Source: Eubacterium sp.
GTDB lineage: Bacteria > Bacillota > Clostridia > Lachnospirales > Lachnospiraceae
Length of the DNA: 33,901 bases
Reading direction: 5' to 3'
Assembly: GCA_017477505.1 (NCBI GenBank)
Contig: JAFUVQ010000008.1
Span: 1 to 33,901 of the forward strand
Part shown: one piece after another, positions 1 through 33,901 of the stretch
How the letters are laid out: each line of letters begins with the position of its first letter
How positions within the stretch are numbered: the stretch's first letter is position 1
Notes under the pieces: generated by a model
The model's input: only the letters and a program-made list of their open reading frames with translations
Told to the model about the DNA's origin: nothing
Database searches by the model: none
Made by a program: the position numbers and the translations under genes

Positions 1-58
1 AGGTGTTTTTATTGCGCTCTTTTTTCATCAAATAGTTCCTTTAGTTATTTATTATCCG

Positions 59-84
59 AGGAATCTGACCATAGTCAGATTCCT
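59..84. repeat. Perfect 11-bp inverted repeat (hairpin)
   Basis: The arms AGGAATCTGAC and GTCAGATTCCT pair perfectly around a CATA loop. On the plus strand the stem is followed only by a weak T-rich stretch (TCCTTGTTTCT); on the minus strand no T-tract follows. It lies downstream of the AMP-ligase gene, so it may end transcription from the left-hand neighbour or protect a 3' end. It is not a textbook terminator for the minus-strand gene. Confidence 0.6.
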
Positions 85-102
85 TCCTTGTTTCTAATCA
101 TG

Positions 103-133
103 ATTGCGGAACTCGCGCAGCGAGTTTCGCAAT
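103..133. repeat. 14-bp inverted repeat just after the AMP-ligase stop codon
   Basis: ATTGCGGAACTCGC pairs with GCGAGTTTCGCAAT across a three-base GCA loop, 14 pairs with one G-T wobble. It begins 3 nt past the stop of the minus-strand ligase gene, so the transcript would fold here. No uridine run follows on that strand, so it is either an atypical terminator, a 3'-end stabiliser, or one copy of a dispersed palindromic element. Confidence 0.6.
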
Positions 134-136
134 TAC

Positions 137-2047
137 CTATTTAATATTATTATGTGGAAGACTTTCCTTTAATTCTGCAGATAATCCATCAAATACTTCC
201 TTGATCATATCAGCCGGTCCGTCTTCATATGGAACAAGTTTAAAACTATGTACAAGGCCTTTCTTCTTTTTGACCTCAACTGTATAAACAAAACCGCCAA
301 CCTCTTCACTGCCTAATTTATAAAGATCTATCTTGCCGTTTCCGTTTCTCGGCATCTCATAAACAATCTTTACTCTGACAGGAATATTATCTGCACCTAG
401 TTTTTTCTCATCAATATATATCTGCTTCAGGATTCTAAGAAATGCATCCTTTGAGCATTCCATTTCGGTATTCATTTTCACACAGAGCATAGGAATATTG
501 TCATGCGTAGTTTTGATATATACCGGAACTATGCAGCAGCTTTCAATATCAGGCATACCGGCGAATTCATTTTCTACACGTCCGGCATCGAAATTCTTAC
601 CATCTTCATTGATAAAGTAACGCCCGGCCCGTCCAAGGAAATTGATTTTTCCATCAGTATCAACATGCACCAGATCATTTGTACATATATATGGCACATC
701 GTCAATGAATTCAGCTTTAACCACATCTTTTCCGTCCAGACTGAGAGTGGCTATAGCCGGTGAGTTAAGATAGAGAGCACCCTCTCCGGAAGTTCCGGGT
801 GCAAGGAAGCATTTTCTTTCATCATCATAAAGCCTTACATTTACTCCCGGAATAGGATAACCTATAGCTCCGTCTTCTATATCTTTTGTAGAAAGGCAGC
901 AGGCTCCTCCAAGCTCGGACACGCCATAACCATTCAGAATAGTAACATCGCCGGCTTTATTCCTTTGCATGAATTCAAGAAATGATTTTTTCTCTGATAC
1001 GGAAACCGCCGCTCCTCCAAGCGCGACAAACTTAAGACTTGAAAAATCAAATTGCTGTTTATCAGTCAGTTTGAGCCATCTCAGGAACATCGCGCTGATT
1101 GTGAATAAAAATGTAATTTTATGTTTTGGAATTGCTTTATAGAAAAATGGATTCAGGATTCCACCGGGAGCAACAACAACCTTAGCGCCCATCGCAAAAG
1201 GAAGATGCACCTGATCGATGAATCCATATGCATTACTGAGATCGACACTGACTGCCGTGACCAGATTGTCCCAGGGGAGTTCAAGCCATGACATATCATA
1301 GAAAGCTGCCACAGCAGAATTAACGGCGCAGTCAGAAAGAGGCACAGGTTTTCCTGTACCGCCGGTTGTACCGGATGTATGAAGAATCAAGGAAAAATCA
1401 GAACCGGAATCTTCTGCATAATTTATAGGATAATATTCATAAATCTTAAGCAGTTCATCCATACATATGGGACGGAACTGTCCCTTGAGATATTGATATT
1501 TAGCTTCCTGAGCCGCTGTAAGCATCAGAGAAACAGTAACTCCTGTTACCGGAATATGAAGAATGATCACATTTTTTAGACCAAGCTTTTTGCTTTGCAG
1601 CAGGAGATCGCATATAAGATTCACCTGAGCAAAGTCATCGGTGATAATGAAATCCGTAATATTTTCATCTTCAATAGTTCTAAGTACCTTTCCGGGCATC
1701 AGCGCACTATAAGAAGGTATGATTGATACATCTGCACCTACCATATTGAGGCCGTAAACAGAGAATATAACTTCCGCACTTACAGAACCGAGAATCCCTA
1801 CTCTTGAATTTTCACTCTGCCCTATTCCAAGTGCAGAAAACACGGCAGCATAACGCTCCCATTCATGAAACATTCTTTCGTAAGTATACTTACAGGCTCC
1901 ATCTTCGATTGCAGTTTTCTTCAGATTGCCCGGAGTTTTTCCACAAACTTCGTATATGTATTTCCAGGACTTTTGATTCTTAGATACAAGTTTTCTTGAT
2001 GCTATTTCCCCCCATGCATCAAAAGTTTCATTTACGTTGTTCCCCAT
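137..2047 (-). CDS. Stand-alone AMP-forming acyl-CoA synthetase/ligase (ANL family)
   Basis: This 636-residue protein should activate a carboxylic acid as an acyl-adenylate. The ANL core motifs are visible: a P-loop TSGTTGGTGKP (224-234), YGVSE (374-378), TND (456-458), the hinge GR near 472-476, and the C-terminal PRNGNGK with catalytic Lys572. The P-loop carries GTG where the family usually has a single residue before PK. No carrier-protein or condensation domain is attached, and a lysine-rich tail of about 55 residues follows the core. I chose the ATG at 2047 rather than one 22 codons upstream because GGGGGG sits 8 nt before it and the upstream residues are hydrophobic and unlike the family. 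A promoter lies immediately upstream, so it looks monocistronic. Substrate unknown; a fatty or aryl acid ligase is possible. Confidence 0.85.
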   Translation of the reverse strand: MGNNVNETFDAWGEIASRKLVSKNQKSWKYIYEVCGKTPGNLKKTAIEDGACKYTYERMFHEWERYAAVFSALGIGQSENSRVGILGSVSAEVIFSVYGLNMVGADVSIIPSYSALMPGKVLRTIEDENITDFIITDDFAQVNLICDLLLQSKKLGLKNVIILHIPVTGVTVSLMLTAAQEAKYQYLKGQFRPICMDELLKIYEYYPINYAEDSGSDFSLILHTSGTTGGTGKPVPLSDCAVNSAVAAFYDMSWLELPWDNLVTAVSVDLSNAYGFIDQVHLPFAMGAKVVVAPGGILNPFFYKAIPKHKITFLFTISAMFLRWLKLTDKQQFDFSSLKFVALGGAAVSVSEKKSFLEFMQRNKAGDVTILNGYGVSELGGACCLSTKDIEDGAIGYPIPGVNVRLYDDERKCFLAPGTSGEGALYLNSPAIATLSLDGKDVVKAEFIDDVPYICTNDLVHVDTDGKINFLGRAGRYFINEDGKNFDAGRVENEFAGMPDIESCCIVPVYIKTTHDNIPMLCVKMNTEMECSKDAFLRILKQIYIDEKKLGADNIPVRVKIVYEMPRNGNGKIDLYKLGSEEVGGFVYTVEVKKKKGLVHSFKLVPYEDGPADMIKEVFDGLSAELKESLPHNNIK

Positions 2048-2084
2048 TAAATGTCCCCCCCTAGTTGTAACAATACTGAAGAAG

Positions 2085-2113
2085 ATTATAACATAAAAAT
2101 GGCATTTTTGCAC
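2085..2113 (-). promoter_or_regulatory. Extended -10 promoter for the AMP ligase
   Basis: On the minus strand TGTTATAAT (a perfect TATAAT at 2090-2085 with a TG extension) lies 38 nt before the ATG. The -35 position at 17 bp is poor (GTGCAA), which is common for extended -10 promoters. The predicted start is near 2078, giving a leader of about 31 nt. Confidence 0.6.
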
Positions 2114-2134
2114 ATTTTAATCTTATCCCCAACA

Positions 2135-2998
2135 TCATTTTCTAATATCCACAGCCTGTATCAGCATTTCATAACGGATTCCTTCAATCGGATTAAAATC
2201 CCATATCAGGTGCTTTTCAACAGGATTCATACGATCCCTTACATCCAAAATGCATTGATAAGCTCCCTCTACAGGATTTTGCGTATTATATTCATTTCCA
2301 AATATTACAGTTTTACCGGTCATACTGAGAAGCGAATTGTTTATCACAGGAATGATACGGTCATTCATGCGACGGATTTCCATGTGAATCTCAGTCTCCG
2401 CTTCATGTATATCAGGAACAATTTCCTGAATACTGTTTATAAATGACCTCAGGAAAAATGAAAGTAATGAGAAAAGCTGACTGTGTACTCCAGAGCAGAC
2501 AATAACATCAGCCAATGATTCCGGTCTATCAACCTTTTGAGGTAAAAGTATGTCCTGCAGAGCATACTCATTTTGTATCATCTTATCTTCCAGTTTCCGG
2601 ATGCTTTTCAGTATATATTCCCGGATTGATTCATATGTCAGATTTTTTACACCTGCTCTTACGAACATAAGCATCTCGTTACAGAATCTTTCCATATTCT
2701 GTTCATTGATTCCTGTAAGGGATATAGCCTTTAATTCCAGTTTCTGTCTAAGATTCTGCGGTAGATTCACAGTTCCTGACAGCATGGACTCATAATCAAC
2801 ATCCATACAGATAACTCTTTCAGCCGTGTTCAGAATCCTCAGAAGATCTATATCATTACATCTTCCGGCACCGATGATGCAGATACTTTCCGGGTTCGTT
2901 TCAAGAATAATATCTGTCAGCTGAGCACGATACTCTTCCCAGTCTTTCCACGCATTCTTCATTATGAACTTTTCTTTTATCTGCTGATAAACACTCAT
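2135..2998 (-). CDS. Rossmann-fold, methyltransferase-like protein of unknown role
   Basis: I do not recognise this 287-residue protein with certainty. Residues 38-46 (SICIIGAGR) followed by ICMDVD at 63-68 look like motif I and the acidic strand-2 end of a class I SAM-dependent methyltransferase, and ADVIVCSGVHSQLF (163-176) resembles the strand-4 region. The first glycine loop is GAGRCND rather than the usual GxGxG, so SAM binding is uncertain. No signal peptide or strong membrane helix is present. It lies 87 nt upstream of the AMP ligase but that gene has its own promoter; the Nudix gene is 56 nt further upstream, so these two may be cotranscribed. The start is weakly supported: neither this ATG nor the internal one 12 codons in has a good ribosome site. 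Confidence 0.6.
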   Translation of the reverse strand: MSVYQQIKEKFIMKNAWKDWEEYRAQLTDIILETNPESICIIGAGRCNDIDLLRILNTAERVICMDVDYESMLSGTVNLPQNLRQKLELKAISLTGINEQNMERFCNEMLMFVRAGVKNLTYESIREYILKSIRKLEDKMIQNEYALQDILLPQKVDRPESLADVIVCSGVHSQLFSLLSFFLRSFINSIQEIVPDIHEAETEIHMEIRRMNDRIIPVINNSLLSMTGKTVIFGNEYNTQNPVEGAYQCILDVRDRMNPVEKHLIWDFNPIEGIRYEMLIQAVDIRK

Positions 2999-3054
2999 CT
3001 CTGCGGTACAGTTCTTCCGTTCTTTTTAGTCACAAGATTCATCTACGAGCCATT

Positions 3055-3633
3055 TCATTTTCTCCTAAGTGACATAAGCCAGGCCATAACATGCATAGCC
3101 TGTTTAAAACCGCCATTTTGAATCATTTCTTCAATTTCAGACGCATCATATTTTTCAACATTCAGAAACTCCATGGCATCCAGATTCTGGCCGGAAACCT
3201 TTCTGCAGTTTCTGGCAACATATATGTATGCTAGATTGTCAGCAATCGTTGCATTTGAAGGAATTGTTATGAGATGCGTCCATTCATCCGAAACATAACC
3301 GGTTTCCTCTTCAAGTTCTCTTTTTGCAGCAGCGAGTGCATCATCCTCAGATGAACCGCTCTGTTTACCATCTTTCTTTTCTATTCCGCCTGCAGGAAAT
3401 TCCGTGGTAACTTCTCTGATTCCCTGTCGGAACTGCTTGACACAGAGATACCTGCCATCTACATCCGACGCAACAATGACTACATAATCCCGTCTGCTGT
3501 ATGTATAATATGGTTCAAATATATTTCCATCCGGGAATCTGAATGCATGTCTCCTGAAATCGATCCATTCATCCTGAACAATATGCTCAGTACTTACTTC
3601 TTCCCAAATGAGGTCTTTATCTTTATTATCCAT
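3055..3633 (-). CDS. Nudix hydrolase, ADP-ribose pyrophosphatase-like
   Basis: This 192-residue protein probably hydrolyses a nucleoside diphosphate-X such as ADP-ribose. The second half of the Nudix box is clear (RELEEETGY, 105-113), with the leading PAGGIE at 80-85. About nine polar residues (KQSGSSEDD and neighbours) are inserted between the two halves, and the usual first Glu of the box appears as Asp in the best alignment, so the metal site may be slightly altered. Tyr- and Phe-rich strands before the box (EPYYTYSRRDYVVIV, VKQFRQG) match the ADP-ribose pyrophosphatase subgroup. It follows a probable terminator and lies just upstream of the Rossmann-like gene. Substrate is inferred from subgroup resemblance only. 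Confidence 0.85.
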   Translation of the reverse strand: MDNKDKDLIWEEVSTEHIVQDEWIDFRRHAFRFPDGNIFEPYYTYSRRDYVVIVASDVDGRYLCVKQFRQGIREVTTEFPAGGIEKKDGKQSGSSEDDALAAAKRELEEETGYVSDEWTHLITIPSNATIADNLAYIYVARNCRKVSGQNLDAMEFLNVEKYDASEIEEMIQNGGFKQAMHVMAWLMSLRRK

Positions 3634-3671
3634 TAAAACAATTCACTCAGCTTTCTCTATGCGCTCTTAAA

Positions 3672-3701
3672 ACACCTTAGCTGACCCCGTAAGTCACTAA
3701 G
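3672..3701 (-). terminator. Probable intrinsic terminator after the flavoprotein gene
   Basis: On the minus strand CTTAG-TGAC and GTCA-G-CTAAG form a 9-bp stem with one bulged G and a TTACGGG loop, followed by GTGTTTTAAG. It begins a few bases after the flavoprotein stop codon. The U-tract is short, so confidence is moderate. Confidence 0.5.
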
Positions 3702-3705
3702 ATTT

Positions 3706-4332
3706 TTATTTTCCATCAGGAAAGCTTGTAAAAAAGTCTTTCTCAACAACGGGATAGCCATACTTCTCTCTGGCATCTGCAAATGCCCTTATCATAAAAC
3801 TCATATTTCTGGCAAGGTTCTTCATGGTCTGAAGTCCTTCCAGATCTTTTAAAACATCCCCGGAAGTAAAACCATGAACCTGATTCCAATAAGTGGACGA
3901 GGCCACCGGCATACCGCTGATAGTGAAATACTTATTTAACACATCAAAACTTGCCGTATTGCCGCCTCTTCTGCAGCTTACCACAGCCGCACCTACTTTC
4001 ATATGCTTTGAAAAATGTGTACTGTAAAACAGCCTGTCCATAAATGATAGAATATTTCCATTTGGTGATCCATAATAAACAGGGCTTCCTACTACCAGGC
4101 CATCAGCGGCTTCAAACTTCGGGGCAACCTCGTTTACAAGATCATCAAATACACATTTCCCCGTTTCACTGCATTTTCCACAGGAAATACAACCGCGTAT
4201 ATCCTTTACTCCAACCTGTATCAGTTCTGTCTCAATACCTTGTTCTTTGAACACCTTTATCATCTCATCAAATGCGGTTGCTATACAACCATGAATATGC
4301 GGACTTCCGTTCAATAATAGTACTTTACTCAT
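3706..4332 (-). CDS. Iron-sulfur flavoprotein / NADPH-dependent FMN reductase family
   Basis: A 208-residue flavodoxin-fold oxidoreductase. The N-terminus VLLLNGSPHIHG (4-15) is the FMN phosphate loop of the NADPH-dependent FMN reductase family. CISCGKCSETGKC gives a compact cluster C48-C51-C54-C60, the arrangement typical of iron-sulfur flavoproteins that carry a [4Fe-4S] cluster, and GSPVYYGSPNG follows as the second FMN loop. The start at 4332 is chosen because GGAGG lies 6 nt upstream; an in-frame ATG 28 codons earlier would overlap the upstream PP-loop gene. It probably shares a transcript with that gene (73-nt gap). The physiological electron acceptor cannot be read from sequence. Confidence 0.85.
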   Translation of the reverse strand: MSKVLLLNGSPHIHGCIATAFDEMIKVFKEQGIETELIQVGVKDIRGCISCGKCSETGKCVFDDLVNEVAPKFEAADGLVVGSPVYYGSPNGNILSFMDRLFYSTHFSKHMKVGAAVVSCRRGGNTASFDVLNKYFTISGMPVASSTYWNQVHGFTSGDVLKDLEGLQTMKNLARNMSFMIRAFADAREKYGYPVVEKDFFTSFPDGK

Positions 4333-4405
4333 AATCATCCTCCAATTCTTGTAATAACTTGCAATACCTTTACATAAAAATCTGTTCTGTAGTAATTCAA
4401 CATTT

Positions 4406-5260
4406 TTAATACTCATCCAGAAAATGATGTCTGACTCCGTCTTTCTTATATGCTATTACTGTACTCAGATTTACATTTTCAACGCTCTTAAATATATTGG
4501 ATTCGACAAATGGATTGTCTTTTTTTAGTTCAGCTATAAGCTTCTTGGTTTCCAGACGTTTGGATACTGTTGGCTCATCATCATGAAAGGCTGCACAGGT
4601 TTCTGTAAAATGGCATGCGCATTGAAGAAAATGCAGGTCGTTATAATCTCTCCATGCACAGATGTCACTTTCTCTTACAAGATAAAGCGGCCTTATGAGC
4701 TCCATCCCTTCAAAGTTCGTGCTGTGCAGCTTGGGCATCATGGTCTGAACCTGCGCTCCATACAGCATTGCCATAAGTATTGTCTCTATAACATCATCAT
4801 AATGATGTCCCAATGCTATCTTATTGCATCCTAATTCCTTCGCATTACTGTACAGATACCCTCTGCGCATCCTGGCGCAGATATAGCACGGACTCTTTTC
4901 TATTGAATCCACTGATTCAAATATATCACTTTCAAATACTGTAATCGGAATTCCAAGAGCCTTTGCATTGCTTTCAATCAGCTCCCTGTTTGCTTTGTTA
5001 TATCCGGGATCCATTACCAGAAAAGTCAGTTCGAAATTACAGTGTCTGTGTTTCTGTATCTCCTGAAAAAGCTTTGCCATAAGCATTGAGTCTTTTCCGC
5101 CGGATATACATACCGCAATATGGTCTCCTTCCTCTATAAGTTTATAAGTTTTGCAGGCTTTTGCAAATGGTGTAAACAGCTGCCTGTGAAACTTCTTCCG
5201 GATACTTACTTCAGCTTTCTGCTGCTTTTCTCCAACTTCTTCAATTGCTATTTCTTTCAT
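4406..5260 (-). CDS. TtcA-like PP-loop ATPase (tRNA thiolation family)
   Basis: This 284-residue cytosolic protein belongs to the TtcA/TilS N-type ATP pyrophosphatases. The PP-loop SGGKDS is at 53-58, CYIC gives C125 and C128, and GHHYDDVIET (151-160) is the family's second nucleotide motif. A further cysteine group C214-C216-C222 sits where TtcA proteins place their third cluster ligand, so a 4Fe-4S cluster bound by C125, C128 and C222 is plausible. TtcA makes 2-thiocytidine at position 32 of some tRNAs; several relatives in Firmicutes are uncharacterised, so the substrate is not assured. It lies between an acetyltransferase and an iron-sulfur flavoprotein, each less than 75 nt away. Confidence 0.85.
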   Translation of the reverse strand: MKEIAIEEVGEKQQKAEVSIRKKFHRQLFTPFAKACKTYKLIEEGDHIAVCISGGKDSMLMAKLFQEIQKHRHCNFELTFLVMDPGYNKANRELIESNAKALGIPITVFESDIFESVDSIEKSPCYICARMRRGYLYSNAKELGCNKIALGHHYDDVIETILMAMLYGAQVQTMMPKLHSTNFEGMELIRPLYLVRESDICAWRDYNDLHFLQCACHFTETCAAFHDDEPTVSKRLETKKLIAELKKDNPFVESNIFKSVENVNLSTVIAYKKDGVRHHFLDEY

Positions 5261-5293
5261 TTTTGACTACCTTTATAACTCCACTTTATATCT

Positions 5294-5914
5294 TTAAAGT
5301 GATTGTTGTACATCCATTTTCATCCGATCATTTTCCGTAATTTTTCTGATAACATGGCATGGATTTCCAACTGCCAGGCTGTCAGGCGGTATATCATTTA
5401 TTACTACACTTCCCGCACCTATGACTGAACCATTGCCTATTGTAACACCACCGCATATGGTAACATTGCCTGCAATCCATATATTATCACCTATTGTTAC
5501 AGGTTTTCCGTACTCCTTATCGGTCAAAACGCCATCTTCTCTATAATAGGTATTCCTTTCCTGCCATCTTAACGGATGCAGAGGAGTAAGAATAGAAACA
5601 TTGGGACCGATGAAAACATCATTCCCAATTTTCACAGGACAGGTATCAAGTATCGTCAGGTTAAAATTTGCATAAGTACGCTCGCCTATACTGGTAAAGC
5701 ATCCATAATCGATCTGAATCGGACCCTGCAGATATGCACCTTTTCCAAGTTCACCAAATAAAGCCTCGAGAATTTCCTGTCTTTTCTTCTCCTCGGTTTC
5801 AGGTGTTGAATTATACTCAAATGACAGTTTATGTGCTTTTATTCTGAGTTCTAATAACTCAGAGTCATTAGGATCATATAACTTTCCAGATAACATTAAA
5901 TCTCTCTGTTTCAT
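5294..5914 (-). CDS. Maltose/galactoside O-acetyltransferase family (hexapeptide repeat)
   Basis: A 206-residue left-handed beta-helix acetyltransferase of the Maa/LacA/NodL group, which moves acetyl from acetyl-CoA to a sugar hydroxyl. The N-terminal helical cap (MLSGKLYDPNDSELLELR, then an EEKKRQEILEALFG helix) matches the family, and repeated IG-N-V hexapeptides run from about 70 to 190. The catalytic His is H113 in ILTPLHPLR. GGAG lies 9 nt before the ATG. It starts 35 nt after the histidine kinase stop, so it may be transcribed as the tail of the ABC/two-component operon. The acceptor sugar is unknown; length is normal. Confidence 0.88.
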   Translation of the reverse strand: MKQRDLMLSGKLYDPNDSELLELRIKAHKLSFEYNSTPETEEKKRQEILEALFGELGKGAYLQGPIQIDYGCFTSIGERTYANFNLTILDTCPVKIGNDVFIGPNVSILTPLHPLRWQERNTYYREDGVLTDKEYGKPVTIGDNIWIAGNVTICGGVTIGNGSVIGAGSVVINDIPPDSLAVGNPCHVIRKITENDRMKMDVQQSL

Positions 5915-5949
5915 TTAATCACTCCTCTATCTTTTTTTAGTTATATTTA

Positions 5950-7227
5950 TTATGCAAGCGGAATCAAAAGTATCACTTCGAAGCCCTTTTTATCTGAAAT
6001 ACAGATGAGACGTCCCTGCATTTTCTTCATAAGCTCACTGGATATATAGAGTCCCAGACCGCTGCCCTCTTTTCCGGCAGTATTCTTCCTGCCTCTGTAA
6101 AATTTATTAGTAAGAAAGTCTATCTCACTTGAATCCACGCCTTCTCCATAATCTTTTATCTTCATCTCAAGAAAATCACCACTGAACTTATAACTTATAT
6201 CAATTTTCGTATCGGCATATTTATATGAGTTATTGATTATATTCCCAATCACCTGTGATATACGATTCTTATCCACTTTTATTATACAGCCGGGTATCTC
6301 ACCAATTGCAGCTTTATTATGAATATCATGTTCCTCTACAAGCGCTCTGAGAATATCTGAGGTCTCTTCTGTAGGATTCACATTCATCTCTCCCAGATCA
6401 TCAAGTGCCGAGGACAGCAGATCACTTAGAAGAGTGTTTATCTCTTCTGTTTTCTGTTCTATATTCTCAATCTTCGCCTTCACATATTCATCCTGAACCT
6501 TTACAGAAAGGACTCCGCAAATGGCTCTTATACCCGTAACCGGTGTTTTGAGATCGTGGCTGAGGGATGCGACCAGTTCCTTCTCCTTCATCTTAAGCTC
6601 AGTCTCTCTCTTTTTCGAAGCCCTGAGTTCTTCTCTCATTATATCAAAACTCTCTGTGAAAGCGCCAAAAATATTGTTCCGGTCCATAATAAGAGGTTCA
6701 TCCAGCCTTCCCTCGGCAATAAGACCTGCAAACTCTTTCATATGGTTGAAAGGTTTTATAACAGTTCGATTAATATAATAGATAAATAATATATAAGAGA
6801 TTAACATTATAAGAATAATGAGAATCGTCGCCAGAATAAGCCGGTGAATTATTCTGCTGATGGCCACCTTCGATTGGTTCGGAAAGATCACATTACCTAA
6901 AAATTCTTCCCCATCATTTACAGGCATAATAATCATTCCTTCATTTACAGCATCAAGAGGAACCTTAATACCTTCAAAAGCTTTATCTGATGATGAATAC
7001 AACTGTTCATTGCTGTTTCCCAGCACAAGAAAATCCATATCAAACGCGTACCCGTCTAAATCTTCCGGATTTTCCCAATTCTCCTTAACAGTCTGTACAA
7101 CCGCATTCAGCTGAATAGTATCAATCTGAACATAATGAGTCGATCCCGCCACTATAATCAGTAGCGAGATCGACGCAAGTATAAGTAATGTTAAATATAT
7201 AAAGAAGCGTTTAAATCCCTTCATCAT
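5950..7227 (-). CDS. Membrane sensor histidine kinase
   Basis: A 425-residue two-component sensor: TM1 at about 8-28, an extracytoplasmic domain of roughly 100 residues, TM2 at about 129-152, HAMP (to about 205), a dimerisation helix with phosphoacceptor H224 in SLSHDLKTP, an N-box NIINNSYKYAD (329-339) and a GSGLGLYIS ATP lid. The mid-sized outer domain suggests direct ligand or envelope sensing rather than the very short loops of BceS-type kinases. Its ATG overlaps the response-regulator stop as ATGA, so the pair is translationally coupled. All catalytic residues are intact. The cognate partner is the adjacent regulator; the target is probably the same operon. Confidence 0.93.
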   Translation of the reverse strand: MMKGFKRFFIYLTLLILASISLLIIVAGSTHYVQIDTIQLNAVVQTVKENWENPEDLDGYAFDMDFLVLGNSNEQLYSSSDKAFEGIKVPLDAVNEGMIIMPVNDGEEFLGNVIFPNQSKVAISRIIHRLILATILIILIMLISYILFIYYINRTVIKPFNHMKEFAGLIAEGRLDEPLIMDRNNIFGAFTESFDIMREELRASKKRETELKMKEKELVASLSHDLKTPVTGIRAICGVLSVKVQDEYVKAKIENIEQKTEEINTLLSDLLSSALDDLGEMNVNPTEETSDILRALVEEHDIHNKAAIGEIPGCIIKVDKNRISQVIGNIINNSYKYADTKIDISYKFSGDFLEMKIKDYGEGVDSSEIDFLTNKFYRGRKNTAGKEGSGLGLYISSELMKKMQGRLICISDKKGFEVILLIPLA

Positions 7228-7976
7228 TCAACTATATACCCCACACCCCAGATAGTTTTCAGTATCTTCGGATTGTCAGGATCCTCCTCCATCTTCATCC
7301 TGATACGCCTGGCATGTACCGGCAGCGTACCCTCTCCGATAAACTCATCCTCCCAGGCACATTTAAGAAGCTCATCCTTAGTGACGACTCTTCCTCTGTT
7401 ATTCAGAATATATAGAAGCATGTTGTATTCCCTGATTTTCAGGTCTATCTCTTCTCCATTCTTTATCAGCTTATGTGCTAGTGTATCAAGGAAAATGTTA
7501 TCGATTATCAGAATTCTTCCATTTGGGTATACTTTGTCATGTGATGAATCCGACATACTATCTAATGCCTTCCCAGCATTTTCCTTTGCAGCATTTGCCA
7601 TACTTACAGCCTTCTCATAACGTCCCAGCACAGCCTTAACCTTTGCAAGAAGTATACTCATACTGAAGGGCTTGCTGATATAATCATCCCCGCCTATATT
7701 AAGAGCAGTAAGTATATCATCATCACTCTTTCTGGCACTGATAAACAGAATAGGCATATCGAATTCCTGTCGGATTTTCTTACAAAGTTCAAATCCGGAT
7801 CTATCCCCAAGATTGATATCAAGCAGCACCAGTGAGGTTTCATTCTCCTCAAGGAAACATACAGCATCCTCATAGTTTGTGACAAATGCAGTTGATATAT
7901 CGAATATATTAAAGTATTCTGCTGTATTTTCGGCGATAGTTATATCATCGTCGACTATTAAACATTTATATTCCAT
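7224..7976 (-). CDS. OmpR/PhoB-family response regulator
   Basis: A 250-residue DNA-binding regulator. The receiver domain shows the acidic pocket IVDDD (7-11), phospho-acceptor D53 in LLDINLGD, and K102 in SKPFS. The winged-helix effector domain fills about 150-250, ending in IWGVGYIVE as in this family. The linker of about 30 residues (KENAGKALDSMSD) is longer and more polar than usual. GAGGA precedes the ATG at a suitable distance. It is cotranscribed with the kinase (ATGA overlap) and sits downstream of the ABC transporter and serine-hydrolase genes. OmpR-family regulators bind direct repeats about 11 bp apart; such an array lies upstream of this operon at 13302-13339. Confidence 0.94.
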   Translation of the reverse strand: MEYKCLIVDDDITIAENTAEYFNIFDISTAFVTNYEDAVCFLEENETSLVLLDINLGDRSGFELCKKIRQEFDMPILFISARKSDDDILTALNIGGDDYISKPFSMSILLAKVKAVLGRYEKAVSMANAAKENAGKALDSMSDSSHDKVYPNGRILIIDNIFLDTLAHKLIKNGEEIDLKIREYNMLLYILNNRGRVVTKDELLKCAWEDEFIGEGTLPVHARRIRMKMEEDPDNPKILKTIWGVGYIVE

Positions 7977-8022
7977 GGAATCCTCTTTTGCGTCAGTCTC
8001 TCAAAAAGTCAATCACCCTCAA

Positions 8023-9924
8023 TTATCTTCCAATATTAATGGTTGAACCGGTTTCTCCTATGAATACTATCATACCATATTCAGGTAGTGGAATGCTATC
8101 CCCATATCCTGTCATTAAACTGGAATATTTTATATTCATATACTTGTCATACACATAAACTGATGCGCCTTCCGGTATATCCAGTTTAAGGGTTTCATTC
8201 TTTACTCCATCGATCCTGAACCAGCTTGCTACGCCGGACTTGAGTTCCACACTCTTCACATCATCAGTGAACACGGGTATATTCTTCTCAGAGATACATT
8301 TCCAGCCATAGTCATCAAGACAGAGATACTCTTTTCCATCTGTCTCTTCCATCCGAAGATCACTCAGATCTCTGGAACAGGTTCCCGGCATAACGAATTT
8401 TATACTTGCATGGTTTTCATCCTGCATTACATAACCATTTACAAAACCGGGAGCCTCCTCACTTGTCCTGATAATTATATGATTATTCTGAGTATAATTA
8501 CAATCTGAAGCAGAGCCTGAAACAAGGTAATATGTAATACCACTCCGTTCATCCCATGCACTCTGAACACCGCTCTGAACTTCAGCAGCCGGATTCTTTT
8601 CCGATACCTTGTAAAGGCTGTACCCCCCATAAGAATCCATCAGGTAAACTTGTCCATTTTTTTCCTCGAAGCTATAAGCTTCCATAGGCTGAGCCACAAT
8701 TGCATTACCTGATGCCACATCACCACTCATCTTCACAAATGTATTGTCTTTAGTACACATGAACTGCTCTTCAAATTCCTGCTCACCGGTAACAGAAACA
8801 ACTCTCATATACTGCTTATCCGGAAAGCTTATACTAAGTGTCAGCCTTGTATTTGCGTATAATCCTTCATATTTTAGTATTTTTTCCGGCACTTCACTAA
8901 GGAGTTCCGGCTTGTCTTCCTCAGGATGTTCTATGCTGATTCCCCGCTCTGAAAGTGCCTCATCCATAATTGCCAGAGCCATCTTCTCATTTATACCACT
9001 TCCACCACCGGAAGAAAGCACAGCTACACTTATCTCTTCATCCGGAGCAACCACCAGGCCGGCATGTTGAAAATCTGTATCTCCACCTTTTGAAAGAACC
9101 GTAACACCTGCTTTTTTATAGTCTTCCTGTTCAACAGCGTCCCACCCGAGACCAAAGTTTTCTGTAGAGTCACCTGTCTTATTGTTTTCTGCCATTTCTT
9201 TCTTTGCGTCTTCAGAAAGCAGCACATCGTTTCCTGTGAAAAATGCAGAGCCAAAGACTGCGACTTCCTCGGCATTTGATACAACACCTCCCGCGCCGAT
9301 TGCAAAAACATACTCAGGTTCCAGCTTTACATTTCCATTTATATATATGGGAGCCTGCCTGTCCATATCCATATCCCATACACTTCCTGTATTTGAAACA
9401 GAAAGAGGCGTGCAGATATTTTCTTCCATATATTCTGTAAAGGTCTTACCGCTTACACGTTCTACCATGATTTCAAGTAGTGTGAAGCCGTCATTGCAGT
9501 AACAGTTAAATGTGCCCGGATCTGCTTTTAAGTATTCTCCCTCAATATTCTTTAAAAATGTATCGTGGTATTTCTCACTCTTTTCACCTAAGAGAAAGAT
9601 TCCGCCATATTGTGTTCCCATAAGACCTGAGGTATGATTCATCAGCATTCGTACTGTAATATCTTTATATCTCTCATCTGCCAGTTTGAAATCAGGAATG
9701 TAATCTGTCACAGGCGCATCAAGTTCAACCTTACCCTGATCAACCAGCTGCATTACAGCTACAGTTACATACATTTTGCTGACAGAGCCGATATTCAATA
9801 TATAGCCACTCGAATCTTCGCTCGAGTCTGTATTTGTATCTGCATTTACAACAATACCACCAAGCGGAATTGTAAGAGCGAGTCCCATCACTATTCCGGC
9901 AAACATTTTCTTTATATTCTTCAT
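8023..9924 (-). CDS. Secreted beta-lactamase-fold serine hydrolase, shortened N-terminus
   Basis: A 633-residue exported class C beta-lactamase-like (PF00144-type) hydrolase. The signal peptide ends near residue 28 (VVNA). The three active-site motifs are present: SVSK (S47, K50), YCN (142-144) and HAG (287-289). Oddly, only about 18 residues separate the mature N-terminus from the catalytic serine, where the family normally has around 60 that form the first two beta strands. A second beta-rich region of about 300 residues (330-633) of unknown fold follows. Family members hydrolyse penicillin-like amides, D-amino-acid peptides or esters; substrate here is unknown. It is placed inside an ABC transporter/two-component operon, 36 nt after the permease, so a role in envelope or peptide-antibiotic defence is plausible. 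Confidence 0.85.
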   Translation of the reverse strand: MKNIKKMFAGIVMGLALTIPLGGIVVNADTNTDSSEDSSGYILNIGSVSKMYVTVAVMQLVDQGKVELDAPVTDYIPDFKLADERYKDITVRMLMNHTSGLMGTQYGGIFLLGEKSEKYHDTFLKNIEGEYLKADPGTFNCYCNDGFTLLEIMVERVSGKTFTEYMEENICTPLSVSNTGSVWDMDMDRQAPIYINGNVKLEPEYVFAIGAGGVVSNAEEVAVFGSAFFTGNDVLLSEDAKKEMAENNKTGDSTENFGLGWDAVEQEDYKKAGVTVLSKGGDTDFQHAGLVVAPDEEISVAVLSSGGGSGINEKMALAIMDEALSERGISIEHPEEDKPELLSEVPEKILKYEGLYANTRLTLSISFPDKQYMRVVSVTGEQEFEEQFMCTKDNTFVKMSGDVASGNAIVAQPMEAYSFEEKNGQVYLMDSYGGYSLYKVSEKNPAAEVQSGVQSAWDERSGITYYLVSGSASDCNYTQNNHIIIRTSEEAPGFVNGYVMQDENHASIKFVMPGTCSRDLSDLRMEETDGKEYLCLDDYGWKCISEKNIPVFTDDVKSVELKSGVASWFRIDGVKNETLKLDIPEGASVYVYDKYMNIKYSSLMTGYGDSIPLPEYGMIVFIGETGSTINIGR

Positions 9925-9960
9925 ATTAATTTACCTCAAATTCTTTAAAGGTTCTTATAT

Positions 9961-12441
9961 CTATTCTGATATCAATTCATATACCGAAATCTTCTTTATT
10001 CTTCTGGCGCTTATATATGCACAGATAAAGCAGTAAAGAAGAATTGCTATGTCCATCAGTATTATTGAGAATGCAGATACTATAATCTTACAGACATACA
10101 CATTAACAACCTGCATCAGGAGTATTGACAGTACCGTTCCAAGGATAACCGCCAGAACCGAAACAGGCATGATTCTAAATGCCAGCTGGAACTTAAGTTC
10201 TCTTGATGTGTATCCAAGTCCCTTCATTATTCCCAGTTCTCTATACTGTTTTCTGATTGTAGAAGCCATCAGAATTGAGAGTATCAGGACTACAACTATT
10301 GCTGATACAAGCATCAGTGCCACCGCAATACCTGCAAACGAAACAAGCAGCATATTTGCTATTTCTTCATTTTCCTGTCTTTCGAAAGTCAGAGTCTTTA
10401 TCTTCATAAGGGATGTGCTTCCGGTAATCGTTTCATCTCCCACACGGATAGCATATTCCATATAACTTACACCGTGCTCTGTCATAGCTTCTGCCATCTT
10501 TCTTTCTGCTATGGTTCTGATTCTTTCTTCCAGGTTTTCACCCTTTACCCCGGCATCCTTATAATCTGCTATTTCTTTTCCATAACGATTTCTCAAAAGA
10601 TCCGCAAATTCATTCCTGTCTACACCTTCATTCAGGTAGATATCAAAGGTTGATGGTTTATATGCCGGATACATAAGCTTAAATCCATCTGTTGTAAGAT
10701 ATGCAGTCACAGGATCCACAGCTGAGTTAACGGTACCTGTTATAACATAATCTTTCTTAACCTTTCCATACTCCAGGGTAATGGTTTTTCCTACTGCAGC
10801 CCCCACCTTTTTCTGCGCCTGAACTGTAAGGCTCACCTCATTTTCATGCTCCGGAAGCCTTCCTTCTGTGAGGATAATTGTTGATGTTTTTGAGTAATCA
10901 TCATAAACTTCCAGACTGACAGCCTGGTCATCATCATTTATCTTTACTCCAAGACCGGTTGCAGGTGTCAGAACCTGTCTAATCTCTGTCATTTCCTCCA
11001 ATTCTGCAGCAAAGCTTGCAGGTTCAATATCGCCTACGGCTTCTATTCTGATATCACACAGTTCATGTCCGCAGACAGAACCAAGTATTCTGTCAGGACT
11101 GGCAAAGAAGGTTCCCAGAATAAAGCCTAACAAGGTCAGTACAGTACAAGCCATAATACATACAGTCAGTCCTACATGATTTTTTGCATTCTGGAAGAGT
11201 TCTTTTACAGCAAGTCTGATATGAACACTACCCCTTGTCTTATCCAGCGGAAGGATTGTCTTCTTAAAGCTATGTGTTTCAATACCCTTACGAAATGCCA
11301 TAACCGGAGGATACTTCCTTACAGCAACTGCTCGGCTGAGTGCTATAAGACCTACAAAGATCAGTATTGCTAATATACAGATTATCCCCGGAACTACAGG
11401 AACAGAAACGGGACCTCCATAGGAAATGGTGGAAGCCGCATTTTTAAGAAGCCCCTTTGCCATAAGGTTCGCAGGTACCAGACCGACTAAAGCACTGACG
11501 AGGGCAATCATCATATACTCTGCTATATAAGAAAATGCTATCTCTTTCGATGTATATCCCATTGCTTCAAGGACTCCGATGGATACGATCTGCTCCTGTA
11601 TATCACTTACTATACGGAACCTGATTATTATCATAATAGCTATTACTATTACCGCTGACATGATCATTATGACAATACTGAGAAGAGACATATTAATGCC
11701 ATTATCAGAAACCGTTTCCTCATATGTAGATGTAGATATAGCTCCTGAAAGATCATTTATCGAAGCCTCCTCCGCGAAGGCTTTGAACTCCCTTAGCAGT
11801 GATTTATTATCAACTCCGTCAACTGTGTTAATGCCGATCATTTCGAAGCGATTGTTCATGGAGTTTTCCAGATATGTGAAATCATCCTCGCTGACCACAG
11901 CCTTAGTTCCATAACCCCAGATACCGGTTTCGTAAAATCCTGCAATAGTAAATGTAAATTCCTTGTTGTCCCAGAGAATTGTAAATTCATCCCCTTCTGA
12001 TACTTCATATTTTTCTCTGTTAGCAGAGGCAAGTACAATTGGATGCTTGGCCGAATTAAAATCAACATCTGCTTTGAAGTTCTCCATTCGGCGTTCACCG
12101 CTTTCCGGTACAAATGTTATATCAGCCAGGAGATCACCTTCATCCTTAGTCCTTACTTTGATATTGTCTGAAACAAAACCGGTATGGTTGAAGCTTTTTA
12201 CCTGTTCGTTTTCTTTAAGGAATTCCAGATAGATATCTGAATAATTATCCTGCTTGATATATACAAAGTTTTTGAAGCATCCACTCTCTTCTACCATTTT
12301 CGGTGTGATCTGTTTGATACCAAATACTGATGAAACAGATGCTGCAAGAAGGATAATGCCAAATGTGATCAGAATCATAAACAGGATTGATTCTTTCCTA
12401 TGTTTCTTTATATTTGCAAATGATAGTCTTAGTATTTTCAT
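9961..12441 (-). CDS. ABC transporter permease with two FtsX domains
   Basis: An 826-residue integral membrane protein. TM1 lies near 17-38, followed by a large extracytoplasmic domain (about 40-255), three helices near 258-375, a fifth helix near 430-450, a second outer domain (about 450-690) and three last helices, giving a 4+4 layout typical of duplicated FtsX/MacB-type permeases. Such permeases with their ATPase either export lipids or peptides or act as mechanical transducers. I placed the start at 12441, where GGAG is 7 nt upstream, rather than seven codons earlier. The ATPase gene is immediately upstream and the two-component genes downstream, the arrangement of antimicrobial-peptide response transporters, although BceB-type permeases have one large outer domain only. 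Confidence 0.9.
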   Translation of the reverse strand: MKILRLSFANIKKHRKESILFMILITFGIILLAASVSSVFGIKQITPKMVEESGCFKNFVYIKQDNYSDIYLEFLKENEQVKSFNHTGFVSDNIKVRTKDEGDLLADITFVPESGERRMENFKADVDFNSAKHPIVLASANREKYEVSEGDEFTILWDNKEFTFTIAGFYETGIWGYGTKAVVSEDDFTYLENSMNNRFEMIGINTVDGVDNKSLLREFKAFAEEASINDLSGAISTSTYEETVSDNGINMSLLSIVIMIMSAVIVIAIMIIIRFRIVSDIQEQIVSIGVLEAMGYTSKEIAFSYIAEYMMIALVSALVGLVPANLMAKGLLKNAASTISYGGPVSVPVVPGIICILAILIFVGLIALSRAVAVRKYPPVMAFRKGIETHSFKKTILPLDKTRGSVHIRLAVKELFQNAKNHVGLTVCIMACTVLTLLGFILGTFFASPDRILGSVCGHELCDIRIEAVGDIEPASFAAELEEMTEIRQVLTPATGLGVKINDDDQAVSLEVYDDYSKTSTIILTEGRLPEHENEVSLTVQAQKKVGAAVGKTITLEYGKVKKDYVITGTVNSAVDPVTAYLTTDGFKLMYPAYKPSTFDIYLNEGVDRNEFADLLRNRYGKEIADYKDAGVKGENLEERIRTIAERKMAEAMTEHGVSYMEYAIRVGDETITGSTSLMKIKTLTFERQENEEIANMLLVSFAGIAVALMLVSAIVVVLILSILMASTIRKQYRELGIMKGLGYTSRELKFQLAFRIMPVSVLAVILGTVLSILLMQVVNVYVCKIIVSAFSIILMDIAILLYCFICAYISARRIKKISVYELISE

Positions 12442-12472
12442 GTTTTCTCCTTTGGGAACCATCCAGCCTAGT

Positions 12473-13231
12473 CTACCAACCCATACCGTCCAAAAATTCC
12501 TGAAGTCCTCCGCGGCGTTCCTTCATATCATCTGTTCCATAATCCGGCATTCTGTATTCTCCTACAATTCCTCCATCTCTCAGATATATAACTCTGGAAC
12601 CTCGAAGCGCAGTCTTTAAATCATGTGTTACCATCACAATACTCTGTCCTTTCTTGTGAAGTCCTGTAAACACATCCAGCACATCCTGTCCTGAGGATGA
12701 ATTAAGTGCGCCGGTAGGTTCGTCAGCAAAGAGAATCCTGGGATTATTTATCACAGCCCTTACAATACCTACTCTTTGGCATTCCCCACCGGATAACTGG
12801 TTGGGATATTTCTTCCACATATCTTCAGCTATTCCCACCTGTTTCAGAAGAGTTTTCACACGCTCCACCAGCTCCGGAGAATTCTTCTGTACTACGAGTG
12901 CACCTGTCATTATATTGTCAAATACATTCATATTATCTAACAGATATATACTCTGGAATACGAAACCTGCATGGTTTCTTCGGAATATAGCAAGCTGATC
13001 ATTACTGTAACCCGATATCTCATCATTTCCAAAAAAGACCTTTCCCATGGACGGCTTATCCATTCCGGAGAGTGCATATAACAGTGTACTCTTACCGGAT
13101 CCCGATGAACCCATTATGACTGTAAAATCCCCCTCCATGATCTCAAGATCCATATTCTTAATAACATGCTGCTGAAGTCCAGCGTTTGAGAAAGATTTAC
13201 AAAGTTTCTCAGTTCTCAATACTATATCCAT
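12473..13231 (-). CDS. ABC transporter ATP-binding protein (MacB/LolD type)
   Basis: A 252-residue ATPase with every motif of the family: Walker A GSSGSGKST (41-49), Q-loop Q93, signature LSGGE (146-150), Walker B ILFADE (166-171) and switch H203. Sequence pattern and size place it with the LolD/MacB/BceA ATPases that partner FtsX-type permeases. It is the first gene of the operon, directly behind a -10 element and a four-unit 11-bp operator array. The reading frame ends in TAG, as do the next gene and nudC, which bears on the interpretation of the TAG inside the AgrC-like kinase. The C-terminal 20 residues are specific to this protein. Confidence 0.94.
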   Translation of the reverse strand: MDIVLRTEKLCKSFSNAGLQQHVIKNMDLEIMEGDFTVIMGSSGSGKSTLLYALSGMDKPSMGKVFFGNDEISGYSNDQLAIFRRNHAGFVFQSIYLLDNMNVFDNIMTGALVVQKNSPELVERVKTLLKQVGIAEDMWKKYPNQLSGGECQRVGIVRAVINNPRILFADEPTGALNSSSGQDVLDVFTGLHKKGQSIVMVTHDLKTALRGSRVIYLRDGGIVGEYRMPDYGTDDMKERRGGLQEFLDGMGW

Positions 13232-13273
13232 ATGATCATTCTCCTCTGCTTACTTTATCTATCTTATGAGCAT

Positions 13274-13282
13274 ACTATAACA
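13274..13282 (-). promoter_or_regulatory. Extended -10 element of the ABC/two-component operon
   Basis: TGTTATAGT (TG extension plus TATAGT, five of six consensus) lies 43 nt before the first gene. No TTGACA-like -35 is present at 16-18 bp; that position (AAGATG) coincides with the last unit of the 11-bp repeat array. A weak -35 touching an activator site is what an activator-dependent promoter should look like. Confidence 0.6.
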
Positions 13283-13301
13283 GTTTTAATTCTAAACATC
13301 T

Positions 13302-13339
13302 TTACACAAGTATTATATGATTCTTACAGATTTCTTACA
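13302..13339 (-). promoter_or_regulatory. Four TTAYA half-sites at exact 11-bp period (candidate OmpR-family operator)
   Basis: On the plus strand TTACA, TTATA, TTACA and TTACA begin at 13302, 13313, 13324 and 13335; read toward the operon they are TGTAA/TATAA. The two distal units sit in perfect 9-bp repeats TTCTTACAG (13321-13329 and 13332-13340). The array abuts the -35 position of the extended -10 promoter. OmpR/PhoB-type regulators bind such helical-phase direct repeats, and one is encoded in the operon. Autoregulation is inferred. Confidence 0.6.
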
Positions 13340-13360
13340 GGAGTTCTATAGATAATTGAA

Positions 13361-13396
13361 TAAAGCATGGCACGCGCAAGTGCGCCGGCCAAATGC
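13361..13396 (-). terminator. Possible terminator of nudC
   Basis: On the minus strand nested arms GCAT/ATGC, GGC/GCC and GCGC/GCGC form an imperfect stem with an ACTT loop, starting at the nudC stop and followed by TTTATTC. The stem has a two-base bulge and a two-base internal mismatch. It separates nudC from the ABC operon promoter. Confidence 0.4.
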
Positions 13397-14256
13397 TAAA
13401 AGCATTCAGTCGACGCACTCTTGAACATCATCATCATTTCATTTGTAAGACTCAAGTTATTCGGCTGCAGCACGATATCTTCTCTCTTAACCCATTCCGC
13501 ATACTTCAGCTCATTTTCATCCATCTGTATCTCTACATCACCGTCTGCTTCACAGTAAAATCCCACCAGTATATCCTGTGCCATTCCCCACGGCTGTGAT
13601 TTATAATATCTTATGTTCTTAACCCTTACGCCGGTCTCTTCCATAACTTCACGGGCAACAGTTTCTTCCAGTGTTTCTCCGATTTCCGTAAAACCGGCAA
13701 CCAGAGCATTGTGACGATAGCCCCTTCGGTACCTTGTAAGTAGAATGCTGTCTCCCTTAGTTACACCAACGATAACTGCAGGATTGATTCTCGGATAGAT
13801 TACATTTTGGCAATCGGGGCAGGTAAGAGCACGCTCCGTTTCACTGTTGAGCAAAACTGTACCGCACTTACCGCAAAACTTATTATCCCTGTACCATTTC
13901 CACAAATGGAACGCCGTAAAAGCAACAAATATATTTACATCGTCTTCTCCGGAAAATCTGTCCCGAATTTCCCGGATTGTATAATACTCTCCTGCCGAAT
14001 CGCGAACCAGATTCTGTGTATAACTATTCAAAAGAAAATATCTCTTATCGTCCACCGAGAAAAGATACACCACGGAAAACGGTTCCTCCGTTTTATCAGT
14101 CTTTAAATCTGCGTATGTGAGAAATCTCATTTTCCTTTCATCATCACCGGCATATATCTTGTCTTCTTCATTGAAGATTAAAATGAAATCCTCATCCTCC
14201 GGTTTAATATTCTTAAAACTATTGTCAATTTTACTAGGGTAGATATCCTGTATCAT
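13396..14256 (-). CDS. nudC: NudC-type NAD(H) pyrophosphatase / RNA deNADding Nudix hydrolase
   Basis: A 286-residue NudC homologue. It carries the zinc ribbon C128-C131-C146-C149, a perfect Nudix box from G188 (GFTEIGE) through REVMEETGV (202-210), and the SQPW motif (220-223) that marks NADH pyrophosphatases. The residues after SQPW are GMAQD rather than the PFP seen in Escherichia coli. The family splits NADH/NAD to NMN(H) and AMP and removes NAD caps from RNA. The N-terminal domain (1-120) is divergent. AAAGGA sits 8 nt before the ATG. It lies 94 nt after the Sel1-repeat gene and the gap contains a pair of 12-bp direct repeats, so it may be separately controlled. Confidence 0.9.
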   Translation of the reverse strand: MIQDIYPSKIDNSFKNIKPEDEDFILIFNEEDKIYAGDDERKMRFLTYADLKTDKTEEPFSVVYLFSVDDKRYFLLNSYTQNLVRDSAGEYYTIREIRDRFSGEDDVNIFVAFTAFHLWKWYRDNKFCGKCGTVLLNSETERALTCPDCQNVIYPRINPAVIVGVTKGDSILLTRYRRGYRHNALVAGFTEIGETLEETVAREVMEETGVRVKNIRYYKSQPWGMAQDILVGFYCEADGDVEIQMDENELKYAEWVKREDIVLQPNNLSLTNEMMMMFKSASTECF

Positions 14257-14294
14257 ATTGTGTTCCTTTCATCTGTTCACATAAAATTAATACT

Positions 14295-14327
14295 GATCAA
14301 GTATTCAGCATTACAGATCAAGTATTC
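14295..14327 (-). repeat. Two perfect 12-bp direct repeats at 21-bp period upstream of nudC
   Basis: GATCAAGTATTC occurs at 14295-14306 and 14316-14327, exactly two helical turns apart, in the nudC leader region. The spacing fits a dimeric regulator binding one DNA face. The sequence does not match the LytTR consensus. An 11-nt copy (ATCAAGTATTC) also lies at 33194-33204, just after the stop of the GNAT gene. Confidence 0.6.
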
Positions 14328-14350
14328 TCTTAAGTGCCAGAGCCAGACTA

Positions 14351-15508
14351 TTACTTCACTTCAATCCCTACTTCTTTCATATGAGCCTTATCTGTATCGT
14401 CTGGCTCATATCCGGCATCCAGTGATTTTTGGAACCATTCCTTTGCCTTATCCAAGTCCTTCTCTCTGCCTTTTCCTTCAAAATAGCAGTCCCCACAAGC
14501 AAACATGGCAACAGGAATCCCCTGTTCTGCGGCGAGTGAGTATAATTCTGCAGCCTTATCATAATCTAAATCTACACCCTCACCTTTATAATAGCAGAAT
14601 CCCAGGTCAAACTGTGCCAAAGCATAACCCTGATCTGCGGACTTTGTATAATACTCAACTGCCTTTTCGTTGCTCTGTTCAAAATGGTCTCCATGGCGGT
14701 AAAACTGTGCGATGGTATAAAGTGCATCAGGATTCCCCTGGTCTGCCGCACTCTGTATATACTCGAGTGCCTTATCAATATCCTTTTCTACTCCCTCACC
14801 ATGATAATAACAGTATCCGATATTATACTGTGCTTCAGGAAGTCCCTGCTCGGCAGCCGGAAGATACCATTTTGCAGCCTCTTTCATATCTACGTCTCCG
14901 ACCATACCGAACTGATAGAACTGACCGAGACGTTTCTCTGCCTCAGGATAATCCTGCTCAGCAGCAAGCTTATAGTATTTAAATGCATTCTCATAATCCT
15001 GCTTGACTCCTATTCCTGTATCGTAGCAATAACCGACATAATACTCAGCCGCAGAATCACCCTTGTCAGCAGCAGGGAGCAGGTATTCATTAAATGCTTT
15101 TTCAGCATCAGCCTCAACACCCACGCCATTGAGGTACCCAAAGCCTACCATAACCTGTCCGGGAAGATAGCCCTTATCAGCAGCCTGCTGGTAGTACTCA
15201 AATGCCTTTTTCTCATCAACTTCAACGCCAATGCCTCTCAGATAGCACTCACCCAATCCAAAAACTCCTACAGGCTCACCCTTATCTGCAATCTGCCGGA
15301 AAATCTGATAGGCTTCATCATTCTTCCCTGCATCAATCATATCCAGCGCCTGGTTCAATAATGCTTCAGCAGATCCATCTGCTGTTCCCTCTGTAGCTAC
15401 AGCTGTCTCAGTTGTAGCCTGTGTATCTACTGTCTTCGTATTTCCACATCCTGAAAGCAGAACAAGTGCTACTGCAGGCAGAATTATCCACGTTTTCTTC
15501 ATTTTCAT
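14351..15508 (-). CDS. Sel1-repeat lipoprotein
   Basis: A 385-residue exported lipoprotein made of Sel1-like repeats. The signal peptide has a lipobox LLSGC with acylated C21, then a Thr/Ala-rich linker (22-48). Eight repeats of about 36 residues follow from about 77 to 368, each with the pattern A-LG-YY-G-GV--D--KA--Y---AA-QG. Repeats 4 and 6 are degenerate in the GxGV turn. Sel1 proteins form superhelical scaffolds for protein binding; on a Gram-positive surface this would be an assembly or ligand platform. It is the last gene of the LytTR operon, 19 nt after the serine peptidase. The second ATG (15502) is better spaced from the AAAGG ribosome site than the first. Confidence 0.92.
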   Translation of the reverse strand: MKMKKTWIILPAVALVLLSGCGNTKTVDTQATTETAVATEGTADGSAEALLNQALDMIDAGKNDEAYQIFRQIADKGEPVGVFGLGECYLRGIGVEVDEKKAFEYYQQAADKGYLPGQVMVGFGYLNGVGVEADAEKAFNEYLLPAADKGDSAAEYYVGYCYDTGIGVKQDYENAFKYYKLAAEQDYPEAEKRLGQFYQFGMVGDVDMKEAAKWYLPAAEQGLPEAQYNIGYCYYHGEGVEKDIDKALEYIQSAADQGNPDALYTIAQFYRHGDHFEQSNEKAVEYYTKSADQGYALAQFDLGFCYYKGEGVDLDYDKAAELYSLAAEQGIPVAMFACGDCYFEGKGREKDLDKAKEWFQKSLDAGYEPDDTDKAHMKEVGIEVK

Positions 15509-15527
15509 TACCTTTTTTACCTTTCAA

Positions 15528-17021
15528 TTATTTAGCTTTCTCGCCGATCCAATTATCCAGGATTGATATAATCTCTTTCTTCTTATCTTTCGGCATATTC
15601 GTGATGCAAGATGAGTGCGGCAAAGTCGGATGAACGAATATCTTTATATTATCACTCTCCTTCACCGGCATGGCAACACTATACCATGGATCAGTAGAAC
15701 CATATATCATAAGATGCTTTGCGGTGGTAGTCTCCATGGAGGCAACCAGGTTGTCATGAAGTTCGCTGTCATATTTAAATGCATTCTTCTCTTCCGGTGT
15801 AAACACCATGTTCTGCATGAATTCAGCTTCCATATCCTCTGTAACGGATAATCTGTCGTCCAGACCCTCTTTTTCAAGAGCTTCCCTTAGATATGAGAAG
15901 TTATAATGATACTGACCATATTCGGTACATGCATTTACATAGAATGGCCATGGCAGGTAATTGGTGCTCCAGTCACGTGGATCCTGCACTTTAAGAAGAA
16001 GTTTGTATAATGCAGCTGCCTTCTTCTCCTTCTCTTTATCAGAGCCATCAGGCATATCCAGAACCTTCTTGATTTTCTTAAAATCATGACCAGTCTGCCA
16101 GAACTGCACTGAAAATTCCAGCACATTCATATCATAGAGACGTTCAGGCGTGGCATAATCCACATAATTTGTTGCAACCAGGTTAACTTTTTTCTCATAC
16201 TTAGGCATAAGATCATTCTTATATCTCATGGCCTCAACCTGGAAGGCCAGAATCATATCTCTATAATTCTTCGCCTGTTCTTCTCCAAAGGCTTCATTTC
16301 CTATTGTATTATAAACATAGTCATAGAAACGCTCATCGTCCAAACCATCCGAACAAGGAGCAACATAAGCCAGATAAACAAGCATATCATCCGGATAATA
16401 ATAACTGTATACGTTTGTTTCAAGGCCGCCGCGACTTGTACCGGTGGAAATCCATTTGTCCCCAAGCACAGATTTAAGAGTCGTGTAAATGTGATGATAA
16501 TCAGCTGCCGTATTCTCGGACGTATAATAAGTCCAATATTTAAGAGCCTCGTTGCTCATATCATCCGGCCTTGACTTACCGCATAAACGGTGTTCAACAT
16601 GAATATAATTACCATTGTAAAGCTTTGCCGACTCCGCTATATTTTCAAAAGAAAGCATACCCGGCATAATATTATCCATAAGTCCGTAGCCATCAGTTTC
16701 AAGAACACTTATCTTTGAATTTTTACGGACATTAACAACTACCCTTTGAGGGAATTTTCCTGCAGACGGGTTATTCCAATCCAGCGGTTGCTGATAAGTC
16801 ACAACATATTTTTCTGATATAAATGAAAATGGAATGTGCCATATTTCTTTAACTTCACTAACGCCATCCATGGCAGAAAGTTCAGTGATTCTCTTCTTGT
16901 TTCGTTTAAATCCGAGGCAGTATACAAGGATAAGAATAATCACGATTGCTCCAAATACTATCAGAAAACGCTTAGGTATCCCCTTCTTTTTTTCTTCAAT
17001 CTTATTATCTTCTTTCTTCAT
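15528..17021 (-). CDS. Membrane-anchored S37/S28-like serine peptidase (tripeptidyl aminopeptidase type)
   Basis: A 497-residue alpha/beta hydrolase with a short lysine-rich cytoplasmic N-terminus and one TM anchor (about 18-37), so the catalytic domain faces outward. The nucleophile is S196 in GTSRGG; the acid and base are probably D444 (GSTDPW) and H469 (LPHSSC). EHRLCGKSRP at 143-152 is the EHRxxGxSRP hallmark of S28/S37 peptidases, which remove di- or tripeptides from free N-termini, often after proline. GGAGGGGAG precedes the ATG. It sits 17 nt after the ABC-2-like gene in the LytTR operon, with an M13 metallopeptidase two genes away, so the operon encodes two surface peptidases. Exact specificity is not readable. 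Confidence 0.82.
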   Translation of the reverse strand: MKKEDNKIEEKKKGIPKRFLIVFGAIVIILILVYCLGFKRNKKRITELSAMDGVSEVKEIWHIPFSFISEKYVVTYQQPLDWNNPSAGKFPQRVVVNVRKNSKISVLETDGYGLMDNIMPGMLSFENIAESAKLYNGNYIHVEHRLCGKSRPDDMSNEALKYWTYYTSENTAADYHHIYTTLKSVLGDKWISTGTSRGGLETNVYSYYYPDDMLVYLAYVAPCSDGLDDERFYDYVYNTIGNEAFGEEQAKNYRDMILAFQVEAMRYKNDLMPKYEKKVNLVATNYVDYATPERLYDMNVLEFSVQFWQTGHDFKKIKKVLDMPDGSDKEKEKKAAALYKLLLKVQDPRDWSTNYLPWPFYVNACTEYGQYHYNFSYLREALEKEGLDDRLSVTEDMEAEFMQNMVFTPEEKNAFKYDSELHDNLVASMETTTAKHLMIYGSTDPWYSVAMPVKESDNIKIFVHPTLPHSSCITNMPKDKKKEIISILDNWIGEKAK

Positions 17022-17038
17022 GTGTAACTCCCCTCCAC

Positions 17039-17905
17039 TTATTTATCTGTTCCATCAACCATCGGATCATTCCCGGACAGATTCTCATACTCGTTTATGG
17101 GTTCACCATCCAAACCAGTAGATTCTGCTGATGGCTCATCCGTATTTTTACCCTTACATACTTTCTTCTTCCGCTCCTTTTTCTTAAGTTTAAATACAAG
17201 TATCGAAAGGAGTACCGGAATAACAAGGTGTAAAAGGAATAAAATCAGATAAAGCACTTCTCCATCGGAATAGAGAAGCTGTGCATAAGCGACGTCTGCA
17301 GTTACTCTCGGCGCAACCATAATTGCTATCTGGAACTGGAATCCGCCGAAATATGCGGTCTCATTAAAGAATACCGCTGCAGCGTATGCAAAAACTATAT
17401 ATACTATAGCCGGAATGACAGGAAATGCGAATATATACAGTGTCAAAAGAGCAATGCCATAACTTGTGATACTTGCCAGGCAGTCGATTCCGATACGAAG
17501 TGCAAGTATTCCTATCTGATCAGATGTGCTGTGAGCAGCGAAACAAAGTCCCAGGAGTAATGTAACGAGCAGCATCAGAATATGGCAGCATATAAGTATC
17601 ATCGAACCGGCGCAGAATTTTGAAAGCACTCCCGCTGCTCTTGTCTTCCCTTTCTCCTCGACCATGATGATCGATGTCCGTGTGAACTTCCTGCAATATA
17701 CACTTATGATAAGTGCAACCCCCGGCAGCCAACTGAATATGTTATATATATAATCATACATCCCAAAGAAGTAGGTTTCATCATTCCAGTATTCAAACTT
17801 AGTATATATCGTTATTGCCAGCGCTCCGAGGTATGTCAGGATGATCATCACTATGAATCTTTTCTTTTTAATTATATTCTTTATATCTTCTCTAAATAGT
17901 TCCAT
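17039..17905 (-). CDS. ABC-2-type-like six-helix membrane protein without partner ATPase
   Basis: A 288-residue membrane protein with about six hydrophobic helices. A basic N-terminal stretch (IIKKKRFIVM) leads into the first helix, as in ABC-2 permeases, and the long loop after helix 2 (RKFTRTSIIMVEEKGKTRAAGV) resembles the coupling region of that class. The C-terminus is a cytoplasmic basic segment then a Glu/Asp-rich tail. The start at 17905 is set by GGGGGAG just upstream; the longer frame would overlap the M13 gene. No ATP-binding protein is encoded in this operon, so it must borrow one, act alone, or be a different membrane-protein family. It overlaps nothing and is 10 nt after the M13 gene. 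Confidence 0.7.
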   Translation of the reverse strand: MELFREDIKNIIKKKRFIVMIILTYLGALAITIYTKFEYWNDETYFFGMYDYIYNIFSWLPGVALIISVYCRKFTRTSIIMVEEKGKTRAAGVLSKFCAGSMILICCHILMLLVTLLLGLCFAAHSTSDQIGILALRIGIDCLASITSYGIALLTLYIFAFPVIPAIVYIVFAYAAAVFFNETAYFGGFQFQIAIMVAPRVTADVAYAQLLYSDGEVLYLILFLLHLVIPVLLSILVFKLKKKERKKKVCKGKNTDEPSAESTGLDGEPINEYENLSGNDPMVDGTDK

Positions 17906-17915
17906 AGTGCTCCCC

Positions 17916-19961
17916 CTACCATATCTTAACCCTGTATTCAGGTTCGATATACATGCCATCACCCGGACCTATATCATATTCCTCATAAAACTCATCATAC
18001 TGCATCAGAACATAATTAATTCTGAGATATGCGAGAGGATGAGGGTCCGTTTTGAGTCTTTCCATGATATCACGCTTTGATTCAAGCCTCTGCCAATGTA
18101 CGGCATACTCTCTGAAGAATCTGTCATAATCAAAATCATCATAATCCTTTGAGAGAATCAGGCATACTCTAACCCCTTCTATATCCGCAATCGCTTCGCC
18201 TGTTATATCATTGGATGCTTCGTAATACCCCGATTGAGGAAACGTTTCAAATGAGGAAAGCTGACTGGTGATTCTGGTTGACATGGCTTTCCATTTCTTA
18301 AGATCTTCTGCACTGATAAAATCAACCAGATTTCCATTTGCATCATAATGAATTCCATGACTGTCAAATGCATGAGATAATTCATGGCCCAGTATAGTAC
18401 CGATGAATGCAAGCTTCTTCTCAAACGGATCATCGAGTGAATAAGCAGGATCTTCAAGTATTCCTATATCGATGAATATTGAATTCATTGGTCTAAAATA
18501 ATATGAATTAACATTAGTTGTCGAAGTGTCTGAATTATAAATATCCCAGAGAACTTTACCTTCAGCAATCTCAGTCATATCGCCAATATGCTCATATTTA
18601 AATTTATTCAGTACGCAGAGTGCATCAAGAAATGATCCGCCCTCCTCTGCGGAAACCAGTTCTACACCGGAATAATCAGCTGTATTCGAAGGTTTCATGA
18701 CAAACTCTCTTATCTTATCGAGTTTGTCAGCAATCGCTTTCTTTCCATCCTCAGAAAGTGTTTCATTTTCATTTATTTCTATCTTGTATTTTTCCTTAAG
18801 CATATGGATGAGGTTCAGCATGTCATCGCAAACAGCCTGATCAAAATAGTAATCTATGTAAGCCTGATCCATAGCACCGCCAAGGTAGGATGACTTCAGG
18901 ATTTCAAAGAAATACCATTCTTTATCTTTGTCAATCCTCTCTTCGAAAGGATTAGTCTTGTCCATGGATGTATTTCTAAGTAAATCAAATGCATCGCTGT
19001 CCAGATATTTGATTGCTTTCTCACAAAGACGTAACTTGAAATACGACTTGATGTCCTCAACATTATTTTCGGTATATATAGTCTCGAGCTTATCAAGATA
19101 AACGAGTGCGCCGGAGTAATTCTTACAATCATTAATGGAATAATTATCCAGCATTTCTCCGAGAGGATATGCACCGGCTTTCTCGAGCAGTTCTTCTCTG
19201 GTATGTGCGCCTGCAAAATCTGCAGAATCTGTTAAAGTCAGATGTATCATCTCTGATTCGAAGCGGAAGCCCTGACTGAGAGTCTTATCTATGTCGCCCT
19301 TCGTATATCCACAGCGGTCAAGAAGATACTCCACCTGCTTCTCCTTGGTCTGTTTCTTCTCGAAAGCATCCGTTGTCATTTCCACATAGTAGTCCGCCTT
19401 TTCAAGAGTCGGATCCGGCATATAGACCATAAGAGTAAAAGCATCTTCTATGCCCGCATTATTGTCATAATCAAGCTCCACAAGTGACATGGCAAATGGA
19501 TTGGAAGCGTTATCGATCATATAAGCTGATACATCATCAAGAGAATTGATATCGTCGATATATTTTAAATACTTTTTGAGCGGCTCTACTCCAAGTGAAT
19601 TACGATAGTCAACATCATAAAGACCGTCGGCGATTCGGACCAGTTCGATATTCTTGTTTTGGACGGATTCATCATTTATAAGTGCTCTTTTGTTGGCATC
19701 CACTTTCCTTGCCACGTCTCCAAATGGACCTATGGCATAACTGAAATCCCTCTCCCTTGTCGTAGTCCAATCATGATTCACGTAAGCTGCAAAATCGTCC
19801 TTCAGACTTACATTCGCAGTTTCATCAATAGTCTCGAAAATGTTCGAGTTTGTCCATTTATACGTAAACCCGTCAGTCGTTACATTTTCGCCACAACCAG
19901 CAGTGCCGAAAAGCATGGCTGCTGCAACGGTAAATGACATAAACTTCTTAAAAATCTTCAC
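17916..19961 (-). CDS. M13-family (neprilysin/PepO) metallopeptidase lipoprotein
   Basis: A 681-residue surface zinc metallopeptidase. The lipobox is GTAGC near residue 23. The zinc site is HELSH (526-530) with E589 and D593 in GEAIAD; H641 and R647 in DPHPLAYLR match the transition-state residues of the family, and NSYY before the strand NSIFIDIGIL corresponds to the NAYY substrate motif. The ending RVKIW is the usual M13 C-terminus. M13 enzymes cleave small peptides before hydrophobic residues and often inactivate signalling peptides. The start is GTG with GGGGG about 8 nt upstream. It lies in the LytTR operon between the adenylate cyclase and the ABC-2-like gene. Confidence 0.93.
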   Translation of the reverse strand: MKIFKKFMSFTVAAAMLFGTAGCGENVTTDGFTYKWTNSNIFETIDETANVSLKDDFAAYVNHDWTTTRERDFSYAIGPFGDVARKVDANKRALINDESVQNKNIELVRIADGLYDVDYRNSLGVEPLKKYLKYIDDINSLDDVSAYMIDNASNPFAMSLVELDYDNNAGIEDAFTLMVYMPDPTLEKADYYVEMTTDAFEKKQTKEKQVEYLLDRCGYTKGDIDKTLSQGFRFESEMIHLTLTDSADFAGAHTREELLEKAGAYPLGEMLDNYSINDCKNYSGALVYLDKLETIYTENNVEDIKSYFKLRLCEKAIKYLDSDAFDLLRNTSMDKTNPFEERIDKDKEWYFFEILKSSYLGGAMDQAYIDYYFDQAVCDDMLNLIHMLKEKYKIEINENETLSEDGKKAIADKLDKIREFVMKPSNTADYSGVELVSAEEGGSFLDALCVLNKFKYEHIGDMTEIAEGKVLWDIYNSDTSTTNVNSYYFRPMNSIFIDIGILEDPAYSLDDPFEKKLAFIGTILGHELSHAFDSHGIHYDANGNLVDFISAEDLKKWKAMSTRITSQLSSFETFPQSGYYEASNDITGEAIADIEGVRVCLILSKDYDDFDYDRFFREYAVHWQRLESKRDIMERLKTDPHPLAYLRINYVLMQYDEFYEEYDIGPGDGMYIEPEYRVKIW

Positions 19962-19992
19962 GCTTTTTACCCCCTACAAATTTCATCATAAT

Positions 19993-22812
19993 TCATTTTC
20001 TTACAAACCTGAATACGCCTTGCTTCTCTTCATGGTCAGGATTTATGATATAGTCCAGATATTTATCAGTCACATAATCGCTATCCCCTGAAGCATTAAT
20101 GCCCTGGAGTATATCAGCTGCTTTTTCTTTTTGCCCGTCTCTGAACATTCTGATAGCTTCACCAAGCATGTTGCTGTTATGATGCCTTCTTTTTCTTTCT
20201 TCCTCAGGAAGACAGTCAAGAACCTCATAGATTTCCTTAACCTCATTTACTCCCGCAACCTGAACAAAGCCGAGATATCTCAGATCAAGAGCATCCGGAT
20301 CGGTAAGCTTATCAACCGTATCCTTAGATACGAGCACTGCTGTTTTATATTGTTTTGTAAGACTTTCAAATCTTGATGAAAGATTGACCACATCAGAAAT
20401 AACTGTTCCCGAAAGGCGTTCTTCCTCTCCAACAATACCTATCTGTGCTATTCCGGTATGTATACCGATACCTATATTTATTTCATCTACACCTATTTTT
20501 TCAGCTATACCCGGATCCAGGACGATAGCTTTATATATGTCTATTCCACTCTTCAGAGCATCATCTGCCGATTCAAAGAGTGCCATGATGGCATCACCGA
20601 TATACTTATCAATAAAACCATTATTCTTTCGTATTATCGGACCTGCCACTCCATAGATGACATTTACAAATTCAAAATTCTCCTTTGTTGTCATCTTTTC
20701 TGATATAAGAGAGAATTTTCGTATATCAAGGAAAAGCACTGTAAGTTCGCGACTGTACGAATCTCCAAGCTGAAGATCGGTAAATTCCTCTTTTCCAAGA
20801 AGAGTTCTGAACTGTTCGGGAACAAACTTATAATAGAATTTCTCTGTTCTGTCCTTCTCTTTAAAGAGCTTTTCAAGATTCTGGCCCATTGAGTTGACTT
20901 CATTACAGATTTCTCCCATCTCATCCTTTGACTTATACTCAATCCTGGCGGAGAGATCACCTTCTGAAATTTTTTTAACAACTCCGGTGGCTTTTTTAAT
21001 CATTCTCCTGATATAGAGGGACATAAGCATATTTGTAGCCGCAAAGAAAATAATCACCAGACATACATATACAATTATCTCAACCCATAGCACTCCTCTG
21101 TCTAAATAAAAGGAATCATTCATTGTTGCGACCTTAAGATAAATATTCCCTGCAGAGCCGCCGTCATGTATAAGCGAATAAGCTGAGATACTGCTCTTCA
21201 TAGACTCTGAGGACAGCCACTTGTTTATATCCTCATTAAAATACACATCATCAGTACCTTGTATATCCTCTAATTCTGTTTCTTCTTCTTTTGTAAAAAA
21301 CGGCATGAAGGACTTTTTTTCATCTGCCAGGACTGCCGCTCTCGCAGTATCTGTACGCTGTACAATGGAGAATGTATAATCCTCGCTCCATTTTTCCTTA
21401 TGGCCTGTACTGATTTCAACAATCTTTTTCTGAAGTTCACGATATGCATTGCCTGTAGACTCATTTGCTTCAAGAAGATCAGAAAAGTCATAGCCATCCA
21501 ACTCATTTGCCCCGAAATGAGTTATGATACTAAGCTCATTTTTTACATTCTGTTTATTCTGTTCTATGCTTTTATCATATATATTTACGCCGATGGCGAT
21601 TGCTATTATGGTAAATATCGGAACAGTAACCATTATCTGCTTATAGAATATAGTCTTTCTTCTTATAATGAGATTGATAATAACCCCATAGGTACACATA
21701 TCCTGAAGGAAATAAGTCAATTTAAGCAGAAATACAAGATAATGTTTATCTATCTTAAGAAGAGTGTCCCTCTCAGAGATTTCCCCATCCTTATAGGTGA
21801 CAAGGCCATCAGAAAGACATATTGCGAGTACCGGCCTGCCATTCTCATCCTTATAGGAGTCTATAAAGCTTATCTGCCTGTTTTCAAGTCCGGCCTCTCT
21901 GCTTAGATCAAGTAATTCTTCGGCTGTACCCTCACAGATTTTGTAAATCTTTTCCGGCCTGTTCTCATCAAAAACATACAGCTCATTATCAATTAGAACC
22001 GCTTCTGTAAAGTAGGGTGATTTCCCGGTATCAAAATGATAAATGACTTTTTCCAGGGGCTCATCAAACTCTGTCCTATAAACATTTCCGTCACTTCTGA
22101 CAAAAAGAAATGAACCATCTATCGGAATAACACTTACCGTAAAGGTTCCATTTGCATCTGAAGGATAATCATGACTTATCTCAACTTTTCCGGTATTTGT
22201 ATCTATTCGATAGAGTTTTATATTATCCCTGTATATAAAACCAAATGTTATATAACCGTCAAAGTAATGAAGACGGCTTATCCCGGATTTCAGCTGTTCC
22301 TCATTTTCGCCATACTCTATATCACATATCTTTTCTACAAATTTATAATTTTTACTGAGCTTAACGACGCCTTCTTTTGTAAAGGATTTACTTACACGGT
22401 CCTGAAAATATGACCTTACAGCATAGATATCTCCCTGATCGGTAATAACCAGATTGGATGGTGAAAACTTATCTTTGTTACCCTTATCTGCGAAGATATC
22501 ATTGGTAAATGCATAGTCTTTTTCTTTTGTTTCTATGTCATATACTGCTGCATATCCGTAAAAGCCGATATCCGATATGGCTGCAACAGTTCCGTTATCA
22601 TTAATGGAAAATGCCTGTACATCCTTAAACTCAGACTCTTTGACAGGTTTCTTAGTATCATCTGTAACTCCATTTATACGGATAGATATATAATTATCAG
22701 TCTGTGTACAGACTAAAAATACTAATGTAACCGCATAAATAAGCAGAAACCATCTGAGTTTCCCACATAAAGTAAATATGATTTTCTTAATGAACAATAA
22801 AATCTTTTTCAT
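19993..22812 (-). CDS. Transmembrane class III adenylate cyclase with two extracytoplasmic sensor regions
   Basis: A 939-residue receptor cyclase. TM1 (about 20-36) leads to a beta-rich outer region (37-355) whose repeated strand pattern (VYDIETKEKDY, LYRIDTNTGKV, VYRTEFDEPLEKV) suggests a beta-propeller. Two helices (about 357-383 and 392-411) flank a basic inner loop RRKTIFYK, then a second outer domain (412-572), TM4 (573-600), HAMP (600-650) and a class III cyclase domain (about 685-865). Catalytic residues are complete: metal-binding D696 and D740, K736 and D807 for adenine recognition, N810 and R814 for the transition state. The Lys/Asp pair predicts ATP, not GTP. A helical tail (875-939) follows. 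The ribosome site is weak; the gene begins 9 nt after DUF308. Confidence 0.9.
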   Translation of the reverse strand: MKKILLFIKKIIFTLCGKLRWFLLIYAVTLVFLVCTQTDNYISIRINGVTDDTKKPVKESEFKDVQAFSINDNGTVAAISDIGFYGYAAVYDIETKEKDYAFTNDIFADKGNKDKFSPSNLVITDQGDIYAVRSYFQDRVSKSFTKEGVVKLSKNYKFVEKICDIEYGENEEQLKSGISRLHYFDGYITFGFIYRDNIKLYRIDTNTGKVEISHDYPSDANGTFTVSVIPIDGSFLFVRSDGNVYRTEFDEPLEKVIYHFDTGKSPYFTEAVLIDNELYVFDENRPEKIYKICEGTAEELLDLSREAGLENRQISFIDSYKDENGRPVLAICLSDGLVTYKDGEISERDTLLKIDKHYLVFLLKLTYFLQDMCTYGVIINLIIRRKTIFYKQIMVTVPIFTIIAIAIGVNIYDKSIEQNKQNVKNELSIITHFGANELDGYDFSDLLEANESTGNAYRELQKKIVEISTGHKEKWSEDYTFSIVQRTDTARAAVLADEKKSFMPFFTKEEETELEDIQGTDDVYFNEDINKWLSSESMKSSISAYSLIHDGGSAGNIYLKVATMNDSFYLDRGVLWVEIIVYVCLVIIFFAATNMLMSLYIRRMIKKATGVVKKISEGDLSARIEYKSKDEMGEICNEVNSMGQNLEKLFKEKDRTEKFYYKFVPEQFRTLLGKEEFTDLQLGDSYSRELTVLFLDIRKFSLISEKMTTKENFEFVNVIYGVAGPIIRKNNGFIDKYIGDAIMALFESADDALKSGIDIYKAIVLDPGIAEKIGVDEINIGIGIHTGIAQIGIVGEEERLSGTVISDVVNLSSRFESLTKQYKTAVLVSKDTVDKLTDPDALDLRYLGFVQVAGVNEVKEIYEVLDCLPEEERKRRHHNSNMLGEAIRMFRDGQKEKAADILQGINASGDSDYVTDKYLDYIINPDHEEKQGVFRFVRK

Positions 22813-22821
22813 ATGTATTAA

Positions 22822-23355
22822 CTACTCTATAACAACAATTGCTGTTTTCCGGCAGGCTGTGACAATTCTCATTACAGCCGAATAGAAAACTCCTATACCA
22901 AAAATAATACCGGTTGTATTCAATTGCTTAATGAATACTATACAGAGAATCGCCAGCACAATATCTATAATGCCATGAGTCAGCTTCAGCTTCCAGCTGC
23001 TGGACCCTGTCCTTCTGGTCTCAAGTGTTCTCAGTACTCTGACAACCCCTGAGAAGCCATGTATTCCTATCAGATATAGCAGCACATAATAATGAGGGAC
23101 ACTTGTAAGTGACCCTGTCAGTACACCGAAATCAAACCAGATAACACCCATAAAGAGCGACTCTCTTCCACCCACCATAAAACGAGCCATAGTGATGTAG
23201 TACCAGATGGAGCTTATTCCTGTTGCGATAAAATAAAAGGCCAGAATGATAACAATAAGGGGATAGCTTTCCTTTGGATAAATCATCATAACCAGAGCCC
23301 CAAGAATCATGATAAGAGCAAGCGCTATTTCTTTTATTCGCTGTAATTTAGTCAT
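22822..23355 (-). CDS. DUF308 (HdeD-like) membrane protein
   Basis: A 177-residue membrane protein of about six helices in paired hairpins, matching DUF308/HdeD. Helix starts include LALIMILGALVMMI, LIVIILAFYFIATG and a C-terminal ITTGIIFGIGVFYS-like segment (138-158). HdeD has been tied to acid stress in enterobacteria but the molecular role is unknown. The start overlaps the DUF6765 stop by 8 nt and GGGAG sits 8 nt upstream, so translation is coupled. The stop is TAG, and the adenylate cyclase ATG is in the same frame four codons later; readthrough would fuse the two proteins. Confidence 0.85.
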   Translation of the reverse strand: MTKLQRIKEIALALIMILGALVMMIYPKESYPLIVIILAFYFIATGISSIWYYITMARFMVGGRESLFMGVIWFDFGVLTGSLTSVPHYYVLLYLIGIHGFSGVVRVLRTLETRRTGSSSWKLKLTHGIIDIVLAILCIVFIKQLNTTGIIFGIGVFYSAVMRIVTACRKTAIVVIE

Positions 23356-24454
23356 TTCTTATCTCCCGTACAAATCCAACCAGTTTATTCCCTGACTGAT
23401 ATATCCTGTCACATACCAACCCTTTATGGGCTATTGCACCGTCTATAAATGAGCCATAAAATGTACCTGATTTTTTATCCTTCGGAGCATCTAAATATTC
23501 ATTCTTATACTTATTTACATCGAAATCCTCTATCGTCTCTCCGGACAACTCCTCACCAAATGCTTTCCAGTCCAAAGATGCTGAAAGCTGGCGTTTCCTA
23601 AGAATCCCGTCAATTCTATCTTCGTAATCCTTTATGGCATCAAAGTCATAAACATCTGTCTCAAAGGAGTCGTTCTCACCACGAATAAACTTCATCGCAT
23701 ATATCATCTGACAGAAGGCGTGTCTGTAATCTGAAGGATTATCCTTTATCATTACCCTATAATCATCCCATGCAGGAAGGTACATATATTTGATAAAAGA
23801 ATAGTCGGGAAGATGTCCTGCTCTACCATGTCCAAGATTCATGATAGTATTTTCATTTCTCTGATAAAGGCTGTTTGTATAAATACTTTTATCCAGATCA
23901 TCCGGCGAAGAAAGGCTGTGCTGAAACTTTATCTTACGCTTTTTTTCTCCTTTCTCATCGGAAATCAATTCATAAAATTCATCATTTGTATTATTGATTA
24001 CAAGTGACGGTGTTCCGGCGAAATACCGGTGTGCCCATGTATCAGCCAGAACATGCATGGCAATACCGACTGACTGAAGAGATTTACCTTTTGCAAGTAC
24101 CACTATATCCTTTACAAGATCTCCATTGGGACCACAAATCAGACGGTACTTATCCAAATATTTTTTAGGACGCCACTTATCCTTAGTAGCATATAGATTT
24201 CCGGGTAAAAAATGAAAAGATGACCATATTCTCGTGATATTCTGAAGCCCTATGATATCTGTTCTGGCATCCATCATCTCCATCTGAAGCTGTGTAGTAG
24301 CTGCTTTTACAGGAGCTTTAATTCCCGTAAGGTAAGTTGCTGAACAAAGATCTACAAATTGAGCAGAATAACAGATATCAAGACATTCCGAGTGGGAATA
24401 TCCGGCCAGGAATGCAGCGCAGTATGTTGCATAATAATGAAAATCCTCCTGCAT
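23348..24454 (-). CDS. DUF6765-family protein, zinc-phospholipase/nuclease-like helical fold suspected
   Basis: A 368-residue soluble protein without signal peptide that I recognise as DUF6765, a family of unknown function common in Clostridia (opening MQEDFHYYATYCAAFLAGYS). H6, H21, H81 and the series H134-V-L-A-D138-T-W-A-H142 recall the HxxxD metal ligands of zinc-dependent phospholipase C and S1/P1 nucleases, which are all-helical with tri-zinc sites. That resemblance is my inference. The C-terminal third is acidic and lysine-rich. GGAGG lies 8 nt upstream of the ATG and the gap to the preceding gene is 3 nt, so it is firmly inside the LytTR operon. Confidence 0.75.
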   Translation of the reverse strand: MQEDFHYYATYCAAFLAGYSHSECLDICYSAQFVDLCSATYLTGIKAPVKAATTQLQMEMMDARTDIIGLQNITRIWSSFHFLPGNLYATKDKWRPKKYLDKYRLICGPNGDLVKDIVVLAKGKSLQSVGIAMHVLADTWAHRYFAGTPSLVINNTNDEFYELISDEKGEKKRKIKFQHSLSSPDDLDKSIYTNSLYQRNENTIMNLGHGRAGHLPDYSFIKYMYLPAWDDYRVMIKDNPSDYRHAFCQMIYAMKFIRGENDSFETDVYDFDAIKDYEDRIDGILRKRQLSASLDWKAFGEELSGETIEDFDVNKYKNEYLDAPKDKKSGTFYGSFIDGAIAHKGLVCDRIYQSGNKLVGFVREIRND

Positions 24455-24457
24455 ATA

Positions 24458-24973
24458 TTACGCCTCCTCTTCTGCAGACTTTTGCTTGATAAGTTTTTCA
24501 ATCATTATCGCGGAATAAAAAAGATCGATCAGAATAAAAACCATGGATAAATCAACCATTAATGATGCTATAAATGTAAGATTTATAGTTGATTTTCCGG
24601 TTACAATACCGATAGGATATGCAGCAAGTCCTACAATATTGATAAGAGCAACAATTGATGTGTAAATATAAAACCTTTTCCTGTTATTCTGATTTTTTCC
24701 AAACCTGACTGCATTTTTTCCAACCATGAGATGGATATTAATTATAATGGCAAACAAAATGAAAAGGACAATAACTGTGCATACAATGGCAAATGACCTT
24801 TCTACTCCATTTTCCACAGATTCTTCTACCAAAATATCAAACTTTAGATCACCCATGATGAGCTCCAGTAAAAGTTTTACCACAATCCAGATTCCAAAAA
24901 AAATGTAGCCTCGCCCGCCTATGGCAAGATTATTCTTAAAACTTCTTAGTTTTATATCTTTTTCTGAATTCAT
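24458..24973 (-). CDS. Four-helix membrane protein, unknown function
   Basis: A 171-residue membrane protein I cannot assign. Four helices are visible: YIFFGIWIVVKLLLELI, AIVCTVIVLFILFAIIIN, IYTSIVALINIVGLAAY and FIASLMVDLSMVFILIDLF, with short polar loops; the N-terminus is basic and the C-terminus ends in a charged EEEA. The second ATG is preferred because AGG is 7 nt before it, whereas the first ATG two codons upstream is too close to that site. It is 36 nt after the LytTR regulator and 3 nt before the DUF6765 gene, and may be a partner of either. It contains no recognisable enzyme motif. Confidence 0.65.
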   Translation of the reverse strand: MNSEKDIKLRSFKNNLAIGGRGYIFFGIWIVVKLLLELIMGDLKFDILVEESVENGVERSFAIVCTVIVLFILFAIIINIHLMVGKNAVRFGKNQNNRKRFYIYTSIVALINIVGLAAYPIGIVTGKSTINLTFIASLMVDLSMVFILIDLFYSAIMIEKLIKQKSAEEEA

Positions 24974-25009
24974 ATTCATACCTGCTCAAACGATTTTTAG
25001 TATTATTAT

Positions 25010-25702
25010 TTACATTGTCATATATTCAATATACTTTGCCGTAACGCTGTCTTTCTTTGCTTTAGGAAGTGTGTATGTGCTTCCATCGGAAAGGGAAACT
25101 ATTGCACCACTTATCTTTTCGATATGGTTTGGATTTACCAGAAGCCCTCTGCGGAGTTCAATGAACTTATCTCCAAAGAGTCCTGCCACATCGGAATAAT
25201 TGATATGCACCCGTTCTTTATTCCTGTTCTGATATATAACTGTGTAATGTCTGTCGCTTTCCACTTTGATTACCTTCTCCGGGTGAAAAACATGAATTTC
25301 CTTACCGGCATTCAGCACAATAGGAACAGAGTACTGTGAATTGATCCTTAAGCTTACACGCGCAAAGGCTTTGACTATATCTGCCTCTTCACAAGGTTTT
25401 ACCAGATAATCAACTGCCTGAACCTTGAATGCATCAATTGCGTGATCAAGACTTGTAGTACAAAAGATTATCTGCGAGTCCGGCGATAATTCTTTGACTG
25501 TCCTGGCTATATCCATACCATTTTCATTTTCAAGATAAATATCCTGAAATATAATGGAATATAAATTTCCTTTTTGTATACTTTCTATCAGCTTAGCTCC
25601 GGTACTGAAGTATTTCATCTCAAGGTCATCCGCTATGTCCATAAGAGAAAATCTTATTTTTTCAGCATCAGCATTAGTATCGTCACAAATCGCTATCTGC
25701 AT
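25010..25702 (-). CDS. LytTR (AgrA-like) response regulator heading the nine-gene operon
   Basis: A 230-residue regulator. The receiver has acidic pocket DD (7-8), phospho-acceptor D54 in FQDIYLEN and K102 in LVKPCEEAD; the LytTR DNA-binding domain spans about 128-226 (VIKVESDRHYTVIY, FIELRRGLLVNPNHIEKI). LytTR proteins bind two 9-bp direct repeats 12 bp apart, and such a pair lies just upstream of this gene's promoter. The ATG at 25702 is chosen over a TTG two codons earlier because AAGGA is 8 nt from the ATG. Divergent from it is an AgrC-like kinase with an internal TAG. No AgrD or AgrB gene was found nearby, so the signal is unknown. Confidence 0.92.
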   Translation of the reverse strand: MQIAICDDTNADAEKIRFSLMDIADDLEMKYFSTGAKLIESIQKGNLYSIIFQDIYLENENGMDIARTVKELSPDSQIIFCTTSLDHAIDAFKVQAVDYLVKPCEEADIVKAFARVSLRINSQYSVPIVLNAGKEIHVFHPEKVIKVESDRHYTVIYQNRNKERVHINYSDVAGLFGDKFIELRRGLLVNPNHIEKISGAIVSLSDGSTYTLPKAKKDSVTAKYIEYMTM

Positions 25703-25744
25703 AAGCAACTTCCTTTCCGCCCATTAGTCTTAATTTCCCTTAAT

Positions 25745-25774
25745 TTTATATCACAATTATTTTATCAACTTCAA
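25745..25774 (-). promoter_or_regulatory. Predicted promoter of the LytTR operon
   Basis: On the minus strand TTGAAG (25774-25769), an 18-bp spacer and TATAAA (25750-25745) form a plausible but suboptimal promoter, with a start near 25738 and a leader of about 36 nt. The LytTR repeat pair ends 8 bp upstream of the -35, the position seen in AgrA-activated promoters. Confidence 0.55.
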
Positions 25775-25782
25775 TACTGTGC

Positions 25783-25812
25783 ACCAAATGATTTAAATTA
25801 TGCACGAATTGT
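25783..25812 (-). promoter_or_regulatory. Candidate LytTR operator: two 9-bp direct repeats, 12-bp spacer
   Basis: Read on the minus strand, ACAATTCGT (25812-25804) and TCATTTGGT (25791-25783) each match the LytTR consensus [TA][AC][CA]GTTN[AG][TG] at eight of nine positions, missing only the fixed G. The 21-bp period is the family's standard. The site lies between the divergent LytTR and AgrC-like genes and upstream of both predicted promoters. Confidence 0.65.
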
Positions 25813-25819
25813 TTTTGGT

Positions 25820-25848
25820 TTAACTTATCTCACTATTTATGTTAAAAT
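25820..25848 (+). promoter_or_regulatory. Predicted promoter of the AgrC-like kinase gene
   Basis: TTAACT (25820-25825), a 17-bp spacer and TAAAAT (25843-25848) with a TG extension at 25840. The start would be near 25855, so an ATG at 25858 would be leaderless, whereas the ATG at 25879 has GGGAG 6 nt upstream and a leader of about 24 nt. Confidence 0.55.
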
Positions 25849-25878
25849 GACTCTAAAATGACTATGTGGGAGTTGTTT

Positions 25879-27252
25879 ATGTATAGCCATGTTTATGATT
25901 ATAAAGTATGGGAAACTGTATTACATGCTTTTTTAAACTCGTTTCCCTATATGGTTCTTGCGCTTTATTCTTTCAGAGGACACTGGCGTTTCAGCAGAAA
26001 AGTTTCAATAACCATTCTGGCTTTCGCCGTAGTACTCCAAATGATCCTCATTCCTCTTATTCTTTTTTCCGAACATCCGGACAATCCTTTATTTGATCCA
26101 ATTCTATCCGCAATACATATCATTTTTTTCTTTGCTGTAGTAAAGGATCATATAGGAAAGCTGGTATTCTCGGTTCTTGTACTGACCAATCTGGGAACTC
26201 TGGTGGTAGTATGTGCTAAATATCTTGAATATTTCTTTTTTCCGGAACTTGCCATGCAGCGATTCCACTATACTTATCAGATTTTTAAAATATTTATGCT
26301 TATAATTATCATTCCTATTGCTTACCTGTTTATATTTAAAGATATAACTTCTTCAGGAGATAATTCATCAAATGGTAATACTTCAAACACTGATATGAGT
26401 GGTTATATGTGGAATTATCTCTGGCTCGTTCCCGCCGTATTTTACCTGATATGGTTAAACTCTTACACCGGAGATGACGCATTTACCAATCGTATTGATC
26501 TCAGCAGCACTCTATACCTTTTACTGATAGATGCCGGTTCAGTACTTATATACGGAACTATCATAAATACAGTAAGGCTATATGAAAAGAACACAGCTCT
26601 CCTTGCGGAAAACCATGTTCTTTCAATACAACAAATGCAATATGACAGTTTGAATGAGCGACTTGAAAACATGCGTCGTACACGTCATGATCTCCGTCAT
26701 CACACCGCCCTTCTCAAACAGATCAGAGAAAGCGGAAATTTATCCGAACTTGATGACCTGATAAAAATGTACACATAGAAGAATATTCTCGATCAACCGC
26801 TTATCAATTGTGAAAATGAAACAGTAAATGTAATTCTGGCACTATATTCTGAAACAACCTATAACAATAACATTTCATTTTCCATAAAAGCTAATATCCC
26901 TAAAGAAACTTTCGTTGATAAAAAGGACCTTTCAGTTTTATTTGGTAATATACTTGAAAATGCGTCAGATGCATGTAAAGATGTAGAAGGCGAACGGTTT
27001 ATCAACCTGAACGCCTCATATAATACTCCAGCTGACGGTCACAAATCCCTTACACTGATAGTAAAGAACAACTATGCTACAGAACCTTCCGTCTCAAGCA
27101 AAGGGATATTCCGTTCAACCAAACATTCAGGTGACGGTATAGGAATCAGTTCTGTACGGAACATCACAGAAAAATACAACGGTGCCAGCACATTCACTCA
27201 CCAGGACGGTATTTTTACAGTGTCAGTGATACTGTATGATAATTCTCTTTAA
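25879..27252 (+). pseudogene. AgrC-like sensor histidine kinase interrupted by one in-frame TAG
   Basis: A polytopic kinase with six or seven helices in its first 230 residues, a dimerisation helix with H270 in RTRHDLRHH, then TAG at 26776-26778 (codon 300). Past the stop the same frame stays open for 157 more codons and encodes an intact GHKL ATPase: N-box LFGNILENASDAC and G-box SGDGIGIS. Total would be 457 codons, normal for the family. No in-frame ATG, GTG or TTG able to restart translation follows the TAG until near the end. The upstream product ends after the phosphoacceptor helix, so it cannot autophosphorylate. A C-to-T change of CAG is one simple origin. Four genes in this window end in TAG, so general recoding is unlikely; a nonsense mutation, readthrough or a sequencing error remain open. 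Confidence 0.8.
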
Positions 27253-27286
27253 TCTGACTCAAACTTAATTTAAGTATTATTTATGA

Positions 27287-27292
27287 TAGAAT
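27287..27292 (+). promoter_or_regulatory. Possible -10 element of the LURP-one/zinc-ribbon pair
   Basis: TAGAAT with a TG extension (TGATAGAAT) lies 36 nt before the GTG start of the next gene. No convincing -35 is seen at 16-18 bp. It is the only good -10 in the 76-nt gap after the kinase frame. Confidence 0.35.
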
Positions 27293-27328
27293 AATGCTCG
27301 AGTGTTTCACTAAAGGAGGTGTTTAACT

Positions 27329-28213
27329 GTGGGGTTATTTGATTTTTCAAAAGCAAATGGAACGGGTTTTGCCAAGGTTCCCAACAAGCTTAATCTGACA
27401 AATGAGGATCTGCTCGAAAAGCTTTCGGAGGTTAAGGTTACTTTCGGAAATCCTGTTATGGGAAAGATAGAGAGCTATCAGGCTGTTCTCTATAAGAAGG
27501 TTACCAGGAAGTACAATCTGTTCGTTCGTACCAGCGGAAAGAGCATTATTATGGGCAAGATAGGCGGAAGCGGCGCATCAATGGCCTTTGATTATAGTTT
27601 CGGCATGGCGACAGGAAAGAAGGACGAAGAAACGTCTATAGCAGATCATGCTGTAGATGAGCTGGCGGAAGTTGTTGGAAAGATTGCAAAGGGTGAGGCT
27701 GTTACTGTTAGTACTGCTGCTGCATCCATGAAAACTGAATCCGGTGAGGCTGTATCCCTCTTCATGAAGCAGAAGATTCTTACGATCAGCCCGCAGTTCA
27801 ACATCTTCGACGAAAAAGAAAAGCCCGTATATTATATAGACGGTGATTATACAAGCTTCTTCTATGACATTTATAAGAACGGCGATATGATAGCTGAGCT
27901 GAATCGGAAGATTATCGCTCTAATGCCGGAATACATAATCAAGTTTAATGGCGAAGAAGTCGGAAGAATCAAGAAGAAGGTCCGTCTCACCAATGCACAG
28001 TTCTTCGGTACATTTAAAGATAAAGAACTAATAGTCGAGGGTGATATGTATGGTTTCGACTTTGATATCCGCGTCGGGGACCTGATAGTCGGACACGTTG
28101 ACACCGCCACACAGATATTCAGAGACAGCTATCGCATCCGGATTTTTGATGAAGAATATATGGATCTCGTTATCATGCTCGCAATAATCTGTGACAAAGA
28201 ATCTGATGAATAA
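27329..28213 (+). CDS. LURP-one/YxjI-family protein with extra N-terminal domain
   Basis: A 294-residue cytosolic protein. Residues 145-292 match the LURP-one-related (YxjI) beta-barrel fold, related to Tubby and phospholipid scramblases: FMKQKILTISPQFNIFDE, then PVYYIDGDY, EVGRIKKKVRLTNAQFF and FDFDIRVGDLIVG. The first 140 residues, with strands and a glycine-rich GKIGGSGAS (76-84), are not part of the usual family length and are unassigned. The start is GTG with an excellent AGGAGGTG about 9 nt upstream. The zinc-ribbon gene follows 29 nt later, so the two form an operon ending at a strong terminator. Function of bacterial LURP-one proteins is unknown. Confidence 0.8.
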   Translation: MGLFDFSKANGTGFAKVPNKLNLTNEDLLEKLSEVKVTFGNPVMGKIESYQAVLYKKVTRKYNLFVRTSGKSIIMGKIGGSGASMAFDYSFGMATGKKDEETSIADHAVDELAEVVGKIAKGEAVTVSTAAASMKTESGEAVSLFMKQKILTISPQFNIFDEKEKPVYYIDGDYTSFFYDIYKNGDMIAELNRKIIALMPEYIIKFNGEEVGRIKKKVRLTNAQFFGTFKDKELIVEGDMYGFDFDIRVGDLIVGHVDTATQIFRDSYRIRIFDEEYMDLVIMLAIICDKESDE

Positions 28214-28242
28214 GCGCATAACTTGGAGGGGAATAATAGACT

Positions 28243-28956
28243 ATGGCTAAACTTGAAATGATAAATGTATGTCCTAACTGCGGTGGAAAGCTTGAAAAAC
28301 TTCGTAATATGTACCGCTGTGAATCCTGCAGGACCGAATTCAAATCCGAAAGGGTGAAAGATCCGAATCCCAAGATAGGAACCGCTGAGGACGGTTTCAT
28401 CAAGACATCCTGGTTTGATTTTAAGACAGATATGAAGAAACTGTCGAAGGGTCCGGATTCAAAAACCACTCTGCATACATTTAATTATTGTATAAATGAA
28501 CTGGGCACTTCGGATGCCATCATGGACTATATCAATTCCATGTTACTTCCGGACTGCGGAATATATGCTCCGGGCATAAAGGATGACAAGATTGCAGGTT
28601 TCGTGAAACGGCTTCACGGCAAGATTACCCCCAGCGACAATATCCTTTATTATGCTAATACGGGAATATTCTCAACCGGAAAGCAGGGCTTTATCATAAC
28701 TGACGAAAAGATAGTATTCTCTGAGAAGAATACTCCGCAGCTTTATTTTACAGAGCTAAGTGAGATCGGTTTTGAGACAGATGATGACTTCGTCGGAGTA
28801 CATCTTAATAATAGCTCTACTCTGCAGATCTACAATATCTCGGGAGGTTCCTTCAAACCGCACGGGGCATTTGCTGCTCTTATTGCTGCTCTTTCCTTCG
28901 AAGAGAGCCCTGACAGAGATAAGATAGTTATTTCCAGGTATAAATTAGATATATAA
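28243..28956 (+). CDS. Zinc-ribbon protein with PH-like C-terminal domain
   Basis: A 237-residue protein. The N-terminal ribbon holds two CxxC knuckles, C10-C13 and C26-C29. The C-terminal 120 residues (GKQGFIITDEKIVFSEKN, then LYFTELSEIGFE and LNNSSTLQIYNISGG) look like a bacterial PH-like (bPH/YcxB) beta barrel, in which the strand pattern TDEKIVF is common. No membrane helix is seen. GGAGG lies about 13 nt before the ATG, slightly far. It is the second gene of a two-gene unit with the LURP-one protein; both have beta-barrel domains linked elsewhere to membrane association, but nothing more can be inferred. Confidence 0.65.
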   Translation: MAKLEMINVCPNCGGKLEKLRNMYRCESCRTEFKSERVKDPNPKIGTAEDGFIKTSWFDFKTDMKKLSKGPDSKTTLHTFNYCINELGTSDAIMDYINSMLLPDCGIYAPGIKDDKIAGFVKRLHGKITPSDNILYYANTGIFSTGKQGFIITDEKIVFSEKNTPQLYFTELSEIGFETDDDFVGVHLNNSSTLQIYNISGGSFKPHGAFAALIAALSFEESPDRDKIVISRYKLDI

Positions 28957-28988
28957 ATAAACCGTAAAGACTATTTTTAAAAGCGAAA

Positions 28989-29026
28989 ACGGGTGCCCGT
29001 CATTGATGTGGCACCCGTCATTTTTT
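28989..29026. terminator. Strong bidirectional intrinsic terminator between convergent units
   Basis: ACGGGTGCC (28989-28997) pairs perfectly with GGCACCCGT (29010-29018) around a 12-nt loop, followed on the plus strand by CATTTTTT. On the minus strand the stem is followed by TTTTCGCTTTT. It ends the zinc-ribbon operon and the converging 268-residue gene. Confidence 0.85.
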
Positions 29027-29029
29027 ATA

Positions 29030-29836
29030 TTACCATCCGAATACAGGCTCGTAGTTATTATACTTGAACTGATTCTCAGGTGGTGTAGATGTAAAATAAT
29101 CTTTGATCTTCTTCAGATCATTATACTCATCTTCAAATACTACACCGTAGTATTCCTTACCTTTAAAATTGTAATGAAGGATATAAGCATGTCTTCTTTC
29201 ACTGGGATCTACAGGATCCTGGCATGCATGAGCCCAGTAATATAGTTCATATTCATCGAACTCTGCATCTGTTCTCTCAGGATAAGCCCTCATATATTCA
29301 TCAGGTGATATCCAGCCGGCTCTGTCATAATATCCCTTGTTACTGTATTTAATAGCACATACACAACCCTTGATTACATTACCGTTTAAGTCTGCAACCT
29401 TAACATAGTATCTGGCATCCGATCCGCCATCTCCTTTGGCATCCTGAGAATCAAGGAACAGAACCTCTGCAACCTCTACTCTTCCTGCTGCAATTTCATC
29501 CACGAACTTATTCCACTCACCTGCGAAAAGCTTTGCCTTTAAGCCATTTGCTTTGCTTGCAGGAACAGGCTGGAAACTGAGACTTTTGATGTCAGGTCTT
29601 GCCTCATCAATCTTGGCCCACTCACTGATAACGTCTCTTATGTACTGCTCTTTTTCTGATGGCTTGAACCAGATTTCATAAGGATCGATACTGAGTTTAA
29701 CTCTTTCCTCAAGCATTCTGAGCTTGGTCTGAGCGATTGACTTGACAAGTTCTCCAAGGCTTTCCTCTTCTGCCTCGTCGAGATCGCCGTGTGCATCAGC
29801 AAATTCTTCATAATTCCTATAATTTCCTGCTACCAT
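29030..29836 (-). CDS. Hypothetical protein, acidic N-terminus
   Basis: I do not recognise this 268-residue protein. It is soluble, without signal peptide or membrane helix. The first 30 residues are very acidic (EEFADAHGDLDEAEEES), then a helical charged stretch (QTKLRMLEERVKL) and a mixed beta/aromatic C-terminal half rich in Tyr and Trp (KGYYDRAGWI, YELYYWAH, KGKEYYGVVFEDEY). Only one cysteine-containing stretch (KGCVCAIKY) stands out and it is not a clear metal site. GGAGG 6 nt upstream of the ATG makes the start secure. It has its own terminator both before and after, so it is probably expressed alone. Confidence 0.7.
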   Translation of the reverse strand: MVAGNYRNYEEFADAHGDLDEAEEESLGELVKSIAQTKLRMLEERVKLSIDPYEIWFKPSEKEQYIRDVISEWAKIDEARPDIKSLSFQPVPASKANGLKAKLFAGEWNKFVDEIAAGRVEVAEVLFLDSQDAKGDGGSDARYYVKVADLNGNVIKGCVCAIKYSNKGYYDRAGWISPDEYMRAYPERTDAEFDEYELYYWAHACQDPVDPSERRHAYILHYNFKGKEYYGVVFEDEYNDLKKIKDYFTSTPPENQFKYNNYEPVFGW

Positions 29837-29856
29837 TTTTTCCTCCTTCTCTTATT

Positions 29857-29896
29857 AAAAACATAACCTCCCGGGAAACATAAGTCTCCCAGGAGG
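29857..29896 (-). terminator. Intrinsic terminator after the SAP-GNAT gene
   Basis: On the minus strand CCTCCTGGGA and TCCCGGGAGG form a 10-bp stem with one T-G wobble and a 10-nt loop, followed by TTATGTTTTT. It lies between the SAP-GNAT gene and the 268-residue hypothetical gene and should separate them. Confidence 0.8.
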
Positions 29897-29953
29897 AAAT
29901 TATAGCATACCGAGATTGATAAAAAAACATTTTTATACTTATCTTAGTATTTC

Positions 29954-31270
29954 TTACTTTTTTCTAATTACTGTATTCACTCTGTCATTAGTGAATCCAA
30001 CACCAAGCGCAGTATATTTTGAACCTTCATTTACTAAAGCATGAGCCCATACAGGCTTCTTCCCCTGAGATATTATCTCTCTGCACATTCTATCAGCAAC
30101 TACTTTCGCCAGGCCTTGATGCCGGTAGTTTTCATCCGTCTCAACACCTATATCCACCTCATCTGAACTAACTGCAGCTGAAAATGCAACTGCTATAACT
30201 TTGTCTCCATCAAGTACAACAAATCCGAATCCATTTTTGAGGAACTGTTCTTTACTCGACCAGGAAAAGGCAGGAACAATATTTCCATGAATCCTGTCAT
30301 AATTTGATTCCGATATTGGCTCTACTTTGTATTTACATTCCGGAGCACTCATTAGCAAATCTACGAAGCGATACTCCACTCTTTTGTCAATCACAATATC
30401 ATCTTTATCGGAGAAGAATTCTATCGCCTTCGAATTATCTGTTATGAGAACAAATCTTCTCTCAGTATCCTTCACAAAATAATCCTGATATACTTTCTCA
30501 AGAAATGATTCCTTTACGCTGCCTGATAGATACGCAAAGCCACAGTAATGCCAGAACAACGCAGTCTTGGAGTCATCAGAAAAGATTATATTTCCATCCT
30601 GAAACCCTTCTGTTATCGAAAGAGGATAGACGACATTGCTAGTGCAATTTCTTGCAAATATTTCATCTTTATATTTCTCAAGCAATTCACGCGAATACTC
30701 TTTTGGCTTATCAGACTCTCTCACTATTTTCCATAGAGCCGCAGCAGCCTTAAGTCGTTCGTCAAAAATCAAAGTTGCTTCATCTGCACAGAAATCATGC
30801 ACAAACTTATTCCACTGAAGCATTGATTTATCATACTTTGCATAGCTTTTCTTTCCGTAGTAAATATCCAGAAGATCACCTAATGTAAATGACTCATCGC
30901 TCGTTTCTTTAACCGCCTTTGCAGTTGCCACCATATCCACATTGAACTTGAATCTTTCTTCTCCTGTCTGCTTAGAGAAGAAATCCCTGAATCTCGGGCC
31001 GAATGTAAAACCACATTCAATAAGTCCGGTATCCAAAGTAAGTTCCGTTACAACCTTCTTTCGACCGGCTCCAGACTTCTTATTATTCTTACTCTGTGGC
31101 AGTATCTTCTCTCCGGCAAAATATGCTTCTATCACTTTGTATAATTCAAACTTGCTGCCATCAGCTTTAAGACCATGAGCCTTACATATCTTAATTAGTT
31201 CCTCGCGGTACCAGTAATATTTGCAAAATTCGTCGTAGTCTTTTATTTTGCTAAACTCCGGGCGTTCCAT
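29954..31270 (-). CDS. SAP-DUF6434 protein fused to a C-terminal GNAT acetyltransferase
   Basis: A 438-residue three-part protein. Residues 1-52 form a SAP-type DNA-binding helix pair (YREELIKICKAHGLKADGSKF), 76-165 match DUF6434 (LTLDTGLIECGFTFGPRFR, ESFTLGDLLDIYYGKKSYAKYD), and the C-terminal third is a GNAT domain with the acetyl-CoA loop YRHQGLAK and the preceding strand DEVDIGVETDENY. DUF6434/SAP proteins are usually stand-alone and near 190 residues, so the added acetyltransferase is unusual. The middle (200-300) is unassigned. A nucleoid- or DNA-linked acetyltransferase is an inference. GGGGGAG lies just before the ATG. Terminators on both sides make it monocistronic. Confidence 0.75.
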   Translation of the reverse strand: MERPEFSKIKDYDEFCKYYWYREELIKICKAHGLKADGSKFELYKVIEAYFAGEKILPQSKNNKKSGAGRKKVVTELTLDTGLIECGFTFGPRFRDFFSKQTGEERFKFNVDMVATAKAVKETSDESFTLGDLLDIYYGKKSYAKYDKSMLQWNKFVHDFCADEATLIFDERLKAAAALWKIVRESDKPKEYSRELLEKYKDEIFARNCTSNVVYPLSITEGFQDGNIIFSDDSKTALFWHYCGFAYLSGSVKESFLEKVYQDYFVKDTERRFVLITDNSKAIEFFSDKDDIVIDKRVEYRFVDLLMSAPECKYKVEPISESNYDRIHGNIVPAFSWSSKEQFLKNGFGFVVLDGDKVIAVAFSAAVSSDEVDIGVETDENYRHQGLAKVVADRMCREIISQGKKPVWAHALVNEGSKYTALGVGFTNDRVNTVIRKK

Positions 31271-31297
31271 CTTTCTCCCCCTTTAGGAAATCCTATC

Positions 31298-31323
31298 AAA
31301 AAGCCAGGGGAAATCCCCCTGGC
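31298..31323 (-). terminator. Intrinsic terminator after the FucO-like gene
   Basis: On the minus strand GCCAGGGG and CCCCTGGC form an 8-bp GC-rich stem with a loop of about 5 nt, followed by TTTTTGAT. It lies 14 nt beyond the dehydrogenase stop codon. Confidence 0.85.
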
Positions 31324-31336
31324 AACAATAAGTTTA

Positions 31337-32482
31337 TTACATCAATTTCTTAAACATTTCTCTAAATTCTTCAAGACTTGCAGTTCTAGGATTACCTGGC
31401 GCACATGCATCTGCAGCTGCTGACTCACAAAGGAAATCAAGATCTTCTTCTTTAAGCTTATCAAGCTTTGTAGGTATACCCACGTCAACAGAAAGCTGTC
31501 TAACAGCATCTATAGCTGCTTTTCGATATGTAGCCTGATCCATTCCCTGTGTATCTATACCAAATGCTTCTGCTATATATTTAAACTTTTCTCCAGTTGC
31601 CTCAGCATTGAACTCCATAACTATCGGAAGCATCATCGCGCAGGCAACACCATGCGGTGTATCATAAACCGCTCCAAGTGTATGTGCCATAGAATGAGCT
31701 ATACCAAGTCCAACATTTGAATATGCCATAGCCGTAACATATTGTGCAAGCGCCATACCTTCACGGCCTTCAGGATCATTTTCAACTGCTTTTCTAAGAT
31801 TAGCGGCTATGAGCTTAATAGCTTCAAGATTCAAGCAATCCGAAAGTTCCCACGCTGCAGCTGTGGTGTAACCCTCGATGGCATGTGTCAGCGCGTCCAT
31901 TCCTGTTGAAGCACTCAGGCCTTTAGGCATAGTAGACATCATATCCGGATCAACAACCGCTACATCAGGTATATCGTTAGGGTCTACACATACAAATTTA
32001 CGTTTTTTCTCAACATCAGTGATTACATAATTGATTGTTGACTCAGCGCCAGTTCCTCCTGTTGTAGGAACTGCTATAGTAAATACTGTACGATTCTTTG
32101 TTGGTGCAACTCCTTCAAGAGAACGAACATCTGCATACTCTGGATTATTTACTATGATACCTATTCCTTTACCTGTATCCATAGATGAACCGCCACCTAT
32201 AGTGATCATAAAATCTGCACCAGATGCCTTATAAGCTGCAACGCCACTCTGTACATTTTCAATGGTTGGGTTAGGCTTAATATCTGAATATATTTCATAT
32301 TCAATTCCATTCTGTTCCAACAAATCAGTAACCTTTGTCGTAACCCCAAACTTAACCAGATCAGGATCTGAAGCTACAAAAGCCTTCTTAAATCCTTTTG
32401 ACTTAATGATTCCTGGAATTTCATTTATAGCACCATGGCCATGATACGAAACCCCATTCAACACAAAACGATTTACACCCAT
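31337..32482 (-). CDS. fucO: Iron-containing alcohol dehydrogenase, FucO (lactaldehyde reductase)-like
   Basis: A 381-residue group III iron-dependent alcohol dehydrogenase. It aligns along its whole length with E. coli FucO, which interconverts L-lactaldehyde and L-1,2-propanediol with NAD. The iron ligands fall at the same numbers: D196 and H200 (MDALTH), H263 and H277 (TPHG). GGGSSMDTGK (96-105) is the NAD-binding loop, and D39 (ASDPD) favours NAD over NADP. NYVITDVEKKRKFVCVDP (151-168) is nearly identical to FucO. In fermentative gut bacteria such enzymes also reduce other aldehydes, so 1,2-propanediol formation from fucose or rhamnose is likely but not proven; no fucose genes are adjacent. 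AAGGAGGT precedes the ATG. It is monocistronic. Confidence 0.88.
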   Translation of the reverse strand: MGVNRFVLNGVSYHGHGAINEIPGIIKSKGFKKAFVASDPDLVKFGVTTKVTDLLEQNGIEYEIYSDIKPNPTIENVQSGVAAYKASGADFMITIGGGSSMDTGKGIGIIVNNPEYADVRSLEGVAPTKNRTVFTIAVPTTGGTGAESTINYVITDVEKKRKFVCVDPNDIPDVAVVDPDMMSTMPKGLSASTGMDALTHAIEGYTTAAAWELSDCLNLEAIKLIAANLRKAVENDPEGREGMALAQYVTAMAYSNVGLGIAHSMAHTLGAVYDTPHGVACAMMLPIVMEFNAEATGEKFKYIAEAFGIDTQGMDQATYRKAAIDAVRQLSVDVGIPTKLDKLKEEDLDFLCESAAADACAPGNPRTASLEEFREMFKKLM

Positions 32483-32509
32483 TTTTTCTTACCTCCTTAT
32501 AAATAATAA

Positions 32510-32515
32510 ATTATA
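32510..32515 (-). promoter_or_regulatory. Possible -10 of the FucO-like gene
   Basis: A perfect TATAAT on the minus strand lies 27 nt before the ATG, but no -35 resembling TTGACA is at 16-18 bp, and the surrounding sequence is so A+T-rich that chance matches are expected. No Rex-type palindrome was seen in this gap. Confidence 0.3.
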
Positions 32516-32595
32516 AAGTTCTTTATATCATGGTAATACATTTTCCTTTCATTACACATAATCTTTGGAAAGTGCATTTTTAATACTTCTTTTTA

Positions 32596-33054
32596 TTAAC
32601 GGAAAGAAAAATATAGTACAAATACTGCAGCTATTATAATAAATGCCCCTATAGTGAGGTATTTATAGTTGTTGACTTCACCAGGATTATCAGAATTAAC
32701 AGTAAGCAACATTTGGTCGCCCTTTTCATAATGTGTGCTTGACCAGTGTGATACGTAGTTATATTTTTGCCCCCTAACCTCGTATTCATACGTCGCTCTA
32801 TACCTGTATTGATCTTCATCCTTATCATATTTTTTTGACACACTCGTTACAACAGCCGTAACCTCCATGTCATATTCATTATTTACTGTGAATTGACGTG
32901 TTATATAATGAATACCTACGGCAATAAGAGCAATTGCTACTAGAACTCCAAAGAATATTCGGACCTTCTCACTCCCGGTATAAACATGGCGATACTTCTT
33001 CTTTTTAGTTTTCCCATGTTTCTTCTTAATATCAACTATATCATTTTCTGGCAT
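32596..33054 (-). CDS. DUF3592 two-helix membrane protein
   Basis: A 152-residue membrane protein. A strongly basic cytoplasmic N-terminus (KKKHGKTKKKKYRH, 10-23) leads to TM1 (about 31-50), a soluble beta-rich domain (about 57-125: EVTAVVTSV, YRATYEYEVRGQKYNYVS, GDQMLLTVNSDNPGEV) typical of DUF3592, and TM2 (about 131-150) at the C-terminus. The family function is unknown. AAGGA lies about 10 nt before the ATG. It has no obvious partner: 113 nt separate it from the FucO-like gene and 154 nt from the GNAT gene, the latter gap holding a possible TTGAAT-17-TAATAT promoter. Confidence 0.8.
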   Translation of the reverse strand: MPENDIVDIKKKHGKTKKKKYRHVYTGSEKVRIFFGVLVAIALIAVGIHYITRQFTVNNEYDMEVTAVVTSVSKKYDKDEDQYRYRATYEYEVRGQKYNYVSHWSSTHYEKGDQMLLTVNSDNPGEVNNYKYLTIGAFIIIAAVFVLYFSFR

Positions 33055-33208
33055 GTTTTCACATCCTTTTTTTAATTACGCCACCATATATTAATACATA
33101 TATTATTATGATTCAAAGCTACAGGATTTCCGTCAACTACATATTTATCCGGCTCTCTTGCTCTTTATATAGCTTTTCTGTCATATTACTCATATCAAGT
33201 ATTCCAAT

Positions 33209-33625
33209 TTAATCTACGTGATACATTATTCTCAATCTCTGAGCTTCATTAGCGGAAAAACCAAATTTTTCATAAAACGGTATTTTGTCCGGCATTGCAC
33301 ACAACTCAACAAAAATCTGAGTATCCGAAACACCATGTTCATTGATAAACTCAAGCAATTCATCAATCAATTTCCTGCCAATTCCTTTTCCCTGATATTC
33401 AGGCAACACAATAACATCTTTGATATAGTAACAAAGCCCCATATCACCAATAACTCTCGCCATAGCAACTATTCTTTCGCCATCAAATATAGAAACTCTA
33501 AACAAGGTATTATCCATTGCCAGTTTTGTCTGCTCTAAAGACGGGCCTTCTCCCCACACAGACTCCCACATATAAATAAACTCTTCTGCTGTTAATTCAT
33601 CATATTTTATTATTAGCTCACTCAT
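33209..33625 (-). CDS. GNAT-family N-acetyltransferase
   Basis: A 138-residue single-domain acetyltransferase. The acetyl-CoA motif is clear: YYIKDVIVLPEYQGKGIGRKLI (67-88), with Q78-G-K-G-I-G83 as the pyrophosphate loop, and FYEKFGF near the C-terminus is the usual motif B. Substrate is unknown. I chose the ATG at 33625, preceded by AGGGGAAG, because family members of this type begin at this point. An alternative ATG at 33676 adds 17 basic residues, overlaps the preceding 22-codon ORF as TAATG and also has a GGGAG site, so translation coupling with that ORF cannot be excluded. Confidence 0.85.
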   Translation of the reverse strand: MSELIIKYDELTAEEFIYMWESVWGEGPSLEQTKLAMDNTLFRVSIFDGERIVAMARVIGDMGLCYYIKDVIVLPEYQGKGIGRKLIDELLEFINEHGVSDTQIFVELCAMPDKIPFYEKFGFSANEAQRLRIMYHVD

Positions 33626-33675
33626 ATAATTCTTCCCCTTCGAACGATATCCTGGAAAAGTCCTCCTAAGAATCA

Positions 33676-33744
33676 TTATGCTTCTCCCGTTATCTCTTTT
33701 GCAAGTTCCAAAATCTCAAAAGCATATTTATCCTTACCATTCAT
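33676..33744 (-). CDS. Small 22-codon ORF between the epimerase and GNAT genes
   Basis: A 22-residue ORF, MNGKDKYAFEI then LELAKEITGEA, preceded by AAGGAG at an ideal 7-nt spacing and starting 25 nt after the upstream epimerase stop. It is amphipathic and acidic, with no signal peptide. Its stop overlaps an ATG (TAATG) in the GNAT leader. It could be a real small protein, a leader peptide that couples translation, or the surviving 5' end of a longer gene. I do not recognise it. Confidence 0.4.
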   Translation of the reverse strand: MNGKDKYAFEILELAKEITGEA

Positions 33745-33769
33745 TTTCTGTCTCCTTCTCACCTTAAGA

Positions 33770-33901
33770 TCACGCAATCTTTCCAACTGCTTTGAGCCAT
33801 CTGATCTCGTCACGTATGGTCTCTCTGTATGATCTTGTAGTATAACCAAGTTCCTTACTTGCTTTACTTGAATCAAAGCGGTTGTTCCTTGCAAGATTAT
33901 A
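33770..33901 (-). CDS. 3' end of an NAD-dependent epimerase/dehydratase (extended SDR), cut by window edge
   Basis: The frame entering from the right edge encodes 43 residues and stops at TGA: YNLARNNRFDSSKASKELGY, then TTRSYRETIRDEIRWLKAVG and KIA. FDSSKASKELGYTTRSYRETI is the C-terminal signature of extended SDR proteins of the dihydroflavonol-reductase type, where a KAxxELGY helix precedes the final helix. The upstream part with the NAD-binding GxxGxxG lies beyond the window. A longer ORF in another frame across this stretch is a shadow. Confidence 0.75.
   Translation of the reverse strand, partial: YNLARNNRFDSSKASKELGYTTRSYRETIRDEIRWLKAVGKIA

Follow-up and report, generated by a model that had tools for sequence, protein, structure and literature searches.

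What holds together a run of nine minus-strand genes that opens with a LytTR response regulator, closes with a Sel1-repeat lipoprotein and carries two peptidases and a receptor adenylate cyclase in between, and what might such a unit do? The run occupies positions 14351-25702 of the window, by which we mean the whole 33,901 nt stretch of DNA analysed (Eubacterium sp., contig JAFUVQ010000008.1); the genome is related to rumen Lachnospiraceae. ORF calls reproduced the gene order and, with the start codons used in the preliminary description, gaps of 36, 3, -8, 9, 31, 10, 17 and 19 nt. The claim that no terminator separates the genes was likewise upheld, as region 14100-26000 contains four terminator-like sites versus 6.4 (sd 2.1) in shuffled sequence, every one of them intragenic. 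The 94 nt between the Sel1 gene and the NUDIX gene (13396-14256, same strand) were also searched and found free of terminator-like sites, which leaves the unit without a defined 3' boundary. A promoter consensus scan within the operon was uninformative (40 found, 40.0 expected).

Pfam agreed with seven of the family assignments made earlier (Response_reg plus LytTR, DUF6765, DUF308, HAMP plus Guanylate_cyc, M13, S37 and Sel1). The other two genes are present without a family: the four-TM protein (24458-24973, or to 24979) has a best Pfam match of E 0.057, below the cut-off, and the ABC-2-like membrane protein (17039-17905) has no Pfam hit. The M13 metallopeptidase (PepO/neprilysin type, 17916-19961) aligns to PepO over residues 50-681, with HELSH at 526 and GEAIAD at 588, HExxH and GExxAD being the zinc motifs of M13 enzymes; its N-terminus is lipoprotein-like as read by eye. 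A relative of its ABC-2-like partner comes after M13 in genomes G003, G026, G038 and G034, and the ABC-2 reading itself is suggested by G004, G007, G029 and G042, where genes for an ABC ATPase and for two permease-like proteins come after M13. The S37-type serine peptidase (15528-17021; PF05576, E 3.8e-27) is predicted to be membrane-anchored through a TM-like segment at residues 19-37, has the nucleophile elbow motif GTSRGG at 194, and gave no PDB relative by sequence. The Sel1 gene (14351-15508) was seen at the operon end in the window only. DUF6765 (23348-24454; PF20551, E 2.7e-72) lacks TM-like segments and has many invariant His and Asp residues; a relationship by sequence to a solved protein was rejected, the one match being at chance level (E 1.3), and a literature search for this family found no paper. 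The DUF308 membrane protein (22822-23355) adjoins DUF6765 at 16 of the 17 sites at which that family was found in the genus, with the four-TM gene upstream in several relatives too.

The regulator (25010-25702) is of the AgrA/FsrA type and occurs, counting its own genome, in 8 of the 61 genomes of the genus, the other seven orthologs being 66-88% identical. Beside it and divergent lies an AgrC-type histidine kinase (25858-27252, plus strand), which the preliminary description had missed together with its in-frame stop and the adjacent LytTR-type box. The membrane part and H-box (RTRHDLRHH) occupy 25858-26778, up to a TAG at 26776-26778, and the GHKL ATPase domain follows in the same frame at 26779-27252 (HATPase_c_5, E 5.6e-17). 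A divergent kinase accompanies the regulator at all eight regulator loci, with a CPBP gene in between in G044, and HATPase_c_5 was checked by Pfam at three of these loci; both halves form one open frame in 7/7 relatives. A classical AgrBD autoinducer was rejected for the window: no AgrB-type protein scored above the cut-off in the own genome (G000) or in G026, G044 and G046, and the small ORFs that carry a ribosome-site-like sequence in the regions surveyed included no convincing AgrD-type precursor or recognisable signal-peptide gene. AgrB is present in G020, G025, G034 and G038, on contigs other than the regulator's.

Between regulator and kinase we found a LytTR-type direct repeat with a 21-nt period, TGCACCAAATG N10 TGCACGAATTG on the plus strand (25780-25811), which points towards the operon in the same orientation as the target boxes of relatives and is followed after 26 nt by a predicted extended -10, TGATATAA (25746-25753, minus strand). 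The half-site is TGCACSAA, unlike the AgrA sequence. The direct repeat recurs in seven of the eight regulator/kinase intergenic regions, G025 being the exception, and a weight matrix built from those seven picked out 12 further distinct places of at least 19.6 bits in 31 loci, with nothing above 17 bits in three shuffled control passes. An unbiased scan of the 61 genomes with the box alone returned 27 matches versus 2 in the control, and all 12 with at most one mismatch fell in neighbourhoods of these gene families; with the -10 added there were 20 versus 1, 16 of them in such neighbourhoods. A TGNTATAA-like sequence (at least 6 of 8 positions matching, N counted) stands 25 or 26 nt 3' of the box at 20/21 sites. 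The window promoter has no mismatch to the combined motif, and within the mismatch limits applied its genome has no second box match.

The combined motif precedes M13 (three places in G025; also G034, G038 and G046), S37 (G006 and G050), amidase (G025, and G038 with a short ORF in between) and CPBP-cyclase genes (G026), including on a contig that lacks the regulator. Surface peptidases in related loci also include S8 and S41, and several hydrolases have choline-binding repeats. In six of the eight genomes the regulator has an M13 gene no more than 10 kb away, for which the rough chance is 2e-11; a clear hydrolase target is lacking at three of the 12 best-matching boxes (G006:1189356, G020:C59:6441 and G025:C197:6391). 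The motif is present in all eight genomes that have the regulator and near chance level outside the genus (four matches in 391 genomes, one in the control), which makes it very probable that the LytTR regulator governs a group of surface hydrolases. Because the same box precedes secreted protease genes in related species, the operon is also very probably switched on by its head regulator, in line with the earlier proposal of a two-component switch. Predicted regulator and targets appear to be joined in one operon in the window and partly dispersed over separate promoters in relatives.

From what the computation shows (which genes are present, the box and its spacing, the repeated occurrence of the motif ahead of these genes, and catalytic residues) we infer the signal, the activation, the joint transcription and the cAMP output as follows. 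The AgrC-type kinase would detect a signal outside the cell, probably a peptide, and phosphorylate the regulator, which would bind the direct repeat and raise its own operon from the main promoter formed by box and extended -10. The products raised would be M13 with its ABC-2-like partner, S37, the Sel1 lipoprotein, the receptor adenylate cyclase, which may report on the cell exterior, and the four-TM-DUF6765-DUF308 module. As the same kinds of hydrolase (M13, S37, S8, S41 and amidase) appear to be controlled by the regulator in relatives, the function would be a signal-switched programme of surface peptide digestion or trimming, encoded by nine genes that form one transcription unit under a LytTR-activated promoter; we give this reading a probability of about 0.66.

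The interrupted kinase frame bears on whether the programme still responds in this genome, where the switch may be decoupled. The TAG ahead of the ATPase domain would fit decay, with a broken kinase and an operon that is constitutive or silent, as would G006, where the regulator is reduced to its C-terminal 50 residues, beside the S37 box; but in the window the regulator and every other operon gene have open frames, box and -10 are intact, and a single base may be an assembly error, and we regard decay as possible yet doubtful.

Rather unlikely, in our view, is a feedback device in place of a digestive programme, with M13 and its ABC partner processing or destroying the peptide that AgrC senses. 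PepO-like M13 is indeed the commonest target, CPBP proteases recur in the neighbourhoods, and an ABC-2-like relative or ABC gene adjoins M13 in 10/10 of the best M13 genomes (loci L069-L078; of 25 with M13), the match in G025 being seen in one of the comparisons only; in G028 and G044:C149, however, the weaker relatives of M13 lack an adjoining ABC gene. The M13-ABC operons of G029 and G042 lie near a Nif11-type precursor, which was rejected as a general partner, being seen at these two places only, and is kept as a lead, whereas the LytTR loci showed no recognisable precursor gene. The S8, S41, S37 and amidase targets, several with choline-binding repeats, resemble general exoenzymes. As far as the excerpted text of one study goes, PepO degrades pheromones in other streptococci, but pepO deletion had no effect on competence activation in salivarius streptococci (PMC9173638).

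To return to the signal-switched programme, its least certain component is the output of the cyclase (19993-22812), a class III receptor enzyme with two predicted outer domains that match no Pfam family, a HAMP linker and a catalytic domain. The catalytic set of class III adenylate cyclases comprises two metal-binding Asp, Lys, Thr or Asp, Asn and Arg. Over 45 sequences, the window included, in which residues and TMs were compared, Asp696, Lys736, Asn810 and Arg814 are conserved in 45 and Asp740 and Thr803 in 44, and the best PDB matches are adenylyl cyclases (1e-17), with guanylyl cyclases weaker (2e-7). The protein thus resembles known receptor adenylate cyclases in the HAMP linkage of a catalytic domain that carries both metal Asp as well as Lys/Thr, Asn and Arg, and differs in its outer domains and in having no matching cAMP receptor recognised. 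The own genome gave one weak cNMP-binding match (37 bits, 200 aa), and 6 of 15 genomes tested had none at E<=0.01, among them the single-contig, cyclase-bearing G006. The catalytic residues are those of an adenylate cyclase, but the earlier proposal that the operon feeds cAMP signalling is unproven because several cyclase-bearing relatives show no cNMP-binding protein; cAMP-CRP signalling was set aside, no clear receptor being recognised in this search. Literature on class III adenylate cyclases and cAMP receptors in Lachnospiraceae yielded nothing related, judged by title. A two-layer surface sensor, in which AgrC/LytTR-induced peptidases cut extracellular peptides, the co-expressed cyclase reads the products, cAMP acts via a receptor of non-CRP/cNMP type and DUF6765-DUF308-4TM is part of the output, seems unlikely.

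Distinctly unlikely is a defence or immunity cassette, in which AgrC/LytTR senses a bacteriocin that M13, ABC/FtsX transporters and CPBP proteins remove. The gene orders CPBP-LytTR-ABC2-M13-FtsX in G044 and M13-FtsX-ABC-cyclase-CPBP-S41 in RUI524 would suit it, as would a LanM-like enzyme close to the cyclase of G020 alone; that gene occurs at one of eight LytTR loci, however, the window shows neither a recognisable precursor nor any recognisable dedicated immunity family, and S37, S41, S8 and amidases are odd for immunity. A lanthipeptide system was rejected, the 923- and 913-residue neighbours of the cyclase in G025 and G006 being amidases with choline-binding repeats.

Comparison within the genus showed no nine-gene conservation. 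Among the loci read in the 61 genus genomes the full set and order were seen in the window only, with pieces scattered in relatives, and an ancient unit was rejected; of the surface peptide-processing machine first envisaged, the association of peptidases (M13 and S37, with S8 and S41 in relatives) holds in outline and a single conserved nine-gene machine does not. One relative, G003 (YSB2008), keeps seven genes in order, Sel1 being absent, and has neither a regulator ortholog nor a box match, so the seven-gene core can live without the regulator. A chance run of unrelated same-strand genes with short gaps, whose regulator acts on itself only, would explain this restriction to the window and the uniqueness, among those loci, of the LytTR-4TM and S37-Sel1 junctions, but is improbable, since the same families come together elsewhere in different arrangements, again under this box.

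Among the matches listed for Lachnospiraceae LytTR and rumen quorum-sensing proteases we found no description of such a regulon, and searches joining M13 peptidase, quorum sensing, Lachnospiraceae and LytTR, or FsrA, gelE, direct repeats and LytTR, found none. If true, the signal-switched programme would define a regulator box and a surface protease regulon for ruminant-gut Lachnospiraceae, with a 32-base motif at near-constant promoter spacing that is testable in cultured relatives. Streptococcal PepO belongs to the same peptidase family as the window M13, here a main predicted target of the regulator, whereas in streptococci, according to the excerpted text, the competence system does not induce pepO (PMC9173638). 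Staphylococcus aureus AgrA, a regulator of the same type, binds two direct repeats upstream of its promoters, centred near -60 according to the excerpt consulted (PMC4227749). With a transcription start some 7 nt beyond the -10, the window repeats would be centred at about -57; the locus differs in lacking AgrBD and in having different target genes. Of known systems, Fsr/gelE-sprE of Enterococcus faecalis comes closest, the GelE gelatinase being a metalloprotease. There, as the excerpted source has it, a sensor kinase and LytTR regulator directly control the gelatinase and a serine protease adjoining the regulator genes (PMC5454873). Kinase and LytTR regulator stand next to protease genes in the window as in E. 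faecalis, but M13 and S37 (S8, S41 and amidase in relatives) take the place of GelE and SprE, the regulator shares an operon with the enzymes, and no AgrB/AgrD-like partner was found at the locus. The window further adds a DUF6765-DUF308 module and a receptor adenylate cyclase, which, if truly placed inside a quorum-type switch, would make a role for cAMP in these Firmicutes testable.

We found that the window forms one entire contig of its genome (G000; 3.22 Mb in 76 contigs, 97% complete). ORF calling and family assignment bore out the nine minus-strand genes of the preliminary description (14351-25702) with their gaps, and also the lack of a terminator between them, as terminator-like sites are fewer than in shuffled sequence and none falls in a gap. 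An AgrC-type kinase that had escaped that description is encoded on the plus strand at a distance of 155 nt from the LytTR regulator (25010-25702, minus strand). Its membrane part and H-box (25858-26778) end in a TAG (26776-26778) that separates them from a GHKL ATPase domain continuing in the same frame (26779-27252; HATPase_c_5, E 5.6e-17). Regulator orthologs were identified in 8 of 61 genomes of the genus (E<=1e-50), and in a sample of 392 genomes of the order only the G000 protein and one distant protein were recovered (E<=1e-45). The kinase is divergent to the regulator in all eight regulator-bearing genomes, with a CPBP gene in between in G044, and is a single open frame in seven, the interruption being confined to the window. 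Because the frame is interrupted, the switch of G000 may no longer work if the TAG base is real.

Seven of the eight regulator/kinase intergenic regions contain a direct repeat of 21-nt period, TGCACCAATTG-N10-TGCACGAATTG (six flagged by a repeat script, that of G046 chosen by eye); none was found in the region of G025. In the window this predicted regulator site, hereafter the box, occupies 25780-25811. A weight matrix built from the seven repeats and scanned over 31 loci returned, at >=19.6 bits, the training sites and 13 rows representing 12 distinct further places, while in three passes over mononucleotide-shuffled sequence no match exceeded 17 bits and 1.7 matches per pass exceeded 15. 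The further places lie upstream of CPBP-cyclase genes (G026), M13 peptidase genes (G025:C103, G034, G038), S37 peptidase genes (G006, G050), amidase genes (G025, and G038 at 345 nt with a short ORF intervening) and a gene for a 154-residue protein (G046); three are less clear: G006 has one before a SAP/GrpB gene, G020 one behind the kinase and G025 one behind the amidase. The box ahead of M13 at G025:C197 scored just 16.0 and was picked up by the box patterns instead. G006 keeps only regulator residues 180-229 (L091:8726-8875), beside its box-headed S37 gene.

Box orientation is constant relative to the evident target genes and in the window is directed at the operon. A TGNTATAA-like sequence (at least 6 of 8 positions, N scored as a match) follows the box by 26 (n=16) or 25 nt (n=4) in 20 of 21 sites, which are not independent cases as several promoters are mutually related; only the G025 place behind the amidase departs from this. 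Among the 21 sites, the best TGNTATAA-like match within 70 nt falls at offset 26 eleven times and at offset 25 four times; the summed score is 129 of 168 at offset 26, and the next best offset reaches 96. The window's extended -10 is at 25746-25753 (minus strand). Assuming transcription starts ~7 nt past the -10, the box is centred at about -57, close to the AgrA repeats, described as centred near -60 (PMC4227749).

A search of the 61 genus genomes for the box alone (<=2 mismatches) yielded 27 matches, spread over 16 genomes, versus 2 with the pattern reversed. All 12 matches with 0-1 mismatch lie in matrix-site neighbourhoods or before a further M13 gene (G025:C100), three of them without a clear hydrolase target (G006:1189356, G020:C59:6441, G025:C197:6391). 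Six of the 15 two-mismatch matches fall in the same places; the other nine (G030 and G045, two each; G031, G037, G049, G051, G055) are provisionally taken as chance. For box and extended -10 combined (<=3 mismatches), 14 genomes gave 20 matches in all, versus 1 in the control. Sixteen are at box-bearing loci, the window matching perfectly, and the remaining four (G010, G017, G055, G056) are taken as chance. All eight regulator genomes have at least one combined match, including one before an M13 gene in G046 (C65) with the regulator on a different contig; among the 53 genomes without the regulator, matches of the target-locus kind occur in G006 and G050. Outside the genus, 391 genomes gave four combined matches at two mismatches, versus one in the control. 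One two-mismatch match (L206; G386:C44:62185-62247) is in another genus of the same family.

M13 is the most recurrent partner: nine regulator- or box-headed M13 units occur in seven of the eight regulator genomes (G000, G044, G026, G034, G038, G046 and, threefold, G025), the eighth, G020, being without M13 at E<=1e-20. In six of the eight an M13 gene lies <=10 kb from the regulator, with a rough chance of 2e-11 under uniform placement. Some M13 genes in these genomes lack a box match (G038:C15, G044:C149), and the 18 M13-bearing genomes without the regulator have zero box matches on their M13 contigs. Box-headed M13 is followed by a subtilase (S8) in G046 and at G025:C197, and the G046 regulator by an S41-type protein; S37, present in 4 of 61 genomes (E<=1e-20), is box-headed in G006 and G050. 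The targets are thus united by being hydrolases that are secreted or anchored, and several carry choline-binding repeats. Near M13-ABC-permease-permease operons of G029 and G042 we also observed a peptide of Nif11 type that carries a double-glycine motif (L212:8427-8777, G029:C15; L210:2-85, G042:C243).

The interpretation first offered for the operon is thus partly supported: two-component control is backed by box and -10 at the targets, whereas a conserved nine-gene operon is not, the genes being scattered in relatives, an outcome named beforehand as refuting it. Judging by the box, control appears to persist where they are scattered. Besides the window, the order 4TM-DUF6765-DUF308-cyclase-M13-ABC2-S37 is found only in the relative YSB2008, which has neither regulator nor Sel1. 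The first four genes recur in order there and in RUG14124, and their families are close together in RGIG3363; RUI524 and RUG13462 join the cyclase with M13, FtsX/ABC, S37 or S41 and CPBP in a different order. An OmpR-type two-component system, a beta-lactamase-family protein, an FtsX permease and an ABC ATPase (5950-13231, minus strand) adjoin the operon region.

DUF6765 was detected in 16 of 99 genomes, and DUF308 adjoins it at 16 of 17 places, the remaining place stopping at a contig edge. In DUF6765 (23348-24454) H6, D35, H81, H134, D138, H142, H209, H214 and D217 are invariant over 17 sequences, a His/Asp pattern like that of a metal-dependent hydrolase. G000 has a second DUF6765-DUF308 pair (C31:24532-25611; L048, L057; DUF6765 60% identical) and, on a different contig, a second long cyclase (C48:24343-26826; L058; 38%).

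The receptor cyclase (19993-22812, minus strand) belongs to a widespread family, with 50 loci in named genomes, mostly MAGs and many of ruminant-gut origin; at 39 of them the fetched flank, in many cases short, contains neither another of the nine families nor a kinase. Adenylate cyclase residues are retained in 45, 44, 45, 44, 45 and 45 of 45 sequences including the window's, and among solved structures adenylyl cyclases give the catalytic domain its best alignments and guanylyl cyclases weaker ones. Four membrane spans are likely. Three are clear, and the second, with a peak of 1.36 in the window, exceeds 1.6 in 42 of the 45 sequences. This arrangement would place both large N-terminal domains outside. 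Matches to cNMP-binding domains were obtained in 9 of 15 genomes tested, G000 having one, weak, and none in G006, G025, G034, G038, G046 or G005. As four of these six (G006, G025, G038, G046) encode the long cyclase, the system does not everywhere include a canonical cAMP receptor. At L172 (G028:C59) and L173 (G026:C232), short class III cyclase matches have a protein with two cNMP-binding domains ~0.6 kb away, a possible dedicated cyclase-receptor pair. At G020:C59 a LanM-like lanthionine synthetase (L062:11330-14116) is found near the cyclase and regulator pair. The N-terminal half of a SAP_new25-GNAT protein (29954-31270) is 70-74% identical to proteins <=~7 kb from long cyclases in G006, G025 and G028, the G006 counterpart being fused with a GrpB domain.

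The best reading is a predicted AgrC/LytTR-controlled programme of surface hydrolysis. The main rival, which is not exclusive of it, is that M13 might feed back on the signal peptide, by analogy with streptococcal PepO (PMC9173638). Under the programme of surface hydrolysis, the AgrC-type kinase and LytTR regulator would control surface hydrolases in the manner of Fsr, in which a LytTR regulator likewise governs hydrolase genes, FsrA being described as controlling gelE-sprE directly (PMC5454873). The novelty lies in a box and regulon of this regulator for the group, in an operon that unites the regulator with its targets, and in the receptor cyclase that this operon contains.
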